Assembly (NCBI GenBank): GCA_944386045.1
Contig: CALWZO010000007.1
Location: 1 to 64,000 of the forward strand
Length of the DNA: 64,000 nucleotides
Origin: an uncultured Clostridia bacterium
GTDB taxonomy: Bacteria > Bacillota > Clostridia > Oscillospirales > Ruminococcaceae
Direction: 5' to 3'
Made by a program: the position numbers and the translations under genes. The notes under the pieces are model-generated. The model searched no databases. It had not been told where the DNA came from and worked only from the letters and a program-made list of their open reading frames with translations. Positions within the stretch are counted from its first letter, which is position 1, and each line of letters opens with the position of its first letter. Below are positions 1 through 64,000 of this stretch, piece by piece.

Positions 1-56
1 TATACTAATTTATTATACTACATATTATGTGAAAATTAAAGTAGGTACATGAAAAA

Positions 57-1007
57 ATGAAAAGTTTTACAGCGGGAAAAAACGAGGACGGAATAAAGCT
101 GATAAAGTTTTGTGAAAAGGTATGCCCTGCCATGCCCAAAGGCCTTTTGCATAAAGCATTCCGCAACAAAAGAATAAAGATAAACGGCAAAAAGCAGACA
201 GCCGATTATATAATAAAACACGGGGATCTGATAGAACTTTACATAAACGACGAATTTTTTGCGCCGGAAAGAAAGGTCGAGGCTGCAGATTTTTCGGCTT
301 TGAACATTATTTACGAAGACGAAAATATCCTTTTGGTGTTTAAACCGGCAGGGCTTTTGTGTCATTCTGACAATAAAAAACAGCCAAACCTTATAGATAT
401 GATCACTTCCTATCTTATAAGCAAAGGCGAATATGACCCGCAGGGCGAAAAAACCTTTGCACCGGCTTTGTGCAACCGCATTGACCAGGGCACGGAAGGC
501 CTTGTGGCAGCGGCAAAAAATCACAGGGCTCTGGCGGAAATCAACAGCGCTATAAAAAATAACCTTTTGGAAAAAACATATCTGTGTGTCACCGAAAAGC
601 CTGTAAAAGACGGAGTTTACAAAGCGTATCTGAAAAGGGATCTCAATGCAAAGAAAGTTCAGGTAAAGCGGCAGCCATTTGACGGTGCCAAGGAGATTAT
701 AACACAGTTTTCCACCCTGGCACGGGGTAAAATACGGCTTATTGAATGCCGTCTGATAACAGGCAGAACCCATCAGATAAGGGCTCACTTGGCTTTTTTG
801 GGCTCACCTATCCTGGGCGACAGGAAATACGGAAAAGAAGCCGCAGGTCTTCAAAGCCAGCTTTTGTGTGCGTACAAGCTGAAATTCAAAAAACTGCCGG
901 AAGATACACTGACCGGATACCTTTCCGGCAGACAGTTTTCGGCCGCGGAAAACAGCGTGACAAAGTTTTTCTGCGAAAACACAAAAATTTCAATTAAATT
1001 ATCATAG
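57..1007 (+). CDS. RluA-family pseudouridine synthase
   Basis: Predicted enzyme that isomerises uridine to pseudouridine in structured RNA, probably rRNA or tRNA, in the cytoplasm. The first ~70 residues look like an S4-type RNA-binding domain (the RIKINGKK stretch), followed by the catalytic domain. The motif RIDQGTEG carries the presumed catalytic Asp at about residue 143; most relatives read RLD, so the Ile is a mild variant. RTHQIRAHL near residue 240 is the usual second family motif. At 316 residues the length is normal. The ATG at 49 runs into a stop after two codons, so the ATG at 57 is the start. The next gene begins 11 bases downstream and is probably co-transcribed. The exact RNA target cannot be told from sequence. 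Confidence 0.9.
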   Translation: MKSFTAGKNEDGIKLIKFCEKVCPAMPKGLLHKAFRNKRIKINGKKQTADYIIKHGDLIELYINDEFFAPERKVEAADFSALNIIYEDENILLVFKPAGLLCHSDNKKQPNLIDMITSYLISKGEYDPQGEKTFAPALCNRIDQGTEGLVAAAKNHRALAEINSAIKNNLLEKTYLCVTEKPVKDGVYKAYLKRDLNAKKVQVKRQPFDGAKEIITQFSTLARGKIRLIECRLITGRTHQIRAHLAFLGSPILGDRKYGKEAAGLQSQLLCAYKLKFKKLPEDTLTGYLSGRQFSAAENSVTKFFCENTKISIKLS

Positions 1008-1018
1008 GAATTAGAATA

Positions 1019-2779
1019 ATGGACAATCTTTATCAGGAAAGAAAAAGAAAAACAATACTTTTCATCAGCGGCGGGCTGATAGGTCTGGCCATATTTATCT
1101 CTATATACGGCGTAGGTATAATAAACCCATTTTCGGACAGCCTTATTTGCAAAGGATACATAGAAAAGGATGTAGCCCAGCATTATGCCGGATGGCTGCT
1201 GTATAGGAACAGTCCGTGGCAGTTTCCGCTGGGTGTGGGAGAAAATATCGCCTATCCTTACGGAAATGCCGTCACTTTTACGGACTCCATACCGCTGTTT
1301 GCCATATTTTTCAAAATTTTCAAAGGCATTCTTCCCCGGACTTTCCAGTATTTCGGAATATTTGTAATGCTGTGTTTTGTTTTGCAAGGCGCTTTCGGCG
1401 CACTTTTGGCCGGCTTGTTCAACAAAAACGCGGCAGTAGACTGCCTGTGTGCGGCTGTTTTGGTCTTTTCGCCGGTTATGCTGGAAAGGGCTTTCAGACA
1501 CTGTGCGCTGTCGGCGCATTTTCTCATACTTGCCGCCCTTTACTTTTATTTTTCAGGCAGAGAGAAAAAAGGTTTTAAGGCGTATCTTCCCTTCTATGTG
1601 CTGAACTTGCTGGCGGTCATGATACATCCGTACTTTATGCCCTTTACTTTTGGGATAATGTTTGCATTTGCAATAGAAAAAATATACAGCGAAAAGGGTG
1701 CCGTGCCCGCACTGCACATACTGGGTAGTATTGCGGCCACTGTTGCAGTCGGTTATGCCATAGGAATTTTTTATGTGGGCGGCTCTTTGTCATCACTGGG
1801 CTATGGGTATTTCAGTATGAATTTGAACGCTCTTTATAACCCTGTAAGCAAAGGTTTTGACAACTGGTCCGCTGCACTGGAAGTAAAGCCAAATCTCCTC
1901 GGCCAGATGGAAGGATTTAATTATCTTGGGCTTGGAATATTGATATTCCTGCCTGTAGCAGCTGTGATGTATGTGTTTATGTTCAAAAAGCAGATATTTT
2001 CAGCCTGCCTTAAATTCTGCAAAGAGCATTTCGGCATTATATTTTCCACTGCGGCACTGACTGTTTTCGCCATAGGCGACTGGATAAGGTTTGGCGGCCT
2101 GAATTTGTTCCGCCTGCCTATTCCCGAAAGCATTACCAACGGAATATTTGGAGTATTCAGGGCCAACGGCAGATTTGGAAATATGCTGGTGTATATGACA
2201 GTGCTGTTTGTGCTTTATGCCCTGTTGAAACTTAAAAAGCCTATGCTTTCCGCAGCTTTGCTGGCCCTGCTTCTTTTGGTGCAGATTTATGACATGCGCG
2301 GCGTACTGGCTTCAAAACATGCTTATTTTACCGGCGGTACAGGAGATATGCAAAGTCAGGAAGTAAGCCTGACAATCAGCAGTGATTTTTGGCAGGACGC
2401 CGCACAAAATTATGATTTTGCCCTGTACATATACAGTCCTGTAAACAACAGTTGTATAGATATTGCACAGACTTTCGGCAGACGGGGAAAAGCTGTAAAC
2501 ACTGCCTTTGAAGCCAAAGTTGACTATGATAAATACAACAGTCTGTGCCAAAACACAAAAGAAGATATCCTTTGGGGCACCCTGGATGAAGATACAATAG
2601 TTGTATGCCCTGTTGAAACGGTGGAAATGGCTGATGCCATAAGGCAAAACGGGTACAGCGTTTTTTACACTGATGGCATAACGGTTATATGTAAAAGCAA
2701 ATTCAGCGAAAACGACCTGGAAAAATATAAAAGCAGCGGAGATTTTAGGATTCCGGAATATCCTTACAGCCTACAATAA
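1019..2779 (+). CDS. multi-pass membrane protein, DUF6311-like
   Basis: A 586-residue protein with about ten hydrophobic segments, the first at residues ~13-33, and a soluble C-terminal ~130 residues. The early region has a conserved-looking DVAQHYAGW motif followed by PWQFPLG and ENIAYPYGN. That pattern resembles the DUF6311 family, which has the topology of GT-C membrane glycosyltransferases with an acidic residue in the first external loop. No enzyme activity has been shown for the family to my knowledge, so a role in envelope glycan transfer is only inference. It follows the RluA gene by 11 bases and ends at a hairpin shared with the converging operon. Confidence 0.6.
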   Translation: MDNLYQERKRKTILFISGGLIGLAIFISIYGVGIINPFSDSLICKGYIEKDVAQHYAGWLLYRNSPWQFPLGVGENIAYPYGNAVTFTDSIPLFAIFFKIFKGILPRTFQYFGIFVMLCFVLQGAFGALLAGLFNKNAAVDCLCAAVLVFSPVMLERAFRHCALSAHFLILAALYFYFSGREKKGFKAYLPFYVLNLLAVMIHPYFMPFTFGIMFAFAIEKIYSEKGAVPALHILGSIAATVAVGYAIGIFYVGGSLSSLGYGYFSMNLNALYNPVSKGFDNWSAALEVKPNLLGQMEGFNYLGLGILIFLPVAAVMYVFMFKKQIFSACLKFCKEHFGIIFSTAALTVFAIGDWIRFGGLNLFRLPIPESITNGIFGVFRANGRFGNMLVYMTVLFVLYALLKLKKPMLSAALLALLLLVQIYDMRGVLASKHAYFTGGTGDMQSQEVSLTISSDFWQDAAQNYDFALYIYSPVNNSCIDIAQTFGRRGKAVNTAFEAKVDYDKYNSLCQNTKEDILWGTLDEDTIVVCPVETVEMADAIRQNGYSVFYTDGITVICKSKFSENDLEKYKSSGDFRIPEYPYSLQ

Positions 2780-2785
2780 ATAACA

Positions 2786-2813
2786 GCGGAGTATATCAAC
2801 TGATATACTCCGC
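2786..2813. terminator. hairpin between convergent genes
   Basis: A 13-bp perfect inverted repeat, GCGGAGTATATCA paired with TGATATACTCCGC, lies between the stop of the + strand gene at 2779 and the stop of the - strand gene at 2821. A T-rich stretch follows on the + side. It is probably a shared terminator. Confidence 0.75.
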
Positions 2814-2820
2814 CTCACTT

Positions 2821-3198
2821 TTATTTTACGGGTATTGTTTTAACTTTCAGCAGGAAATACAATGCGTGAACAGACCATATGACCAGCAGGATTACCCTTG
2901 CAACGGGTACTTCGTCCATCATCACAAATCCGGCAGTCATAAGGGCGGTGACAACCGCCATTATTTTCACTTTGGATTTTACTGTCATTCCCTCGCCTTT
3001 TACATAACTTTCCAGGTTGTTTTTATACAGCTTTGTCCCGGTAAACCAGCTGTGCAGTTTTTCACTGCTTTTGGCATAGCAGCAGGCCGTCAGCAGATAA
3101 AAAGGAACAGTCGGCAATATGGGCAGAATTATACCAATAGTGCCCAAAAGAAAGGAAATACTGCCTGCGGCAATCAGAATTGCTTTTTTAATTTTCAT
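2821..3198 (-). CDS. YbaN family (DUF454) inner membrane protein
   Basis: A 125-residue membrane protein of the YbaN/DUF454 family. The typical start is visible: a Lys-rich N-terminus, a first membrane segment with the pattern GTIGIILPILPTVPFYLL, then CYAKSSEKLHSWF. Two more membrane segments lie in the C-terminal half. The function is unknown; relatives often sit beside haem or iron genes and ABC exporters. It is the last gene of the operon that starts at 6920 and overlaps the preceding gene by 11 bases, which points to translational coupling. Confidence 0.85.
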   Translation of the reverse strand: MKIKKAILIAAGSISFLLGTIGIILPILPTVPFYLLTACCYAKSSEKLHSWFTGTKLYKNNLESYVKGEGMTVKSKVKIMAVVTALMTAGFVMMDEVPVARVILLVIWSVHALYFLLKVKTIPVK

Positions 3199-3535
3199 TT
3201 TTAATTCTCCTTTTTTCTTTTAATGTTTCGATAACATGCCTGACGGCTGTGACAGGATGATAAAAAATCATTCTGGGGCCGGAATACTTCATAACTTTTT
3301 TGATTTCTTCCCTCATCTGCGGTTTATAGCAATGGACCTTGCAGTTGGAGCAGAAAGTCTTGCTTTCTTTGAAAGGGCATTTGTCGCTTCTTTGCCAGGC
3401 GTATTCCCTCAGCCGGGCGCAGGACGGACAAAGGCCATCATATCCCGGGTGATGACCGCGGCAGTAGACAGCAATCATCTGTCCGACAATCTTCTTTTCC
3501 CTTTCTACCTTGCTTTTTACATCTTTTTTCAGCAT
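3188..3535 (-). CDS. nitrous oxide-stimulated promoter family protein (YgbA_NO)
   Basis: A 115-residue protein matching the YgbA_NO family, named after a gene whose promoter responds to nitrogen oxides. The family hallmarks are here: VEREKKIVGQMIAVYCRGHH near the start, then a Cys set C-x-x-C (LCPSCARL), later CPF and CSNCKVHCY, and the closing GPRMIFYHPV. The clustered Cys and His residues suggest a metal or Fe-S site, though this has not been shown. It overlaps the ABC exporter gene before it by 7 bases and the YbaN gene after it, so it belongs to the same transcript. With the iron-type boxes upstream, a role in iron or nitrosative stress is a reasonable inference. Confidence 0.85.
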   Translation of the reverse strand: MLKKDVKSKVEREKKIVGQMIAVYCRGHHPGYDGLCPSCARLREYAWQRSDKCPFKESKTFCSNCKVHCYKPQMREEIKKVMKYSGPRMIFYHPVTAVRHVIETLKEKRRIKNEN

Positions 3536-5187
3536 ATAGCCCCCTGAGCAACCCTGTAAACTTTGTCTGCAATTCTTGCTGTTGACCGGCGGTGAGTAAC
3601 CAGCACTACAGTACGCTCTTCCTTTTCTTCTTTCAGCGCTTTCAGGATAACGGCTTCATTGAGGCTATCCAGATTGCTGGTCGGCTCGTCCAGTAACAGC
3701 AGGTTTCCTTTGTGCAGGAATGCCATGGCCAGGCCCAGGCGCTGTCTTTCGCCGCCGGAAAGGCTGCTTCCCAGCTCGCCTGTTTTGCTGTCATAACCGT
3801 CTTTGAGGCTGATTATAAAATCATGCACTGAAGCTTTTTTGCAAGCGGCAATTATTTCTTCGTCAGTAGCGTCAGGCTTTGCCAGCTTCAGATTGTTTTT
3901 TATGGTGTCGTTAAACAGGAATGTCTGCTGTGTCATAAAGCTTTCATTGGCGCGCAGTGAACCTGTTTTTATTTCTTTTATGTCAGTTCCGGAAAAGTCT
4001 ATCCTGCCGCTGTCCGCATCCCAGAAACGCATCAGCAGTTTCAGGAATGTGGATTTGCCGCTGCCGCTTTTTCCCACTATGCATACTATCTGACCTTTGT
4101 CTATATTTACATTGACATTGTTCAGTATATTTTCTTTGTTATATGAAAAGGAGATGTTGTCAGCGGTTACACCGTTAAAGGATACATTTTTGCCGGTTGT
4201 ATTTTCTTCAATTGCCGGGCTTTCGTCCAGGATATCAAACACCCTGCCTGCTGCTGCAAAAGTGCTTTGCAGTGTACTGCCCAGATTGGACAGCGCTATC
4301 ACCGGGCCAAAGGAACTGCTGATAAGCGCGAATGATACAAGAAGTCCGTCAAAACCGATATCCCCCTTTTGATAGAGGAAACTGCCGGCCACCAGCACGG
4401 CCAGGTCAAAAAACATTACAAAAAAGTTGGTCATGGCAATATTTCTGCCGGAAATCTGTTTCATTCTTTTTTCAATGACGGCCTGACCGGTTGATTTGCT
4501 TTGCAGTTGCTCCAGCCTTTTTTCGCCGTAGCCATACTGCATAATTTCCTGTACGCCCCTGATGCTGTCCAGCATGAAGGTGCTTATTTCTCCGGCACCG
4601 TCCCTGAACTGTCTTCCGGTGTCACGGCTGGAACCGGAGGTTATAACGGGCAGAACCACACCCACAAACACAAAGGCGACAAGTGCTGTCAGAGCCAGCA
4701 CAGGGCTGTAAAACAACATTATTCCGCACACGATGGAAGAAAACAGCACCGCGATGGCTATGGGGGAAATTGTATGAGCGTAGAATACTTCCAGCAGTTC
4801 AATATCGGATGTAATCACCGATATCAGGTTTCCCCTGTCCTTGCCCTCCAGCTTTGCCGGGCTCAGCCTGCGCAAAGCCCTGAAAACTTTGTCACGGATA
4901 ATGGCCAAAAGTCTGAATGCTATGTAATGGTTGCACGCCTGTTCTCCATAGCGCAATATACCCCTCAGCACAGCAAACACACCCATTGTTATAAATATGT
5001 TTTTTACTGACAAAGCTGTTTCAAAGCCCAGGGCAGATGTTATACCCAAAGCACCCAGAACAGTTATGAAAGCTGCCGCTATATGCCCGGCTACACCGGC
5101 GCACACCGCCAGCACAATATATATTTTCAGTGGCCGGACCAGTTTTATCATTCGGGCCATAATTTTGATATTGCTCTTTTTATTCAC
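3529..5187 (-). CDS. ABC exporter half, fused permease and ATPase (CydC-like)
   Basis: Type IV ABC exporter half-transporter of about 552 residues: an N-terminal six-helix membrane domain, then an ATPase domain. The ATPase has Walker A GKSGSGKST, signature LSGGERQRLG and Walker B LLLLDEPTSNLD, followed by a switch His. I place the start at the GTG at 5187, preceded by AAAGGAG with good spacing; a longer reading into the upstream gene has no ribosome site. It follows its partner by 11 bases, and the pair probably forms a heterodimer. CydDC-like pairs export thiols or haem-related molecules and IrtAB-like pairs handle siderophores; the substrate here is unknown, but the TTAGC boxes upstream favour an iron-linked one. 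Confidence 0.85.
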   Translation of the reverse strand: MNKKSNIKIMARMIKLVRPLKIYIVLAVCAGVAGHIAAAFITVLGALGITSALGFETALSVKNIFITMGVFAVLRGILRYGEQACNHYIAFRLLAIIRDKVFRALRRLSPAKLEGKDRGNLISVITSDIELLEVFYAHTISPIAIAVLFSSIVCGIMLFYSPVLALTALVAFVFVGVVLPVITSGSSRDTGRQFRDGAGEISTFMLDSIRGVQEIMQYGYGEKRLEQLQSKSTGQAVIEKRMKQISGRNIAMTNFFVMFFDLAVLVAGSFLYQKGDIGFDGLLVSFALISSSFGPVIALSNLGSTLQSTFAAAGRVFDILDESPAIEENTTGKNVSFNGVTADNISFSYNKENILNNVNVNIDKGQIVCIVGKSGSGKSTFLKLLMRFWDADSGRIDFSGTDIKEIKTGSLRANESFMTQQTFLFNDTIKNNLKLAKPDATDEEIIAACKKASVHDFIISLKDGYDSKTGELGSSLSGGERQRLGLAMAFLHKGNLLLLDEPTSNLDSLNEAVILKALKEEKEERTVVLVTHRRSTARIADKVYRVAQGAIC

Positions 5188-5198
5188 CTTTAACTCCT

Positions 5199-6920
5199 TT
5201 ACAAGCAGTAGTTTTCCAAAGCTGACTGGGAATTGAACAGCCTGCTGTATACACCCCGGGTATTCAAAAGACTGATATGGGTACCGCACTGGGATATTCG
5301 GCCGTCCTCCAGAGTATAAATTCTGTCTGCACCGACCACATTGGCCAATCTGTGTGATATAAGAATTACAGTTTTTTCCTTTGCCAGCCGGAAGATATGC
5401 TCCATTATTATATTTTCGCTTTCCACATCTATGTTGGAAGTGGCCTCATCAAAAATATATACCGGGCTGTCATGTAAAATGGCTCTGGCCAGGGCCAGTC
5501 TTTGCCTTTGTCCGCCGGAGAGGTTTTCTCCCCTTTCGTCTATCGGCGTATCAAGACCTTTTTCGCCGTCAACTATTTCCATAAGATTGACAGATTTTAA
5601 AACATCAAACATCTGCTTTTCTGTCAGCTCATTAGCGGCCATGGCCAGGTTATCTCTTATGGTTCCTTTGAATATGTAATCCCCATGGCTTACATAGGTT
5701 ATATTTTCAAAAATCTGTCCTTCGTCTATATCTTTAAAGTTTTTACCGCCGGCTGTTATCTGCCCGGAGTAACTTTTGTTTCGGCCCATTATAAGTGAAG
5801 CAATTGTAGACTTGCCGCTGCCGCTGGTGCCTACTATCGCCGTAAGGCTGTTTTTTGCAAAAGTCATGTTTATATCTTTCAGGATTTTTCTGTCGCCGTA
5901 GCTGAAAGAAACATCATGGAATACAATATCTGCGCCGGAAGGATAATTTCCTTTTTCTCCCCGGCCGGAAACAGTAACATCCAGAAAATCAAATATTTTA
6001 TCGGCTGCCGCCATACCGTTCATCGCTATGTGGAAAAAAGAACCCAGCTGGCGCATCGGGATAAAAAATTCTGCCGACAGCAGTATTATCATAAGGCATC
6101 CGGCCAGTGTGATATTGCCTGCGAAATAACTTTTCAGGGCAAGTATCACGCCGGTTGTGGCTCCGCCGTAAGCGACAAGGTCCATAACCGAAATTGAATT
6201 CAGCTGCATTGTAAGCACCCTCATGGTTATTTTGCGGAATTTTTCAGCCTGCCGGTTCATCTCCTGGTTTTTCATTTCATCTGCGCCGTATATTTTCAAG
6301 GTGGTCATTCCCTGCAGATTTTCCAGAAATGTATCGCCCATGTCAGTATACTGTCCCCAGTATTTTGAAAGCAGTTTTTTCGCCCATCGCTGTACTGCAA
6401 CTATTGACACCGGTATCAGCGGAACACATATAAGCAATACAACAGCTACGGAAATATCAATCCAACCGATAACCAAGAACAAAGTCAGCGGAGAGGCCAT
6501 TGCATAAAACAACCGCGGCAGATAAGCGCTGAAATATGTATCCAGCTGATCTACGCCTTCCACAGCAATCTGTACTAGCTGCGCTGTTTTTACGCTTTCG
6601 CCGTAGGAGGGGCCCAGGCTTAAAAGTTTTTTGTAAATTTTTTCCCTTAATGTCTGTTTTACCTTTTCTCCTGAACGAAAGCCTGCCCGTGAGGCCCTGA
6701 TTGTAAACAGATATCTGGCAGCCATACAGACAGCCACCACTGCCACTACCCTGACCAATCCATCATATCCTGTATTGCCGTAATACACAGCCTGTATATA
6801 TGATGTCAGCCGGGATATGGCTGTTATATTTAAAAGCAGTGAAAGCCATTGAAAAAATACATTTACAAAAATGTATTTTTTGGCACTGCCCATCTCGTTT
6901 ATCAGTCTTTTGTTAACCAT
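5199..6920 (-). CDS. ABC exporter half, fused permease and ATPase (CydD-like)
   Basis: First gene of a four-gene leftward operon, 573 residues. The N-terminal half is a six-helix ABC exporter membrane domain. The C-terminal half has Walker A GTSGSGKST, signature LSGGQRQRLALARAIL, Walker B VYIFDEATSNID and a switch His in ISHRL. The ATG at 6920 is preceded by GGAGG. The protein is the natural partner of the exporter half just downstream. The upstream region holds a strong promoter and two palindromic boxes that resemble those of the feo operon at 35.6-35.9 kb, so metal-responsive repression is likely. The transported molecule cannot be named. Confidence 0.85.
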   Translation of the reverse strand: MVNKRLINEMGSAKKYIFVNVFFQWLSLLLNITAISRLTSYIQAVYYGNTGYDGLVRVVAVVAVCMAARYLFTIRASRAGFRSGEKVKQTLREKIYKKLLSLGPSYGESVKTAQLVQIAVEGVDQLDTYFSAYLPRLFYAMASPLTLFLVIGWIDISVAVVLLICVPLIPVSIVAVQRWAKKLLSKYWGQYTDMGDTFLENLQGMTTLKIYGADEMKNQEMNRQAEKFRKITMRVLTMQLNSISVMDLVAYGGATTGVILALKSYFAGNITLAGCLMIILLSAEFFIPMRQLGSFFHIAMNGMAAADKIFDFLDVTVSGRGEKGNYPSGADIVFHDVSFSYGDRKILKDINMTFAKNSLTAIVGTSGSGKSTIASLIMGRNKSYSGQITAGGKNFKDIDEGQIFENITYVSHGDYIFKGTIRDNLAMAANELTEKQMFDVLKSVNLMEIVDGEKGLDTPIDERGENLSGGQRQRLALARAILHDSPVYIFDEATSNIDVESENIIMEHIFRLAKEKTVILISHRLANVVGADRIYTLEDGRISQCGTHISLLNTRGVYSRLFNSQSALENYCL

Positions 6921-6942
6921 AGATCCTCCGTTATGCCATTAA

Positions 6943-7002
6943 GTTAGTTTATGCTAACTGACATTCAATTTTTTAGCATTGGGTTAAGTTACCCAATGCT
7001 AA
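6943..7002 (-). promoter_or_regulatory. putative DtxR-type operators of the ABC exporter operon
   Basis: Two palindromic elements lie between the promoter and the ABC start. One is GTTAG-n6-CTAAC at 6943-6958. The other is a perfect 12-bp-arm inverted repeat at 6973-7002, TTAGCATTGGGT and its complement with a 6-base centre, right at the expected transcription start. The half sites TTAGC/GCTAA recur at 35590-35605 and 35895-35908 beside feoB and feoA. Confidence 0.55.
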
Positions 7003-7010
7003 CTATTTTG

Positions 7011-7039
7011 AGTATAAATTATTTTACAAATTTTGTCAA
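7011..7039 (-). promoter_or_regulatory. sigma-A type promoter of the ABC exporter operon
   Basis: Reading leftward, TTGACA (7039-7034) is separated by 17 bases from TATACT (7016-7011). The -35 overlaps the last codons of the helicase gene. Transcription would start near 7004, at the edge of the large palindrome. Confidence 0.75.
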
Positions 7040-9387
7040 CAGGAAATTTCTGGCCCGCTTTTCCAAAATTCATTAAGCTTATCTTTTAATTGCCTACAAC
7101 CGGATACCTTTTTCCGGTGAGACCAGTGCCGCGGCATATTTTTGATATAGCGCATGGTGGAAAATCTTTGGTCTATCAGCAGTACCACCCCTCTGTCCGA
7201 AGAAGTGCGTATAACCCTGCCGGCAGCCTGCATTACCTTGTTCATTCCGGGGTATTGATATGCAAAAGCGTATCCGTCCTGGCTGTGCCGGTTATGATAA
7301 TCTTTTATTATATCCTGCTCGACACTGGGCCTGGCAAGGCCAACACCGACTATGGCACAGCCGATCAGCTTTTCTCCTGCCAGGTCGATGCCTTCACCGT
7401 ATATGCCGCCCATGACGCAAAAAGCAAGTAATCCGCCGCTTTGGGCAGAAAAATTATCCAGGAAAGCCTGTCGGTCTTCGGTATTCATATCTTTGCTTTG
7501 CATTATAATTTTATCTTGCGGATATCTGTTCCCGTATTCTTCAGCAGCGGAAATCATATATTCATAGCTGGGAAAGTAGGCTATATAGTTGCCTCTTTTT
7601 GCTGAAATCAATTCATGTATCATTTCGCATACCTGCGGCAGACTGCTCTGCCTGTCGGCGTATTTTGTGCTGATTTTATCGGCTATAAACAGACCCATAT
7701 TTTCCTGTGGGAACGGACTGGGCACCTGTATCATCTCCCCTTTTGCACCCAGCAGATTTTTGTAATAATCCAGCGGCTGCAATGTAGCGGAAAACATAAC
7801 GGCACTTTTTCCGCAGTCCAGCCGCCGGCTTACATTGTCAGACGGGTCTGTACAGTACAGCTTCAAAATTATATTATCTGAATTTTTTATTATGAGAGAA
7901 ACATATTTGTCATTGTACATTTCTGTCACACGCATAAAGAATTTGGCATCAAAATAAATCTGAAGCAGATTTTCATCCGTTTCTTCGTTTTTATGCCTGT
8001 CAAAATATTCCGCCGCCCTTTGCAAAAACAGGTTAAGCCGCTTTGTGATACCGGCCGGTATCTCTTTGTCACATATAAAATTGCTGTCAGCACCGTCAAA
8101 CCTGTGGCGCTGCCGGATAAAGAATTTGTTTATTTCATTCAGGCTGGCAGACAGCGGCTTATCCGCCTTGCCCAACCGCTTTTTCGCCTCGAAGAAACTT
8201 TTTTTATCCAGCCGGACAGAATACATCTGCCTTGCCCTGTCCGGAAGGTTGTGAGCTTCGTCCACAAGAAACACATAGTCGGATTTTTTATTTTCAAAAA
8301 ATCGCATCAGATGCACTGTGGGATCAAACAGATAGTTGTAATCACATATAATAAAATCACACCATTCACTGATATCCAGTGACAGCTCGTAAGGGCAAAG
8401 CATTTTTTCCCTGGCTTTTTCCAGGATAAAATCTGCGGTGAAAGTGCTGTTATCCTGCAATATCCGGAAAAGCTCTCCGCTTATCCTGTCAAAATATCCG
8501 TTGGCGTAGGGACAGGATACCGGGTCGCATTTTCTCTTTTCAAGAAAGCACATTTGATCCTTGGCAGTTATCGAGATAGTTTTTACCGGCGGTTTTTCTT
8601 CACCGGACAGAATGTTTATTGCGTCAAAAGCCGCCTGTCCGTTGCTGTTTTTAGCTGTTAAGTAAAACACCTTGTCAGTTATTTTTTCGCCCATTGCTTT
8701 CAGCGCCGGAAAAACCGTTGACATGGTTTTTCCCGTTCCGGTAGGCGCGCAGGCAAAAAGTCGCCGGCTGTCGCGCATGACTTTATAGCATGAAACCGCC
8801 AGCTGACGCTGGCCTTTGCGATACCGTCCAAAAGGAAAATTCAACTTTTTCAGCCGGTCTGTGCGCATTTCCTGCCAGTTGGAGGCAAACACCGCCCATT
8901 TTTTGTACTCCCTCAGTACTGAAAAAACCACTTGCTGTAACTCGGTAAAGCTATATCGCTTTACAATTCTTTTTACCTCTTCGGTATCTATATTACAGTA
9001 AGTCAGCTGTACCCGCGCACTTTCCAGTGATGACTGTATGCACATGATATACCGGTAAAAGCACCCCTGTGCCCAGTGTGCTTTATTGAAATTTCCGTCT
9101 ATTTCAACCAGCGGAACTAATACTGTTTTAATCTCATCAATCATTATGCCGTCTTCTTCGGAAATGATACCGTCCGCGCGTCCGTAAAGTTCATACTGAA
9201 CATCTTCAAAGTCAATCTTAATGTTCAGGCTTTTTTCCCGCTGATAATTCTGTCCGTAAGACTTCTGTATTTTTCTGTGCAACCTGGCGCCTGTCAGAGC
9301 ACGGTCTGTACCGGTAAATCGCGAATCTATACTGCCTGAACGCAGTATAAACTCCACCATCTTTTTTATGCCTGTTTTTATCTGCAT
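7036..9387 (-). CDS. Rad3/DinG-type ATP-dependent DNA helicase with N-terminal nuclease-like domain
   Basis: Superfamily 2 helicase of about 783 residues. The N-terminal part (RSGSIDSRF, then DEIKTV) resembles a PD-(D/E)XK nuclease-like module found in clostridial members of this family. The helicase core follows: Walker A APTGTGKT, four cysteines spaced C-x7-C-x4-C of the kind that bind the 4Fe-4S cluster in XPD/DinG enzymes (MCFLEKRKCDPVSCPYA), the DEAH box VDEAHNL, and motif VI QAAGRVIRT. It probably acts in DNA repair or replication. I choose the ATG at 9387, which has AGGTGG just upstream, over a TTG six codons earlier that lacks a ribosome site. It is followed by the promoter of the ABC operon. 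Confidence 0.85.
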   Translation of the reverse strand: MQIKTGIKKMVEFILRSGSIDSRFTGTDRALTGARLHRKIQKSYGQNYQREKSLNIKIDFEDVQYELYGRADGIISEEDGIMIDEIKTVLVPLVEIDGNFNKAHWAQGCFYRYIMCIQSSLESARVQLTYCNIDTEEVKRIVKRYSFTELQQVVFSVLREYKKWAVFASNWQEMRTDRLKKLNFPFGRYRKGQRQLAVSCYKVMRDSRRLFACAPTGTGKTMSTVFPALKAMGEKITDKVFYLTAKNSNGQAAFDAINILSGEEKPPVKTISITAKDQMCFLEKRKCDPVSCPYANGYFDRISGELFRILQDNSTFTADFILEKAREKMLCPYELSLDISEWCDFIICDYNYLFDPTVHLMRFFENKKSDYVFLVDEAHNLPDRARQMYSVRLDKKSFFEAKKRLGKADKPLSASLNEINKFFIRQRHRFDGADSNFICDKEIPAGITKRLNLFLQRAAEYFDRHKNEETDENLLQIYFDAKFFMRVTEMYNDKYVSLIIKNSDNIILKLYCTDPSDNVSRRLDCGKSAVMFSATLQPLDYYKNLLGAKGEMIQVPSPFPQENMGLFIADKISTKYADRQSSLPQVCEMIHELISAKRGNYIAYFPSYEYMISAAEEYGNRYPQDKIIMQSKDMNTEDRQAFLDNFSAQSGGLLAFCVMGGIYGEGIDLAGEKLIGCAIVGVGLARPSVEQDIIKDYHNRHSQDGYAFAYQYPGMNKVMQAAGRVIRTSSDRGVVLLIDQRFSTMRYIKNMPRHWSHRKKVSGCRQLKDKLNEFWKSGPEISC

Positions 9388-9432
9388 AATCCACCTGAAA
9401 AACAAGGCTGTCTGTGCGACAACCTTTATATC

Positions 9433-10464
9433 TTATTTCAAATATCCGTACAAAAGCTTGAAGGTGTTTTCAAGGCCTTTTACATGGCTGCGCTCATAGC
9501 CGTGAGAAGCATATACACCGGGACCGATAAGTCCGTGACGGATATCATATCCCGCTTTCAGGCTGACATCCACATCAGAACCGTAATACGGATAGATGTC
9601 CAGCGCATAATCTGCCTGCTGTGATTTGGCTGCTTCTATAAGTTCGCTTACAAGCTCGTAGTTATAGGGACCGGAAGAGTCTTTTGTACATATGGAAACC
9701 TGTGTTTCGGTGCAGTTGAGCCCTGTGCCTACACAACCCATATCAACGCTTATCATATCTTTTATATCCTGCGGCAATCCGCCGGCGGCGCCGTGACCAA
9801 CCTCTTCATAAACTGTAAATATGATATAAACTTTTCTGGAAAGTGCCAGTTTTCCGTCTTTTACCGCTTTTGCCAACGCCAGCAAAACAGCCGCAGAAGC
9901 TTTGTCGTCAAGAAACCTGCTTTTTATAAATCCGCTGTCTGTTATTGTAAAACGAGGGTTTACGGCGACAATGTCACCTGTCTGTATGCCCAGTTTTTCA
10001 GTATCGGTTTTGGAGTGTACTTCTTCATCCAGCAACAGTTCCAGGCTTCCGTCGAAGCTTCTGAGCGTGGTGGACAATTCTTTATTTACATGGCTTGATG
10101 CATTTTCCACCTGGAATGTGGCATCAAAAACCTTTCCATCCCTTGTTATTACCCTGGCTGTTTCTGTTTCCACATTGGAGGCATTGAGGCCGCCCAGGGG
10201 AGCAAGCTGTAAAGCTCCGTTTGACTTTATGGTTTTTACCATGGCGCCAAGTGTATCCACATGGGCTGCCAGTGCCAGTGCATTTTCTCCTTCGTTCAGC
10301 CGGCATATTACGCCGCCTTTGTTAAGTGTATAGGGGCAATATCCCATATCTTCCAGCTCTTTTACCAGATATTCGCTGACAAATTTTGTATAGCCGGTGG
10401 GACTGTCAATGTTTATCAGATTTTTCAGCTGCATAAGCATATATTCTTTCAGTGAAGCATCCAT
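9433..10464 (-). CDS. M42 family metallopeptidase (glutamyl aminopeptidase type)
   Basis: Cytosolic di-metal aminopeptidase of the M42 family, 343 residues, normal length. Visible motifs are AAHVDTLG (first metal His and Asp), RFLDDKASAA (bridging Asp), TVYEEVGHG (catalytic Glu pair), SVDMGCVG, and the late GYDIRHGLIGPGVYASHGYERSH with a metal-binding His. It trims N-terminal residues from peptides, probably as a large tetrahedral oligomer as in relatives. It stands alone, with 45 bases to the helicase start downstream. The start ATG is preceded by GGAGG. Confidence 0.9.
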   Translation of the reverse strand: MDASLKEYMLMQLKNLINIDSPTGYTKFVSEYLVKELEDMGYCPYTLNKGGVICRLNEGENALALAAHVDTLGAMVKTIKSNGALQLAPLGGLNASNVETETARVITRDGKVFDATFQVENASSHVNKELSTTLRSFDGSLELLLDEEVHSKTDTEKLGIQTGDIVAVNPRFTITDSGFIKSRFLDDKASAAVLLALAKAVKDGKLALSRKVYIIFTVYEEVGHGAAGGLPQDIKDMISVDMGCVGTGLNCTETQVSICTKDSSGPYNYELVSELIEAAKSQQADYALDIYPYYGSDVDVSLKAGYDIRHGLIGPGVYASHGYERSHVKGLENTFKLLYGYLK

Positions 10465-10544
10465 TTTTTATTCCTCCGTTCATAGATGAATAAATTATAC
10501 TATTTATTCTTTCCTGTGTAAAGTGCGCTGACGAATATATAAAG

Positions 10545-10602
10545 TTTACATTTTTTACCCGGAAACCTTACAGTTTTTACTTTATTTTACATTTATTTTA
10601 CA
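10545..10602 (+). promoter_or_regulatory. Pho-box-like cluster of TTTACA repeats
   Basis: Six TTTACA-like hexamers on the + strand start at 10545, 10554, 10567, 10576, 10586 and 10597. PhoP boxes of Bacillus are direct TT(A/C/T)ACA repeats about 11 bases apart. The spacing here is 9-13, so the match is good but imperfect. The cluster lies upstream of the phosphate transporter gene, which fits phosphate-starvation control. Confidence 0.5.
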
Positions 10603-10684
10603 TTAGTCTGCGTGCAGTATTTACAAATGTATTTTAAAATTATAAAAAACTTATAATTATTGTAAAACGAAAACAGGAGAAAGT

Positions 10685-12436
10685 ATGAGCATATTTAATC
10701 TTTTCAGCCTTATGGGCGGCCTTGCTTTGTTTTTATTCGGTATGGATCTTATGGGCAAAGCCCTGGAGAAACAGGCAGGCAGCCGTCTGAGCATAATTCT
10801 TGGCAAACTGACCTCCAGCCCGTTGAAAGGTTTTCTGCTGGGTCTGGGCGTAACAGCTGTTATCCAGTCATCTTCCGCCACCACCGTAATGGTAGTAGGT
10901 TTTGTAAACTCGGGTATAATGAGCCTGCGTCAGGCCATAGGCATAATAATGGGTTCCAATGTAGGTACAACCGTAACCGCCTGGATACTGAGCCTTACGG
11001 GACTTCAGGGTGACAGTTTTCTGATAAATCTGATGAAGCCGTCTTCATTTTCACCGATTCTTGCCTTTATAGGTATAATAATGTACATGGCGGCAAAATC
11101 TGACAAAAAGAAAAATATCGGCGTTATAATGCTTGGTTTTGCCATACTTATGACAGGTATGGAAAGTATGTCCGGTGCGGTTTCACCTCTGGCAGACACA
11201 CCTTGGTTTTCCAATCTGTTTATAAGCTTTTCCAACCCTATTCTCGGTGTTGTTGCCGGCGCTGTGCTGACGGCCATAATCCAGTCTTCTTCTGCATCTG
11301 TGGGTATATTGCAGGCTTTGTCAACCACCGGCGTCATAACTTACGGCAGTGCAATGCCCATAATAATGGGACAGAACATCGGTACATGTATAACAGCTAT
11401 TCTCTCTTCTTTCGGCACCACCAAAAACGCCAAAAGAGCTGCTGCCGTTCACCTGTATTTCAACATCATAGGTGTTACCATATTCCTGATAGTGTTCTAT
11501 GGTCTCAATTCTATATTCCAGTTTGAATTTGTAAGCAGTGTTATCGACCAGAAAGGCATCGCCCTGGTGCACACTACCTTCAATGTGATGGCAACTGCAA
11601 TAATGCTGCCCTTCTCTTCTCTGCTGGAAAAACTGGCAATTGCGACAATCAAAGACGACGGTGGCGACGAAGAATTTCAGCTGCTGGATAAAAGATTGCT
11701 GCTCACACCGGCTTTGGCTGTTGAAAGAAGTCAGACACTGGTGCAGACAATGTCAAACCTTGCTTTTGAAGGATTTAAAAAATCTGCCGAAAACCTGAAC
11801 AGCGCCGATGAAAAGCTGTATAATGAGATAAAATCCATGGAGAAATCGGTAGATAAGTATGAGGACAAACTGGGCTCTTACCTGGTGCGGCTTTCAGAAC
11901 AAGACCTTACGGTTGATAACAGCCATGAGATCAGCAAGATGCTGCATGTTATAAATGATTTTGAAAGAATAAGCGACTATTCCGTAAACATCATCGAAGC
12001 CGGCCGCGAAATGTTTGACAAAAAGATCAGCTTTTCAGATGAGGCTATGCGCGAGCTGGAAATTCTGAGAAATGCTACTTTTGAGCTTATCGATTATACT
12101 GAAAATTCCTATACACAGGATGATGTGGAAATAGCTATGGAAGTTGAACCTTTGCAGCATGTTATAAATGAACTTATTCTTGAAATAAAGGACAACCACA
12201 TAGAAAGACTGAAAAATCAGCAGTGTACAATAGAACTCGGCTTTGTTCTGTCAGATATACTTAACGCTTACGAAAGATGTGCAGCTCACTGTTCCAATAT
12301 AGCTATAGCTGTGCTGGAAGCCAAAAATGACAGCTTTGCCCCTCACGAGTCTTCCAGAAGATACAGAAAGGACGCAAGGTCCTCATATCAGGAAAATTAC
12401 CGGAAACAGAAAGAAAAATATTCTGTTGCCCTGTAA
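10685..12436 (+). CDS. Na/Pi cotransporter family protein with C-terminal PhoU-like domain
   Basis: Sodium-dependent phosphate transporter of the NptA/PNaS family, 583 residues. Two inverted membrane repeats each carry a QSSS motif: IQSSSATTVMVVGFVN near residue 60 and IQSSSASVGILQAL near residue 200, followed by GSNVGTT and GQNIGTC. After residue ~330 the protein is soluble and helical, like PhoU, which in this family probably regulates transport or signalling. The start has AGGAGA in place. It is a single-gene unit closed by a strong terminator. The TTTACA cluster upstream suggests induction under low phosphate. Confidence 0.9.
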   Translation: MSIFNLFSLMGGLALFLFGMDLMGKALEKQAGSRLSIILGKLTSSPLKGFLLGLGVTAVIQSSSATTVMVVGFVNSGIMSLRQAIGIIMGSNVGTTVTAWILSLTGLQGDSFLINLMKPSSFSPILAFIGIIMYMAAKSDKKKNIGVIMLGFAILMTGMESMSGAVSPLADTPWFSNLFISFSNPILGVVAGAVLTAIIQSSSASVGILQALSTTGVITYGSAMPIIMGQNIGTCITAILSSFGTTKNAKRAAAVHLYFNIIGVTIFLIVFYGLNSIFQFEFVSSVIDQKGIALVHTTFNVMATAIMLPFSSLLEKLAIATIKDDGGDEEFQLLDKRLLLTPALAVERSQTLVQTMSNLAFEGFKKSAENLNSADEKLYNEIKSMEKSVDKYEDKLGSYLVRLSEQDLTVDNSHEISKMLHVINDFERISDYSVNIIEAGREMFDKKISFSDEAMRELEILRNATFELIDYTENSYTQDDVEIAMEVEPLQHVINELILEIKDNHIERLKNQQCTIELGFVLSDILNAYERCAAHCSNIAIAVLEAKNDSFAPHESSRRYRKDARSSYQENYRKQKEKYSVAL

Positions 12437-12468
12437 ACGCCAATCTCTTACCCTTATATAATATAAAA

Positions 12469-12515
12469 AAACAAACACGGAACCATTTTTGCGGTGGGTT
12501 CCGTGTTTGTTTTTT
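12469..12515. terminator. bidirectional terminator
   Basis: A 16-bp inverted repeat, AAACAAACACGGAACC and its complement, has a T run on the + side and A run on the other. It serves the Na/Pi gene and the converging XRE operon. Confidence 0.9.
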
Positions 12516-12520
12516 AATTT

Positions 12521-12721
12521 TTATGGAAATATAAATATCTCTTCAATAGGCGCCTTCACCGCCCTGGAAATATCTATCGCCAGTTTAAGCGACGGATTAT
12601 ACCGGGCTTTTTCCAGCCTCATTATCGTTTCTCGTCGCACCCCGACAATTTCTGCCAGCTGCTCCTGTGTAAGCCCCTGAAGCTGTCGGTATATTTTCAG
12701 TCTGCATTCAAATTCAGCCAT
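12521..12721 (-). CDS. XRE-family transcriptional regulator
   Basis: A 66-residue protein made of a single helix-turn-helix domain: [29 protein letters not shown], read as helix, turn and recognition helix. The ending IEEIFIF is typical of the short clostridial regulators paired with DUF3796-type membrane proteins. The ATG at 12721 follows AGGTGG closely; an in-frame GTG three codons earlier overlaps that site and is unlikely. It is the second gene of the operon started by the DUF3796 gene, and probably binds the palindrome at 13401-13435 to control its own transcript. Confidence 0.85.
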
Positions 12722-12733
12722 GATGCCCACCTA

Positions 12734-13387
12734 TCATATCCGGTTTTCGTCATTGTCATAATGGTACAGCAGATATTCCACAAGGAATATGCACAATGCC
12801 TTCGACAGTGACAATGTTATTATCAGTGCAGCCAGTGTGTATTCCGCATTTTTTACAAGATACCCCTGTGAAAAGACTATAAGCGCGATAAAATTTATCG
12901 TAAAGCTGATTTTATATGCCTTCGACTGGGCGCGCGCAGCGTTCTCGCGAAAGCGCTCATCCATAAAAGTGCCGGACATCTTACCTTCGTAATAAAACCC
13001 GAAAAAACCAAAAAAGATAAAAAGCACAAAAGGTGTCACCTGGCCTGAAGCAGGATAAGTCAGAAATCCCAGGAAACCCAAAAAGCCGAAAAAGCCTAGA
13101 AAACCAAGCTTTGGGTTTATTTTTCTGGTATAACTTTTTTCACTGCTTTTGCTATTTTTTACCGCATTAACAAAAGATGTCAGACACACAAAAGCAATGT
13201 ATATGATTACCATGGCGCAGGCCAAAATCATGGGCAGATCTCTATAGCTGAAAACATAGCTGCCGAAATCCATAGGGTATACCAGCCTGCCTTGGTTGAA
13301 TTTCAAAGAATACCATACAGCCCCGGCCATTGTCGCCGCACACAATATACCCAGCAGTCCTGTAATTGCAAATTTTTTATTTTTCAT
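12734..13387 (-). CDS. DUF3796 membrane protein with GFLGF repeats
   Basis: A 217-residue membrane protein. After two N-terminal membrane segments it has the DUF3796 hallmark KLGFLGFFGFLGFLGFL at about residues 92-108, then further hydrophobic segments and a conserved-looking MSGTFMDERF. The function is unknown. It is first in a two-gene operon with an XRE regulator, a frequent pairing in Clostridia. The promoter contains a large palindrome covering the -10. Confidence 0.8.
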   Translation of the reverse strand: MKNKKFAITGLLGILCAATMAGAVWYSLKFNQGRLVYPMDFGSYVFSYRDLPMILACAMVIIYIAFVCLTSFVNAVKNSKSSEKSYTRKINPKLGFLGFFGFLGFLGFLTYPASGQVTPFVLFIFFGFFGFYYEGKMSGTFMDERFRENAARAQSKAYKISFTINFIALIVFSQGYLVKNAEYTLAALIITLSLSKALCIFLVEYLLYHYDNDENRI

Positions 13388-13400
13388 AATGCCTCCAATA

Positions 13401-13435
13401 AGATATAATTATCTCTTTATGTGATAATTATATCT
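13401..13435. promoter_or_regulatory. palindromic operator at the DUF3796-XRE promoter
   Basis: A perfect inverted repeat with 13-bp arms, AGATATAATTATC (13401-13413) and its complement (13423-13435), is separated by 9 bases. One arm contains the -10 hexamer of the leftward promoter, so a bound protein would block polymerase. The likely ligand is the XRE protein of the same operon. Confidence 0.65.
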
Positions 13436-13454
13436 CATTTAATAGATATGTCAA
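13427..13454 (-). promoter_or_regulatory. sigma-A type promoter of the DUF3796-XRE operon
   Basis: Leftward TTGACA (13454-13449) and TATAAT (13432-13427) are separated by 16 bases, a near-consensus promoter. Confidence 0.8.
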
Positions 13455-13471
13455 GACATTTTGCAAAGAAA

Positions 13472-13496
13472 AAGCCGCCCTTTGGCGGCTTTTTTT
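13472..13496 (-). terminator. terminator of the gpsA transcript
   Basis: AAGCCGCC and GGCGGCTT flank a 4-base loop, with T runs on both sides. It lies directly downstream of the gpsA stop. Confidence 0.85.
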
Positions 13497-13503
13497 GATT
13501 TAA

Positions 13504-14472
13504 TCAATAGTTATTTGTAAATTCGCCCTTGACATCGCGGCTGAAAAGCCTGGACAAGGCATCCTGCGGGTTGAAATTGCTGTAAAGTATATCATAAACA
13601 ACATGGGAAATGGGCATTTCCACATGATACTTTTCCGAAAGTTTCATAAGTGCCTTGACTGTGGCTACACCCTCTGCCAGCTTGTCGTATTTTTCGCCGG
13701 TTATAAATCTTTCACCGAACATACGGTTTTGGCTGTGAAGTGAGAACAGAGTTGCTTCGTAATCCCCCAGATGGCTTAATCCATAGGCTGTAAGCTCGTT
13801 GCCGCCCATGGCTTTTATCAGCCTGGACACTTCTCTGGCGCCTCTTGCCATAAGCGCACCTTTCAGGCTGGAAAGGTGAAGTCCGTCCAGCATACCGGCT
13901 GCTATACCGACTACATTTTTGGCGGCTGCGCCTATTTCAGTCCCAATAATATCATCGCCAAGATAGAGCCTTATCAGGTCGCCGGAAAATTTTTCAACAA
14001 CATCTTTTGTCACCGTTTTGTCAGCGCTGTCCACGACCATGCAGTTGGGTATGCCTGCCATAAAGTCCTGCACATGCCCCGGGCCTACCCACACACATAT
14101 ATTTACATATTGTCTGATTGTATATTTAACTATTTCGGACAGTCTTTCACCGGTTTCACTTTCAATGCCTTTCATACACAGAATGAATGTTTTTCCGTGT
14201 ACATTGTATTGGTTTATCCTCTGGCAAAATTCCCTCAGGTGCTGTGCACTGATGGATATTACAATATATTCTGAATGTTTTAAAGCTTTTTCCAGGTCTG
14301 GTTCCAGCACAAGACTGTCCGGAAGGGTCAGATAGCTGTTTTTCCTTTCAGTTACCAGCTGTTCAAAATCCGGGCTGCCTTCCCTGCCCCACAGTACCAC
14401 ATCGTTTCTTCGGCTGTGATAAACAGCCAGGAAAGTGCCCCATCTTCCCGAGCCCAAAACTGTTACATTCAT
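13504..14472 (-). CDS. gpsA: glycerol-3-phosphate dehydrogenase [NAD(P)+]
   Basis: Makes sn-glycerol 3-phosphate from dihydroxyacetone phosphate for phospholipid synthesis. The Rossmann motif GSGRWG is at residues 7-12 (usually GAGSWG). The catalytic Lys is in IGAAAKNVVGIAAG at residue 185. The following segment LKGALMARGAREVSRL matches the family, and GLSHLGDYEATLFS is a slightly divergent form of the usual GLAGLGDLxxT. Length 322 is close to the family norm. It overlaps the SGNH hydrolase gene upstream by 4 bases (ATGA), so the two are translationally coupled. The variant motifs leave a small chance of altered cofactor preference. Confidence 0.85.
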   Translation of the reverse strand: MNVTVLGSGRWGTFLAVYHSRRNDVVLWGREGSPDFEQLVTERKNSYLTLPDSLVLEPDLEKALKHSEYIVISISAQHLREFCQRINQYNVHGKTFILCMKGIESETGERLSEIVKYTIRQYVNICVWVGPGHVQDFMAGIPNCMVVDSADKTVTKDVVEKFSGDLIRLYLGDDIIGTEIGAAAKNVVGIAAGMLDGLHLSSLKGALMARGAREVSRLIKAMGGNELTAYGLSHLGDYEATLFSLHSQNRMFGERFITGEKYDKLAEGVATVKALMKLSEKYHVEMPISHVVYDILYSNFNPQDALSRLFSRDVKGEFTNNY

Positions 14473-15785
14473 ACATTTCCCTCCGTTCCTTCTTCCGGCA
14501 AAGTTGTGTTGCTTTCGGTGCTTTCTGTTACAGGCTGTGAAGAGTTATTTGCCGGTGGCTGCACTGTTTCAACCGATGATTCCGACGAAGACGGAATTTG
14601 TTCCTGACTGCTGGATGAAGAGGAGGACGGCACAGACGGCCGCACTGATGTTGAAGAAGATGTTGAGGATGAAGAGGAAGATGAAGATGAAGAAGATGTT
14701 GAGGAGGACGATGAAGATATGGACGAGGACGAAGATGAGGATGATGAAGATGAACTGCTGGAAGAAACCACACTGCTTGACTGCGGCTTGCTGCTGGAAG
14801 ATATTATGCTGCTGGAATGAGAGGAAGAAGAGCTGACCTCCCGCGGCGGGTTTCTCCTTGTGGGAATAACACCTCGTGCCGGCCTGGTATCTTCTGTTAT
14901 ATATTTGTGTGAAGCCACATAATCCAAAAGCAGCTCGTAGCCGTCAGAGTTAAGATGTATACCGTCTGTTGCCACATATTTTGACTGCATAAATCCGGTA
15001 TTGGGGTCTTTGAACACCTCTGCGGTATTCAGAAATTTCCAGTCATTTTCGCGGCACATCTCTGCCAAAGCCAGATTGAATTCGTCAATGTCCTGCATGG
15101 TTATGTTGGGGTAGCTTCTGGATTTGGCCACAGGAAGTACCGATTCAACAATTATATCTGCATAGGGATATGCTTTTGTAATAGCAGCCAGGGCATTTTC
15201 ATAAGATTGTATAAAATCTTCGGTTTCTGTTCCGCCGGCATTGTTAGTGCCAAAATTTATTATTATTCTTCTTGGTTTCAGCATACCTACGGCAACAGGC
15301 ATGGTAACAGGTTCTTCATAACCCACAAACCATATACATTTGCTGGTTGTTACAGACTGTACGGGCATACCGGTAACACCCATTACATACTGCAATGAAA
15401 GATGGTTATATGCCGCAAGGCCTTCGGTGTTTGAGTCGCCTATAAACAGTGTTTCACGGAAATAGTTCCTGTCTGTTTCATTGTTTTCCGGCAGCAGGAC
15501 ATCGGAATATTCCTGTATGGCCTGTGTGTAGTAGTCCTGATACTGGGAGTCCGCCAGCGGGTCGTAAGAGCCTGAAAACAGCGAGCCATCCGTATACAGA
15601 CCATCGGCGGAGGTGGGGTTTTTACCCTTTCCGGTAAGAGCAAATATTGCCAGGGCCAGAATGATGACAACCAGCACACCTATGGCATATATCTGAATTT
15701 TTGTCTTTTTGTCCAGCTTGTCAAATCTTTTTTTGTAAACCTTTAATTTGTCGGCCAAAGTATGTTTTTTTCTGTTTTTTTCCAT
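14469..15785 (-). CDS. membrane-anchored SGNH/GDSL hydrolase with serine-rich tail
   Basis: A 438-residue exported esterase-like protein. The N-terminus is basic, followed by one membrane helix at residues ~29-51. The SGNH domain has block I FIGDSNTEG with Ser118, block III GTNNAGG and block V DGIHLNSDG with Asp274 and His277. Such enzymes remove acyl groups from glycans or lipids. From residue ~318 to ~405 it is almost pure Ser, broken by a few Thr, Ile, Val and Pro; this may act as a flexible linker or a glycosylation target. There is no LPxTG anchor at the C-terminus. It overlaps gpsA and follows the HAD gene by 9 bases. Confidence 0.85.
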   Translation of the reverse strand: MEKNRKKHTLADKLKVYKKRFDKLDKKTKIQIYAIGVLVVIILALAIFALTGKGKNPTSADGLYTDGSLFSGSYDPLADSQYQDYYTQAIQEYSDVLLPENNETDRNYFRETLFIGDSNTEGLAAYNHLSLQYVMGVTGMPVQSVTTSKCIWFVGYEEPVTMPVAVGMLKPRRIIINFGTNNAGGTETEDFIQSYENALAAITKAYPYADIIVESVLPVAKSRSYPNITMQDIDEFNLALAEMCRENDWKFLNTAEVFKDPNTGFMQSKYVATDGIHLNSDGYELLLDYVASHKYITEDTRPARGVIPTRRNPPREVSSSSSHSSSIISSSSKPQSSSVVSSSSSSSSSSSSSSSISSSSSSTSSSSSSSSSSSTSSSTSVRPSVPSSSSSSSQEQIPSSSESSVETVQPPANNSSQPVTESTESNTTLPEEGTEGNV

Positions 15786-15794
15786 TGATAACTC

Positions 15795-16433
15795 CTAAGC
15801 CAGTATTTTTTCCAGTTCTGTTATGTCATTTATAAGAGCGACATTTTTGCATGCGCTCAGTTCTTCATAGCTGCCAAAACCGTACAGCACACCAACTGCG
15901 TCCATGTTCATTCTCCGGGCGCCTTCCAGGTCAAACTTGCGGTCACCGACCATAAGCACCTGACTGTTTTCTATTCCGGTCTGCTGCAGCACAAGATTTA
16001 TTACATCTTCCTTTTTGCTTACTGTGCCGTCCAGGGACGCACCGCCCACAAAGTCAAAATATTTCTTTATATCAAAGTGTTCCAATATTTTATCTACAAA
16101 TACCTGGGGCTTACTGCTGGCGGTGCATAGTATATATCCTTTTTCTTTCAGCGACGCCAAAGTCTGCCGCACATTGGGATATATCTCGTTTTCATACATA
16201 CCGCCGCCTGCCGCAAATCTTTCACGGTATTTTTCAACGGCTTCTTCCGCCTTGTCTTCGCCTATAAGCTCTTTGAAAGTGTCGACCAGCGGAGGACCGA
16301 TATATTTTTTCAAATCCTCCCTTACAGTAACTACATTATAATAATCTGCGGCGTACTGTATGGAATTTAAGATACCCTCTTCCGGGTTTGTCAGTGTTCC
16401 GTCAAGATCAAAAAAAATTGCTTTGTATCCCAT
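15795..16433 (-). CDS. HAD-family phosphatase, Gph-like
   Basis: A 212-residue haloacid dehalogenase superfamily hydrolase. Motif I is FFDLDGTLTNPEEG, with Asp9 as nucleophile and Asp11 as acid/base. A helical cap follows, then motif II around TASSKP and motif III/IV VGDRKFDLEGARRMNMDAVGV. This layout is typical of phosphoglycolate phosphatase and PpaX-like enzymes acting on small phosphate esters. It is the first gene of a leftward operon with the SGNH hydrolase and gpsA. The exact substrate is not determinable. Confidence 0.85.
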   Translation of the reverse strand: MGYKAIFFDLDGTLTNPEEGILNSIQYAADYYNVVTVREDLKKYIGPPLVDTFKELIGEDKAEEAVEKYRERFAAGGGMYENEIYPNVRQTLASLKEKGYILCTASSKPQVFVDKILEHFDIKKYFDFVGGASLDGTVSKKEDVINLVLQQTGIENSQVLMVGDRKFDLEGARRMNMDAVGVLYGFGSYEELSACKNVALINDITELEKILA

Positions 16434-16553
16434 AAAACCGTTTACCTTTCATATAATATCTTATATAGTATACCATTTATAAAGTCTGCTAACAAGAATA
16501 AATTTTAACTGTATTCATAATGTAACATAAAATAAAAAACGGCATATTATACT

Positions 16554-16581
16554 TTAAGCGATTGCTAATAAGTTTATGGAG
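16554..16581 (+). promoter_or_regulatory. possible sporulation sigma-K-like -10 element
   Basis: CATATTATA about 45 bases before the start at 16593 fits the sigma-K -10 pattern CATAnnnTA, with an AC dinucleotide 16 bases further upstream. In this AT-rich DNA such a match can arise by chance. Confidence 0.25.
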
Positions 16582-16592
16582 GATTTTTATAT

Positions 16593-17288
16593 ATGGAAAA
16601 CTGTACAAAAAAAGACTTTCTTTCAAAAAACAAAGCAAGGTTTGGTATTCTGGATAATCTGCCCAATGAAGAGTATCTGGATATCTGCGCCCAGAATGTG
16701 CGCTGTATTGCGACAAAACAAATCAGAACCTGCATTCCGCTGCCCAGTGTAAACGGAATTTTGAACAACTGCCGCGGCATAATCGACTACCCCGGTGAAA
16801 TTGACACATCCTACGCCAGCTTCCGTGTAACAGGCGCAAAAGAGGAACTGGTACACTGTGAAACACGGCGTCCCGGCGTAAAAATTACTGTCCACGGCCA
16901 GATTGTTGTGCGCTCAGTGCCCACACAGGAAAACTGCGCCCCCACATATATCGCAATTCCGATACAGGTAGTGGATGAAGTTCTGTACAACTTCTATTCC
17001 ACCAAAGACGGCAATCTGATAACAGATATGAAAAATGAACTGGCTTACATAGATGGTTCTTGTATGGTGGTACAGCTGAACTGCAGCATATACAAAGATA
17101 CCTCCGGTTCCTGCCCCAGATATATGGCCAGAATCCGCGGTAATATTGTTGACAAACTGTGGAAGAGAGAAAACATCTGGGTAGAAGGCGTACGCCCCTA
17201 TCCGTCAACTGCTCTCACATTCTGCGACAGTTTTGACCTGGACTGCCCTGTTTATAACATGTCCTCTGACACTGACTGCGAAGACTGA
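16593..17288 (+). CDS. Cys-rich protein of unknown function, perhaps SPOCS-like
   Basis: I do not recognise this 231-residue protein with certainty. It has no membrane helix or signal peptide and carries an unusual number of cysteines spread along its length, starting with MENC and ending TDCED. The central part, VKITVHGQIVVRSVP, and the general beta-strand pattern recall the SPOCS/DUF3794 domain of clostridial spore proteins, but the match is weak. The start has GGAGG. It is a lone gene closed by a strong terminator, with a faint sporulation-type promoter upstream. A cysteine-linked spore or envelope structural protein is a guess. Confidence 0.5.
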   Translation: MENCTKKDFLSKNKARFGILDNLPNEEYLDICAQNVRCIATKQIRTCIPLPSVNGILNNCRGIIDYPGEIDTSYASFRVTGAKEELVHCETRRPGVKITVHGQIVVRSVPTQENCAPTYIAIPIQVVDEVLYNFYSTKDGNLITDMKNELAYIDGSCMVVQLNCSIYKDTSGSCPRYMARIRGNIVDKLWKRENIWVEGVRPYPSTALTFCDSFDLDCPVYNMSSDTDCED

Positions 17289-17295
17289 TACTGAA

Positions 17296-17324
17296 AAAAC
17301 GGAAAGGCTATGCCTTTCCGTTTT
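17296..17324. terminator. bidirectional terminator
   Basis: AAACGGAAAGGC and GCCTTTCCGTTT flank a 3-base loop, with an A run before and a T-rich run after. The stop codon of the leftward small gene lies inside the stem. Confidence 0.85.
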
Positions 17325-17490
17325 CTTTTAACAGACCTATTATAGTATCCAGCTTGTGGATGATCTCTTCTAACATTCCGTTTTTGTCAGTTTCTGACCA
17401 GAAATTAGTTTTGTTAAACTCGAAATTTTCGCCTTTTGACAGGTTTGGCAGTTCGCCGTCCACTTCAATTACAAACGGTTCGTTTACCAA
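17308..17490 (-). CDS. small protein of unknown function
   Basis: An acidic protein of about 60 residues with no membrane segment. The last third (GMLEEIIHKLDTIIGLLKENG) looks like an amphipathic helix or short coiled coil. I place the start at the TTG at 17490, which has AGGGGTGAT at good spacing; a longer reading from 17529 lacks a ribosome site. It lies directly downstream of the TetM-NYN gene in the same direction and may be its co-transcribed partner. No function can be assigned. Confidence 0.5.
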   Translation of the reverse strand: MVNEPFVIEVDGELPNLSKGENFEFNKTNFWSETDKNGMLEEIIHKLDTIIGLLKENGKA

Positions 17491-17532
17491 TCTTATCACC
17501 CCTGGATAATATATATGCGTCAGGGACAATGT

Positions 17533-20097
17533 TTATTGCAGAAAACTTCTGACAGCCTCTTCAACAGCTTCAACTTCTTCGGCAAAAGCAGATGCGGACA
17601 GCCTTAAGGCACCATGGCCCAGTATTATAATCTGCTCCAGGCCGTCGGATGTGGCCACTCTTACTTTGTAATTCTTTGCAATCTGTCGTGTGACCTTTTC
17701 AATGTACATATCGGCTGTTTCTGCTTCTTTTGTATATACTATTGTTATATTGTGATATTTGGATATTTCGCCCACATTACCTTTTACCTTATATGCGTCA
17801 AACACCAGGATTACTTCGCATTTCTGAAAACCCCGGTAGTTACACAGGATATTTGCCAGCTGATGCCTGGCCGCTTCGATATCTTCTGCGGCCGTTTTTT
17901 TCAGCCTGTCCCAGGCAAATATTATGTTATACCCGTCTACAAGCAAAAATTCTTTGTCAAATTTCTTCGCCTGCGTACGCTTTTCGGGCATTATTTTTTC
18001 TTTCGGAGCAGATTTAAGGGCAAGATATTTGTCGGTTTTTATTTTTCCGTAGGTCTGCTCGAATATTTTCAGCAGTTCTTTGTCGTCTTCCAGCGAAGAA
18101 TAATATCCGGCAACTTGTGAAGGGGTTATCCTGCGTACTTTCACGGCTTCCTCTTTTTTCTCCTTCAAAAACCGCGGCAGGTGCATTTTGTTTTTTACAT
18201 CATCCCACTTTACCACTATCCCTGCACCATGGGTGCAGAAAACCGAATCTGCTGTGTTTTCCGTATCGCTCCGCCGGTTATATCCGATATTTTCAATCAC
18301 CTGCCGGCTGTTGTGACAGGGCATATATCCTTTGAATTTCAGGGATATCCTGCCTTTACCTTTGGTAAAGCCCAAAAGCTCGGTATTATAGGAATTGATT
18401 TCGCTTACCGGCGCCTCTCCGCGCAGTATTGAATACATTTCGTTCTGTTCCGGCCGCCGGAAACTGCCGCTCATGCGCTGGATATCGGTTATAACCCTGC
18501 CGATACTTTCTGACGGCACCCAAATTTCAAAATCATACCATGGCTCCAGCAAAACGCTTTGCGCCTGCATAAGCCCGTTTCTGACAGCGCGGTAAGTGGC
18601 CTGTCTGAAATCTCCGCCTTCGGTGTGCTTTATGTGCGCACGCCCGTTTACAAGGGTAATTTTCATATCAGTTATGGGAGAACCTGTCAGGACGCCTATG
18701 TGAGTTTTTTCCGCAAGGTGTGTAAGTATAAGCCTTTGCCAGTTCCTGTCCAGTTTGTCCTCGCTGCACAGGCTTTCAAACACCAGACCCTGCCCCTGTT
18801 TCAGCGGCTCCATAAGCAGGTGGACCTCCGCGTAATGCCTCAGCGGCTCAAAATGGCCGACGCCTTCCACGGTATCGGTTATGGTTTCTTTGTACAGAAC
18901 ACTTCCGCTGTCAAAGTCCATATCTATTCCAAATCGGGAGAAAAACACCGATTTTATAACTTCCAGCTGTATTTCTCCCATAAGGCTGATGTGAATTTCC
19001 TTTTTTATCTCGTTCCAGCTTACATGAAGCTGCGGCTCTTCCTCTTCCAACTGTCGGAAAAAGCCCAGGACTGTGGGCGTGTCGTATTTTTTGTCAAATA
19101 TGGCCCTGTAATTGAATATGGCCTGCATCTGAAAGGCTTCATCGCTTTTTTCGCTGCCCAGTCCCTGCCCCGGATAAGTGTGTGTCAGTCCGGAAACCGC
19201 GCAGACTGTGCCGGCGCCGACAGTTGTTTCTGTTTTGAATTTTTCACCGGTGTATAGCCTGATGCTGTTTATCTTTTCTTTAAAAATGTCACCGCTTTTA
19301 TCTTTTTGGGAGATGGTGTCTTTTACTGACATGCTCCCGCCGGTAACTTTTAAAAATGTCAGCCTTTCATTTTTGTCATAAGTGATTTTAAAAACCTTGG
19401 CGCCAAATGTTTCGCTGTACTGTTTTTCCGATGTATATTTTGACAGGCAGTTCAAAAATTCCTCCGTGCCCTGCATTTTCAGTGCAGAGCCGAAAAAGCA
19501 AGGGAATATCTTTCGGGAAAATATTGCCCGGCTGACAACCTCATCAGAAATCCGGCCCTGTGATATATAGCTGTCCATAGCCTGTTCATCACGCAGGGCG
19601 ATCTCTTCCATCAGCTGCCGCTGCGGTATGTCAAAATTCACACAGTCCGCCGAAATCTCTTTTTTCAGCCGTTCAAAAACCCGCTGACCGTCAGATGTCG
19701 GCAGGTCCATTTTATTTATAAATATAAATGTAGGTATATTGTAGCTTTTCAGCAGATGCCAAAGGGTAAGAGTGTGGCTTTGCACACCTTCAGATGCTGA
19801 AACAAGCAGCACCGCACAGTCCAGCACCTGCAAGACCCTTTCCGCCTCCGGCGAGAAATCCACATGTCCCGGTGTGTCCAAAAGGTAAATCTGCATATCC
19901 TGCAGGTTCAGCACCGCCTGTTTGGAAAAGACCGTTATGCCCCTGCTGCGCTCTATTTCATTGGTGTCCAGCGTGCTGTCCCCGTGATCCACCCTCCCCG
20001 CCTTTCTTATGCTTCCGCAGGCATACAGCAGACTTTCTGAAAATGTGGTTTTTCCGCTGTCTACATGAGCCAGTATTCCCATTGTAAGTTTTTTCAT
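17533..20097 (-). CDS. TetM-like ribosomal GTPase fused to a YacP/Rae1-type NYN domain
   Basis: An 854-residue two-part protein. Residues 1 to ~680 are an EF-G/TetM-type GTPase: P-loop HVDSGKTT near residue 11, RGITV, DTPGHVDF at 74-81, NKMD at 128-131, and a domain IV resembling tetracycline ribosomal protection proteins. Residues ~712-854 are a complete NYN domain of the YacP type: LLVDGYNII, VFDAY, AETADMYIE and VATSDGLEQ hold the acidic metal-binding residues, then GALRLSA. YacP of Bacillus subtilis is Rae1, a ribosome-dependent mRNA endonuclease. A GTPase that enters the A site joined to an A-site nuclease suggests ribosome rescue or translation-linked mRNA cleavage. Whether it also protects from tetracycline cannot be judged. 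Confidence 0.85.
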   Translation of the reverse strand: MKKLTMGILAHVDSGKTTFSESLLYACGSIRKAGRVDHGDSTLDTNEIERSRGITVFSKQAVLNLQDMQIYLLDTPGHVDFSPEAERVLQVLDCAVLLVSASEGVQSHTLTLWHLLKSYNIPTFIFINKMDLPTSDGQRVFERLKKEISADCVNFDIPQRQLMEEIALRDEQAMDSYISQGRISDEVVSRAIFSRKIFPCFFGSALKMQGTEEFLNCLSKYTSEKQYSETFGAKVFKITYDKNERLTFLKVTGGSMSVKDTISQKDKSGDIFKEKINSIRLYTGEKFKTETTVGAGTVCAVSGLTHTYPGQGLGSEKSDEAFQMQAIFNYRAIFDKKYDTPTVLGFFRQLEEEEPQLHVSWNEIKKEIHISLMGEIQLEVIKSVFFSRFGIDMDFDSGSVLYKETITDTVEGVGHFEPLRHYAEVHLLMEPLKQGQGLVFESLCSEDKLDRNWQRLILTHLAEKTHIGVLTGSPITDMKITLVNGRAHIKHTEGGDFRQATYRAVRNGLMQAQSVLLEPWYDFEIWVPSESIGRVITDIQRMSGSFRRPEQNEMYSILRGEAPVSEINSYNTELLGFTKGKGRISLKFKGYMPCHNSRQVIENIGYNRRSDTENTADSVFCTHGAGIVVKWDDVKNKMHLPRFLKEKKEEAVKVRRITPSQVAGYYSSLEDDKELLKIFEQTYGKIKTDKYLALKSAPKEKIMPEKRTQAKKFDKEFLLVDGYNIIFAWDRLKKTAAEDIEAARHQLANILCNYRGFQKCEVILVFDAYKVKGNVGEISKYHNITIVYTKEAETADMYIEKVTRQIAKNYKVRVATSDGLEQIIILGHGALRLSASAFAEEVEAVEEAVRSFLQ

Positions 20098-20139
20098 AAA
20101 TTACCAGTCCTGTAAAAATTTTTATCCTGTTGCCACAGT

Positions 20140-20886
20140 TTACTTGTTCCAGACAAAGTCTAGATTCTCCTTGTCTGAAAGCTGCCGGCTGTAATTGTAA
20201 CCAAGCCTGTTAAAGCCTGTAAGCTGCCGCGATGTTTGCACATTGTTTTCCGCCATATAGCGCACCATTTCGCCCCTGGCCATCTTGCATTTTGTGGCTT
20301 TTTCTACCAGCTTGCCTTTTACATACTCGCCAAAAACAACAGTGACAAATTTCGTATTGCTGTCTATGTGTTTTTTAATTACCTTTGAATATTCCTCTGA
20401 TGCCAGATTTATAATTTCTCCCCGGCCGTCACATACATAACGGCAAATTTCGTCAGACCAATAATCATACAGGTCTTTTCTGCCGTCAACTGGCAGTTTT
20501 GCGCCCATTTCCAGGCGGTAAGGCGCGACACCGTCAAAAGGTTTCAGCGCGCCGTAAAAACCGGAAAGTATAAACAAATGTTCCTGTATGTATTTCAGCT
20601 GGTCTGTATCAAAAACCGACGGTGCCATATATTTGTACCGTATCCCGTCATAGCTGAGTATGGCCGGCGTAAGGTTGGAGCGCAGGTTGATGTTTTGCAA
20701 TCTTTCATAATTCATCTGCGCTATTTTGTCGTTGCATTTCCACAGTTTTTTCAGCCGTGCATAATCCATGGACTGCAAGATATCTTTTATAATTTCTGTT
20801 TTGGACAAAAAATGCGGCAGACCGGCACATTCCAGGCTGTCAGTGTCGTAAACCATCTGTTTTGCCGGGGAAATTATTATCTTCAT
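20140..20886 (-). CDS. yaaA: YaaA family peroxide stress protein
   Basis: A 248-residue protein of the YaaA/DUF328 family. It begins MKIIISPAKQM, the family signature, and includes LSGFYGALKPFDGVAPYRLEMG and, near the C-terminus, KCKMARGEMVRYM and TGFNRLGYNYS. In Escherichia coli YaaA limits intracellular free iron and oxidative DNA damage under peroxide stress, and structural work shows DNA binding. Length is typical. It lies 42 bases upstream of the TetM-NYN gene in the same direction. The start lies after GGCGG-like bases. Confidence 0.9.
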   Translation of the reverse strand: MKIIISPAKQMVYDTDSLECAGLPHFLSKTEIIKDILQSMDYARLKKLWKCNDKIAQMNYERLQNINLRSNLTPAILSYDGIRYKYMAPSVFDTDQLKYIQEHLFILSGFYGALKPFDGVAPYRLEMGAKLPVDGRKDLYDYWSDEICRYVCDGRGEIINLASEEYSKVIKKHIDSNTKFVTVVFGEYVKGKLVEKATKCKMARGEMVRYMAENNVQTSRQLTGFNRLGYNYSRQLSDKENLDFVWNK

Positions 20887-20918
20887 TTTTATACCGCCTT
20901 TCCTACCCTATAAACAAA

Positions 20919-20939
20919 AAACCCGCTTGCCGCGGGTTT
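20919..20939 (-). terminator. terminator of tRNA-Ala(CGC)
   Basis: ACCCGC and GCGGGT flank a 5-base loop just past the tRNA 3' end, and the leftward reading ends in a T run. Confidence 0.8.
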
Positions 20940-20945
20940 AAATTT

Positions 20946-21021
20946 TGGTGGAGACGATCGGACTTGAACCGACTACCTCTACAATGCGAATGTAGCGCTC
21001 TTCCAGGTGAGCTACGCCCCC
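20946..21021 (-). tRNA. tRNA-Ala (anticodon CGC)
   Basis: Read leftward the 76-base gene folds into a full cloverleaf. The acceptor stem pairs GGGGGCG with CGTCTCC. The anticodon arm is CTACA-TTCGCAT-TGTAG with anticodon CGC, and the T arm contains GGTTCAAGTCC. The terminal CCA is encoded. It is almost identical to the tRNA-Ala at 29969-30044 outside the anticodon arm. Confidence 0.95.
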
Positions 21022-21037
21022 AAATCTTACTCTTATA

Positions 21038-21065
21038 ATTATACTATTGTTTTTATTTTTGTCAA
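21038..21065 (-). promoter_or_regulatory. promoter of tRNA-Ala(CGC)
   Basis: Leftward TTGACA (21065-21060) and TATAAT (21043-21038) are separated by 16 bases, 17 bases before the tRNA. Confidence 0.8.
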
Positions 21066-21201
21066 CGGAAAAATATAGTTGTTTTTACCTGATATAATGT
21101 ATTTTTATATGTAACGGAAATAAAGCTTTTTTTCAAAATTCTTTGTTTTCAACAGTTTAAAAAATCAAAAAATAACTTTTTTCGATTGTTGCCGCAAGGC
21201 A

Positions 21202-21230
21202 TTTACAAGCCGCCGGTGCTGTGATAAAAT
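21202..21230 (+). promoter_or_regulatory. promoter of the MATE gene
   Basis: TTTACA (21202-21207) and TAAAAT (21225-21230) are separated by 17 bases, shortly before the ribosome site. Confidence 0.6.
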
Positions 21231-21258
21231 CAATGGTATTTTGAGCAAGAGGAATATT

Positions 21259-22617
21259 ATGAAAAGAACTGTTGATTTGGGAAAAGATAATATTTTTTCA
21301 TTGGTATTGAAACTGGCACTGCCGTCGATGCTGGCGCAGTTTGTAAATGTTCTGTACAACATCGTGGACAGAATGTTTATCGGAAACATACCCAATATCG
21401 GAGATATTGCCCTGGCGGGCGTGGGTGTGTGCAGTCCTATTGTGACGATGCTGACATCTTTCGGCAGCCTGATAGGCGTCGGCGGAAGCGTATATATGGC
21501 CACAAAAATGGGACGGGGTGACATGCAGAAAGCAAAGGAAATTATGTACAATTCCTTTGTGGCTCTGCTGGGGTTGTCCTTTGTGCTGACAATTGTTTTC
21601 CTGTTTACAAAAGGCTATCTGCTGAATTGGTTCGGTGCCAGCAGTGAAACATTTGTTTATGCCAACCGGTATGTCACCATATACACTTTGGGTGCTGTCT
21701 TTGCCATATTCTCGCTGGGTATGAACTATTTCATCACCTGCCAGGGATTTGCAGGAACGGCGATGTTCAGCGTTGTTATCGGCGCACTGACAAACATAGT
21801 GCTGGATTATGTGTTTGTTTTCAAACTGGGTATGGAAGTGCCCGGTGCAGCGTGGGCCACTGTAATTTCGCAGATGTTGTCCTGCTGTTGGATAATGCGG
21901 TTTATATTTGGTAAAAAAATAAAGATAAAGGTGGAAAAACAGCCGATATCCGCCGCTGTTATTTCCAAAATATGCAAACTGGGTTTCTCTCCTTTTATTA
22001 TTCTGGCCACCGACAGTATAATTTTGATTATCCTGAACACTGTTTTGCAGTATCACGGCGGACGGGAGATGGGCGACAAGCTGATTTCCGCCGCAACGAT
22101 AGTCCAAAGCTATATGCTGATGATATCCGGCCCACTGATCGGTATAACCACCGGAACACAGGCTATCATAAGCTATAACTATGGCGCACAGAACAGAGAA
22201 AGAGTTATGACAGCAGTCAAACATATAATGACATTGGCGGTTTCTTTCTGCGCTGTGATGTTTGTAATTTCCAGGGTTGCGCCGCAGTATTTTGTACTGC
22301 TGTTCACTCAAAACGAACGGGCGGTGCGGCTGGCAAAATGGAGCATTCAGGCATATACCCTGGGTATAATAATAATGGCTTTGCAGTACGAGTCTGTAGA
22401 CGCACTGACAGCGCTGGGCAAAACAAAGGTTTCATTGTTTTTGTCATTATTCAGAAAGTTCACCTTTGTGGCAATGACACTGCTGCTGCCGATACTGTTC
22501 AACGCACAGGCGACATTCTACGCCGAAACAGTGGCCGACAGCGTGTGCGGCCTGCTCAGCTTCTATGTGTTTACGAATATTTTGAAAAGCCTGCATTTTT
22601 ACGAATATTCCAACTGA
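21259..22617 (+). CDS. MATE family multidrug/Na+ antiporter
   Basis: A 452-residue polytopic exporter with about twelve membrane helices in two repeats. The first helix region has LALPSMLAQFVNVLYNIVDRMFIG, the usual MATE opening, and the matching site in the second half is LGFSPFIILATDSIILIILN. MATE proteins expel cationic drugs or metabolites in exchange for Na+ or H+. I use the ATG at 21259, behind AAGAGG; a TTG six codons earlier overlaps that site. It lies between tRNA-Ala(CGC) and the CRISPR array and ends at a strong terminator. Confidence 0.9.
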   Translation: MKRTVDLGKDNIFSLVLKLALPSMLAQFVNVLYNIVDRMFIGNIPNIGDIALAGVGVCSPIVTMLTSFGSLIGVGGSVYMATKMGRGDMQKAKEIMYNSFVALLGLSFVLTIVFLFTKGYLLNWFGASSETFVYANRYVTIYTLGAVFAIFSLGMNYFITCQGFAGTAMFSVVIGALTNIVLDYVFVFKLGMEVPGAAWATVISQMLSCCWIMRFIFGKKIKIKVEKQPISAAVISKICKLGFSPFIILATDSIILIILNTVLQYHGGREMGDKLISAATIVQSYMLMISGPLIGITTGTQAIISYNYGAQNRERVMTAVKHIMTLAVSFCAVMFVISRVAPQYFVLLFTQNERAVRLAKWSIQAYTLGIIIMALQYESVDALTALGKTKVSLFLSLFRKFTFVAMTLLLPILFNAQATFYAETVADSVCGLLSFYVFTNILKSLHFYEYSN

Positions 22618-22620
22618 ATA

Positions 22621-22648
22621 AAAAAGCGCGGATTTCCGCGCATTTTTT
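22621..22648 (+). terminator. terminator of the MATE gene
   Basis: GCGCGGA and TCCGCGC flank a 2-base loop with an A run before and six T after. Confidence 0.9.
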
Positions 22649-22703
22649 ATTGACCTTATTTTATAAACAGTATATAATATATTCAAATAGAATATGGCTC
22701 TTA

Positions 22704-22736
22704 TTGGGTTCAATATTTATTTTTGTATAGTAGGGT
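22704..22736 (+). repeat. eroded CRISPR repeat remnant
   Basis: This stretch keeps TATTTATTTTTG-TATAGTA of the repeat with one base lost and the ends changed. Its end lies 135 bases before the end of the next degenerate repeat, close to two array units of 66. It marks the decayed old end of the array. Confidence 0.55.
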
Positions 22737-22834
22737 AAAAATTTAAGGAAAGGTGCTGTTGCAACAAACTGCTGATTTTAAAAATATGATATTTCTGCAT
22801 AGGTGAAAATCGCCGACAATTTTTTGCCGGCTTG

Positions 22835-25243
22835 GATTTTTATGCCTATTTATTTTTGGGTATAGTATAATCATAAAATGCTATATGTTCGCCATTATCA
22901 AGTTGTAGTTCCCTATTTATTTTTGGTATAGTATAATTATGTCGGCTCAGGGATATCTTTTTTAAGAGTTGTAGTTCCCTATTTATTTTTGGTATAGTAT
23001 AATTCGATAACTTCCCAGTTATCATAATTTACAGTTGTAGTTCCCTATTTATTTTTGGTATAGTATAATTCCGTCAAGTTTAAATCAACATGTTCGTCAG
23101 TTGTAGTTCCCTATTTATTTTTGGTATAGTATAATAATGAATATATCAGCAGACAAGCGGCTATTGTTGTAGTTCCCTATTTATTTTTGGTATAGTATAA
23201 TGCAACAACCGGCTGGCCGTCATATCTTGCAGTTGTAGTTCCCTATTTATTTTTGGTATAGTATAATGCTATCTTTGTTAATAGTGTAGATTTACCAGTT
23301 GTAGTTCCCTATTTATTTTTGGTATAGTATAATACCTTTTTACAAAGATACATATTATCTGTTGTTGTAGTTCCCTATTTATTTTTGGTATAGTATAATA
23401 GATTAAAATGATAATTAAAATATCTGCGCGTTGTAGTTCCCTATTTATTTTTGGTATAGTATAATTTTAAACTATTTTTCCCAATAATAGCAGGAGTTGT
23501 AGTTCCCTATTTATTTTTGGTATAGTATAATGGAGACGGAAGCGCCGAGGTAAAATAATCAGTTGTAGTTCCCTATTTATTTTTGGTATAGTATAATCGA
23601 AGGATTGGCGGATACGCTGCTATTTCGGTTGTAGTTCCCTATTTATTTTTGGTATAGTATAATAGCCCTCTATCCTGCCGGCATAGCCGTCAAGTTGTAG
23701 TTCCCTATTTATTTTTGGTATAGTATAATTTCCGTTCTTTCTTCCTGGTGCTTTTAAAAGTTGTAGTTCCCTATTTATTTTTGGTATAGTATAATTCCAT
23801 GTCGGTAATAGTTTCCAGGGCACTGTTGTAGTTCCCTATTTATTTTTGGTATAGTATAATTTGGAACAAAGACCGTGAAAATGTACAGCAGTTGTAGTTC
23901 CCTATTTATTTTTGGTATAGTATAATACATTAAACCAACGATTACCTGAAACAGTTGTTGTAGTTCCCTATTTATTTTTGGTATAGTATAATTTTTTCTT
24001 ACAATCATCATAAGAAAAACGAGTTGTAGTTCCCTATTTATTTTTGGTATAGTATAATGGGGGAAGTGCTTACGCAGCTAATAAGGAGGTTGTAGTTCCC
24101 TATTTATTTTTGGTATAGTATAATATTATATAGCGAACACCGTCAGGGGAAGGAGTTGTAGTTCCCTATTTATTTTTGGTATAGTATAATATTTGCAATT
24201 TGTTCCGTTCTTTCTTCCTGGTTGTAGTTCCCTATTTATTTTTGGTATAGTATAATACCGCATAAAAACGGTGCGATCCATTTTCAGTTGTAGTTCCCTA
24301 TTTATTTTTGGTATAGTATAATTGTTGACAAAAAAATTAGGGATTTGACGGAGTTGTAGTTCCCTATTTATTTTTGGTATAGTATAATAAAATAGAAGAC
24401 GATAAAACATCTTTAGTAGTTGTAGTTCCCTATTTATTTTTGGTATAGTATAATTAAATGGGATTTGATTATTGCTCATCCGCCGTTGTAGTTCCCTATT
24501 TATTTTTGGTATAGTATAATGCTATTTTGGTCAACAATGTTGATTTGCCGGTTGTAGTTCCCTATTTATTTTTGGTATAGTATAATTGTTGACAAAAAAA
24601 TTAGGGATTTGACTGAGTTGTAGTTCCCTATTTATTTTTGGTATAGTATAATAAAGATTAAAATAATTATCTAACATAAAATGTTGTAGTTCCCTATTTA
24701 TTTTTGGTATAGTATAATAAAAGTTGAAGAACTGAAATCAGATAAATCGTTGTAGTTCCCTATTTATTTTTGGTATAGTATAATAGTTTATCCTCATCAT
24801 CTATGTGCATTGCGGTTGTAGTTCCCTATTTATTTTTGGTATAGTATAATGCACTGTATATGTGCAAGACGACGACAAACGTTGTAGTTCCCTATTTATT
24901 TTTGGTATAGTATAATTCACGCAAAAAAGCAAGAGGTAAATATTAGTTGTAGTTCCCTATTTATTTTTGGTATAGTATAATCTCACGCAAAAAGGCAAGG
25001 GGTAAATACTAGTTGTAGTTCCCTATTTATTTTTGGTATAGTATAATTTTAAAACGAAAATACCCTTTTGTATTAGGTTGTAGTTCCCTATTTATTTTTG
25101 GTATAGTATAATGTCATTTTTCGGATACCCTCTTTATTTATTGTTGTAGTTCCCTATTTATTTTTGGTATAGTATAATCACTCTGATTCCATACTTTTCA
25201 AATATTTGTTGTAGTTCCCTATTTATTTTTGGTATAGTATAAT
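22835..25243 (+). CRISPR. type II-C CRISPR array, 36 perfect repeats plus one degenerate
   Basis: Thirty-six identical 36-bp repeats run from 22902-22937 to 25208-25243, beginning GTTGTAGTTCCC and ending TATAGTATAAT. One degenerate repeat (22835-22871) precedes them and has a changed 5' half and an extra G. There are 36 spacers, of 30 bases except five of 29 (at 23796, 24917, 25048 and 25179 among those checked, so count the 29-mers as at least four). The repeat starts like the crRNA-sense repeat of Neisseria II-C systems (GTTGTAGCTCCC), so crRNAs read on the + strand toward cas2. Every repeat ends in a perfect TATAAT, a possible internal -10 as in Neisseria and Campylobacter; the region 17 bases upstream is a poor -35. 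The anti-repeat at 29866-29901 confirms the strand. Confidence 0.97.
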
Positions 25244-25253
25244 AGGGTGCGGG

Positions 25254-25290
25254 AAAAGCCCTGAAAACAGTGCGTTTTCAGGGCTTTTTT
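25254..25290. terminator. bidirectional terminator between array and cas2
   Basis: A 15-bp perfect stem, AAAAGCCCTGAAAAC and its complement, has a 5-base loop and a T run on the + side. It begins 11 bases after the last repeat. It would end crRNA precursor transcripts coming from the left and the cas transcript coming from the right. Confidence 0.9.
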
Positions 25291-25301
25291 CCTGCAAAAA
25301 A

Positions 25302-25622
25302 TTATATGAATGTCAGCTGTTCGGCCTGGAAAGGTTTGTCGTTGTTTGTGGGTTTTCCCAGCAGTATGTGCATATTCTGATACTGCTTTTCTGTTATGGT
25401 CAGCAGACGCACCGAGCCGTTGGGCGGCAGGTTTTCTTTTATCCTTTTAAAATGCTTTTCAACGGCATCATTGCCGTTACACACCCTGGAATAAACCGAA
25501 AACTGCACCATATAGTATCCGTCTTTCAGCAAAAAGTTGCGGAAGCGTGTTGCGTTTTTCCTTTCGGATGCAGTGGTTACCGGCAGGTCAAAAAATACCA
25601 GCATACGCATAAATTTACTCAT
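25302..25622 (-). CDS. cas2: CRISPR-associated endonuclease Cas2
   Basis: A 106-residue Cas2 of the type II kind. MRMLVFFDLPV at the start gives the ferredoxin-fold strand with the conserved Asp12, followed by RNFLLKDGYYMVQFSVYSRVC. With Cas1 it forms the complex that inserts new spacers. It is the last gene of the cas9-cas1-cas2 operon and overlaps cas1 by 8 bases. It ends at the shared terminator next to the cas-proximal end of the array. No csn2 or cas4 follows, which sets the subtype as II-C. Confidence 0.95.
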   Translation of the reverse strand: MSKFMRMLVFFDLPVTTASERKNATRFRNFLLKDGYYMVQFSVYSRVCNGNDAVEKHFKRIKENLPPNGSVRLLTITEKQYQNMHILLGKPTNNDKPFQAEQLTFI

Positions 25623-26511
25623 ACCGGTGCTGCCGCAGTGCTGTCAGCCGGCACAACTCCACTACATTTTTACCGCCCATAAAGCTGGCCTGTACTGTCT
25701 GCACTGTCTTTTCAATGCCATAGGCCAGCGTATGCTTTTGTCCTTTGTACACCACATCACAGTTAAGCAGATTATACAATATCTGCTTGTCCCTTACCGA
25801 AAGGCTGTCGCTGTCTGTTTCTTCCATCTGATAAACACACAGGTCTACCACCGGGCGGAAAGGCTCCATAATATCGTCTGCCAGATTAAACCGGTTAAGC
25901 CGGCTGTGGTGATTTATTCCCAAAGCCGGTTCCAGCCCATAAGAGACCAGGCTGCGGCAGACCCGTCCCCTTACTATGGCATATCCGTAGTTCAGGCGGG
26001 CATTTACCGGCGTTTCTGCACTGCGGTTAAACCCCTGTCCAAACAGATATCGAAAATATTTTGATGCCGCCACTGCTTCGGCATTGTCACTGTCGCCGCT
26101 TTTCACCCTGCCGGACAATGAAATCAGCTCCCGTTCACCGGATAAACCAAGCAAAGAAAGTACCTTTGCCTGGTTTATTATTTTTTGTGCAACAATCTTT
26201 TGCCACATGGCTTTTTTCAACGGCTGTTTTGCAGACATCTGCGCTTGCAGAACACCGGCTTTTCGGCTGTGCACATTATAGCCCGTAAGTATTCCGTTGG
26301 GGGTGTGTTTTTCGTCGCAGAAATATACAGCCACACCCCATGCGGCACACGCAGACATAAGGGCGGCGGTGATGGTACACCGGCGGTTTTCCACCATCAG
26401 CGTGCTTATGTCTTCCAGCGGAAAAGTGTACTCGCCGCCGTTTACCACAAGCTGATTATTTTTCAACGACAATTTGGCAGAAGATGATATAAATATATTT
26501 CTGTATGCCAT
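25615..26511 (-). CDS. cas1: CRISPR-associated endonuclease Cas1
   Basis: A 298-residue type II Cas1 integrase. The catalytic set is visible: Glu145 in NAEAVAASKYF, the His pair in LGINHHSR near residues 201-202, and the acidic cluster NLADDIMEPFRP at 209-220. The LNYGYAIVRG motif is standard for type II Cas1. It cuts and joins prespacers at the repeat edges with Cas2. It starts 9 bases after the cas9 stop, so it shares the cas9 transcript. Confidence 0.96.
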   Translation of the reverse strand: MAYRNIFISSSAKLSLKNNQLVVNGGEYTFPLEDISTLMVENRRCTITAALMSACAAWGVAVYFCDEKHTPNGILTGYNVHSRKAGVLQAQMSAKQPLKKAMWQKIVAQKIINQAKVLSLLGLSGERELISLSGRVKSGDSDNAEAVAASKYFRYLFGQGFNRSAETPVNARLNYGYAIVRGRVCRSLVSYGLEPALGINHHSRLNRFNLADDIMEPFRPVVDLCVYQMEETDSDSLSVRDKQILYNLLNCDVVYKGQKHTLAYGIEKTVQTVQASFMGGKNVVELCRLTALRQHRYE

Positions 26512-26520
26512 ACAGCCACC

Positions 26521-29500
26521 TCATTTTCTGCGCTTTTCTTTCGGTGCCTTGTATATATTTCCCAGCACATCCACATGATATTTTTCAATGCTTTCCAGGG
26601 TTTTTATACCTAAGCTTTTTATTGTGTAACTTTTGTCATGCGTTATTATAGTTATGTTTCCACCAGCTGTGTCAGCTTTTATATAATATACAAGCTCTTC
26701 ATTACTGAAATATTTCTTCTCAATATCGGCTTTCTCTGATACCCTGCTAAAATTCATTCCTCTTTTGCTTTTTACCAACAAAAGATCATTTGGATATATG
26801 GAATACAGGAAATCTTCATCTTTCATATCTTTCCAATTATCATAATTTTTACCTTGCACGCAGGCTTTTACAGGCAGTTCGTCCTTTACCATATCCGATG
26901 CGTACACCGGGACAAAATAATAGCCGTCGCCCTCCACCTTGTACAGGTCTATCCTCAGCATACTTCCGTTGTCCGCAATGCCCATATCCAAAGCTACATT
27001 GACATTTGTAGGTTCATAGGTTTTGACTTTATTTACCTTCGGCCGCCGGCCGCCTTTTGGGGTGGGTTTATACACAAAGCCCTCCGGAAAAGCCTTTTTG
27101 CCGTTTCCGCCGGTCTGTACAAGCCTTTCTTTCAGCATTTCATACAGCAGTCTGTCGCTGTCCGGGTTATAATATTTGGATATTTCACCTTCTTTATCCA
27201 GTTTAAGATTTTGCAGCCGGGTCTTGGTGACTGCCACTTTTTTTCTCTTGCCGTCTTTGCAGATAAATCTTTCTGCTCTTACGGTTTCTTTATGTGCCTG
27301 CCCGGTTTTCTTTTTTCTTTCCATACGGGATACAAGCACCGGTTTGATTGACCGTATATCCAAATCCCGGTAGTTGGGCAAAACAATATCTTTCAGCAAA
27401 GCCTGTGGATCTTTGGAAGTCCTTATATCAATTTCTGTCCTGAAAGTATCCCACGGAGGCGGAAATTTTGCATCAATGACCTTTTGGTCGCGGTACATGT
27501 ATCTGGTTTCCATATATCTGGAATAATCCGTAACCTTTTTTATCATACCCTGGGAAATACAGCCTATGACAGCCGCATCCACTGCATGGTGCATATCGCC
27601 ATTGCCTCTGATTTTGCTTATACCCCATCTTTTGCGCATATAAGCCGTTACCGAGCCGTTGACGCATATCACCTTTTGCTTTCCGGTGTAGCTTTCATCA
27701 AATTCCAGGTTGTCCCTGATATAGTTTGACAAAAATCTGCTGATAAACTTTGTATCCTGCAAAGCCCTGGGTTTTAACCGGTTCATATCTTCTTCCGTCA
27801 GCTTTTCTTTCAGCAGTTTCAGCCTTTTGTTTCTGTTGCGGATAAATGTTTTTACAAGGCCTGTAAAATCTTCCTTGCTCTTTACATAATCCATGGGAAT
27901 ACGGTTGCCCTTTTCCCTGTTGGCATAAGCCATAACCAGCGCTTTGTTGTTGTAACTGTCATCAAAAGAAATGCTGTACGGGATTATATGGTCTATTTCA
28001 CAGTAACCGGGAGCAAACAGATTTTCGGCCTTAATAGGCGTATTGGTGTACAGGCATATTCCCTGCTGTTCCTGCCACAGGCGGTATTTGATTATATCCT
28101 GACCCGAAGGTTTAAGTATATGGAATGTGTTCTTTATTTCTTCATATACCTGTTGGTTATTTTTCCTGTTTTCTTCCTGCTGATTTTCAATCTGTTTTCT
28201 CTCGGAGAAATCTTTGGATAATTCCCTGGCGGTTTCTATGTTTATAACAGCCGGAGCGCGGTATTGTTTTACAATGGCATTGATAACTTTTATTGTCTGG
28301 TTTACTGCCCTTTTTACTACCGGGCTGGTGATTTCGTTGTTATCATCAGGCAGCTTTGGCAGATACCTTCTTTTGACCGCAGAGGAATGAGCCCTGAAAT
28401 CGTAGCCGGCCCGCCGGCAGGCTTCGTTGTAAATCATACCTTTTTCCATATAGGGGATTATTTTTTTCAAAGCTTTCAGGGAAATATGGCCGAACTTCGA
28501 AAAGTTTTTCATACCTCCTATGGCTTCCAGCTCCTGCCGGGTGAAGTCAAACTCCGAAAGGTACTCCAGCACTTTTTCGCTTGTTTTGTAATAGGTCAGG
28601 GCTGTACCTATGGTGTCTCTTTTTTCTGTCGTTACGCCAACAATATACCCTTTGTTTATCTTATCAAAAGCCTTTCTCATCTCGTGGTATGCCGGCATAC
28701 CGCGAAATACTGCTTTTTCTGTCTTTGCCTTATCCTCTTCAGGATAGTTAATCGCAGAGAAAAATTCTTCTTCGGCAAGATTTAACTCTTTTCTTATTCT
28801 TTCATAAGTAACCTTTTCACTTTTATGGCAAAGTGATATGATTTTCTCTCTTTCTTCCGAAGTAAGTGTTCTTTGACCATTTGCAGAATAAATCTTCAGG
28901 TTGTTTGTTTTCTGTAAAAGGTCAAAATATTCAAAGGAATAACAAGCCTTGGCAGCGCGTTTTTCCCCTTTTTCAAGGGTACATTCCCCAACCATATTTT
29001 CAATCTGATTTCCGCCGTAAGGGCTGGGAAATCCCGGGCCTTCATCAAAACTGCGCTGGGATGAAAAAATCTGTATATATTTTTCTTTCAGGCTGTCTGT
29101 GGAAATAATGCTGCCAAACTCTTTTTGCTTTTGGAAGATAATATTTATTTCTTCAAGTATCTGACTGCGCAAAAATGTATTGGAGTAATCCCCGCCTTTA
29201 TTCCTTTTGGCGGCAGAGTATTTTTCGTCCTTATACAACATCTGCCCTACTGTCAAGTAACCTTTTTCCGCCATATACCGGGCATTTTCGGCTGTTGCAG
29301 ACAAAAGTTTGCCCTCATCACTTTTGGCGTCTTCATTTTTCCTGTTGGATTTAAATCCTCTGCGCTGTGCCAGGTGTATCAACAACCTTGCCATCTCCTG
29401 CCTGTCCAGAAGTCTTTCCAGCGCTTCGCTTCTTATGCGGTATATATCCGTCAGCGGCACGCTGTTCTTTTGGCGGTCATAAAGCTTTTCCAGCTCTTCT

Positions 29501-29754
29501 TTAGAGATAACACCTTCCCGTTGTAAAAGGGATTTTATTCTGTGAAGTCTGTGTTTTCGCCTGCGGCCTGTTCTTCTGGCGCCTCTTGCCATTCTGCGTG
29601 GAGCAGCCAGTGATGCACCTGTCTTGGGCTGTTCTGCTGCATCAAAAACTCTTGCACCCAACGAAATAATCCTGTTCGGTTCTCCTGATATATCTGTATT
29701 AAGGACACACCATCCAACAGATGTAGTGCCGATATCCAAACCAAGTCTGTACAT
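26521..29754 (-). CDS. cas9: type II-C Cas9 endonuclease, 1077 residues
   Basis: RNA-guided double-strand DNA nuclease of compact II-C size. The domains in order: RuvC-I GLDIGTTSVGW with Asp7; Arg-rich bridge helix at 53-75; recognition lobe; RuvC-II INIETARE with Glu507; HNH with DHIIPYS (His589) and NREKGN (Asn612); RuvC-III HHAVDAAVIG with His723 and Asp726; then a C-terminal PAM-interacting region. All catalytic residues are present, so it should be active. The segment SRMERKKKTGQAHKET near 809-824 also fits II-C relatives. The ATG at 29754 follows GAGGAAAAG; a longer reading by 14 residues lacks a ribosome site. The PAM is unknown. Confidence 0.97.
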   Translation of the reverse strand: MYRLGLDIGTTSVGWCVLNTDISGEPNRIISLGARVFDAAEQPKTGASLAAPRRMARGARRTGRRRKHRLHRIKSLLQREGVISKEELEKLYDRQKNSVPLTDIYRIRSEALERLLDRQEMARLLIHLAQRRGFKSNRKNEDAKSDEGKLLSATAENARYMAEKGYLTVGQMLYKDEKYSAAKRNKGGDYSNTFLRSQILEEINIIFQKQKEFGSIISTDSLKEKYIQIFSSQRSFDEGPGFPSPYGGNQIENMVGECTLEKGEKRAAKACYSFEYFDLLQKTNNLKIYSANGQRTLTSEEREKIISLCHKSEKVTYERIRKELNLAEEEFFSAINYPEEDKAKTEKAVFRGMPAYHEMRKAFDKINKGYIVGVTTEKRDTIGTALTYYKTSEKVLEYLSEFDFTRQELEAIGGMKNFSKFGHISLKALKKIIPYMEKGMIYNEACRRAGYDFRAHSSAVKRRYLPKLPDDNNEITSPVVKRAVNQTIKVINAIVKQYRAPAVINIETARELSKDFSERKQIENQQEENRKNNQQVYEEIKNTFHILKPSGQDIIKYRLWQEQQGICLYTNTPIKAENLFAPGYCEIDHIIPYSISFDDSYNNKALVMAYANREKGNRIPMDYVKSKEDFTGLVKTFIRNRNKRLKLLKEKLTEEDMNRLKPRALQDTKFISRFLSNYIRDNLEFDESYTGKQKVICVNGSVTAYMRKRWGISKIRGNGDMHHAVDAAVIGCISQGMIKKVTDYSRYMETRYMYRDQKVIDAKFPPPWDTFRTEIDIRTSKDPQALLKDIVLPNYRDLDIRSIKPVLVSRMERKKKTGQAHKETVRAERFICKDGKRKKVAVTKTRLQNLKLDKEGEISKYYNPDSDRLLYEMLKERLVQTGGNGKKAFPEGFVYKPTPKGGRRPKVNKVKTYEPTNVNVALDMGIADNGSMLRIDLYKVEGDGYYFVPVYASDMVKDELPVKACVQGKNYDNWKDMKDEDFLYSIYPNDLLLVKSKRGMNFSRVSEKADIEKKYFSNEELVYYIKADTAGGNITIITHDKSYTIKSLGIKTLESIEKYHVDVLGNIYKAPKEKRRK

Positions 29755-29802
29755 ACTTTTCCTCGTTTCTTTCTGGATTTTGTGACAAGTTTTCATATAT
29801 AA

Positions 29803-29903
29803 GAAAAAGTGTCGTGACTAGCACGACACCTTTCACTTGCGGCTCAATGCTTTCGCAAAGGCCTTATTGTAGTAACCTATTTACTTTTGGTATAGTATAA
29901 GGT
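29803..29903 (-). ncRNA. tracrRNA
   Basis: The anti-repeat at 29866-29901 matches the CRISPR repeat at 31 of 36 positions, on the opposite transcribed strand. Reading leftward it is followed by GCGAAAGC, a small tetraloop hairpin, then a tail with GAGCCGCAAGTG and a final 8-bp terminator hairpin (GTGTCGTG, 29809-29829) with T run. A near-consensus promoter ends 7 bases before the anti-repeat, so the RNA is about 100 bases and starts at the anti-repeat itself. It pairs with crRNA for RNase III processing and Cas9 loading. Confidence 0.92.
29809..29829 (-). terminator. tracrRNA terminator hairpin
   Basis: GTGTCGTG and CACGACAC flank a 5-base loop; the leftward reading ends in TTTTTC. It lies 55 bases before the cas9 start, so cas9 may depend on readthrough. 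Confidence 0.85.
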
Positions 29904-29909
29904 AAATTT

Positions 29910-29938
29910 ATTGTAACATCAATGTTTTGTTTTGTCAA
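29910..29938 (-). promoter_or_regulatory. tracrRNA promoter
   Basis: Leftward TTGACA (29938-29933), 17 bases, TACAAT (29915-29910). Start expected near 29903. Confidence 0.85.
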
Positions 29939-29941
29939 ATA

Positions 29942-29968
29942 AAAAAGACCGTTTTCCAACGGTCTTTT
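29942..29968 (-). terminator. terminator of tRNA-Ala(GGC)
   Basis: AAAAGACCGTT and its complement form a stem just past the tRNA 3' end, and the leftward reading runs into six T. It also separates the tRNA from the tracrRNA promoter, which overlaps its far edge. Confidence 0.85.
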
Positions 29969-30044
<76 letters not shown>

Positions 30045-30066
30045 GTATTCAGCTGACTGCTTAAAT

Positions 30067-30095
30067 ATAATAACAAATTTTTCCGTGTTTGTCAA
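30067..30095 (-). promoter_or_regulatory. promoter of tRNA-Ala(GGC)
   Basis: Leftward TTGACA (30095-30090), 17 bases, TATTAT (30072-30067). Confidence 0.75.
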
Positions 30096-30257
30096 CAGAA
30101 ATTTTCAATTTTTTTGTAAAATTACAAAATTATTTTGTTCCCCTTTCACAAATCAGTGTACCAAAAATTGTGCATATTATATAATAAAATTATATTTAAA
30201 TTTTCTTAATTAAAATTATTTTTATTCATTTTTATTTAAGATTATAAATAATTATAC

Positions 30258-30286
30258 TTGAAAATATGAACAAAGAGTGTTATATT
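30258..30286 (+). promoter_or_regulatory. promoter of the C69 dipeptidase gene
   Basis: TTGAAA (30258-30263), 17 bases, TATATT (30281-30286). The rest of the 280-base gap between the tRNA and the peptidase is AT-rich with nothing else I can support. Confidence 0.6.
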
Positions 30287-30324
30287 AGTTTTAAAGAAAC
30301 TTTGGTAAAACCATGGAGGTACTT

Positions 30325-31800
30325 ATGAAAAAAGAATATTTTGTTGACAGAATAGCTGATGAAAGCAATTGCAGCACGGTTATAATAGGTAAAGACGCTT
30401 CTGTAACCGGCAAGGTTATCTTGGGTCATAACGAGGATGACCCGAATGCTGTTGTTCAGCTGCATATAGTACCGCGTGTAAAACATAAAGAAGGCGAAAC
30501 AATTTCTTTTGCGGACGGCAGCGCTGTTATACCGCAGGTGGAAGAAACATATTCCTATTACTGGTCAGAAGTTAGATGCAAAGGCGGTATCTCCTTTGCT
30601 GACGGCTTTGTAAACGAATGGGGTGTGGCAGTTGTCAGCAACGCCTGCCGCCCAAGTAAGGTTAAAGAAGGCGATGATTCCGGCATCGGTTACGCTTTGC
30701 GCAGGCTGATAGCTGAAAGAGCCAGAACAGCCAGAGAAGGTGTAGAAGTAGCCGCCGGACTTGTGGAAAAATTCGGATATTTTTCCGCCCGCACATACTC
30801 CATTGTTGACAAAAACGAAGCATGGGTGTTCCAGGTGCCTACCGGCAAAAATTATGTGGCCAGAAAAGTGGGCGATGATGAAATCTTCTACATTCCCAAC
30901 TGGTTTACAGTTCACCAGGTAGATTTTTCCGACACAGAACATAAAAAATTCTATTTTTCAAAGGACCTTGCAAAATTTGCCGAGGAAAACGGCTGGTATA
31001 CTCCAAAAGTTGCCGGAGATTATTCTGATTTTGATTTTGCAGCAGCCTATCAGGACGGCGAAATGGCAGAATACAACATACTCCGCGCCAGAAACGCATG
31101 GAGAATTCTGACAGGTGTCAAACCTGAAAATGACCGGCTGAAACCTTTCAGCAAAAAAGCCGAAAGAAAATATTCAGCTGATGACATCAAAAAAGTTTTG
31201 CGTTCACATTATGAGGGTACTGAAGACGATCAGACCGAAAACTACACCCGCAATCCTCACAGAGTCGGTGTTTCTTCCCTGTGCAACGATACGACAATAG
31301 AAAGTTCTATCATCGAATTCAACGAGGATATTTACCTTACAAGACTGCTGCGCGCCAGCCAGAAACCCTGTATAACACCCTACACTCCCTGGTATCCGGT
31401 GGCTTTGACAAAAATTCCTGACGGCTACAGCGCCATGGGTTATCTGCCTGCGCAGGTATCACATTTTTATGTGGATGACAGCGAGCTGGAATATGACCCT
31501 GCCAAAGCCTGGTGGGCATTCAGGACTCTGCAATACTTTACAGAATTCAATTACAGGGATACACATGAAGTCCTGGCACAGGAGGCCCGGACTATGGAAA
31601 AAGACTGGGAGGCAGAAAAAGCCGGTATTGAAAAGGCATATACCGAACTTAAAGAAACAAGCCTCTCTGCCGCCCGCGAATATCTTACTGCTTATACTGC
31701 GGCTCAGGCCAAAAAGTCATGGAACTGGGCAAACAAAATGATACATAAACTGGGCGAAGAAAAAATTCTTTCCAACTGCAAGGAATGGGAAAACAAATAA
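30325..31800 (+). CDS. C69 family dipeptidase (PepD-like)
   Basis: Ntn-hydrolase dipeptidase of 491 residues. In this family a short propeptide is removed so that a Cys becomes the N-terminal nucleophile; the candidate is Cys16 in SNCSTVIIGKDAS. GHNEDDPNA follows at once, as in relatives. Other family features are WGVAVVSNAC, the RTYSIVDKNEAWVFQV stretch and the late KAWWAFRTLQYF. It splits dipeptides in the cytoplasm. I use the ATG at 30325 behind GGAGG; the ATG at 30313 contains that site. Single gene with its own promoter and terminator. Confidence 0.9.
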   Translation: MKKEYFVDRIADESNCSTVIIGKDASVTGKVILGHNEDDPNAVVQLHIVPRVKHKEGETISFADGSAVIPQVEETYSYYWSEVRCKGGISFADGFVNEWGVAVVSNACRPSKVKEGDDSGIGYALRRLIAERARTAREGVEVAAGLVEKFGYFSARTYSIVDKNEAWVFQVPTGKNYVARKVGDDEIFYIPNWFTVHQVDFSDTEHKKFYFSKDLAKFAEENGWYTPKVAGDYSDFDFAAAYQDGEMAEYNILRARNAWRILTGVKPENDRLKPFSKKAERKYSADDIKKVLRSHYEGTEDDQTENYTRNPHRVGVSSLCNDTTIESSIIEFNEDIYLTRLLRASQKPCITPYTPWYPVALTKIPDGYSAMGYLPAQVSHFYVDDSELEYDPAKAWWAFRTLQYFTEFNYRDTHEVLAQEARTMEKDWEAEKAGIEKAYTELKETSLSAAREYLTAYTAAQAKKSWNWANKMIHKLGEEKILSNCKEWENK

Positions 31801-31803
31801 CCG

Positions 31804-31835
31804 AAAAAGCTCCGCATTATTTGCGGAGCTTTTTT
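31804..31835 (+). terminator. terminator of the C69 gene
   Basis: AAGCTCCGCA and its complement with a short loop, A run before and six T after. Confidence 0.9.
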
Positions 31836-31843
31836 ACTTTTGA

Positions 31844-31872
31844 TTGCAAATATCACAATACTGTTGTATTAT
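31844..31872 (+). promoter_or_regulatory. promoter of the hydroxyacid oxidase gene
   Basis: TTGCAA (31844-31849), 17 bases, TATTAT (31867-31872). Confidence 0.55.
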
Positions 31873-31902
31873 ATATTTAGTTCATAAACGGAGGACACAA
31901 AA

Positions 31903-32916
31903 ATGGATTATAAAGATGTGATAAGCATGGCAAGGGGCAATATGGGGCCTTACTGCAAAAGCTGTAATGTATGCGACGGACGCGCATGTAAAAACGCTAT
32001 CCCCGGCCCCGGTGCAAAAGGCGCAGGCGATGTGGCAATCAGAAACTACCGGAAATGGCAGGAAATAAGAATAAATATGGACACTATATGTGAAAACAAA
32101 CCTGTCAGCACAAAAACAACCCTTTTTGGCAAAGAGATGTCCATACCTGTATTTGCCGGCCCGGTGGGCGCTGTAAAACTGCACTATGGCGACAAATACG
32201 ACGATTTACAGTATAACGAAATCCTGCTGGAAGGCGCCGACAAAAGCGGAATAGCCGCATTTACCGGTGACGGAACAGACAGTTCTGTTATGGAAAGTGC
32301 TGCCGCCAGCATAAAGAAATTTTCCGGATGTGGTATTCCCACCATCAAACCATGGGCAATGGAAACAGTGAAGGAAAAGTTTGATCTGGTAAAGGACACA
32401 AACTGCATTGCCGTTGCCATGGATGTGGATGCTGCCGGTCTGCCTTTCCTGAAAAATGCAAATCCCCCCGCAGGGAGAAAAACCGTAGAGCAGCTGAAAG
32501 AAGTTATATCCCTTTCCCCTGCCCCGTTTATCGTAAAAGGCGTGATGACAGTAAAAGGTGCACTGAAAGCCAAAGAGGCCGGTGCCAGCGCTATTGTTGT
32601 TTCCAACCACGGCGGAAGGGTTCTGGACGGTTGCCCGGCCACTGCCGAAGTCCTGCCGGAGATTGTAAAAGCCGTAGGAAAAGATATGACCATTTTGGTA
32701 GACGGCGGTATCAGAAGCGGCCTGGATGTTTTCAAAGCCCTGGCTATGGGAGCTGACGGTGTCGTTATAGCCCGCCCTTTTGTAACAGCTGTGTACGGAG
32801 CCGGTGTTGAAGGCGTTATCAGCTATGTGGAAAAACTGAAAGCCGAACTGGAAGATGTAATGTCCATGTGTGGTGCCGCATCAATAGAAGAAATTGACAG
32901 CTCAATGATATTTTAA
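31903..32916 (+). CDS. FMN-dependent alpha-hydroxy-acid oxidising enzyme with N-terminal Cys cluster
   Basis: A 337-residue TIM-barrel flavoprotein related to lactate oxidase and glycolate oxidase. Barrel motifs include PVFAGPVGAVKL, FIVKGVMT (Lys212), SNHGGRVLDG with catalytic His236 and Arg239, and VDGGIRSGLDVFKALAMGADGV, the FMN phosphate site. The N-terminus carries four cysteines at residues 18, 21, 24 and 29, a pattern CxxCxxCx4C not found in classical oxidases; it could bind a metal or Fe-S centre and suggests an electron acceptor other than oxygen in an anaerobe. The natural hydroxyacid is unknown. Single gene with promoter and terminator. Confidence 0.85.
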   Translation: MDYKDVISMARGNMGPYCKSCNVCDGRACKNAIPGPGAKGAGDVAIRNYRKWQEIRINMDTICENKPVSTKTTLFGKEMSIPVFAGPVGAVKLHYGDKYDDLQYNEILLEGADKSGIAAFTGDGTDSSVMESAAASIKKFSGCGIPTIKPWAMETVKEKFDLVKDTNCIAVAMDVDAAGLPFLKNANPPAGRKTVEQLKEVISLSPAPFIVKGVMTVKGALKAKEAGASAIVVSNHGGRVLDGCPATAEVLPEIVKAVGKDMTILVDGGIRSGLDVFKALAMGADGVVIARPFVTAVYGAGVEGVISYVEKLKAELEDVMSMCGAASIEEIDSSMIF

Positions 32917-32932
32917 TAGCTATAATAAAATC

Positions 32933-32965
32933 AAAAAACCTCCCGGTTTACGGGAGGTTTTTTTG
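32933..32965. terminator. bidirectional terminator
   Basis: AAACCTCCCG and CGGGAGGTTT flank a 5-base loop, with A and T runs. It lies between the oxidase gene and the converging feo operon. Confidence 0.9.
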
Positions 32966-32969
32966 AAAT

Positions 32970-33353
32970 TCAATTTGACGACGATATATTTTTACATATA
33001 TCTTCAAGATGCCGGGGACTGACCCGCGCCATAAAGGTGTATACCGTTTCAGACATATCGGTATTTTCCGGGCATATTCTGCTTATATATTTATATACAC
33101 TTTCATAGCTTTTGGCATATATCCGGGCTTTACTGCTGCCGCTTTGGGTAAGGGTTACCTTTCCGTATCTGGATTTATGTATATATCCACATCGGCTGAG
33201 GGTTCTCATCATGGCGTGCACAGTAGGTCTTGAAACCGAAAGCTGCCGGGCGATATCAGAGCATTTTACAAACCTTTCTTTTTCTGCCAGTGTATAAATT
33301 ACTGTCAGATACCTGATGTTTGTGGCTGTTATACCGCTTGGTGCTTCTGTCAC
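32970..33353 (-). CDS. DtxR/MarR-like winged-helix regulator of the feo operon
   Basis: A 127-residue winged-helix protein. The DNA-binding part, CSDIARQLSVSRPTVHAMMRTLSRCGYI followed by the wing KSRYGKVTLTQSG, resembles the N-terminal half of DtxR/MntR family metal regulators. The C-terminal third is too short for a full dimer and SH3 domain, and holds a Cys and several acidic residues. It is the last gene of the feo operon and overlaps the FeoB-associated gene by 4 bases. I infer that it senses Fe2+ and binds the TTAGC-GCTAA boxes at the feo genes and the ABC operon. Confidence 0.75.
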   Translation of the reverse strand: MTEAPSGITATNIRYLTVIYTLAEKERFVKCSDIARQLSVSRPTVHAMMRTLSRCGYIHKSRYGKVTLTQSGSSKARIYAKSYESVYKYISRICPENTDMSETVYTFMARVSPRHLEDICKNISSSN

Positions 33354-33532
33354 AGCGCACCTCTGTTTGCTTTATTTTCAGCTGTGTGCCGGCAGTTGCA
33401 ATGAGAAGATGAACAGCAGCCTGCGGCAGAACAGCCTACACACCTTGCGCCGGACTTTTTAGCTTTGTATATATACCTGACGGCCAGTATTATAACAGTG
33501 GTAACAACTGCTATGATTATAAAGTTTTGCAT
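33350..33532 (-). CDS. FeoB-associated Cys-rich membrane protein
   Basis: A 60-residue protein with one N-terminal membrane helix (residues ~4-22, IIIAVVTTVIILAVRYIY) and a short tail full of cysteines: CVGCSAAGCC and HCNCRH. This is the standard form of the small partner of FeoB in Bacillota, perhaps the counterpart of FeoC, and may pass or sense iron. The ATG at 33532 has AGGAGATG upstream. It sits 21 bases after feoB and overlaps the regulator gene. Confidence 0.85.
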   Translation of the reverse strand: MQNFIIIAVVTTVIILAVRYIYKAKKSGARCVGCSAAGCCSSSHCNCRHTAENKANRGAL

Positions 33533-33553
33533 AAATTCATCTCCTGTCAAAAA

Positions 33554-35554
33554 TCATTTCTGTAAAGCGAATTCTTTTTCCATCTCTTTGTCAGTTTTTC
33601 TGATAAGGGAACCTATCACGGCAGCGATTGCCAGCACAGCAATCATACCGCCGAAAAATCCTGCGCCGACGGAACCTGTTGTAATAAGAGTGCCAACCTG
33701 GTAAACCAGGAACGCTACCGTAAAGCCTGTGGCAAACTGCAATGCTACACCGCCCCAGAACCATTTTCTGTCGTTTATCTCGGAATTCATCGCACCCAAA
33801 GCTGCAAAGCAAGGAGGTGTGAAAAGGTTGAACATAAGATAAGCCAAAGCTCCTACTTTTGTAAGACCCATGGCGAGAGCAATCTCGCTTGCACCGCCTG
33901 TCATAACCAGTTCATCAACATTTATGAAAGCTGTCAGTCCGTATACAACAGCCAGTGTTCCAACAACATTTTCTTTGGCTATAAAGCCTGTTATAGCTGC
34001 TGCTGCCAGCTGCCATGCGGCTACACCGCAGATCGGAATAAGTATTATTGCAACGGGTGAAGCTATGGAAGCAAGTATTGAAGTGGCCTCTGCTCCCTCT
34101 TCAACCAGTTGCAGGCTCCATGTGAAGGACTGCATTATCTGCACAGCGGTGTTGCACACAAGTATAATTGTACCGGCTTTAACAATGTACTCTTTACCGC
34201 GTTCAAGCATTGACAGACAGGCGCGTTTCAGAGAAGGGATTTTATACTCCGGAAGTTCTATGATAAAGAAGGATTTTCTGTATTTGTGACCTGCTATTTT
34301 ATTTACCAGCAAAGCGCCCAAAAGTATGAGGACGATACCTACAAAATACATCATTGTTCCTATGTTGGAAGAATCGGCGAAAAACACACCGGCAAACAAT
34401 GCGATAACCGGCAGCTTTGCACCGCAGGGCATAAACGGAGTGAGCATCGCAGTGGCACGGCGCTCGCGTTCATTGCGTATTGTACGGCAGGCCATAATGC
34501 CGGGGATTGCACAGCCTGTACCGATTACCATAGGAATTACAGACTTTCCTGAAAGGCCCACTTTTTTGAATATCGGGTCCAGAACAACTGTTGCCCTGGC
34601 CATATAACCGCAGTCTTCCAGCAGAGCTATCAGGAAATACATTACCATTACCAGCGGCAAAAATCCTACAACGGCACCTACACCGCCTATAATACCGTCA
34701 ATGAGCAAAGCGTAAAGGAACGGATTGGCTCCTTCCAGCAGACCGCCTGCCCAGCCCTGGAAGCCTTCAATCCAGCCCACAAGGGTGTCAGCAAGCAACG
34801 GTCCCACAGAAGACTGGGATATATCAAAAACAAGATACATTATAACCGCAAATATCGGTATTCCCAAAAATTTGTTGGTAAGTACGCTGTCTATAACATC
34901 CCCAAAGTTTTTGTCTTTTGTAAATACCTTTCTTACTTCTACTTCCTTTACAAGGCTGTTTACAAAATCAAATCTGGCTCGGTCAGCTGCCTCAACGCTG
35001 TTTTTGTCGTGCAGATCCACATTGCTTTGCACATAAGGCGCTTTCTGGCCTTTGCCGTAAAGTGAAGCCGCAGTTTTGACAACTTCCGGCAGGCCGTTTG
35101 AATCAGATGCAGTGGACATGGTATTTATAACCGGGCATCCCAGCTTTTCAGACAGCAGCTTTGTATCTATCTGCGTCTGCTTTTTTTCATTTATATCGCT
35201 TTTGTTTAATGCAACTACAACAGGAATTCCCAGTTCCAGCAGCTGTGTGGTGAAAAACAGGCTGCGGCTGAGGTTGGTCGCATCCACAATGTTGATAATA
35301 ACATCCGGATTTTCATTTTTCACATAGGCACTGGTGATGCTTTCTTCCGATGTAAACGGCGACATGGAGTAAGCACCCGGCAGGTCTACTGCCACCAGCT
35401 CTTCCCCTGCATCATAAAGGCTCTTTTTTATCAAAGCCTCCTTTTTTTCCACCGTAACACCGGCCCAGTTGCCGACGCGTTCAATTCTTCCCGTCAGCGC
35501 ATTGTACATTGTCGTTTTACCGCTGTTGGGATTGCCTGCAAAAGCAATTCTCAT
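33554..35554 (-). CDS. feoB: ferrous iron transporter FeoB
   Basis: A 666-residue Fe2+ permease of the cytoplasmic membrane. The N-terminal G domain has G1 GNPNSGKTT, G3 DLPG in VAVDLPGAYSMSP and G4 NKSD, with G2 in the GVTVEKKE segment. Helices follow from residue ~225, including the core segments MVIGTGCAIPGIMACRTI and the gate-like regions with Cys and Gly. Together with FeoA and the small Cys-rich protein it imports ferrous iron, the main form for an anaerobe. It lies 99 bases after feoA, and that gap has its own TTAGC-type box and a hairpin, so the two genes may be expressed unequally. Confidence 0.95.
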   Translation of the reverse strand: MRIAFAGNPNSGKTTMYNALTGRIERVGNWAGVTVEKKEALIKKSLYDAGEELVAVDLPGAYSMSPFTSEESITSAYVKNENPDVIINIVDATNLSRSLFFTTQLLELGIPVVVALNKSDINEKKQTQIDTKLLSEKLGCPVINTMSTASDSNGLPEVVKTAASLYGKGQKAPYVQSNVDLHDKNSVEAADRARFDFVNSLVKEVEVRKVFTKDKNFGDVIDSVLTNKFLGIPIFAVIMYLVFDISQSSVGPLLADTLVGWIEGFQGWAGGLLEGANPFLYALLIDGIIGGVGAVVGFLPLVMVMYFLIALLEDCGYMARATVVLDPIFKKVGLSGKSVIPMVIGTGCAIPGIMACRTIRNERERRATAMLTPFMPCGAKLPVIALFAGVFFADSSNIGTMMYFVGIVLILLGALLVNKIAGHKYRKSFFIIELPEYKIPSLKRACLSMLERGKEYIVKAGTIILVCNTAVQIMQSFTWSLQLVEEGAEATSILASIASPVAIILIPICGVAAWQLAAAAITGFIAKENVVGTLAVVYGLTAFINVDELVMTGGASEIALAMGLTKVGALAYLMFNLFTPPCFAALGAMNSEINDRKWFWGGVALQFATGFTVAFLVYQVGTLITTGSVGAGFFGGMIAVLAIAAVIGSLIRKTDKEMEKEFALQK

Positions 35555-35589
35555 TTGCTTTTTCCTCCTCTGTTGTTAAAAGAATATCA

Positions 35590-35640
35590 GTAAGCATACG
35601 CTAACTATATGTTAAAATATATGTGGTGATCTCTCACCAC
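35590..35640 (-). promoter_or_regulatory. iron-type box and hairpin between feoA and feoB
   Basis: A near-palindrome GTAAGCATACGCTAAC at 35590-35605 resembles the boxes at feoA and at the ABC exporter operon. At 35623-35640 GTGGTGA and TCACCAC form a 7-bp stem with a 4-base loop, read leftward just after feoA. It lacks a clean T run, so it is more likely an attenuator or RNA-stability element than a full terminator. Confidence 0.5.
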
Positions 35641-35653
35641 TTTATATTTTAAT

Positions 35654-35866
35654 TCAGATTTCAATAGCCTGTGCCAAATTGTAGTCTATGTTATATCTGG
35701 CATCTTTTACAGATATAACACACCCCTGACTGCGGTGACTGACCACCGTAATAGGCTGTCCGCTGTAGCACCCCAGTGTGAAAAGGAACGAGTTTAAATC
35801 TTCATCATCTGTGTTGATATTTTTAATCAGATATTCCTTTCCTTCCTGTGCTTCCTTCAATGTCAT
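35654..35866 (-). CDS. feoA: FeoA family protein
   Basis: A 70-residue SH3-like protein, the small cytoplasmic partner of FeoB. MTLKEAQEGKEYLIKNI at the start and LFTLGCYSGQPITVVSHRSQGCVISVKDARYNID match the usual FeoA strand order. It is first in the feo operon. The promoter region carries two TTAGC/CTAA boxes, one across the -10 and one just after the start of transcription. Confidence 0.9.
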   Translation of the reverse strand: MTLKEAQEGKEYLIKNINTDDEDLNSFLFTLGCYSGQPITVVSHRSQGCVISVKDARYNIDYNLAQAIEI

Positions 35867-35894
35867 ATCCTCTACCTGCCTGTTCCATTTTTAA

Positions 35895-35929
35895 TTAGCC
35901 ACTGCTAACTATTCATAGTTTACCACTAA
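35895..35929 (-). promoter_or_regulatory. DtxR-type boxes at the feoA promoter
   Basis: TTAGC-n4-GCTAA lies at 35895-35908, and a weaker TAGTTTACCACTAA at 35916-35929 covers the -10 hexamer. Their 14-base frame equals that of TTAGTTTATGCTAA at 6944-6957 upstream of the ABC operon. Confidence 0.55.
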
Positions 35930-35945
35930 AACCATATATTGTCAA
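35917..35945 (-). promoter_or_regulatory. promoter of the feo operon
   Basis: Leftward TTGACA (35945-35940), 17 bases, TAAACT (35922-35917). The rest of the gap to ackA (35946-36096) shows no further clear element except AT-rich DNA. Confidence 0.65.
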
Positions 35946-36096
35946 TTATAATTCGATAAAAAAAATTTTTTGTAGCAAGCAATAAATACAGACAAAAACC
36001 CGGCCCTTTTATTGTGTCAAAGTGAAAAAAGTTTTATTTGTATAACTTTGAAGAAAAATAAAAAGCGCAGCAGATGCTGCGCCTTTGTATTTTATA

Positions 36097-37293
36097 TTAT
36101 TTGGATACAACTGCAACTGTATCGCGGGCAATCATAAGTTCTTCGTTTGTCCGGATAACCAGAGTTTTTACTTTTGCACCTTCAGCTGTGATATCAACAA
36201 TATCGCCGCGTTTCTTGTTGGCTTCTTTGTCGATTTCAATACCGAAGTAACCCAGACCGGCACATACGCCCTCACGAACTGTGGGAGAGTTTTCACCGAT
36301 ACCGGCTGTAAATACTACACAGTCAAGGCCGCCCATGGCTGCAACATAGCTGCCGATGAATTTCTGCAACTGGTAGAAGTACATATCCAGAACCAGTTTT
36401 GCTCTTTCATTGCCTTCTTTTGCTGCAACTTCTATGTCACGGCAGTCGCTGGAAATACCGGAAACTCCCAGGAAACCGGCTTTCTTTGTCAGATAATCTG
36501 TCAGCTCGTTGCCTTTGATACCTGTGATTTCAGAGATGTAACCAACAACAGAAGGATCCAGGTCACCGGAACGGGAGCCCATCATGAAGCCGCCCAAAGG
36601 AGTAAGACCCATGGAAGTATCAACTACTTTACCGCCATCAACCGCAGCCAGAGAAGCACCGTTGCCCAGGTGGCAGGTGATTATTTTCAGCTCTTCAGGT
36701 TTTTTGCCCAGGTAGTCAGCAGCAACTTTGGAAACATATTTGTGGCTTGTACCATGGAAACCGTAGCGACGGATGGCATATTTTTCATAGAATTCATAAG
36801 GAACAGCGTACATGTAAGCTTTGGGGGGCATTGTTGCATGGAAAGCTGTGTCAAATACAACAACATTGGGAACTTCTTCACCAAATACAGCTTTTGCACT
36901 TCTCAGGCCCATAGCATGAGCTTTGTTGTGAGCAGGAGCCAAAGCAGACAGGTCATCGATAGCCTGAATAACTTCGTCTGTAACCAGGCAGGGTTCGCTG
37001 AATTTTTCGGCGCCCTGAACTATGCGGTGGCCGATAGCGCTGATTTCGGATTTATCTTTGATAACGGCGCCTTCGCCCTCTGTCATCATTTCAACAACTT
37101 TTGTAAAAGCTTCTACATGAGTCGGGAAAGATGTTTCTACTTTCCATTCGCCGCCGTTTGCTTTATGTGTAATAAATGAGCCGTCAATGCCGATTCTCTC
37201 GCAGTTACCTTTGCAGATAACGCTTTCATCGCTCATATCAATCAGCTGATATTTCAATGAGCTGGAGCCACAGTTGATAACTAAAACTTTCAT
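36097..37293 (-). CDS. ackA: acetate kinase
   Basis: Interconverts acetyl phosphate plus ADP with acetate plus ATP, the energy-yielding end of acetate fermentation. The 398-residue protein starts MKVLVINCGSSSLKYQLID, the ASKHA phosphate-binding motif. VFDTAFHATMP, RRYGFHGTSHKYV, TCHLGNGASLAAV and FTAGIGENSPTVRE are all conserved acetate kinase segments. No pta gene is nearby. It is transcribed alone from a promoter whose -10 overlaps that of the divergent tmcAL gene. Confidence 0.97.
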   Translation of the reverse strand: MKVLVINCGSSSLKYQLIDMSDESVICKGNCERIGIDGSFITHKANGGEWKVETSFPTHVEAFTKVVEMMTEGEGAVIKDKSEISAIGHRIVQGAEKFSEPCLVTDEVIQAIDDLSALAPAHNKAHAMGLRSAKAVFGEEVPNVVVFDTAFHATMPPKAYMYAVPYEFYEKYAIRRYGFHGTSHKYVSKVAADYLGKKPEELKIITCHLGNGASLAAVDGGKVVDTSMGLTPLGGFMMGSRSGDLDPSVVGYISEITGIKGNELTDYLTKKAGFLGVSGISSDCRDIEVAAKEGNERAKLVLDMYFYQLQKFIGSYVAAMGGLDCVVFTAGIGENSPTVREGVCAGLGYFGIEIDKEANKKRGDIVDITAEGAKVKTLVIRTNEELMIARDTVAVVSK

Positions 37294-37317
37294 CGTATTC
37301 CTCCGATTTAAAAATAA

Positions 37318-37365
37318 TTGTTTATTTAACTATTTTATTATATAATAATGTAAATAAATTTTCAA
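37318..37365. promoter_or_regulatory. overlapping divergent promoters of ackA and tmcAL
   Basis: Leftward TTGAAA (37365-37360) and TATAAT (37342-37337), and rightward TTGTTT (37318-37323) and TATAAT (37341-37346), each with 17-base spacers. The two -10 hexamers share the palindrome ATTATATAAT, so polymerases would compete. Confidence 0.7.
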
Positions 37366-37381
37366 GTGTAAGGAGAATTTT

Positions 37382-38572
37382 ATGTCTAAATCTGTTGGCA
37401 TAGTGACAGAGTACAACCCTTTTCATACCGGGCATAAATATCAGATAGATTATTTGAAAAAAAATGGTTTTGAAACAGTTGTCTGTGCCATGAGTGGCAG
37501 CTGTGTGCAGAGAGGGTCACTGGCCTTTATGTCAAAGTTTGACCGCACTGTATTGGCAGTGGAAAGCGGTGCAGACCTGGTGGCGGAAATCCCCTTCCCC
37601 TTTTCCTGCCTCAGTGCAGAAGGCTTTGCGGCAAGCGGTGTTATGACATTGAAAAGCCTTGGGGTTGACGCGTTATGTTTCGGCAGCGAATGTGCAGATG
37701 AAAAGCTGTTGTATGACATAGCTTCATATCTGCTGACAGAAGAATATAACCAAAAGCTGCGGCAGGCTCTGTCACAGAAAATCCCTTATGCTGCCGCCAG
37801 GGAGCAGGCTGTTTTCAGCAAATTTGACCTGAACAAAGAGACTTTGAGCGCTTCAAACGATATACTGGCGATAGAATATATAAAAGCGTGCATACAGCAA
37901 GGCTGGAATGTACAGCTGATAGCCCTGAAAAGACAAGGTGCCGGATATAACCGGACTGCCCCCAAAGGCGGATATGCCTCTGCAAGCGTCGTAAGAAAAA
38001 TGGTTGAAGATTTCAGGTTTGACGCCGCGTCGGAATTTATTCCAAAAGCCAGCAAAAAGACCTTTGACGAGGCCCTGAACTACGGAAGATACTTTACGGA
38101 AGATTTTGCTTTTGAAAAATCACTTTTGTTCACACTGAGGCAAAAAAGCGCCGCAGATTTTATCAAAATCCGAGACTGCAACAAAGAGTTGAGCCACGCG
38201 CTGGAAAAGGCCGCAGCACAGAGCGACAGTATCGAAAGCTTTTTCCGGCTGCTGCCGACCAAAATGTATACCCGCGCCAGGATAAGAAGAATTTTACTCC
38301 ATGCATTCCTTGGCCGGGAAGACAGTTTTCCTGACAGTATACAGTATATCAGGCTGTTGGGCATGTCAGAAGCCGGGGAAACTTTTTTAAAACAGGTCAA
38401 ATCCTGTTCTCTGCCCATATCCCATTCTCCTAAAATTCTCAGCCGGAAAAGCGAGGAATGCGCCAGGATAATTGCCGCTGAAAGCGCCGCCACCGACGCC
38501 CAGGCCAGCTTCTGCAAGATTATACAGCCCCGGCGTACAGATTTCACCCGTAAGCTGTATAAGAGAAAATAA
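37382..38572 (+). CDS. tmcAL: tRNA(Met) cytidine acetate ligase
   Basis: TmcAL makes N4-acetylcytidine at the wobble base of elongator tRNA-Met using acetate and ATP. The 396-residue protein begins GIVTEYNPFHTGHKYQI, the nucleotidyltransferase HxGH motif, then AMSGSCVQRGSLAFMSKFDRT, ADLVAEIPFPFSCLSAEGFA and LSASNDILAIEYIKA, all family hallmarks. The predicted tRNA-binding half follows. It lies back to back with acetate kinase, which handles the same substrate, and shares a promoter region with it. It is closed by a terminator before the converging GtrA gene. Confidence 0.93.
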   Translation: MSKSVGIVTEYNPFHTGHKYQIDYLKKNGFETVVCAMSGSCVQRGSLAFMSKFDRTVLAVESGADLVAEIPFPFSCLSAEGFAASGVMTLKSLGVDALCFGSECADEKLLYDIASYLLTEEYNQKLRQALSQKIPYAAAREQAVFSKFDLNKETLSASNDILAIEYIKACIQQGWNVQLIALKRQGAGYNRTAPKGGYASASVVRKMVEDFRFDAASEFIPKASKKTFDEALNYGRYFTEDFAFEKSLLFTLRQKSAADFIKIRDCNKELSHALEKAAAQSDSIESFFRLLPTKMYTRARIRRILLHAFLGREDSFPDSIQYIRLLGMSEAGETFLKQVKSCSLPISHSPKILSRKSEECARIIAAESAATDAQASFCKIIQPRRTDFTRKLYKRK

Positions 38573-38600
38573 AAAAGGCCGCTTATACAGCGGCTTTTTA
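38572..38600. terminator. bidirectional terminator
   Basis: GCCGCT and AGCGGC flank a 5-base loop, with an A run before and five T after, between tmcAL and the GtrA gene. Confidence 0.85.
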
Positions 38601-38602
38601 TA

Positions 38603-39028
38603 TTATTTAGAAGTATTTTTAAAAACAAAAATTTTGCTCAAAATATAGTTTCCGATAGTCACCACAACCAGTGATATCAGCGTGGCAACCAGGTCATTCA
38701 TGCCCATTTTGGTCACCATCAAAGCCATCAGAGCCATATCCAGGAACAGCGTTGCAACCCTGGAGGATGTAAACTGTACAAACTCTTTGCCTATATCCTT
38801 TCTTTTGCTTTTGAAAACAAAAATTCGGTTTGTTACATAGGCAAACAGCACACCGGTTATCCATTTTATCATGTTGGCTATCTGCAACTGAAAAGGATTG
38901 GACGGATCCAGGAAGGTCCTGGTGCTGATATAATAGAATATAAGGCTGACTATTGTAGTAAGCACACCGACAATGAGATAGTTTATTATCTCTTCATGTT
39001 TTTTGTATATTTCCCAGTATTTTTTCAT
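38603..39028 (-). CDS. GtrA family membrane protein
   Basis: A 141-residue protein with four membrane helices and the GtrA layout: INYLIVGVLTTIVSLIFYY, then MIKWITGVLFAYVTNRIFVFKSK and the closing ISLVVVTIGNYILSKIFVF. GtrA proteins are thought to help move lipid-linked sugars across the membrane for wall or surface glycans. No glycosyltransferase is adjacent. A small membrane gene lies 17 bases upstream in the same direction, so they probably share a transcript. Confidence 0.88.
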   Translation of the reverse strand: MKKYWEIYKKHEEIINYLIVGVLTTIVSLIFYYISTRTFLDPSNPFQLQIANMIKWITGVLFAYVTNRIFVFKSKRKDIGKEFVQFTSSRVATLFLDMALMALMVTKMGMNDLVATLISLVVVTIGNYILSKIFVFKNTSK

Positions 39029-39045
39029 GTCTTACCCCGCAGAAA

Positions 39046-39390
39046 TCAGGAAATTGTCAGGTACAGCATATATGCCACCTGTGCACCCATAACGATAGTG
39101 CTGAAGACAATGGGCATTCTTACATAAAGTGAAGGTGCACCCATATACCTTTTTGAATGCTTTGTGCTCAGAAAGAAGTTAAAAATCAAAGCCGACGGGC
39201 TGATAGCCAGTGATAAAGCTGCCGCCTGCAAAACCGCCCTGGCCGCAGCTTCATTGGAAACTGACGGCGAAAACACTATGGCCAGAGCCAGCATCATAAG
39301 CACTGCTGTGATACAAGAGTACAACACCGGAAACCAAAAAGTAAATTTAAACACAGAAATCTTTTGTGTCTGTTGTATATTCTGTTTCAT
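39046..39390 (-). CDS. small membrane protein of unknown function
   Basis: A 114-residue protein with three clear hydrophobic segments: residues ~18-41, ~52-72 and ~94-113. A basic patch (TKHSKRYMG) lies before the third. I do not recognise the family. It precedes the GtrA gene by 17 bases in what looks like a two-gene operon, so it may work with it at the membrane. Confidence 0.6.
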   Translation of the reverse strand: MKQNIQQTQKISVFKFTFWFPVLYSCITAVLMMLALAIVFSPSVSNEAAARAVLQAAALSLAISPSALIFNFFLSTKHSKRYMGAPSLYVRMPIVFSTIVMGAQVAYMLYLTIS

Positions 39391-39491
39391 TTTAACATCC
39401 TCGTAAATTCATGATACAGTTTATAATACAATAAAGTACAAAATTTGTAAAGTATAATAAAAATTATTTTGACAAAAAACAATATTTATTC

Positions 39492-39520
39492 TTGACTAAT
39501 TCACCACAATGTAGTATAAT
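39492..39520 (+). promoter_or_regulatory. promoter of tRNA-Pro
   Basis: TTGACT (39492-39497), 17 bases, TATAAT (39515-39520), 13 bases before the tRNA. Confidence 0.85.
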
Positions 39521-39533
39521 TACTATTGCCTTA

Positions 39534-39610
39534 CGGGATGTGGCTCAGTTTGGTAGAGCGCTGCGTTCGGGACGCAGAGGCCGCAGGTTCAAATCCTGTC
39601 ATCCCGACCA
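39534..39610 (+). tRNA. tRNA-Pro (anticodon CGG)
   Basis: A 77-base cloverleaf. CGGGATG pairs with CATCCCG, the anticodon arm is CTGCG-TTCGGGA-CGCAG with anticodon CGG, the T arm has GGTTCAAATCC, and the CCA end is encoded. A terminator follows at once. Confidence 0.95.
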
Positions 39611-39613
39611 ATT

Positions 39614-39640
39614 AAAACGCCTTGTAAAAGGCGTTTTTTT
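39614..39640 (+). terminator. terminator of tRNA-Pro
   Basis: AAAACGCCTT and AAGGCGTTTT flank a short loop and run into seven T. Confidence 0.9.
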
Positions 39641-39697
39641 ATTGCAATTTTTATCCCCTCCACCTATAATAGATAAAAAAGGAAACGGAGAGATATT

Positions 39698-40243
39698 ATG
39701 AAAAACCCGATTGTCCGCATTGTAACCGAAAAAGGCGAAATCACTGTAGAGCTGTACCCACAGCAAGCACCGAACACCACTGCCAGCTTTATATATGCTG
39801 CAAACAATGATATGTATAAAGACAGGCTGATAAAAAGGGTTGTACCCGGTTTTGTTATGCAGCCGTCTTACAACTATTTTGAGGACAAAAGATGCGACTA
39901 CTATCTTGACGGAGAATTTTCTGTCAACGGCTTTGACAACAATATAAAAATGGAAAAAGGTACAATAGCCATGGCCGGCGACGGAGAAAAGCTGGCCCAC
40001 GGCAGTGAATTTTTTATTGTCCTGTCAGACGAAGCCGGAGAAAAACTGCAAGGTAAATTTGCTGCTTTCGGAAAAGTGATATCAGGCTTTGAAGAACTGG
40101 AAAGGCTGGAAAACCTCCCGCTGGTTGATGTGAAACCGGAAGGCGTGAACGCTGTGATAAAACAGCCGGCCCGGGACCAATATATGAAAAATGTATATGT
40201 AGACACATTCGGGGTGCAATATCCTGACCCTAAAAAACTATGA
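39698..40243 (+). CDS. cyclophilin-type peptidylprolyl isomerase
   Basis: A 181-residue cytoplasmic cyclophilin that speeds proline cis-trans changes during folding. It shows the usual order: GEITVELYPQQAPNTTASF, the active-site Arg region RVVPGFVMQ, then MEKGTIAMAGDG and GSEFFIVLSD, and FAAFGKVISGFEELERL. There is no signal peptide. It has GGAGAG upstream of the ATG and is a single gene between tRNA-Pro and the converging trp transport operon. Confidence 0.92.
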   Translation: MKNPIVRIVTEKGEITVELYPQQAPNTTASFIYAANNDMYKDRLIKRVVPGFVMQPSYNYFEDKRCDYYLDGEFSVNGFDNNIKMEKGTIAMAGDGEKLAHGSEFFIVLSDEAGEKLQGKFAAFGKVISGFEELERLENLPLVDVKPEGVNAVIKQPARDQYMKNVYVDTFGVQYPDPKKL

Positions 40244-40267
40244 TTATTGTATATTATTATAATGAAT

Positions 40268-40294
40268 AAAAGCGGCTGAAAATCAGCCGCTTTT
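40268..40294. terminator. bidirectional terminator
   Basis: AAAAGCGGCTGA and its complement with a 3-base loop, between the cyclophilin gene and the trp transporter operon. Confidence 0.9.
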
Positions 40295-40299
40295 ATTTT

Positions 40300-41097
40300 T
40301 CAGCTCAGCAACATTCTGTCGCTTACAGTTCCGGATTTTTGCTCAAATAACCGCAGAAGCTCATTTACGGTCAGCTTCCGCTTTTCCTCCCCTCTCATAT
40401 CCAGAACAATTCTGCCTTTATCCATCATTATCAGCCTGTTGCCGTGCTTTATCGCATCCTTCATATTGTGTGTAATCATAAGTGTCGTCAGATTTTGCTC
40501 TTTTACAATTTTGTCAGTCAAATCCAAAACCTTTGCGGCCGTTTTGGGGTCTAATGCCGCTGTGTGTTCGTCCAGCAACAAAATCCTGGGTTTTTGGATT
40601 GTGGCCATAAGCAAGGTTACCGCCTGTCGCTGTCCTCCCGACAGCAGGCCTATCCGGGTATCCAGTCTGTTTTCCAGGCCCAGATCCAAATCTGCAAGTA
40701 TACTTCTGAAATAGTCTTCATTTTCTTTGGAAATGCCGCGCTTCAGTCCCCTTTTCTCTCCTCTGCGGCAAGCCAGTGCAAGATTTTCCCTGACAGTCAT
40801 TTTTCCTGCTGTGCCCACCATCGGGTCCTGAAAGACCCTGCCCAGATACACGGCTCTTTTATGTTCAGGCATCTTTGTAACATCTGCGCCATCAATGCAG
40901 ATATTTCCGCTGTCAGTTATGATAGTACCGGATATAGCGTTGAGAAGGGTCGATTTCCCTGCACCGTTGCCGCCTATAACCGTTACATAATCGCCCTGCT
41001 CCAATTTCAGTGACAGGCAGTCCAGGGCTTTATTTACATTTACGGTGTCCTGATTAAATGTTTTTTCAATGTTTTGAATATTCAGCACGGGGCTCAT
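40300..41097 (-). CDS. ABC transporter ATPase, TrpZ-like
   Basis: ATPase subunit of an amino-acid-type importer, 265 residues. Walker A is GGNGAGKST, the signature LSGGQRQAVTLLMA, Walker B ILLLDEHTAALD, and the switch His in ITHNM. The replacement of the usual P by H in DEHTAALDP is typical of the TrpZ group (PF04392-linked systems). It is the third gene of the trpXYZ-like operon, overlaps the permease gene by 32 bases, and couples ATP use to uptake, probably of tryptophan. Confidence 0.85.
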   Translation of the reverse strand: MSPVLNIQNIEKTFNQDTVNVNKALDCLSLKLEQGDYVTVIGGNGAGKSTLLNAISGTIITDSGNICIDGADVTKMPEHKRAVYLGRVFQDPMVGTAGKMTVRENLALACRRGEKRGLKRGISKENEDYFRSILADLDLGLENRLDTRIGLLSGGQRQAVTLLMATIQKPRILLLDEHTAALDPKTAAKVLDLTDKIVKEQNLTTLMITHNMKDAIKHGNRLIMMDKGRIVLDMRGEEKRKLTVNELLRLFEQKSGTVSDRMLLS

Positions 41098-42010
41098 TCA
41101 GCACACCTTCCCTTCTCTTCAAAGTTTTGAATACCGGTTTTGGCAGTTTCAGTTTTATATTGGGTGTATACAAAGCCAGGGCCACTGTAATTGCAGTAAA
41201 CAGTTTCAGATCCATCGGCTGCATTCCCAGCTCAATAACTGCGGCAATTATAAGTCTGTACACGACGGCCCCTGACACAACTGCGATCAGTTTTCCCAGA
41301 AAGCCTTTCCTGTAAAACAAAACTTCACCGATAATCACAGACGCCAAGCCGATAACTATTGCCCCCTGTCCCATGGAAACATCGGAATATTTCTGATACT
41401 GTGCAATCAACCCGCCTGACAGGGCCACCAGCCCATTGCTGACAGCCAGCGCCAGTATTTTCATTATGTCGGTGTTTATCCCCTGCGCGCGGGCCATTTT
41501 TCGGTTGTCGCCGGCCGCCCTTATGGCATAGCCCAGCTGTGTGGTAAAAAACCAGTACAAAATACCCACCAGCGCAGCGTTAAGTACCACAGCGAAAATC
41601 AATACTGCTATATCATTGCTTATACCTATGTTTTCCAGCACATCATACACTGTCCGTGATTTTAACAAGGTTATATTTGCTTTGCCCATAATGCGTATGT
41701 TTACAGAGTACAAGGCAATCATGGAAAGTATTCCGGCCAGCAGGCCCGGTATTTTCATTGCGGTGTTGAGCAGACCCGTCACACACCCGGCTGCACAGCC
41801 GCCGACAAAAGCCGCCGCCAGTGCAACAAAGGGATCGGTGCCGTCTGTTATAAGTTTTGCGGCTATCGCCGCACCGGTAACCAGGCTTCCTTCAACTGTA
41901 AGGTCTGCATAGTCCAGTATTCGGTATGTTATGAAAACGCCCATTGTCATAACAGCCCATAAAAGCCCCAGGGAAACAGCCCCCAGTATTATGCTATAAT
42001 AATTCATCAC
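41066..42010 (-). CDS. ABC transporter permease, TrpY-like
   Basis: A 314-residue membrane subunit with eight to nine helices, of the branched-chain/TrpY permease type. MGVFITYRILDYADLTVEGSLVTGAAIAA near the N-terminus and GYAIRAAGDNRKMARAQGINTDIMKI, the cytoplasmic coupling segment, are typical. It lies 12 bases after the binding-protein gene and overlaps the ATPase gene. It forms the channel for the substrate captured by the lipoprotein. Confidence 0.87.
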   Translation of the reverse strand: MMNYYSIILGAVSLGLLWAVMTMGVFITYRILDYADLTVEGSLVTGAAIAAKLITDGTDPFVALAAAFVGGCAAGCVTGLLNTAMKIPGLLAGILSMIALYSVNIRIMGKANITLLKSRTVYDVLENIGISNDIAVLIFAVVLNAALVGILYWFFTTQLGYAIRAAGDNRKMARAQGINTDIMKILALAVSNGLVALSGGLIAQYQKYSDVSMGQGAIVIGLASVIIGEVLFYRKGFLGKLIAVVSGAVVYRLIIAAVIELGMQPMDLKLFTAITVALALYTPNIKLKLPKPVFKTLKRREGVLNEPRAEYSKH

Positions 42011-42022
42011 AACAGCTCCCTG

Positions 42023-42994
42023 TTATTCTACATACTCACTTAACTCTTGCGGTACTTCCACGCCCAGTACCTGTGCCATTTCACCGCTGATGTAATAATC
42101 ATATTTTACCAGGGATTCCACAGACATCTGCGAAATGTCCTCACCTTCAAGTACTCTGACAGCCATTTCGCCTGTCTGATATCCCAGGTTGTAGTAATTA
42201 AGGCCCAGTGTGGCAAATCCGCCGTCCCTTACCATTTCTATAGCACCGCACACAACGGGCAGTTTGTTCTCCTTTGCAATTTCAGCCACAATACCCATGG
42301 CAGAAGCGTAAGCATTGTCTGTGGGAATATAAATCGCGTCACATTTTCCTGCTACTGACTGTGTAACCTGCTGAACATCATTGGTATTGGTCACAGTTGC
42401 TTCGGTCCAGTTCAGTGACATTTCCTCCAGGACTTCTTTTACCTGCTGTGCCTGTAATATAGAGTTATCCTCGCCGGAGCAGTAAAGGATACCTATGGTT
42501 TTTATATCCGGGCAAAGCTGAACCAACAGCTCTATCTGCTCTTTTATGGGGCTCATATCGTTTGTACCGGAAAGATTTGTACCCGGTGCCTCATTGGTGT
42601 TTACCAGGCCGGAGTCCACCGGATCAGTAACAGCGGTGAACAATATCGGTATTTCTTCCGTCACAGAAGCCATTGACTGCGCTGCACCTGTACCTATCGC
42701 CAGTACCAGGTCACTTTGATTGCCTGCAAGACGCTGGCTCATGGTGTTAAGGTTGTTGGGGTCACCCTGGGCGTTCTGATAGTCTATTTTAATATTTTGT
42801 CCTTCTACATATCCGTTGTCAGCCAAAGCCTGCACAAAGCCTTCTCTTGCATCGTCCAGTGAGCCGTGCTCCATCAGCTGAAGTATGCCGATGTTCAGCA
42901 TAGCATCGTTGCCGCCGTCTTCCCGCGGCCCTGCACAGCCTGTGACACCTATCATTGCCATTGCCAATAAAACCGATAAAATTTTCTTTTTCAT
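42023..42994 (-). CDS. ABC transporter substrate-binding lipoprotein, TrpX-like
   Basis: A 323-residue periplasmic-binding-type lipoprotein of the PF04392 family. The signal peptide ends in the lipobox VTGC at about residues 17-20, so Cys20 carries the lipid. The mature part has the usual alternating fold: IGILQLMEHGSLDDAREGFVQAL, IDYQNAQGDPNN, AIGTGAAQSMA and PIPTDNAYASA-like segments. Members in Bacillota named TrpX bind tryptophan and lie behind Trp-responsive T-boxes. The T-box found directly upstream strongly supports amino acid uptake; tryptophan is likely but I could not fix the specifier codon. Confidence 0.87.
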   Translation of the reverse strand: MKKKILSVLLAMAMIGVTGCAGPREDGGNDAMLNIGILQLMEHGSLDDAREGFVQALADNGYVEGQNIKIDYQNAQGDPNNLNTMSQRLAGNQSDLVLAIGTGAAQSMASVTEEIPILFTAVTDPVDSGLVNTNEAPGTNLSGTNDMSPIKEQIELLVQLCPDIKTIGILYCSGEDNSILQAQQVKEVLEEMSLNWTEATVTNTNDVQQVTQSVAGKCDAIYIPTDNAYASAMGIVAEIAKENKLPVVCGAIEMVRDGGFATLGLNYYNLGYQTGEMAVRVLEGEDISQMSVESLVKYDYYISGEMAQVLGVEVPQELSEYVE

Positions 42995-43011
42995 TTTTTC
43001 TGCCTCTCTTT

Positions 43012-43326
43012 TCTTTTTTGTGTTGTCCGGAGGAGCAATAAAAAAATCCCGTCCTCCGATTTACTGAAATCAGAGGACGAGATATGAAAATCCCGTGTTA
43101 CCACCTCAATTTATCGATTTTTCGCAAAACCGACCTCAGCAGGTATCCAACAATACCCTACGCATTAACGGGCGTACCCGGAGCCGACTACTAAAATGTT
43201 CATCGGTCAGCTAAAAGATGAATTCAAAAACTATTTCCGTACCGCTTTTTTCAGCTATCAAAAGATACAAGCGGCTCTCTTTCCGTTTTTCATTTTCTAC
43301 TGGTTCTTTATCATCGCTTTTGTTGT
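43012..43326 (-). promoter_or_regulatory. T-box riboswitch of the trpXYZ-like operon
   Basis: Read leftward the leader contains the AGAGAGCCG-type Stem I element (about 43276-43268), the T-box core AGGTGGTAACACGGG at 43106-43092, and then a strong terminator stem (43048-43080, GTCCTCTGATTT and partner) followed by seven T at 43047-43041. Uncharged tRNA would pair with the core and stop the terminator forming. The operon behind it suggests tRNA-Trp. Confidence 0.88.
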
Positions 43327-43331
43327 AACCA

Positions 43332-43361
43332 ATTATACGGGCAGAAAAACCTTTATGTCAA
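43332..43361 (-). promoter_or_regulatory. promoter of the T-box/trpXYZ transcript
   Basis: Leftward TTGACA (43361-43356), 18 bases, TATAAT (43337-43332). Confidence 0.8.
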
Positions 43362-43572
43362 CCATTTTTTATCTTTTTGTTATTTGTTTACAATCAGTGT
43401 TTAAAATTATTGTATAATTTGTTATATTTTATAAATTATACAGCTTTACAGGATAAGGAAAGTAATTTTTTCCGTTTTTCATGTCTTTACTGCATACTAA
43501 TTTGTTCTGACAGCACAAATATACCGGACCTGTAAAAACAAGTCCGGTATATCATATATTTATTGAAAAAAG
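43362..43572. other. AT-rich intergenic stretch with one hairpin
   Basis: No gene is seen. An 11-bp inverted repeat, ATATACCGGAC and its complement at 43519-43552, lies about 20 bases past the kdgT stop and may end that transcript, although a clear T run is missing. Confidence 0.5.
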
Positions 43573-44493
43573 TTACTTGCCTGCTTTTTTGGCTATAAAG
43601 TTTGTAAACACAGGTGTCAGGAAGGATGTGATGATTACCGCAGCTGCAACCTGAGCTGTTGCTATAGGTGCAATGGCAGCGTATTTTGCATCCACTGAAG
43701 CAAGGGCGCCCGGGTTGGAAACACCGCTGGCAGCTGTGCTGGAAATCGCTGCGCCGGCAACACCGTTACCGCCTGTCAGCTTATCCATAAGTACTGTTAT
43801 TCCGCCTACAACAAATACTGTTATAAGGCCGAGGAGAACACCGGAAGCGCCGCCCTGGAACAGCTGTTCTATCGACATGCCACAGCCAAGGGCAAAACCT
43901 ACAACAATTATGCAGGGGGTTACGCCGGCAGACAGTGTCTGTTTGAACCAGGGTGAAATGTTGCCCAATACAATGCCTATTATCAGCGGCAGTATAGAGC
44001 CTATTACAGACCAGATGGAAATGCTGGCCAGACCGGCAGAGCTGAGGGCAATCATTGTAACTGTGGGTCCTACACTGAGGGATGTTATGGCAACAGCACC
44101 TTTGATTGCGTCATCATCATACTGTGATACTATACCGGAATACAGCGCATTGTTTGCAACTGATACGGCGCTGATAACTGCCAGTGATGACAGGCCAAGG
44201 AAATTGTCGTTGAACAGGAAAGCCACTGCAAGGCCCAGGGCAACGGAAAGGGCTACTTTTGTACCTATTATTACCGCGCCTATCTTTATGGCTTTCGGAG
44301 TGCTTTTTATATCAATGGTAGCGCCCATAAACAGCAGGAAAACACCTACCAGAGCACTGGTGCCGGTAACCATACCGGTGAAAAATCCGCCCATCTGCAA
44401 TACCTGCGGTGCAAAAGAATTTATCAGCACACCGATAATCATCGGCACCACAATGGTATCTCCGGGAAAGCGTTTGAATTTAAGTTTGCTCAT
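43573..44493 (-). CDS. kdgT: 2-keto-3-deoxygluconate permease
   Basis: A 306-residue membrane carrier of the KdgT family with about ten helices. The opening FKRFPGDTIVVPMIIGVLIN and the paired repeats LLFMGATIDIK and VSVANNALYSG are typical. It imports 2-keto-3-deoxygluconate, a product of pectin or uronate breakdown, using the proton gradient. It lies 18 bases after the SDR gene. The kinase and aldolase that would complete the pathway are not in the window. Confidence 0.88.
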   Translation of the reverse strand: MSKLKFKRFPGDTIVVPMIIGVLINSFAPQVLQMGGFFTGMVTGTSALVGVFLLFMGATIDIKSTPKAIKIGAVIIGTKVALSVALGLAVAFLFNDNFLGLSSLAVISAVSVANNALYSGIVSQYDDDAIKGAVAITSLSVGPTVTMIALSSAGLASISIWSVIGSILPLIIGIVLGNISPWFKQTLSAGVTPCIIVVGFALGCGMSIEQLFQGGASGVLLGLITVFVVGGITVLMDKLTGGNGVAGAAISSTAASGVSNPGALASVDAKYAAIAPIATAQVAAAVIITSFLTPVFTNFIAKKAGK

Positions 44494-44511
44494 ATAAAAC
44501 CCCCGGTAAAA

Positions 44512-45258
44512 TTAGTCCAGTGCTATACCGCCGTCGCAGTCACCGATTTCGCCGTTTACAAAGCTGGCAGCCTCGGAAGCGAAGAACAAAATCATCTGTG
44601 CAGGTTCTGACGGATCTGCTGCACGGCCGAGAGGAATGATACCGATTACCTTTGCCCTCTTGTCTGCATCATCTGTAAGGGACTGGGTCATAGGTGTAAC
44701 TGTGTAAGAAGGACATACTGCGTTGCAGGAAATGCCGTATTTGCCGCCTTCTTTTGCAATGGCTTTTGTCAAGCCGTTTACACCGGCTTTTGAAGTGGCA
44801 TATGCAGCTGTACCCAGCAGGCCGCCGCCTATTTTACCGGCAACAGAGGAAACATTTACAATTCTGCCGCCTTTCTTTTCCATAAAGTAAGGGTAAATGC
44901 TGGAGCACATTGCAAAAGTACCTGTCAGGTTGATGCGCAGTGTTCTGTCCCATTCTTCGTCTGTGATCTGTTCAAAAGGAACTTTTGAAACAACGCCGCC
45001 GCAGTTTACCAGCACATCTACACGCCGGAAATCGCCCAGAACTTTTGCCATAACCCGGCGGATATTTTCACTGCTGCCCAGGTCAACTTTATATACAGAG
45101 CAGTTGCCCAGTTCCCGTGCTGTTTCTTTTGCTTTTTCTTCGTTAAGGTCCATGATTATTGCATGACCGCCGCCGTTTACAACACCGCGTACAACCTCTT
45201 TGCCGATGCCCTGTGCACCGCCTGTAACTATAACTGTCTTACCGTTAAAATCAAACAT
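44512..45258 (-). CDS. SDR family oxidoreductase, possibly KduD-like
   Basis: A 248-residue short-chain dehydrogenase with a Rossmann fold. TGGAQGIG is the cofactor-binding glycine motif, NCGG replaces the usual NNAG, and the catalytic set is Ser in VNVSSVAG with YATSK. The acidic residue at the end of strand two (IIMDL) suggests NAD over NADP. Placed before kdgT, it may act on a keto-deoxy sugar acid, as KduD does, but sequence alone does not fix the substrate. Divergent from a CdaR/PucR regulator. Confidence 0.82.
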   Translation of the reverse strand: MFDFNGKTVIVTGGAQGIGKEVVRGVVNGGGHAIIMDLNEEKAKETARELGNCSVYKVDLGSSENIRRVMAKVLGDFRRVDVLVNCGGVVSKVPFEQITDEEWDRTLRINLTGTFAMCSSIYPYFMEKKGGRIVNVSSVAGKIGGGLLGTAAYATSKAGVNGLTKAIAKEGGKYGISCNAVCPSYTVTPMTQSLTDDADKRAKVIGIIPLGRAADPSEPAQMILFFASEAASFVNGEIGDCDGGIALD

Positions 45259-45333
45259 GATATACTCTCCTTTTTCTCAATAAAGACTGCCGGAAATATG
45301 ATTGATAAATTATTAACTATTTTCGACTGGATA

Positions 45334-45377
45334 TATTATAGCATTGCGCAACAAGAAAAAGTATGGTATTATAGCAT
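45334..45377. promoter_or_regulatory. direct repeats in the SDR/regulator divergent region
   Basis: TATTATAGCAT occurs twice, at 45334-45344 and 45367-45377, exactly 33 bases apart (about three helical turns), between the divergent operons. It may bind the regulator encoded at 45421. Confidence 0.4.
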
Positions 45378-45420
45378 AAAATAACAAGTCATTATTGTGC
45401 TGACAGCATAAGGAGCATTT

Positions 45421-46635
45421 ATGAGAGAGCAAGCAAAATTACAGTTAATTCAGACAGCCCTGGACAGCGAAAGCATGGACGAAATTGTGGATGCGGCGTC
45501 GCATTTCCTGGGCTGTCCCCTGGTTGTTATAGCCACCACCAGTACAATTATATCCTATTCCCATTCCCTGACCCCGCCGGACGAAACATGGCTGAGAGCC
45601 GTCGAGCGCGGTTATATAACGCTGGAATTTGTTGCCACTTTGAGCAACTGGGAGGAGATAAAAGAAACTATCGGTAAATATGAATGTGTTACCGTAAGCA
45701 TAAATTCGCGCAGAAGAAGATTTTTTAAGCTTACCCACCGCAACCAGCTGCTTGGATATCTGAATGTCACCGAACTTGATGAAAATTTTGATATCGCCAG
45801 CCTGGACGACTGCCATTTTGTAAGCCAGCTTATTGCCAAAGAAGTTTATATGCGTTTTAAAAGAAGTGACGGAGTTAGTTCTTCTTCCGACTCCGAATTT
45901 TTGATGGAACTGTTACAGGGCAGTTTTGTCAACAGAGGACATTTTATAGATCGTCTTGCTTTAAGCGGATTGAACAGCTCAAAACTGTACAGGCTGATGT
46001 GTATAGACCTGAAAGATTTTTCTTCATACAATGCTGACGAAGACACGCTGAAAAAAGAACTGTTGGGAATAATCCCCACAGGAATAATGCTGGCCTATGA
46101 AAAAACTCTTATCGTTTTGTCAGAGGATAAATATTTTTCAGGGGAAAATGCCTATGTGGTTTTGTCAAAGATAGATAAACTGCTGAAATCCAGAAAGCTG
46201 CTGTGCGGAATAAGCGACAGTATAAACGACCTGTTTCAGTTTTCCAGGTTTTACTCCCAGGCTTTGAACGCAATAAAATACAGGAAATATCTGATAGACC
46301 TGTCCGCGGCGTATACATATTATGATGATGTGAAAGTTTACGACATTTTGCAGCAAATACCCCAAAGGGAACTTTTGGGGTATTGCAGCCGGCAGGTATA
46401 TGAAATATACCAGCACGACAGGGCCCGGCAGACAGAGTACATCCCAACCCTGCTGGCTTATCTGTATTCCAACCGCAGTGTCAAAGCCACGGCGCGGTAT
46501 ATGAATGTACATCGAAATACCGTAAATTACAGAATTGCCAAAATCAAGGAATTGTTCAACCTTGACCTGGATAATTTCAACAACGCATATCAGATAGCCT
46601 TGTCCTGCCAGATAATAAAGCTGTTGCAGGATTAG
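45421..46635 (+). CDS. CdaR/PucR-type transcriptional regulator
   Basis: A 404-residue activator with an N-terminal sensor-like half, a central GGDEF-like domain, and a C-terminal PucR helix-turn-helix: YLYSNRSVKATARYMNVHRNTVNYRIAKIKELFNLDL. This family responds to sugar acids or purines. It is divergent from the SDR-kdgT operon, so control of sugar acid uptake is the obvious role. The start has AAGGAG. Two spaced repeats in the shared upstream region are candidate binding sites. Confidence 0.87.
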   Translation: MREQAKLQLIQTALDSESMDEIVDAASHFLGCPLVVIATTSTIISYSHSLTPPDETWLRAVERGYITLEFVATLSNWEEIKETIGKYECVTVSINSRRRRFFKLTHRNQLLGYLNVTELDENFDIASLDDCHFVSQLIAKEVYMRFKRSDGVSSSSDSEFLMELLQGSFVNRGHFIDRLALSGLNSSKLYRLMCIDLKDFSSYNADEDTLKKELLGIIPTGIMLAYEKTLIVLSEDKYFSGENAYVVLSKIDKLLKSRKLLCGISDSINDLFQFSRFYSQALNAIKYRKYLIDLSAAYTYYDDVKVYDILQQIPQRELLGYCSRQVYEIYQHDRARQTEYIPTLLAYLYSNRSVKATARYMNVHRNTVNYRIAKIKELFNLDLDNFNNAYQIALSCQIIKLLQD

Positions 46636-46697
46636 AATGAATAATTCAGATAAAAAAACAAACAATATACACAATATCATTTTTCAGGGGATTGTGT

Positions 46698-47543
46698 ATG
46701 AACAATTTTTTTCAGGGGTGGTATTTCAAATGCCAGTCCGAAAGCCACAGCTGTGCATTTATACCGGCAGTTCACCGGGAAGGCGGAATATTCTCCGCCA
46801 GTTTACAGATTATAACCGACGATAAAGCATGGAACATACCAATGGAATACCAGCGTTTTATGCCCTCCGCCAACGGCGCGGAAGCACTGATGGACAAAAG
46901 CTATTTCGGCACAAAGGGTATCCGGCTGTCTGTAAACACGCGGGAGGTGTACGCCAGGGGCAGGCTTTATTTTACAGGTCTGTCGCCGTTAAATTATGAC
47001 ATCATGGGCCCGTTTAAATTTTTCCCGCTTATGGAATGCAGGCACAGCGTGATAAGCATGCGCCATGCCGTAAACGGAAAAATAACAATAAACGGAAAGA
47101 ACTATATATTCAAAAATGACCCCGGATATATCGAAGCCGACAGGGGAACCTCTTTCCCCCGCCGATATGCCTGGACCCAATGCTTTTTCCCTGGTGGTTC
47201 CATAATGATAAGTGTTGCCGATGTGCCGCTGGGGCCCGTGACCATTACGGGTGTAATAGCGGTTATACAGTCCGGGAAGCTGGAAAAGCGCATAGCCACA
47301 TACTTTGGGGCAAAAGCCGTAAAAATATCCGATGGCGAAATAGTAATCAGACAGGGTGACACAACCCTGACAGCCAGGCTGTTAGAAAAAAATGCCCACG
47401 GTCTGCACGCCCCAGTAAAAGGAAAAATGAGCCGTATTATCAAAGAAAGTATAAGCACAAAGGTGTTTTACCGCTGCGAAAAAGCCGGCAAAACCATATT
47501 GCAGTTTACCAGTCCAAAGGCTTCTTTTGAATATGAGTATTAA
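46698..47543 (+). CDS. tocopherol cyclase-like protein
   Basis: A 281-residue protein of the tocopherol cyclase-like family (PF14249). The start FFQGWYFKCQ and the later SPLNYDIMGPFKFFPLMECRHSV and YIEADRGTSFPRRYAWTQC are strong family signatures. Plant and cyanobacterial members close the chromanol ring of vitamin E, but clostridial homologues lack that pathway and probably act on another lipid or have a lipocalin-like binding role. The ATG at 46698 has AGGGG upstream. It lies 62 bases after the PucR-type gene and may share its transcript; a terminator follows. Confidence 0.8.
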   Translation: MNNFFQGWYFKCQSESHSCAFIPAVHREGGIFSASLQIITDDKAWNIPMEYQRFMPSANGAEALMDKSYFGTKGIRLSVNTREVYARGRLYFTGLSPLNYDIMGPFKFFPLMECRHSVISMRHAVNGKITINGKNYIFKNDPGYIEADRGTSFPRRYAWTQCFFPGGSIMISVADVPLGPVTITGVIAVIQSGKLEKRIATYFGAKAVKISDGEIVIRQGDTTLTARLLEKNAHGLHAPVKGKMSRIIKESISTKVFYRCEKAGKTILQFTSPKASFEYEY

Positions 47544-47567
47544 AAAACTCCCTTGCGGGAGTTTTTC
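47543..47567. terminator. bidirectional terminator
   Basis: AAAACTCCC and GGGAGTTTT flank a 4-base loop, between the cyclase-like gene and the converging ABC operon. Confidence 0.88.
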
Positions 47568-47569
47568 TT

Positions 47570-50500
47570 TTATTCAACCGATTTCAACGATTCAACCATC
47601 TGTATGTTTTTCAGCTTTTTGGACATAGCCTGATTTACAATCATGGCAAACACCACCGTCAGCATGAACGAAATCACAAAGCTGACCGGCTCTATATTAC
47701 GGCCGAACATTATGTCGTCCAGCTCCACAACTACCATTATCAGCAGATGCAGACCTTTACCCAGCATAAGTCCCACCAGGCCACCGATTATTGTCAGGAA
47801 AATATTTTCATAATAAATATATTTCTTGACCTCGCCGGGATAAAAGCCCAAAACTTTCAGCGTGGCTATCTCCTTCTGTCTTTCGGATATATTTACATTG
47901 GTCAGATTGTAAAGCACCACAAAGGCCAGTGCTCCGGCAGACAGTATCAGCACCAGGACTATGTAATTAAGGCTGTTTATCATGCCTTCAAAGCTGGTGA
48001 TAAAACTGCTGTAAAAGCTGACCGAGCTGATGTCTTCATTTTCGTTAAGATACTGGCTGACAGCTTCGCTGTTGGAGCCGTCGTCCAGCTTCATCAAAAA
48101 TGTGTTGGTTTTGGCCCTGAGGCCAAAAACATTTGAATAGTATGTTCCGGTCATGTAGATATAATGATTTACATAGTTTTCCACTATTCCCGAAATCTTT
48201 ACCTTCGCTGTGAAATTGTCGCTGTTTGTAACGGAAATTTCATCACCGATATTTATGTCATAATCATTGGCTATCTTTTCGCTGATGACAGCACCGCTGC
48301 TGTCCAGTGTGACAGGCTCGTGACCTTTTCTTGTTCTCAGATCCACAAAGTTCCGGAACCGGGATGTATCCTGTGTCACCATCAAGGTCACGCTCTTTCC
48401 GTCAGCATCCGGAAGGGTTGCGCTGGTCAGTGAAACACTCATATATTCTTCTACATGGTTATTGGAGCTGATAAAGTTTTCCAGCTCAATCGTCCGATCG
48501 TCAGACAGACCGGCATCATATGAGGCTGTTCCGTCATATTTTGTCACCTGGCCAAACTGTATATTCACCAGGTCGGATATAGAGTCTTTGATACCAAAAC
48601 CTGATATAAGCAGGCTGGTGCAGCCGGCGATGCCTATTATTGTCATGCTCATGCGCTTTTTATATCTGAAGATGTTCCTGAATGTAACCTTCAATGTAAA
48701 GGACAATCTGTTCCATATAAATGTTATCTTTTCCAGAAGAATTTTTTTGCCCATTTTGGGGGCTTTCGGGCGCATAAGGGTGCTGGGTGTAGCCAGCAGT
48801 TCTTTGTAGCAGGCCCGTATTGTGGCACCGGCTGTAATGGCCACTGACAGGATAACGGAAATTATCATCAGCGGTATCTGCAATTCATATTTTATTCCGG
48901 GCACAATATACATCAGTTTCCATGCGGTATATATTATGTACGGGAACCGCAGTATTCCGCCCACAAGACCCAGGATACTTCCCACAAGGCTGGCCAGAAC
49001 AGCATATATAATATATTTTGACATTATCATACCTGTACTGTATCCCAAAGCCTTCAATGTACCTATCTGCTGGCGTTGTTCATCCACCAGCCTTGTCATT
49101 GTGGTAAGGCACACCAGCGCAGCCACCAGGAAAAAGAATACCGGAAATACCACGGCTATATTCTCCATCCTGTCACAGGCTCCGCCATAGTCCACATAAC
49201 TGTAATGACTGTTGCGGTCCAAAACATACCACTGGGCATTTTCTATCAGCCGTATTTCATTTTGGGCTTTTAATATTTCTTCATAGCCGTCATCCAGCTC
49301 TTTCTGCCCGTCGGCTTTCTCTTTTTCAAAAGTCCGCTTACCCTCGGCGAGCTCCGCTTCAGCTTTTACTATCTCTGCTCTGCCGTTTGCTATCTGCCGC
49401 TTTCCGTCCGCCTCGATTTTGGCAAGGCTGTCACTTTGCTTTTTCAGTTCGGCTTTCGCTTCGTTAAGCTGTGATTCCATCTGTTTTAAAGAGGACTCCC
49501 GAACGCTTAAAGACCGGTTTATGGCATCGTATTCAATCTGTAAACGCTGTATTTCATCTTCCAGCCGGCTTATCTGTGTCATCTCCTCACTGGCATAAAT
49601 TTCGTCCAGCTGGCGGTTTATACTGTCTATTGTTTCATTTCTCTTCCGGATTTCATCCTGCAACTGCCGGTTTTCCCGGGTCAGTTGCTCTTTTTCCTGC
49701 ACCAGCCGCCGGTATTCCGGTGATAGTTCGTCCAGCTCTGCAAGCTCCAGGTCTATTTCAGCTATCCTGTTTTCATTTTCCGAAATTTTACCTTCTGCCC
49801 GCCGGACGGCAGCTTTTTCCGTCTCCATGTCCCGGTCAAACTGATCTATCAGTTTGTACAGGTCTGCCGCTGCGGCTTTCTTTTCATCCAGCTCCTTTTG
49901 CTTTTGGTCTATATTCCGCTTTATTTCATCTCTTTCTTTTATCGCTTCACCGTTTGTCGTCTGGAACTGTTCATTCAGGTCATCATACTGTTTTTGCAGG
50001 TCATCCACTATTCCGCTGTATGTTTCCAGCTGTGTTTTTCCGGATTGTATCTGTCCCTGCAAAACCAGCTCGCTGCTGTCCAGCTTGGCTTTTCCCAGCA
50101 GTATTTCATTTTCGGCATCGTCCAGCTGCTTTTGGGCCTTTTCTATTTCTTCGTCAAAAGTCTTTTTGCCGTCTTCATACTCTTGTATTGCCTTGTCCAG
50201 TTCTTCATTGGCGCTGTCGATAATTTCATCTCCGCGTATTTCGCTTCTCTCATATCCCAGGTCTTCCACAGCATTTTTTACCGGGGCAATATAGTCAAAA
50301 TACTCATCTTTATAGCTGTTGTACTCTGCGGCTCCTTCTATGGTAACAAACGCTTCGGTGTACACATCCATGTTGAAGTTATCTTCATCTATATACATAT
50401 AGTAGTTGCACACACCGCCGCCGATATCACTGGCGCCCTTTTCATAGGACAGATAATAAGGAGTCTGCACCAAGCCGACAACTGTGTAAGTGTCATTTAC

Positions 50501-51001
50501 CAGATAATCCCCCGCTTCCTCATCGGGCAGGCTAAGGGTAATCTTCTGGTTCAGCTCCACACTTTTCTGCATATCCGAAACATTTTCAAACAATATTTCG
50601 TTTTCATTTTCCGGCAGTCGGCCTTCCACAAGTTTGAATTTGTTTATGTAATCGCCGTCTTTCAGCTGCTGTGAATTGTAAGACGAAACCTTTATAACAT
50701 AAGATTCGCCGTTTATATTTCCGATAAAATCTTTGGTATAGGCGCCGTACAACTGCTTTACACCGTCTATTTCGGCCAGCCGGTCCATATCATCCTGCGT
50801 CAGGCCAAAATTGCTGACAATTCGCAGGTCCATCAGGTTGTAATCGTCATAATACCGGTCAACACTGTATCTCATAATAGGCGCGCTGGCCCATACACCT
50901 GCAAAAAAGCCTACGCCTATAAGAACTATGGCCAGGATGGAAAAAAATCTGCCTTTTGTTTTCTTTATTTCTCTGAATGTATCTTTTAAAATGCTGTTCA
51001 T
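47570..51001 (-). CDS. FtsX-type ABC transporter permease with long extracytoplasmic coiled coil
   Basis: A 1143-residue permease. One membrane helix at residues ~18-40 is followed by a MacB-like external domain to ~260, then a heptad-rich coiled coil from ~262 to ~586, very rich in Glu, Lys, Gln and Asp. Three helices and an FtsX domain follow (~610-730), then a second external region and a last FtsX set (~1005-1130). This arrangement is seen in Gram-positive exporters that move lipids, peptides or act on the wall rather than classical import. It is coupled to the ATPase gene one base upstream. Confidence 0.88.
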   Translation of the reverse strand: MNSILKDTFREIKKTKGRFFSILAIVLIGVGFFAGVWASAPIMRYSVDRYYDDYNLMDLRIVSNFGLTQDDMDRLAEIDGVKQLYGAYTKDFIGNINGESYVIKVSSYNSQQLKDGDYINKFKLVEGRLPENENEILFENVSDMQKSVELNQKITLSLPDEEAGDYLVNDTYTVVGLVQTPYYLSYEKGASDIGGGVCNYYMYIDEDNFNMDVYTEAFVTIEGAAEYNSYKDEYFDYIAPVKNAVEDLGYERSEIRGDEIIDSANEELDKAIQEYEDGKKTFDEEIEKAQKQLDDAENEILLGKAKLDSSELVLQGQIQSGKTQLETYSGIVDDLQKQYDDLNEQFQTTNGEAIKERDEIKRNIDQKQKELDEKKAAAADLYKLIDQFDRDMETEKAAVRRAEGKISENENRIAEIDLELAELDELSPEYRRLVQEKEQLTRENRQLQDEIRKRNETIDSINRQLDEIYASEEMTQISRLEDEIQRLQIEYDAINRSLSVRESSLKQMESQLNEAKAELKKQSDSLAKIEADGKRQIANGRAEIVKAEAELAEGKRTFEKEKADGQKELDDGYEEILKAQNEIRLIENAQWYVLDRNSHYSYVDYGGACDRMENIAVVFPVFFFLVAALVCLTTMTRLVDEQRQQIGTLKALGYSTGMIMSKYIIYAVLASLVGSILGLVGGILRFPYIIYTAWKLMYIVPGIKYELQIPLMIISVILSVAITAGATIRACYKELLATPSTLMRPKAPKMGKKILLEKITFIWNRLSFTLKVTFRNIFRYKKRMSMTIIGIAGCTSLLISGFGIKDSISDLVNIQFGQVTKYDGTASYDAGLSDDRTIELENFISSNNHVEEYMSVSLTSATLPDADGKSVTLMVTQDTSRFRNFVDLRTRKGHEPVTLDSSGAVISEKIANDYDINIGDEISVTNSDNFTAKVKISGIVENYVNHYIYMTGTYYSNVFGLRAKTNTFLMKLDDGSNSEAVSQYLNENEDISSVSFYSSFITSFEGMINSLNYIVLVLILSAGALAFVVLYNLTNVNISERQKEIATLKVLGFYPGEVKKYIYYENIFLTIIGGLVGLMLGKGLHLLIMVVVELDDIMFGRNIEPVSFVISFMLTVVFAMIVNQAMSKKLKNIQMVESLKSVE

Positions 51002-51002
51002 A

Positions 51003-51704
51003 CTACCACTCTATCAAATCTACTGACATAGGATTTTCATTTTCTTCCACTGATTCTATCAGGCCGCTTTTTACCCTGATCACCTTGTCACCCATGGGGC
51101 ACAACGCCAGGTTGTGGGTAATAACAACGACTGTCATCTGATATTTGCGGCAAGTGTCCTGAAGCAGCTTCAAAATAGCTTTGCCTGTTTTATAGTCCAG
51201 CGCGCCGGTGGGTTCGTCACATAAAAGCAGTTTGGGATTTTTTGCCAGCGCCCTGGCTATGGCCACACGCTGCTGCTCACCGCCGGAAAGCTGTGACGGG
51301 AAGTTGTTTTTCCTGTCACGCAGACCCACAGCATCTATTGTTTCATCAATATCCAGCGCGTTTTTGCATATCTGTGTTGCCAGCTCTACATTTTCCTTGG
51401 CCGTGAGGTTTTGCACCAGGTTATAAAACTGAAAAACAAATCCCACATCATACCTGCGGTAGTCGCACAGTTCTTTTTCATTCATCCGGTCTACCCTTTT
51501 GCCGTCAACCTCTATTATGCCTGATGTGGGAAAGTCCATTCCGCCCAGAATATTCAGAATTGTACTTTTTCCGGCACCGCTGGCACCGGCTATTATTACA
51601 AATTCCCCTTTTTCTATTTCAAAGTTCACACCGCCCAGGGCACTGATTTCAACTTCGCCCATCTGGTATATTTTCTTTACATCTTTAAATTCTATAAAAC
51701 TCAT
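51003..51704 (-). CDS. ABC transporter ATPase of the MacB/LolD type
   Basis: A 233-residue ATPase. Walker A is GASGAGKST, signature [15 protein letters not shown], Walker [13 protein letters not shown], then the switch His in ITHNL. The Q-loop is FVFQFYNLV, as usual for MacB/LolD partners of FtsX-type permeases. I use the ATG at 51704 with AGGTGATAG upstream. The frame stays open far beyond it, but those extra residues belong to a decayed LysR gene and carry no ABC features. It is followed one base later by the permease. Confidence 0.93.
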
Positions 51705-51736
51705 CACTATCACCTGCTGAAAGATCGTTAATATAA

Positions 51737-51765
51737 TAATAAACAACTGTTCATTATAAGTCAAT
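51737..51765 (-). promoter_or_regulatory. probable promoter of the ABC exporter operon
   Basis: Leftward TTGACT (51765-51760), 17 bases, TATTAT (51742-51737). Confidence 0.5.
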
Positions 51766-51805
51766 AATATAAAAATAAATTTTATAACTGTTTCACATTT
51801 TTTTT

Positions 51806-52375
51806 TAATTTTCCGCATTGAGATAAAAGCCCCGGCCGCCCGGGAAAGATAACCGTTTCTGGAATACACGGCGCAAAACTGCCTTTCAAACGGATTTATA
51901 TCCGTCCTGAAAAACAGCATATCATCACGCTGCCCCTGCCGCACCAGCATATCGCTGACAAGGCAGGCACCCAGGCCCTGTTTTGCCAGCCGGTATGCAG
52001 TTGTCATGGAGGAAACCTCTAATTTTCTGTTTGCAAAATAAGATGTGTCATACCAGTTTCCGTACGCTTTATCGTGCGGTCTTCTATGGCTATATACGGA
52101 ATGACTGCCGGAATTCTGTCAAGAGATAGCGGCGGTGTGTGCAAATGACGCTGTTTTAATATCTCTGATGAATTTAAAGCCAGAGCTGACACCTTCCCCA
52201 CTGCCGTAACCTTTACAGGGTGGGTATTTTTCTCGAATATCCGACAGCCCAGCCTGTCTCCTGCTTTCTTCAAAGCGATACTCAGCGCCGGCTGGGTGAT
52301 AAACAGTTTTCTGGCCGCCTTGGACAAGCTTCCCTGCTTGTAAATTTCCAATATATACCTTTGCGTGTTTTCCAT
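51806..52375 (-). pseudogene. decayed LysR-family regulator
   Basis: 52019-52375 encodes a LysR N-terminus: YILEIYKQGSLSKAARKLFITQPALSIALKKAGDRLG is a standard LysR helix-turn-helix. The frame ends after 118 residues. Just past the stop, 52007 to about 51806 encodes LAKQGLGACLVSDMLV and QFCAVYSRNGYLSRAAGAFI, the normal end of a LysR effector domain. Together about 185 of the usual ~295 residues remain, so roughly 110 from the middle are gone and the halves are out of register. It should not make a working regulator, although the N-terminal fragment might still bind DNA. It divides the esterase gene from the ABC operon. Confidence 0.8.
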
Positions 52376-52480
52376 TTTACACCTATAAATATTTTTTATA
52401 TATTTTTAAAAAACATTAAATTGATTATATTATATCAGAATGATATATTAAAATCAAAAAATATATAAAGGGGCGGTACA

Positions 52481-54229
52481 ATGATTGATGTAAAACGATT
52501 TGACAAAAACATGAGTAAATATCCCCTCAACCCGCAAAACATAAACCAACGTCTTGTAAACGGAGTGTTTGAAGAAGATGTGAATGTAGGCGGACAGGTG
52601 GTAAACACCGGCGGTGCATGCAGGGAGATTGTAGGCGGCGAAAAAATGAGTTTTATCACATACCTTACAGAAAACCTGGAATATGACAGCAACTGCCTGG
52701 TGGTGGCGCCGCCGTCTGACTGTGATGCCCTGGATTTTCTGGAACATTCAGGTATAAAAGATTTCGCTGACAGAAATAAAATATTTCTTCACATACTTAA
52801 ACCTTTCAGTGGCTGGCAACTGGACGGCAAAGGTGCAGAGTATATGAACGCAGTTTATATACAAATTCAGGCCAGGGATTTTTATGTTACCATGCAGGAC
52901 AACATATACGCCCTGGGCATAGGTGACGGCGCAACGGTGGCAACCCAGGCAGTAATGAAGAGCACAAGCGAATGGAGTGGTCTTGTCGCAGTAGGCAACC
53001 TGGACAGCCGTTCTGTCATGCCCAACAGCAGCGTAAGCGCAGGAAGCGGCGGGCGGATAAATGAGCTGGTCATTTCAGGTGAAAAATGCCCGCTGTCTGT
53101 GTGGCTGGCAACAGAAGCGGAAGACCGGGCAGCCTGTATGTTCACAGAATACTGGAAAAAGCAAAACAACTGCCGGGAATTGTGTTTTTCCGGCGAGGGT
53201 GCCGACAAGATATTCGCACCGTCTCCGATAAGTTTTTCCAGCCGGATAAACAGCGAAAACATTGCACAGGTAAGGCTGACGCTGGGTGTAAAGGAATTTT
53301 CCATAAAACTTTTTGAAAAAATGTGGAAATACATAGGCGCCGCACGCAGGCATCGCAGTTTCGGACTGAAAGACCTGAGGTATTACAGAAACCCGGCGGA
53401 CCGGGGTGCTGTGAAAAGAGAAATTGTCCACAAGGGGATAACCCGTATATGGTATGAACTTGTACCGGAAAAGGCAAAAGGTAAGCTTCCGGTAGTTGTA
53501 TGCCTGCACGGCCGCGGAAACAGCGCACAGGCGTTTTTCGATATAAGCGGAATTTATGCCACAGCACAGGAAAGAGGTTTTATCGCTGTTGTACCGCAAG
53601 CCGGCGCTTATCAGCAAAAGCCGCCGCTTGGTATCAAAAATGTTCTTCTGTGGGACTTTCCCGGTACAGACAGTTCAGAATATGACAATATCGGGTTTAT
53701 CAGACGGATGATTGACGATGTCAAAAGCCGTCATGATGTGGACGAAGACAGAATTTTCTGCTGCGGCCAGTCTTCCGGCGGTATGATGAGTGCAAAGCTG
53801 GCGGTATGCTGCCCGGATGTCTTTACTGCCTGTGCCCCGTGGTCAGGCGTGTTTGAGCCGGAAATGGCTGAAGCCTGTTCTTCAAACCCGGCGCCGGTGT
53901 TTATCATGCGCGGCGAAAAGGACATGATGGGAGATTTTAGTCAGCCTTCCCCGTTTCCATTTCAGGCCGGCTACAGCTATATTAAATTTATAAATTACTA
54001 TATAGACAGATACAGCCTCGACCCTTCTCCGCTGGAATATGTAAACGGCATTTATCATTTCTATGAATTTGTAAATAAAGAAAATATACCCATACTGACC
54101 TATGTACAGGTGGCCGATATGCCCCATGCAAATGTGCCGGAACAGACCTGGATAAGTTGGGATGCGTTTTTTTGCCTACTGGTCCGGAAAATACGGAAAT
54201 CTGAAATTCAAAGGCAAGTAAACCGATAA
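52481..54229 (+). CDS. two-part alpha/beta hydrolase (PHB depolymerase-like esterase)
   Basis: A 582-residue cytoplasmic protein. The C-terminal part from ~315 is an alpha/beta hydrolase of the feruloyl esterase/PHB depolymerase type: LHGRGNSA at 342-349 gives the oxyanion hole, and GQSSGG at 429-434 holds the nucleophile Ser431; GEKDMMGD supplies a likely Asp and PHANVPEQ the His. The N-terminal ~310 residues look like a second, degenerate hydrolase fold with GDGATVATQ but no clear catalytic set. There is no signal peptide. The start has AAAGGGG. Divergent from the decayed LysR gene, which probably once controlled it. Confidence 0.78.
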   Translation: MIDVKRFDKNMSKYPLNPQNINQRLVNGVFEEDVNVGGQVVNTGGACREIVGGEKMSFITYLTENLEYDSNCLVVAPPSDCDALDFLEHSGIKDFADRNKIFLHILKPFSGWQLDGKGAEYMNAVYIQIQARDFYVTMQDNIYALGIGDGATVATQAVMKSTSEWSGLVAVGNLDSRSVMPNSSVSAGSGGRINELVISGEKCPLSVWLATEAEDRAACMFTEYWKKQNNCRELCFSGEGADKIFAPSPISFSSRINSENIAQVRLTLGVKEFSIKLFEKMWKYIGAARRHRSFGLKDLRYYRNPADRGAVKREIVHKGITRIWYELVPEKAKGKLPVVVCLHGRGNSAQAFFDISGIYATAQERGFIAVVPQAGAYQQKPPLGIKNVLLWDFPGTDSSEYDNIGFIRRMIDDVKSRHDVDEDRIFCCGQSSGGMMSAKLAVCCPDVFTACAPWSGVFEPEMAEACSSNPAPVFIMRGEKDMMGDFSQPSPFPFQAGYSYIKFINYYIDRYSLDPSPLEYVNGIYHFYEFVNKENIPILTYVQVADMPHANVPEQTWISWDAFFCLLVRKIRKSEIQRQVNR

Positions 54230-54340
54230 AAAGAATAAGTATAATCTGTATAAGAAAAATGTCAAAAAGCTAAAAGACTGAACAGGGAAAATCGCTTGGT
54301 CTTTGCGGCAGTTTGTATATCTTTCAATTTTCAGAAACTT

Positions 54341-54370
54341 AAAAGCCGGAAGAATTGTCTTCCGGCTTTT
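54341..54370. terminator. bidirectional terminator
   Basis: AAAAGCCGGAAGA and its complement with a 4-base loop, between the esterase gene and folT. Confidence 0.9.
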
Positions 54371-54372
54371 TT

Positions 54373-54906
54373 TCAGTTATTTCTTTTCAGATGCTTTTCG
54401 CAGAATTTCATAAGGTTATACAGTATGAAAACATCTATGGGAATAAGAATGACATTTTTAATTATTCTTGTGGCAACCATAAATTTATAGGCGTTTCCGT
54501 ACATAATGGAGAGCCACAACGGGGTTAAAGTAAGGTTGATGCCAAAGGTAACTATCAGTCTTACCGCAATTACCCTGGGCAATGTGATTTTCTTTTTATA
54601 AAAGAAAAGTCCATACAGAAGGCCCACCAGCATTTCATTTACAGTAAAGCCGATAAAAAAGCCGTCAACAGGTTTCAGCATATATTTCACTATATCCGCC
54701 ACACCTCCGGCCAGGCAGGCAAGCAGAGGACCGTACATAAACCCGTTTACCGCATGGGTCAATGAGGTAAAGCTAATACGCAAAAACTGATTTATAACTA
54801 TGGTGAACAAGTCCAGCACCGGACTGAGCGCGCACATAAGGGCAGCTCCGGTGACAGACTTCAATGTTCGCAGCTCTTTGGCCGCGCTCCTCCAATACTC
54901 TTTCAT
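54373..54906 (-). CDS. folT: folate ECF transporter S component
   Basis: A 177-residue membrane protein with about five to six helices matching the folate-type substrate subunit of energy-coupling-factor importers. SVTGAALMCALSPVLDLF, ISFTSLTHAVNGFMYGPLLACLAGGVADIVKY and FFIGFTVNEMLVGLLYG give the family core. It would borrow shared EcfA/EcfT subunits encoded elsewhere. Start has AAGGAG. It is last in a run of five leftward genes. Confidence 0.85.
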   Translation of the reverse strand: MKEYWRSAAKELRTLKSVTGAALMCALSPVLDLFTIVINQFLRISFTSLTHAVNGFMYGPLLACLAGGVADIVKYMLKPVDGFFIGFTVNEMLVGLLYGLFFYKKKITLPRVIAVRLIVTFGINLTLTPLWLSIMYGNAYKFMVATRIIKNVILIPIDVFILYNLMKFCEKHLKRNN

Positions 54907-54918
54907 AACAATCTCCTT

Positions 54919-56208
54919 TTAAGCAAGCACATCCAGCACATCCACAAGGCTTTTACATATATGGTCGCAATATTCACCGCTGTAATCCGGGTGTCTGTCG
55001 TTTACCAGTATGGTTTCAAACCCGCACTGCTTTGCGCCCATCATATCGTCTTCCGGGTTATCCCCTATCATTATACACCTTTCAGGGTTTCCCGCAAGGT
55101 TTCTGGCGTAATCAAAAATTTCCCTGCGGGGCTTGTCGTAGCCAACCACCGCTGATACTATGTAACCGTCAAAATAATCTTTCAGACCCATCCGGACGGC
55201 CATATCTTCCAGTTCCGGAAAGTTGTTTGACAGCAAGTAGTTTTTATATCCTCGGTTTTTAAGTTCTTTCAAAACCTCCAACGCATTATCGTGCAGCCTG
55301 TGATTTTTTGGGTCAACCACATAATTTCTTATCAGCGGCGCTATCTCCTCCGCCTGGCTGCGATCAAGGCCGCTGGCCATATACATTTTTACAAACTCTT
55401 CATTGCAACTTTTCCACCAGCCGTCATCTTTTATCAGATGTCGTGTGTCCCTGTCCGGAAAAGTCCACCAGGGCAGACATTTGCCTTTCAGGTTTTCTAT
55501 TATGGCCCGGTGGGGTATCTTCATATCCGGAAAATGGCTGTCACAAAGAGCCAGCGCACTGTCAATCCATTGGTTATCCGGCTTTGTAAGTGTTCCGTGA
55601 AAATCCCAAAACAAAGCCGGCTTTTCACAAAGTATATTTTCCAGTTCTTCTTTTGTACACATTCTGCTCAGTACCTCCAGCAATGCTTTTTTTGACAGCC
55701 TGTAGGGAATATTCAGCTGTTTTGCCAGTTTTCTTCGGTTGTCTGCCGCGTTCCGGGTACCGGACAGGCCCAGTTCGTACAGGTCGCTATATGTAAAGTT
55801 ATATACATTTACAGTACTTTTTTGAGCCGTTACCCCAGCTTGGGCAAAGCAATCCAGCAAAGTCTGCCTGTCTATCCCCTCTACCCCCAGCAGTCCTTCT
55901 TTGGAAGGGGCGCTTTTGCGGCTTTCCTTGCCTTTTACCGGAGGTATATAAACATTGATTATATCACTCCCGCGGCAGATATTGCTCAGGTAGTTTCTGA
56001 TTTTAAAGCCGGCGGCGTCTGAATCTGTAATCAATATTATTCCGTTTTTTCTGCCCAGGTCCTTCAGCAGGCTTTTTTTCTCCTCATCTGTAAAAACCGA
56101 AAAGCCGTTTACCGGTATTATCAGTCCATCTATTATGCTGTCCAGCTTTATGGCATCGTATTTTCCCTCAACCACCACAATCTGGCTGACCTTTATTTTT
56201 TCCATCAT
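54919..56208 (-). CDS. RNase M5-like Toprim protein fused to a HAD domain
   Basis: A 429-residue fusion. Residues 1 to ~190 match RNase M5: VVVEGKYDA with Glu14, ITDSDAAG with Asp62 and Asp64 (Toprim metal site), KEGLLGVEG, and the DUF4093 tail LGLSGTRNAADNRRKLAKQL. RNase M5 trims 5S rRNA precursor and is normally ~180-190 residues. From ~197 a HAD domain begins at FWDFHGTLTKPDNQW: Asp202 is the nucleophile but the usual second Asp is His204. Later motifs SNNFPELE and IGDNPEDDMMGAKQCG are normal. The gene overlaps holA by 4 bases. The HAD domain could be a phosphatase with altered acid/base residue. Confidence 0.85.
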   Translation of the reverse strand: MMEKIKVSQIVVVEGKYDAIKLDSIIDGLIIPVNGFSVFTDEEKKSLLKDLGRKNGIILITDSDAAGFKIRNYLSNICRGSDIINVYIPPVKGKESRKSAPSKEGLLGVEGIDRQTLLDCFAQAGVTAQKSTVNVYNFTYSDLYELGLSGTRNAADNRRKLAKQLNIPYRLSKKALLEVLSRMCTKEELENILCEKPALFWDFHGTLTKPDNQWIDSALALCDSHFPDMKIPHRAIIENLKGKCLPWWTFPDRDTRHLIKDDGWWKSCNEEFVKMYMASGLDRSQAEEIAPLIRNYVVDPKNHRLHDNALEVLKELKNRGYKNYLLSNNFPELEDMAVRMGLKDYFDGYIVSAVVGYDKPRREIFDYARNLAGNPERCIMIGDNPEDDMMGAKQCGFETILVNDRHPDYSGEYCDHICKSLVDVLDVLA

Positions 56209-57221
56209 CTGTTCCCCTTTGCAATAATCTGGCAGACAAGGACATACAATATCTGTCTGTTGTCGGCAGATGTGGATTTCATGGCAATATCCGCCTGCAA
56301 AAGCAAAAGTATAATCCGGTCAAGGGCCTCCAGGGAAAAGCTTTGGGCATTGCTCATGGCTTTCTGATACCTGTAAGGCTTGCCGCCTTTTTCAAAATCT
56401 TTATGCACCTGGCTGTAACTTATCCTCTTTGACCGTGCAGACTTGCAGCGGTGCATATCCACCAATCCGGAGGTCAGCGCGCCCAGTATGGCCATCTCAT
56501 CCGTCCTCAGGTCAAACAGATTGTTCAGCTTTTCTATGGCTTTAGCCGCCCTTTTGCGGCATATAAGGTCTATCATCTCAAAAACAGAAGCCTCAACAGT
56601 TTTGACCCCTACTTTATTTACTATATCCGCTGCTATTTCCGTATAACCGCAGGCAGCACAGTACTTGTCCACCTCGTTGACCAGCAGCCCCACATCGTTG
56701 CCTGTATTGCCAACAATCTGCGCTGCAAGGTCTTTGGAAAGGGCGGTTGACTGCTTTTTTGCGTGAGATATTATCATATCCTGCAGATACTTTTCATCCA
56801 CAAGTCCTACCTGGAAAAACAAGCCGGCTTTTTTGGCTGTTTCAAACAGTGTTTTATACTTCCGGGCGGCTATCTTTTTATCGTCCTCGTATGTCAGTGC
56901 TACTGCCAGGTGGTTGGCATTGTCGGCCTGAATAAGCCGTGACAATTTCTTTATATCGTCGTCTGAAAAATCAGATATGTCCCCGTCGCCTATAATTACC
57001 AGTCTCTCGCCGAAAAAGCTTGGTGTCTGAAGCAGGTCACCCACCTCGGACCAGTCGATATTTTTTGCCGGAAAGAGAGTGACACTTTCATCGTCTACGC
57101 CGTTTTTTCGGCATATATTTTTAATTACTCTGATATTTTCATCCCTGACAAAGGGGTCTTTGGCAAGGACAAACCAAAGGCTTTTCAGTTCTTTATCAGT
57201 AATTTTATATCCCGTAGCCAA
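56205..57221 (-). CDS. holA: DNA polymerase III subunit delta
   Basis: Clamp-loader delta subunit, 338 residues, which opens the sliding clamp during replication. Recognisable are the N-terminal domain, DGDISDFSDDDIKKL, and the middle and C-terminal helical parts with IVGNTGNDVGLLVNEVDKYCAACG and EASVFEMIDLICRKRAAKAIEKLNNLF, which is typical for HolA. It overlaps comEC upstream by 17 bases and the RNase M5-HAD gene downstream by 4. The comEC-holA order is common in Bacillota. Confidence 0.9.
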   Translation of the reverse strand: MATGYKITDKELKSLWFVLAKDPFVRDENIRVIKNICRKNGVDDESVTLFPAKNIDWSEVGDLLQTPSFFGERLVIIGDGDISDFSDDDIKKLSRLIQADNANHLAVALTYEDDKKIAARKYKTLFETAKKAGLFFQVGLVDEKYLQDMIISHAKKQSTALSKDLAAQIVGNTGNDVGLLVNEVDKYCAACGYTEIAADIVNKVGVKTVEASVFEMIDLICRKRAAKAIEKLNNLFDLRTDEMAILGALTSGLVDMHRCKSARSKRISYSQVHKDFEKGGKPYRYQKAMSNAQSFSLEALDRIILLLLQADIAMKSTSADNRQILYVLVCQIIAKGNR

Positions 57222-59265
57222 AGTTTTTCACATCCCTTACTATAAAACTCTTTCCGCTGCTGCGGTCTATTTTAATGGTCAAAGTATCATACAGCTCCAC
57301 TGCACCCAGATTTTGCACCTGCTCTGTCTGACTTTTCAGCAGCGGATAAAAATAATATATCTTCTGACTGTTGATTATTTCCGGCGCATCGTTTCCGTAG
57401 AAATAATAATCTGTATTTTCTCCTGAAAACTCCGCCTTCTTGTGACTGAAAGAAAATGTGGTGCCGCACACATCAAAAACATATTTCATCGCACCTTTTT
57501 CCACACTTGCTTCCAGTGAAAAATCTTCAAAGTCATAATGTCCGCTTTCAGTTACCGTCAGACTATTCTTACATAGGCCCAGATCTGCCCGCCCGGGATC
57601 TTCCAGGCAGTATATCAGGCCGTCAAATTCTGTAAGATTGTTTTCTGACAATATACTTTCCAGTTTGTTCCGGTCAATATCCTGTGCAAGTATCAGATAA
57701 TTTTTACTGCCGGAAACCACAAAGGAAGTCTCCCTGGAACTGTCAAAGGCTTTCACCGTTACAAAGCGGTTGTCTGCATAATTATAGCACAAAAATGAAA
57801 CCAGCGGAACTGCCCGCAGTAAAATTATCTTTATTTTAGGATTTTTCAGCTGAACGCATACAAAACCAAAGGCAACAACCGTGCACGCTATAATAAATTT
57901 TGCCCTGCTTTCCCCAAGATTTATCATGGCAAAGCCAAAATTGTCCTCTGCCACACGGCTTATATAAAGCAGAATATGTATGCACACCTTGTTGACAAAA
58001 ACCAGCGGAAAATCCAGTACGGCACCGAAAACCGGAATATAACAGATAATAGCTGTAAAAAATGATAAAACGCACACCACCATTATAAACGGTGACCGCA
58101 AAAGGTTGAACACAGGGGCAAGCAATGTGGTATCCATTCCCAAAAGCGCCATTACCGGACTGGTGGCGGCAACAGCGCCGGCGCTGACAAGAAGTCCTGT
58201 AAACAGCTTGTTAAAATTCTTTCCGGCAGCAAACTGCGCGGCGTAAACCACTCCAAAATAAGCGCTGTATGACAGCAGCAGACTGGCATTGACCGCCGAA
58301 TATGGGTTTTGAAGAACTGATACCAACACCACGACTGCCAGCACAGTGAAGCTGTCTGTTTCTATTACAAGACTGCGCCCCAGAAGATAAACTATTATAA
58401 GTGAGCCGGCGCGGATTATAGAAGGAGTAAATCCGGCTATCCCCATAAAAAGCAATACAAATATAGCCGCGGCAATATTTTTCAGCCTTTTGCTTACAGG
58501 CAGAAAGTACATAAGCCGGTTTACCGCCGCCACTATAAAGCCCACATGTAAACCGGACACCACCAGTGCATGGGACAGGCCGGCTGAACGAAATTTATCG
58601 TTTACATCATTGCTCAAAAGACTTTTGTCGCCAAAACCCATGGCGGCCGCAATAGGGGCAGTATCTGTGTCATAAAGCCTTTTCATGTTTTGGGTCAAAC
58701 CGCTTTTGATCTGATAAAACAGACGCCGGAAAGAAAAGGAACTTTCTGATGCCAGGGCAATACTGTCTGCATAAAAATATGCATCTATATTATTTGAATA
58801 ATTGTACCGGTAGTTGGAGGCCGGAGAAAAGCCTTTGAACCTTCCCTGCATGATAACCATATCACCGGGCGAAAGAATATCATCCGTGTACACATTTACA
58901 TTGACCGGCTCAATATCCGTGCCGTTAAAACTGCTGACAGTTACTGTGTAATAGGACGAGGCATAGGATGTATGACTTTCTTTTACAATTCCGTATGCAC
59001 TTCCGCCGTCCAGCTGTTCCAGTGCATATATTTTGTCCCGATGACGGTCCTGGTAGGCGTCAAAATAAAATATTGCCGCAACAACACCGCACAGGGTAAT
59101 AATAAGCGACAGGGTGTATCTGTTTCTTGTGAAGAAATGAAAAACTGTAAAAAACGCAAACAAAGCCAAAGAGCCGTACAAAAGGCTCCTTGGCATTGTT
59201 ACAGCCGTATACATACCGGCCAATATAGAAAAAGATAATACAAACAGCGGCCTGTCACATTTCAT
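57205..59265 (-). CDS. comEC: ComEC/Rec2 family DNA uptake channel protein
   Basis: A 686-residue membrane protein. The N-terminal part has two helices and a soluble DUF4131-like domain. The Competence domain follows, with AAMGFGDKSLLSNDVNDKFRSAGLSHALVVSGLHVGF as its hallmark, then seven to eight helices to ~500. The last ~180 residues take the place of the metallo-beta-lactamase domain, but I do not see its HxHxDH motif, so the nuclease part is degenerate or absent. It would form the inner membrane DNA channel in transformation. It begins 3 bases after the HIT gene. Confidence 0.88.
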   Translation of the reverse strand: MKCDRPLFVLSFSILAGMYTAVTMPRSLLYGSLALFAFFTVFHFFTRNRYTLSLIITLCGVVAAIFYFDAYQDRHRDKIYALEQLDGGSAYGIVKESHTSYASSYYTVTVSSFNGTDIEPVNVNVYTDDILSPGDMVIMQGRFKGFSPASNYRYNYSNNIDAYFYADSIALASESSFSFRRLFYQIKSGLTQNMKRLYDTDTAPIAAAMGFGDKSLLSNDVNDKFRSAGLSHALVVSGLHVGFIVAAVNRLMYFLPVSKRLKNIAAAIFVLLFMGIAGFTPSIIRAGSLIIVYLLGRSLVIETDSFTVLAVVVLVSVLQNPYSAVNASLLLSYSAYFGVVYAAQFAAGKNFNKLFTGLLVSAGAVAATSPVMALLGMDTTLLAPVFNLLRSPFIMVVCVLSFFTAIICYIPVFGAVLDFPLVFVNKVCIHILLYISRVAEDNFGFAMINLGESRAKFIIACTVVAFGFVCVQLKNPKIKIILLRAVPLVSFLCYNYADNRFVTVKAFDSSRETSFVVSGSKNYLILAQDIDRNKLESILSENNLTEFDGLIYCLEDPGRADLGLCKNSLTVTESGHYDFEDFSLEASVEKGAMKYVFDVCGTTFSFSHKKAEFSGENTDYYFYGNDAPEIINSQKIYYFYPLLKSQTEQVQNLGAVELYDTLTIKIDRSSGKSFIVRDVKNFGYGI

Positions 59266-59267
59266 AA

Positions 59268-59606
59268 TCAGCCGGGAGGCCAGGAGAGATTTCTCTGGGC
59301 CAGCATATGAAAATGAATATGGCCTACGGTCTGTCCGCCGTCCTGACCGCAGTTGGCTACAATCCTGTATCCGTTGTCCAGGTGCTCCTGTTTGGCAATT
59401 TCAGCAGCGGCCAAAATCATTTTTCCGGCTATATCACAGTTTTCGGCTGTTATATGTGCCGGGCTGGGTATATGCTGTTTGGGTATTATAATAACATGAA
59501 ACGGGGCCTGGGGTGCTATATCCTTTATCGCCACCAGCTCGTCTGTTTCATACACCACATCAGAAGGAACTTCCCCTTTTATGATGATGCAAAAAAGACA
59601 ATCCAT
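59268..59606 (-). CDS. HIT family protein
   Basis: A 112-residue histidine-triad nucleotide-binding protein. It starts CLFCIIIKGEVPSDVVYETD, includes PFHVIIIPKQHIPS and ends with HIHFHML, the triad that forms a nucleotidyl intermediate. Such Hint-type enzymes hydrolyse phosphoramidates of AMP. The start has AGGAGG. It lies 53 bases after alaS and 3 bases before comEC. Confidence 0.93.
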   Translation of the reverse strand: MDCLFCIIIKGEVPSDVVYETDELVAIKDIAPQAPFHVIIIPKQHIPSPAHITAENCDIAGKMILAAAEIAKQEHLDNGYRIVANCGQDGGQTVGHIHFHMLAQRNLSWPPG

Positions 59607-59659
59607 ATATACCTCCTGTTTGATTTTATTTTTAGGCGGCGTAACACACCGCCTTATAA

Positions 59660-62326
59660 TTATTTGATCAGTGATGCGATTATCTGCGGTGCTTTCCGCA
59701 AAGCTTCGTCCACCATGCTGTTATCTTTTACGCCGGCCATGGCAAAATCAGGTTTGCCGCCGCCGCTGCCGCCTGTAACGCTGGCAACCTCTTTGGCAAT
59801 AACACCGGCTTTAAGGCCTTTTTCCATTGCCGCTTTGGAACAGCTTACGGCGATATTTACTTTGCCGCCCTGCTCACCGCAAAGAACTGCAACACCGTTT
59901 TCCACCTTATCTTTAATCTGCATGCACATCTGACGCAGAGAGTCTGTGGAAGTGCCGCCGAAAAATGCTGTGAACACTTTCAGGCCTTCAACTTCTACCG
60001 CGCTGTCAAACAAGCCGGAAATTCTGCCCTTGGCAACCTCGGCTTTCAAAGCTTCGTTTTCTTTCTGCAATGCTTTGATTTCTTCTGTGTACTGTGCAGC
60101 TTTTACAGCTATATCATTGCTGTTGTTTATCTTCAGGCCTTTGGCTGTGTCGTCTATCAGCTTCTGTTTTTCAGCCAGCAGACCCAGAACACCTATGCCT
60201 GTAACAGCCTCAATTCTTCTTACACCTGCTGCAACGCTGGATTCGGACACAATTTTAAACAAGCCAACCTTTGATGTATGAGATACATGTGTGCCGCCGC
60301 AAAGCTCAACGGAAACATCGCCCATTGAAACAACCCTTACATTGTCGGAGTATTTTTCACCGAACAGGGCTATGGCACCGGATTTTTTGGCCTCTTCCAG
60401 GGGCATTACTGTTGTTGTAACAGTGTAATCCTCTATAATGGCTCTATTTACCAGCAGTTCTATTCTTTCCAGTTCTTCCGCTGTTACTGCACTGAAATGG
60501 GTAAAGTCAAAACGCAGTCTCTGAGCGTCCACATAAGAACCTGCCTGATGTACATGTGTACCCAGCACTTCCCTCAGTGCAGCCTGCATCAGGTGAGCTG
60601 CGGAGTGGTTTGCCCGTGTGGCAGACCTGATGGCCTTGTCTACCTTTGCAACTGCCTTTTCACCTGTCTTTACAAAGCCTTTTTCCAGTGTGCAGGTGTG
60701 AATATACAGACCTTTGCCGGTTTTTCTGCAGTCAAGCACTGACAGTCTGGCTGAATCTGTTTCGATAACACCGCTGTCAGAAACCTGGCCGCCGGATTCG
60801 CTGTAGAACGGAGTTCTGTCCAGCACTACCAGCACGCCTTCCTTGGCATCGTTTTCATCAACTGAAACAGCATCAACAAATTCATTGTCATAGGCCAGTG
60901 AAACTATTTTACAATCGGTTGTCAGTTCTGTATATCCGGTAAACTCGGTTGCCGGAACATCCAGGCTCTGGAACAAATCGTCAGCCCAGCTGATGTTGTT
61001 GTTCTTTTTGCGCGCTTCCCTGGCTCTGTCTGCCTGTTCTTTCAGACGGGCGCGGAAACCTTCTTCATCAATGCCGATGCCATGTTCCATCAGTATTTCT
61101 TTTGTCAAGTCAAAGGGGAAGCCGAATGTGTCGTTCAGTTTGAAAGCTTCCAGACCGGACAGCACTTTCTCTTTTGCCTGTGTGGCTGTTCTTTCGATAT
61201 TGTCGATAAGGTTGGACAGAATTGTCATACCCTGGTCGATTGTTTTGTTAAAGCGCTCTTCCTCTGTAAGGATAACCTTTTTGATGTAATCGCGGTTTTC
61301 TTCCAGTTCCGGATAAGCGGCTTTGCTTTCGTCAATAACTGTGTCGCACAGCTTGTACAGGAATGTATCTTTTACGCCTATCATACGGCCATGGCGTGCA
61401 GCGCGGCGCAGCAGACGGCGCAGAACATAACCGCGGCCCTCGTTGCTGGGAACAACGCCGTCGGAAATCATAAACACTGTGCTTCTCACATGGTCGGTTA
61501 TAACGCGTATGGAGATATCTGTTTTGGGGTCTTCTTTATATTTTACACCGGAGATTTTTTCCACAGCTTTTATTACATTGGCAATGCTGTCAACCTCGAA
61601 CATGTTGTCAACGCCCTGCATTACACAGGCCAGTCTTTCCAGGCCCATACCGGTGTCGATGTTGCCTTTTGCCATTCTTTCGTAATGGCCTTTTCCGTCG
61701 GAAACAAACTGTGTGAAAACCAGGTTCCAGATTTCGATGTATCTGTCGCAGTCACAGCCTACACCGCAGGTGGGTTTGCCGCAGCCGTATTTCTCACCGC
61801 GGTCAAAATAGATTTCGGAACAAGGACCACAGGGGCCGGAACCGATTTCCCAGAAGTTGTCCTCCTTGCCCATGCGCTTCATATGGCTGGGGTCAATGCC
61901 TCTGTGATTTACCCAGATATCCCATGCTTCGTCATCATCTTCGTAAACTGTGATATACAGCAGGTCCTTCGGTATCTGCAAAACTTCGGTCAGAAATTCC
62001 CATGCCCATTTTGTGGCATCTTCCTTGAAATAGTCGCCGAAAGAAAAGTTACCCAGCATCTCAAAGAAAGTACCGTGGCGGGCTGTTATACCAACACGCT
62101 CTATATCCGGAGTTCTGATACATTTCTGGCAGGTTGTGGCGCGGTTGCCCGGCATTGTTGCCTGTCCCATAAAATACTTTTTAAGCGGAGCCATACCGGA
62201 GTTGATCAACAGCAAGCTGTTGTCATCCTGGGGAATAAGCGGGAAAGAACCCAGGCGGTTATGACCCTTTGACCGATAGAATGACAGGAATTTTTCCCTG
62301 AGATCATTCAATGATGTCCATTCCAT
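59660..62326 (-). CDS. alaS: alanine-tRNA ligase
   Basis: Charges tRNA-Ala, 888 residues, full length. The class II catalytic core is at the N-terminus with SFPLIPQDDNSLLLINSGMAPLKKYF and RTPDIERVGITARHGTFFEMLGNFSFGDYFK. The editing domain has HSAAHLMQAALREVLG and CGGTHV, which bind zinc and clear mischarged Ser and Gly. The C-terminal part holds a coiled coil and the DHHA1 domain ending in GGSGGGKPDFAMAG. The ATG at 62326 has GAGGTGAT. A T-box leader upstream ties expression to uncharged tRNA-Ala; two tRNA-Ala genes are in this window. Confidence 0.97.
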   Translation of the reverse strand: MEWTSLNDLREKFLSFYRSKGHNRLGSFPLIPQDDNSLLLINSGMAPLKKYFMGQATMPGNRATTCQKCIRTPDIERVGITARHGTFFEMLGNFSFGDYFKEDATKWAWEFLTEVLQIPKDLLYITVYEDDDEAWDIWVNHRGIDPSHMKRMGKEDNFWEIGSGPCGPCSEIYFDRGEKYGCGKPTCGVGCDCDRYIEIWNLVFTQFVSDGKGHYERMAKGNIDTGMGLERLACVMQGVDNMFEVDSIANVIKAVEKISGVKYKEDPKTDISIRVITDHVRSTVFMISDGVVPSNEGRGYVLRRLLRRAARHGRMIGVKDTFLYKLCDTVIDESKAAYPELEENRDYIKKVILTEEERFNKTIDQGMTILSNLIDNIERTATQAKEKVLSGLEAFKLNDTFGFPFDLTKEILMEHGIGIDEEGFRARLKEQADRAREARKKNNNISWADDLFQSLDVPATEFTGYTELTTDCKIVSLAYDNEFVDAVSVDENDAKEGVLVVLDRTPFYSESGGQVSDSGVIETDSARLSVLDCRKTGKGLYIHTCTLEKGFVKTGEKAVAKVDKAIRSATRANHSAAHLMQAALREVLGTHVHQAGSYVDAQRLRFDFTHFSAVTAEELERIELLVNRAIIEDYTVTTTVMPLEEAKKSGAIALFGEKYSDNVRVVSMGDVSVELCGGTHVSHTSKVGLFKIVSESSVAAGVRRIEAVTGIGVLGLLAEKQKLIDDTAKGLKINNSNDIAVKAAQYTEEIKALQKENEALKAEVAKGRISGLFDSAVEVEGLKVFTAFFGGTSTDSLRQMCMQIKDKVENGVAVLCGEQGGKVNIAVSCSKAAMEKGLKAGVIAKEVASVTGGSGGGKPDFAMAGVKDNSMVDEALRKAPQIIASLIK

Positions 62327-62344
62327 AATATCACCTCATAGATT

Positions 62345-62597
62345 TAAAAAAATGTATATGAAAAATAAAAATCCCATAGGACAAAATATCCCATGGGACG
62401 ATTAAACACCGTGGTACCACCCAAATTATGCACACGCATCACTTTGAAAGCGTTAACGCCGCAATACGCCCGATTTATTTCACCGGGGGCAAAAGGATGG
62501 CTCTTGACATTATCGGTACAGCCTTTCACCGGACGGCTGCTCTCTGAAAAGGATAAATGCCATTATTTCCTTTTATGGCCTTTTATTATTCATATTG
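62345..62597 (-). promoter_or_regulatory. T-box riboswitch of alaS
   Basis: Read leftward the leader has an AGAGAGCAGCCG-type Stem I element (about 62545-62534), the T-box core GGGTGGTACCACGGT (62422-62408), and a terminator of TCCCATGGGA and TCCTATGGGA (62397-62371) followed by a T-rich run. A GCC triplet in the lower Stem I is a possible Ala specifier; I did not confirm the fold. Confidence 0.88.
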
Positions 62598-62602
62598 CTT
62601 TT

Positions 62603-62631
62603 ATTTTACTTAATTTAACAGCCTTTGTCAA
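62603..62631 (-). promoter_or_regulatory. promoter of the alaS transcript
   Basis: Leftward TTGACA (62631-62626), 17 bases, TAAAAT (62608-62603). Confidence 0.75.
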
Positions 62632-62647
62632 CAGTTTATGAATAAAA

Positions 62648-64000
62648 TCAGTATTCTTCCATGCCCATTTTATATATTTCATCACAGATTTCTTTAAATA
62701 TTGGAGTAGTGGAAACACTGCTTTCGCCGCCGTCGTACATACATACACATATTGTGTATTTCGGCCGGCTGGCCGGATAAAAACCGCAGAACCAGGCTGT
62801 AAAGATTTCGTGTCCGACATCGGCAGTCTTGCCGGTCTGGGCCGTGCCGGTTTTGCCGGCGGCCGAAAGGCGTTCCGGCTGCCGGCGGCCGCGGGCTCCC
62901 TGCCGCACCACCTGTACAAGCATATCTTTTATCCGCTGGGCGCTTTCACTACTTATAACCCTTTTCCGGTTATACTCATAAAGATTTTCACTGATCCGGC
63001 CGGTCTGCGCATCATATATGCCCATGGCTATCTGCGGGCTGACATACACACCGTCATTGGCTATCATATTCATATATGCCGCTATATGCACAGGGCTGAC
63101 CAGGAAGTCCCCCTGCCCGAAACTGACAGAAGACTGCATTCCGGTGTTTTTCAGCCGCCGTACCCGCGGAAAATAGCCTGCATTGGTCGAAAATCCGTCA
63201 CATAACTGTATTTTTTCTCCGAAATTGACCTGATTTGCCATCTGTTTCATGACAAAATCCTTGTCTTTCAGCACCATATCTATAAAATAACAGTTGCACG
63301 AATTGATAAGCGCGCCTTCCATATCTATAGTACCGTGGGCGGTGTCGTTGGCGCAGTGGTATGTGTGCCCGTCAACAGTTGTATAGCCTTTGCAGGTGTA
63401 GAGCCTGTCCTTGTTGTATCCTTCTTCCAGGGCCAGCGCCGCCCACAGTGGCTTTATAACACTGCCCGGCTCGTAGCATTGCAGGGCTTTGTTCAGCAAG
63501 GGCGAATTTTCCCGTTCGAGGTAGTCGGCGATGTTATTTGCATCGTATGTGGGGGCACTGGCCATAGCTTTTATTTTGCCGCTTTCTGTTTCCATTATTA
63601 CAATACTGCCGTTGACGATATTTTCTTTGGCAATGTCCTCACACAGCTTTTGCAGGCTGTTGTCTATGGTCAGGCTCAGCACCCGGCTGCCTTCGCTGAC
63701 CTGGCTGTAAACATCACCGTAAATGTCACCGTTTCCGTTTACATTGAAATAAACGGTTATCTGCTCCCCTTTGTCTTTCAGCTTGTCGTCAAACACCTTT
63801 TCCAGCCCTGCTATCCCATTGCCGTCAATGTCGGTATAGCCTATCAGGTTTTGTGCCAGGTTGTGGGAAGAATATCTTTTGGAAGTGGTGTATATGGTGT
63901 CAGACTGTACAGGGTTTACCAGATTTACCACCACCTGGCTTTGGTTTTTTACCTGCTGATAAAATTTTTCCCTGTCCTGCGGCCTGATATTTTCAAAAAT
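62648..64000 (-). CDS. class B penicillin-binding protein, 5' part outside the window
   Basis: At least 450 residues; the frame is open to the right edge, so the N-terminal membrane anchor and part of the dimerisation domain are missing. The transpeptidase domain is intact: SVIK in YEPGSVIKPLWAALAL (the acylated Ser), the NSCNCYF form of SxN, and KTGTAQTGK. It cross-links peptidoglycan. The upstream part with NLAQNLIGYTDIDGNGIAGLEKVFDDKLKDKG is typical of the PBP2/FtsI/SpoVD group. I cannot tell whether it serves division, elongation or sporulation. Confidence 0.9.
   Translation of the reverse strand: MFENIRPQDREKFYQQVKNQSQVVVNLVNPVQSDTIYTTSKRYSSHNLAQNLIGYTDIDGNGIAGLEKVFDDKLKDKGEQITVYFNVNGNGDIYGDVYSQVSEGSRVLSLTIDNSLQKLCEDIAKENIVNGSIVIMETESGKIKAMASAPTYDANNIADYLERENSPLLNKALQCYEPGSVIKPLWAALALEEGYNKDRLYTCKGYTTVDGHTYHCANDTAHGTIDMEGALINSCNCYFIDMVLKDKDFVMKQMANQVNFGEKIQLCDGFSTNAGYFPRVRRLKNTGMQSSVSFGQGDFLVSPVHIAAYMNMIANDGVYVSPQIAMGIYDAQTGRISENLYEYNRKRVISSESAQRIKDMLVQVVRQGARGRRQPERLSAAGKTGTAQTGKTADVGHEIFTAWFCGFYPASRPKYTICVCMYDGGESSVSTTPIFKEICDEIYKMGMEEY

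Follow-up and report, generated by a model that had tools for sequence, protein, structure and literature searches.

What does a single protein do in which a translational GTPase is joined to a nuclease domain of the YacP/Rae1 type? The question is raised by a gene found in the 64,000-nucleotide stretch of DNA analysed here (the window), which comes from an uncultured Clostridia bacterium. An initial annotation had described the product as a TetM-like GTPase fused to a complete NYN domain, and had proposed that one protein senses a blocked ribosome and then cuts or releases the message. The architecture itself is not new, as the same fusion was published in 2015 for ten Clostridiales with a suggested role in antibiotic resistance that was not put to any test (Atkinson 2015, BMC Genomics 16:78, PMC4342817). 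Those Tet-NYN proteins share with ours the Tet-like trGTPase, the C-terminal YacP-like NYN domain and the clostridial host; they were reported from ten species, whereas here no YacP form other than the fusion was found in a whole order. The annotation had known of no tested function, and indeed no functional work on the fusion after 2015 was found in the open-access papers searched. What is new here, as far as sequence comparisons tell, is the fused clade, its position as the sole kind of YacP seen in the host's order, a conserved C-terminal extension (CTE) of the GTPase and a placement outside TetM and TetO.

Architecture of the Fusion Protein

The frame is a real gene and carries five EF-G-type domains, the CTE, a linker and an NYN domain in succession (Table 1). 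The four GTPase motifs are invariant or nearly invariant among the 39 relatives compared. Sequence matches in the PDB divide the protein in the same way, with TetO, TetM and EF-G matching residues 1-600 and the YacP of Bacillus subtilis (5mq8, 5mq9) the last 138 residues. Moreover, the Pfam NYN_YacP match (residues 718-850) reaches 163.1 bits against a gathering cut-off of 24.6, so that both the fusion and the Rae1 type of its nuclease, as first annotated, are borne out. The domain is less complete than had been stated: the core is entire, but the profile is matched only at positions 1-135 of 166 and about 28 final positions of the family are missing.

The AlphaFold2 (AF2) model of the fusion (pLDDT 82, pTM 0.58) shows an EF-G fold, a folded CTE and the NYN domain, and its best Foldseek matches in the PDB are EF-G structures (E about 1e-52). 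The linker is disordered in the model apart from a weak helical hairpin, with about 50 residues outside it, and with this linker and this pTM the relative placement of the NYN domain is undefined and was not used. The CTE, which has no Pfam family and no credible sequence match in the PDB, is modelled as a folded module with the invariant residues S618, F620, C621 and W631, and is common to the unfused relatives of the GTPase.

Table 1. Features of the fusion gene and of the surrounding window (positions in the window; residues of the fusion protein)
Feature	Positions	Strand	Basis and remarks
Whole fusion gene	17533..20097	-	854 aa, ATG start, TAA stop, frame open throughout
GTP-binding domain, residues 4-222	19432..20088	-	Pfam GTP_EFTU 6.5e-49; motifs AHVDSGKT, RGIT, DTPGH, NKMD
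EF-G domain II, residues 233-305	19183..19401	-	Pfam EF-G_D2 25.3 bits, slightly below the cut-off of 27; folded in the AF2 model
EF-G domain III, residues 337-395	18913..19089	-	Pfam EFG_III
EF-G domain IV, residues 398-513	18559..18906	-	Pfam EFG_IV 2.7e-19; long invariant runs among relatives
Domain IV tip (loop III), residues 484-498, NGRAHIKHTEGGDFR	18604..18648	-	Alignment; TetM counterpart YGLYYSPVSTPADFR, equal length, different residues
EF-G domain V, residues 515-598	18304..18555	-	Pfam EFG_C 3.4e-20
CTE of the GTPase, residues 594-640	18178..18318	-	CHN..EVI..GY...D..N..DSVFC.HGAG..V.W; AF2 pLDDT about 89
Linker, residues 641-715	17953..18177	-	Disordered at 647-655 and 688-712; helical hairpin of low confidence at 659-683 (ELLKIFEQTYG)
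YacP/Rae1-type NYN nuclease domain, residues 716-854	17536..17952	-	Pfam NYN_YacP 7.5e-48
Upstream of the fusion: 12/12 promoter-like site, tRNA gene, terminator-like hairpin, yaaA	20140-21065	-	
Cas1 and a 1091-aa Cas9-like protein	25618-29796	-	
Two T-box leaders	43070-43323 and 62391-62585	-	

The genes around the fusion are YaaA and an unrelated ORF of 231 aa, and yaaA is not conserved as a neighbour in other species. The fusion does not lie in the mrnC-rlmB-yacP-sigH group, a context of the type read from translations at three loci with standalone Rae1 (L126, L131 and L138). Gene context was discarded as a functional clue, with no recurring neighbour across 79 fused loci other than antisense ORF shadows. 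A role in anti-phage defence was likewise set aside, as no PADLOC model recognised the protein.

Distribution and Origin of the Fusion

Similar fusions had been expected in other Clostridia, and a search of GTDB species genomes recovered relatives on at least 576 stretches. Among the best 80 of them, all but one are full-length fusions with the same layout; their hosts, mostly Oscillospiraceae and allied Clostridia, include Faecalibacterium prausnitzii and Ruminococcus flavefaciens. With hundreds of relatives sharing this layout, chance and assembly artefacts are excluded. Another full-length relative of the same architecture, 56% identical, is WP_320690501.1 from Monoglobus pectinilyticus, an entry which under 'translation factor GTPase family protein' (NCBI) offers a name and no function.

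Rated 100% complete, the 1.8 Mb genome of the host encodes a single YacP domain, the fused one, together with two other EF-G-type proteins. A survey of 198 genomes of the host's order, each at least 95% complete, detected the YacP domain in 93 and the GTPase in 100, about half of the order being devoid of the fusion gene. Every intact YacP domain sits in a frame of 822-1334 aa, and standalone YacP/Rae1 was found in none of these 198 genomes. Nor did any of them show an NYN domain lacking the GTPase: the single seeming exception (G887) is cut by a contig end. The reverse situation occurs in eight genomes, in seven of which the GTPase stops directly behind its CTE and no NYN domain follows downstream, and one of which looks cut; the GTPase thus has some use without the nuclease, as these seven genomes keep it together with its CTE. 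They also led us to reject a strict co-loss of both halves, the pattern seen in the first genomes, while an apparent absence of the NYN domain in three genus mates was dismissed because contig ends truncate the genes in question.

On a wider scale, the matches listed for a class sample (the best-scoring 150 genomes) comprise 80 fused-only, 65 standalone-only and 5 unclear genomes and none with both forms, and those listed for a phylum sample 22 fused-only, 125 standalone-only and 3 unclear ones. The exclusion is not absolute, as genome G339 carries both. Only two of 72,556 plasmid records contain a place that by itself spans 80% or more of the fusion, and the match inspected is a Monoglobus replicon of 518 kb. 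Nearly full-length copies in MT835563.1 and MT835514.1, unannotated faecal scaffolds labelled 'Bacteriophage sp.' (one of them UNVERIFIED), are probably chromosomal DNA filed as phage, and a phage origin was rejected.

A tree of NYN domains (112 rows) gathers the fused ones in one clade (SH-aLRT 99) with a single nested standalone domain (L139, genome G265), which indicates that the fused NYN domain had a single origin. In the GTPase trees, the fused proteins and the unfused GTPases of about 635-695 aa group together, apart from TetM/TetO and from EF-G (SH-aLRT 97-99). As the unfused GTPases found in relatives carry the same CTE, the simplest history would be that the NYN domain was added once behind an existing CTE and was rarely lost thereafter. 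One clear and precise loss, in genome G939, is nested inside the fused clade of the GTPase tree. Unfused GTPase and standalone Rae1 are both present in four genomes (G743, G621, G644 and G722), and no standalone Rae1 was seen in two others with the unfused GTPase (G748 and G769).

Some loci depart from this general picture. In genome G265 the GTPase with its CTE (C2:815989-817932, L185) and the NYN domain (C1:394906-395313, L139) lie on separate contigs; a simple gene split is not supported there, since the GTPase falls among the unfused proteins and the NYN domain in the fused clade. The tip of domain IV, otherwise nearly invariant among relatives, is degenerate at loci L218 (family f167, KYTDEIALQEA) and L221 (f26, KHTEPPDFNEA), where the GTPase motifs and the NYN domain are retained.

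The two halves might have been joined for co-expression only, the GTPase serving as a ribosome factor (in translocation, back-translocation, recycling or biogenesis) and the nuclease maturing rRNA or tRNA. Relatives in which the GTPase and CTE exist without the NYN domain agree with this explanation, and so does the linker, which is long, disordered and poorly conserved. Moreover, maturation of rRNA and tRNA was the first proposal made for NYN domains, and is cited for YacP by Atkinson (PMC4342817). Against it stand the lone clear precise loss in the fused clade and the lack of any standalone NYN domain among the order genomes surveyed, which imply that the physical link between GTPase and nuclease is maintained, as well as the action of B. 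subtilis Rae1 on translated mRNA. Altogether, co-expression alone is an unlikely explanation of the fusion, albeit the strongest of the competing ones.

Relationship with Tetracycline Protection Proteins

In TetM and TetO, as in EF-G, domain IV is what enters the A site. TetM and TetO have five EF-G domains and a CTE in common with the fusion and provide its best profile and PDB sequence match, and the description of the N-terminal part as TetM-like holds. By the tests run here, it is nonetheless not a Tet protein. The best NCBIfam model is a Tet protection family (E 1.6e-119), whose cut-off of 775 the fusion misses with 399.9 bits, and on the TetM/W/O/S model it reaches 285 bits where 1100 are required; a genuine tet gene found in genome G027 scores 825 and 1293 on these two models. 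The EF-G model TIGR00484 is not passed either (290.1 bits against 659.4). In the trees the GTPase falls outside the TetM/TetO clade, though it groups with Tet proteins rather than with EF-G, which indicates a sister subfamily of TetM/TetO and not a member. Its domain IV tip reads HIKHTEGGDFR where TetM has YSPVSTPADFR, with a loop III of the same length that is devoid of Pro509. Compared with TetM/TetO, the fusion thus stands as a sister clade below the cut-offs, with a different tip and CTE, not mobile and with an added NYN domain. With EF-G it shares the fold, the GTPase motifs and a His at the column of EF-G His583, but it is missing the RQSGG.GQ insert in loop I of domain IV.

A protein protecting against tetracycline or another A-site antibiotic, with the nuclease as an added step of resistance, is what the 2015 description suggested. 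The best NCBIfam model and the grouping with Tet proteins rather than EF-G are in line with such a function. The residues of loop III alone cannot exclude it, because the S508A/P509A/V510A triple mutant of TetM was reported to be active (PMC4750697) and the loop is as long as that of TetM. Nevertheless, both curated Tet cut-offs are missed, the residue replaced is the one that overlaps the tetracycline site in TetM (PMC7456112), and the gene is a chromosomal one present in about half of an order and almost absent from plasmids. Furthermore, the 42 nt between the stop of the upstream yaaA and the start of the fusion leave no room for a Tet-type leader, two genomes with the fused gene (G049 and G083) hold a separate TetM/TetO-like gene, and in a third (G027) a tet element sits inside the fused gene itself. 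With the Tet tests failed, protection against tetracycline is not the foremost explanation, and a resistance function is improbable, more so than joining for co-expression.

The insertion in genome G027 (L237, G027:C33:10500-25500, about 2367-13538) is an element of 11 kb located between domain V and the CTE, which therefore separates the GTPase from the NYN domain. Its cargo includes a gene that passes the TetM/W/O/S cut-off and one for a serine recombinase, and its junctions share AATGC.

Conservation of the Nuclease Domain

The initial annotation had found all the acidic residues of the NYN domain in place, and the comparison confirms it: D721, N724, D767, D796, E800 and D818 never vary across the 115 fused and 49 standalone domains compared, the catalytic D721, D767, D796 and D818 being conserved in 115 of the 115 fused ones (100%). 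The NYN domain is also the best conserved part of the protein by mean majority fraction (0.74, against 0.71 for both the GTPase and the CTE and 0.40 for the linker). In seven of seven pairs its pN/pS (0.01-0.18) ranks at or near the bottom of the four segments; these values are used only to rank segments because many synonymous distances are saturated. Conservation of this kind points to strong purifying selection on the NYN domain, and together with the catalytic acids it makes a decayed or decorative nuclease unlikely. A non-cutting module that binds RNA, or docks the GTPase on mRNA or ribosome, would fit the loss of the Rae1 tail and the fused-specific substitutions near the active site, but it is very improbable given catalytic acids invariant in all 115 fused domains under very strong purifying selection.

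Compared with the Rae1/YacP of B. subtilis (5mq8, 5mq9), the fused domain has the same NYN_YacP core and identical catalytic residues, whereas it stands behind a GTPase, in another gene group, and differs at two positions as a class. Taken as classes, the fused domains have F at residue 727 and the standalone ones N, G or H, while at residue 769 the former have Y and the latter H; the basic C-terminal tail that standalone Rae1 carries ('..LEKxRR') is missing here and in most of the fused proteins compared. Owing to the missing tail and these two changes, the target site or the docking may differ from those of B. subtilis Rae1.

A Proposed Ribosome-Targeted Nuclease

We consider that the fusion is a chromosomal, housekeeping Rae1 targeted to ribosomes, whose GTPase would bring the nuclease to them and whose NYN domain would cut the mRNA, a reading to which we give a probability of roughly 55%. 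As such, it is probably a factor of translation quality rather than a resistance protein. The idea of a protein that senses a blocked ribosome and then cuts or releases the message is putative, and is favoured here: the exclusive replacement of Rae1 and the conservation of the NYN domain speak for it. In particular, as no other kind of YacP turned up in the order, the protein is probably an inherent device for cutting mRNA on stalled ribosomes. In this line, two publications describe Rae1 of B. subtilis as an enzyme that attacks mRNA within the A site of the ribosome (PMC12320835; PMC8266666).

In the proposed mechanism, the GTPase module would bind ribosomes with an open or blocked A site, a stall being the presumed trigger, whether it comes from an empty A-site codon, a drug or a collision, and its distinctive domain IV tip would probe the decoding site. 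A tether of about 75 residues would carry the Rae1-type NYN domain, which may then cut the mRNA at or beside the A site. Domain IV and the NYN domain probably cannot share the A site simultaneously, and hence sequential action is expected: a single bound state that both senses and cuts is unlikely, and it is more plausible that the cut follows GTP hydrolysis, once domain IV has moved out. Alternatively, the NYN domain might cut beside the A site; the linker is long enough for either arrangement. The cut would yield a truncated message open to decay and to clearance by SmpB/tmRNA, with the ribosome freed by trans-translation; SmpB is present in the host.

A more specific version of this ribosome-targeted Rae1 can only be advanced tentatively and is rather less likely to be right than the general one. 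According to it, the fusion would be a GTP-gated mRNA nuclease in which domain IV clears or probes the A site and the tethered Rae1 is licensed to cut only thereafter, providing quality control for much of this order of gut bacteria, and standalone Rae1 elsewhere may use an unfused GTPase as its partner.

Implications

How Rae1 reaches or recognises its target ribosomes found no explanation in the literature searched. If the proposal is true, an EF-G-like partner becomes a natural candidate for the recruiter of Rae1, and the unfused GTPases of those Bacillota genomes that also encode a standalone Rae1 offer a testable one. Moreover, the Tet-like and resistance labels given by databases would then be wrong for a protein with a housekeeping role in many Clostridia of the gut, among them Faecalibacterium and Ruminococcus.

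What the first reader, a model, noticed from the sequence alone, without database searches (positions are those of the whole stretch)
22835..25290. CRISPR array appears to be transcribed from its old end toward cas2
The crRNA strand, fixed by the repeat's likeness to Neisseria II-C repeats and by the anti-repeat, runs left to right. The left end is the decayed one (a degenerate repeat at 22835-22871 and an older remnant at 22704-22736), while the repeat nearest cas2 is perfect and a strong terminator starts 11 bases later. New spacers therefore probably enter at the right, so transcription enters from the trailer side, opposite to the textbook leader layout. Repeat-borne promoters are known in Neisseria and Campylobacter II-C systems, and every repeat here ends in TATAAT. 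The poor -35 (TTCCCT) is a caveat.
Basis: partly seen in the sequence, partly recalled or inferred. Interest (0 to 1): 0.75.

Follow-up and report, generated by a model that had tools for sequence, protein, structure and literature searches.

The report
Ordinary type II-C CRISPR array layout
This is a bacterial CRISPR-Cas9 immune memory whose RNA guides are probably read from the oldest entry toward the newest, next to the cas genes; this looks backwards beside the textbook picture but is the published usual layout for this subtype.

Summary
A cas9-cas1-cas2 operon lies on the - strand and an array on the + strand: 36 identical 36-nt repeats, with one degenerate repeat and one older remnant at the left end. 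tracrRNA direction fixes the crRNA strand as left to right, toward cas2. In 20 arrays of this kind (the window's and 19 from other genomes) cas and array converge in 20 of 20. A degenerate repeat lies at the cas2-distal end in 11 of 16, at the cas2 end in 0 of 20; 15 II-A-like control arrays are the mirror image. An extended -10 element is in 17 of 20 repeats (0.13 expected; II-A 0 of 15). Degenerate repeats lose the tracr-pairing half (100 changes) and keep the promoter half (11). Least expected: a strong hairpin starts 0-13 nt after the last repeat in 16 of 20 arrays, perhaps insulating the cas operon. One spacer matches the genome's own gyrA. Transcription and acquisition themselves could not be tested here.

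The parts
22650..22678 (+). possible external promoter TTGACC-17-TATAAT reading toward the array
   Evidence: 11 of 12 matches
22708..22733 (+). older repeat remnant; TATAAT lost
   Evidence: local score 19, 0 of 2000 shuffles as high
22806..22840 (+). weak hairpin followed by a T run, overlapping the start of the degenerate repeat; terminator-like, also covers the guide of the would-be extraneous crRNA
   Evidence: fold, -10.1 kcal/mol, not tested against shuffles; one search lists a 5-pair site at 22802-22814
22835..22871 (+). degenerate extra (oldest) repeat: 5' half decayed, 3' TATAGTATAAT kept, one inserted G
   Evidence: weaker predicted tracrRNA pairing, -30.7 against -43.4 kcal/mol
22872..22901 (+). 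oldest spacer
22902..25243 (+). 36 identical 36-nt repeats with 35 spacers of 29-30 nt; each repeat ends TGGTATAGTATAAT
23796..23824 (+). spacer 14, identical to the genome's own gyrA (29 of 29)
25244..25247 (+). junction AGGG next to the newest repeat; first base A in 16 of 20 arrays, second G in 11 of 20
25248..25296 (.). strong hairpin with A and T tracts, likely two-way terminator between array and cas2
   Evidence: termination itself not tested
25302..25622 (-). cas2
   Evidence: TIGR01573, 94.3 bits, cut-off 24.5
25615..26511 (-). cas1 of the type II (NMENI) kind
   Evidence: TIGR03639, 295.9 bits, cut-off 120
26521..29796 (-). cas9, 1091 aa as listed; the real start may be the internal Met 15 (inference)
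   Evidence: TIGR01865, 794.4 bits, cut-off 100
29802..29903 (-). tracrRNA: anti-repeat followed by a terminator-like stem and T run; ends approximate
   Evidence: sequence; duplex with the repeat -43.4 kcal/mol
29910..29938 (-). tracrRNA promoter TTGACA-17-TACAAT
   Evidence: sequence, read by eye

Best explanation
A type II-C CRISPR-Cas9 locus of an Oscillospiraceae-like clostridium. [quoted passage not shown] New spacers enter at the cas2 end, next to a short AG-type junction and a hairpin. The outermost left repeat has lost its tracr-pairing half but keeps the half that would drive the first spacer. The hairpin after the last repeat probably ends both the cas mRNA and transcripts from the array, including those from the promoter of the spacer-less last repeat. 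Shown: anatomy, strand, conservation, decay polarity. Inferred: promoter activity, insertion at the cas2 end, termination.
For: tracrRNA has its own promoter-like and terminator-like signals on the - strand, so its partner is the + strand repeat. cas9, cas1 and cas2 converge with the array in 20 of 20. Degenerate repeat on the cas2-distal side in 11 of 16 arrays whose left flank is on the contig, on the cas2 side in 0 of 20; first full repeat mutated in 6 of 20, last in 0 of 20. II-A-like controls are mirrored: degenerate copy at 3' in 4 of 13, at 5' in 0 of 15; last full repeat mutated in 8 of 15, first in 0 of 15. Extended -10 with at most one mismatch in 17 of 20 repeats, 13 exact, 0.13 expected from shuffles, 0 of 15 II-A. 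Changes in the 11 degenerate repeats: 100 in the 5' half, 11 in the 3' half. Published RNA or acquisition data in other II-C systems: PMC3656092, PMC7038990, PMC6008519, PMC4283603 (passages).
Against: No RNA data and no strain comparison for this organism. The window's repeat has no TG in front of the final TATAAT; its same-genus relative L022 ends TATAGG, so the terminal hexamer is not conserved even in the genus; L088, L100 and L101 have no extended -10 by my rule, which I set after seeing the repeats. The repeat's 3' end also pairs with tracrRNA, which could conserve it. The -35 is poor in every array (best 4 of 6). Spacers show no purine bias at the predicted start (302 II-C against 209 II-A spacers). 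An external promoter lies upstream. Retention of the inner half may be erosion from outside: 3 of 4 II-A degenerate copies also keep theirs. 5 of 16 arrays show no counted degenerate copy on the left (L078, L090, L092, L096, L101). The Riemerella authors found no promoters in their II-C repeats and placed a promoter-bearing leader at the cas2 end (PMC5006608), so II-C is not uniform.
Confidence: 0.85

Rival explanations
1. One external promoter at 22650-22678 makes a long precursor from the left; the repeat -10 elements are by-products of tracrRNA pairing and are not used.
For: TTGACC-17-TATAAT, 11 of 12, in the right direction; in C. jejuni PT14 a putative leader -10 upstream of the array is described (PMC4283603 passage).
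Against: A weak hairpin and T run lie between it and the array; extended -10 in 17 of 20 related repeats; promoter half kept in degenerate repeats, of which the window's pairs less well with tracrRNA.
Confidence: 0.12
2. Standard layout: leader with promoter at the cas2 end, array transcribed right to left.
For: The cas2-end flank is conserved at the repeat junction; Riemerella and Prevotella authors placed the leader there (passages).
Against: tracrRNA direction requires the + strand crRNA; the flank between the array and cas2 holds a terminator-like hairpin, and the only promoter-like match reading left from it has 9 of 12, a score common in the scan.
Confidence: 0.02
3. New spacers enter at the left; the left repeat is degenerate for another reason.
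For: None found; strain data absent.
Against: Decay at the left in 11 of 16 and at the right in 0 of 20, mirrored in II-A; experimental cas2-end insertion in Riemerella (PMC6008519 passages).
Confidence: 0.03
4. The intact inner half of the degenerate repeats reflects erosion or deletion from outside, not selection for a promoter.
For: 3 of 4 II-A degenerate copies also lose the outer half (L086 is even); four II-C 5' halves (L074, L091, L094, L100) match in only 4-6 of 18, as after a deletion.
Against: In type II the upstream repeat is not part of the mature crRNA (general knowledge), so without a promoter role little should keep it; positions 22-30 carry 1 change in 11 repeats.
Confidence: 0.3

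Closest known systems
Clostridium cellulolyticum H10 II-C (CcCas9), PMC7038990
   Different: L096 Cas9 39% identical over window residues 15-789; the window has 36 intact repeats and TAG before its final TATAAT
Campylobacter jejuni II-C, PMC3656092 and PMC12080349
   Same: repeat ends in a -10 element, transcription starts inside each spacer, mutated extra repeat, hairpin/terminator upstream of it
   Different: the window's repeat ends TATAAT, the C. jejuni repeat GGTAAAAT; transcription not measured here
Neisseria meningitidis II-C (Zhang 2013; paper not held; known as cited in papers seen, and recalled)
   Same: promoter in each repeat; similar repeat start (recalled)
   Different: not compared with a tool
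Riemerella anatipestifer and Prevotella intermedia II-C, PMC6008519, PMC5006608, PMC5608340 (passages)
   Same: cas2-end insertion (Riemerella, shown); palindrome between cas2 and the array
   Different: 47-nt repeats; no repeat promoters found by the Riemerella authors; palindrome not read as a terminator in the passages seen

Membership tests
type II-C CRISPR-Cas | cas9, cas1, cas2 and no csn2 or cas4 beside them | tested here: met
   names the three genes; the ORF list shows no room for a fourth cas gene between array, cas genes and tracrRNA; neighbours further out were not searched
type II-C CRISPR-Cas | Cas9 phylogeny within II-C | not tested
   no tree built; the PADLOC and NCBIfam models hit do not separate the subtypes
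type II-C CRISPR-Cas | tracrRNA with anti-repeat pairing to the repeat | tested here: met
   (sequence and predicted duplex)
[quoted passage not shown]
   sequence only: TGG-TATAGT plus terminal TATAAT; extended -10 in 17 of 20 arrays
type II-C CRISPR-Cas | crRNA starts inside each spacer in vivo | not testable with these tools
   no RNA data
type II-C CRISPR-Cas | new spacers enter at the 3', cas2-proximal end | tested here: inconclusive
   decay polarity supports it; no strain variants available
type II-C CRISPR-Cas | mutated extra repeat at the 5' end | tested here: met
type II-A CRISPR-Cas | array on the cas strand, decayed repeat at the crRNA 3' end | tested here: not met
   against 15 II-A-like arrays

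The most novel reading that the evidence does not exclude
The acquisition end of these II-C arrays is built around a terminator fixed to the last repeat. Because the repeats carry promoters and the array grows toward the cas operon, the newest, spacer-less repeat always fires at cas2; a hairpin held 0-13 nt away stops that antisense transcript, stays in place at every insertion, and so allows promoter-bearing repeats to coexist with growth toward convergent cas genes. The leader of such II-C systems would then be an insulator rather than a promoter.
Probability: 0.4. Interest if true: 0.5.

Novelty: new member of a known kind. Interest (0 to 1): 0.3.

Why it matters
It documents the II-C layout in a set of Firmicutes arrays with a II-A-like control set. 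PMC12638026 left open whether II-C arrays form subgroups with different acquisition ends; in this set decay is seen only on the cas2-distal side (none of 20 at the cas2 end). The conserved hairpin beside the newest repeat suggests a concrete, testable role for the II-C leader.

Tried and rejected
Protospacers and PAM: 4 viral-contig scans with spacer patterns. Two found nothing; the 18-base pattern found one contig whose flanks do not match the spacers; the degenerate pattern for spacers 6/25 gave 26 contigs, not examined. A fifth scan with the whole repeat found nothing. blastn of the array against phages gave 112 records; 40 were listed, mostly weak, and none was followed. PAM stays unknown. 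Own-genome matches: only spacer 14 among 36 (whole array from the first spacer, two large parts).

Transcription start signal in spacers: no purine preference near positions 5-8; negative.

Rfam: only a tRNA at gathering thresholds in 22500-30400.

Rows dropped. Of 12 Cas9 hits, G183 has no array on its contig, and G035, G142, G158, G189, G212 (30-31% identity) had no array in the 5-kb loci seen and were not pursued. Of 25 Cas1 hits, G628 (below the cut-off) was not fetched; L076, L082, L087 had no array by my finder. Of 10 loci, L099 had none. G053 has a further truncated array of this kind, not counted. L101 was not counted as having a degenerate left copy although its p (0.0067) equals that of L094, which was counted: its match is scattered (11 and 8 of 18) and off the usual spacing (-63), and its first full repeat already has 3 changes. 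With it the count is 12 of 16 and the changes 107 against 21. II-A was assigned by repeat type and layout, not by csn2. The 20 arrays are not fully independent (L089 and L091 share a genus; L096 and L097 are alike). Four arrays (L022, L088, L093, L097) start at a contig end.

My terminator script allowed loops up to 14 nt and so missed the L074 hairpin; the fold-based test is the cleaner one. By that fold test only 8 of 20 have a stem of 10 or more pairs with 5 or more T in the 10 bases around the stem end, because the outer pairs often extend past the T run; the scan, which asks for the T run, finds 15 of 20. L079, L080, L093 and L098 have no significant hairpin close to the repeat.

Full report
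What is there. The window (contig 7 of a 1.8-Mb, 53-contig genome) carries cas9 (26521-29796), cas1 (25615-26511) and cas2 (25302-25622), all on the - strand and named by NCBIfam models above their cut-offs. Left of cas2 stands an array of 36 identical 36-nt repeats, 22902-25243, with 29-30 nt spacers. One degenerate repeat (22835-22871) and a remnant (22708-22733) lie further left. The only named relative found, 94% identical in Cas9, is an uncultured Oscillospiraceae bacterium.

crRNA strand. Upstream of cas9, on the - strand, TTGACA-17-TACAAT is followed by an anti-repeat and then by a terminator-like stem with a T run (read by eye). The anti-repeat pairs with the + strand repeat at -43.4 kcal/mol. 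So the tracrRNA is on the - strand and the crRNA on the + strand, left to right, without appeal to Neisseria.

Polarity. I gathered 20 arrays of this kind: the window's, plus relatives found with its Cas9 (family, class and phylum samples) and with the type II cas1 model (order sample). Rows dropped are listed under Tried and rejected. cas9, cas1 and cas2 converge with the array in 20 of 20. The cas2-distal side carries a degenerate repeat in 11 of the 16 arrays whose left flank is on the contig (12 if the borderline L101 is counted); the cas2 side carries none in 20. The first full repeat is mutated in 6 of 20, the last in 0 of 20. Fifteen II-A-like arrays from the same order are the mirror image: degenerate copy at the crRNA 3' end in 4 of 13, at the 5' end in 0 of 15; last full repeat mutated in 8 of 15, first in 0 of 15. 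New spacers therefore most likely enter next to cas2.

Promoters in repeats. The extended -10 rule (TGn plus TATAAT with at most one mismatch, A2 and T6 kept, near the repeat end; set after seeing the repeats) is met by 17 of 20 II-C repeats, 13 exactly; shuffles give 0.13 and the 15 II-A repeats none. In the window the TG-bearing element is TGG-TATAGT, 5 nt upstream of the terminal TATAAT, so two overlapping start registers are possible. L022 in the same genus has lost the terminal TATAAT but keeps TGG-TATAGT; L088, L100 and L101 fail the rule. The -35 is poor throughout. The repeat's 3' end also pairs with tracrRNA, so its conservation alone does not prove a promoter.

A natural test of the promoter. 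The 11 degenerate repeats carry 100 changes in the 5' half and 11 in the 3' half. In the window the predicted tracrRNA pairing of the first 19 nt falls from -19.4 to -10.5 kcal/mol while TATAGTATAAT stays. The remnant further out has lost TATAAT. This fits PMC12080349 (abstract, introduction, results and discussion read), which found the extra repeat mutated mainly in its first 15 nt and suggested that it must keep its promoter. Erosion from outside remains a rival, since 3 of 4 II-A degenerate copies also keep their inner half.

The three published ways of silencing the extraneous crRNA all seem present at the left end: a mutated repeat, a weak terminator-like hairpin, and pairing within the would-be guide. 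The hairpin was not tested against shuffles, so this is suggestive only.

The cas2 end. The 60 nt after the last repeat fold with a mean z of -5.1 (16 of 20 below -2; in all 16 the main stem starts 0-13 nt after the repeat). The 60 nt before the first full repeat of the same arrays give 0.0 (0 of 16 below -2), II-A 3' flanks -0.9 (2 of 14) and II-A 5' flanks -0.4 (0 of 15). By the looser measure, a main stem of 10 or more pairs (bulges allowed) starting within 13 nt, the counts are 17 of 20 against 3 of 16, 4 of 14 and 4 of 15. A separate terminator scan finds 15 of 20 against 1.5 expected from shuffles, 13 of them starting 6-13 nt after the repeat. The cas2 stop lies 58-151 nt away in the 19 arrays where that script found it, so the hairpin keeps to the repeat rather than to cas2. 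Its sequence varies while the structure stays. Palindromes between cas2 and the array have been reported for Riemerella (PMC5006608) and Prevotella (PMC5608340) as leader features (passages). I saw no reading of them as terminators for the repeat promoters; the searches behind that were made, in an open-licence library only.

Comparison with print. PMC12638026 (passages) states that II-C arrays acquire at the 3' end and carry promoters in the repeats, and suggests there may be subgroups with different acquisition ends. PMC3656092 (passages) mapped starts inside C. jejuni spacers. PMC6008519 (passages) showed insertion between cas2 and the adjacent repeat. PMC4283603 (passages) saw a new spacer at the distal end. 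PMC7038990 (abstract and passages) sequenced small RNAs of a clostridial II-C locus cloned in E. coli and found the array transcribed opposite to cas. PMC10281378 (passages) inferred the array direction of another II-C locus from its tracrRNA in the same way. Against uniformity, the Riemerella authors found no promoters in their repeats (PMC5006608). The finding is therefore a sound observation of a known layout.

Noticed in passing
window 23796-23824 and G000:C1:11798-11826 (L125:8799-8827): Spacer 14 (29 nt) is identical to the coding strand of the genome's own gyrA (named by NCBIfam): a self-targeting spacer in a gene that is normally essential, kept while 21 further spacers were added if growth is at the right. 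3' flank GCCGGATG; PAM unknown.
   Followed up: partly
window 22902-25243: Related spacers, read by eye: 22 and 26 differ by one base; 31 and 32 by three bases with a one-base shift; 13 and 20 overlap by 18 bases; 6 and 25 would encode nearly the same ten residues. The host seems to have met variants of the same invaders repeatedly.
   Followed up: partly
window 22650-22678: Sigma-70-like promoter (11 of 12) just upstream of the array remnant, reading toward the array.
   Followed up: partly
L022 (G242): Same-genus array whose repeats end TATAGG instead of TATAAT but keep TGG-TATAGT: the promoter register may have moved by 5 nt within the genus.
   Followed up: partly
L126:4638-4858 (G053:C4 end): A further truncated array with repeats ending TGGTATAAT and changes in the start of its first two repeats; that genome is not among the 12 with a Cas9 hit.
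   Followed up: no
window 17533-20097 (- strand): EF-G-like protein nearest to the tetracycline ribosomal-protection family but well below its cut-off (399.9 against 775 bits), with a C-terminal YacP-like NYN domain. An unusual-looking fusion; no resistance claim.
   Followed up: partly
window 29910-30044 (- strand): The tracrRNA promoter lies directly behind a tRNA-Ala (GGC) gene, with the cas9 start close behind the tracrRNA.
   Followed up: no
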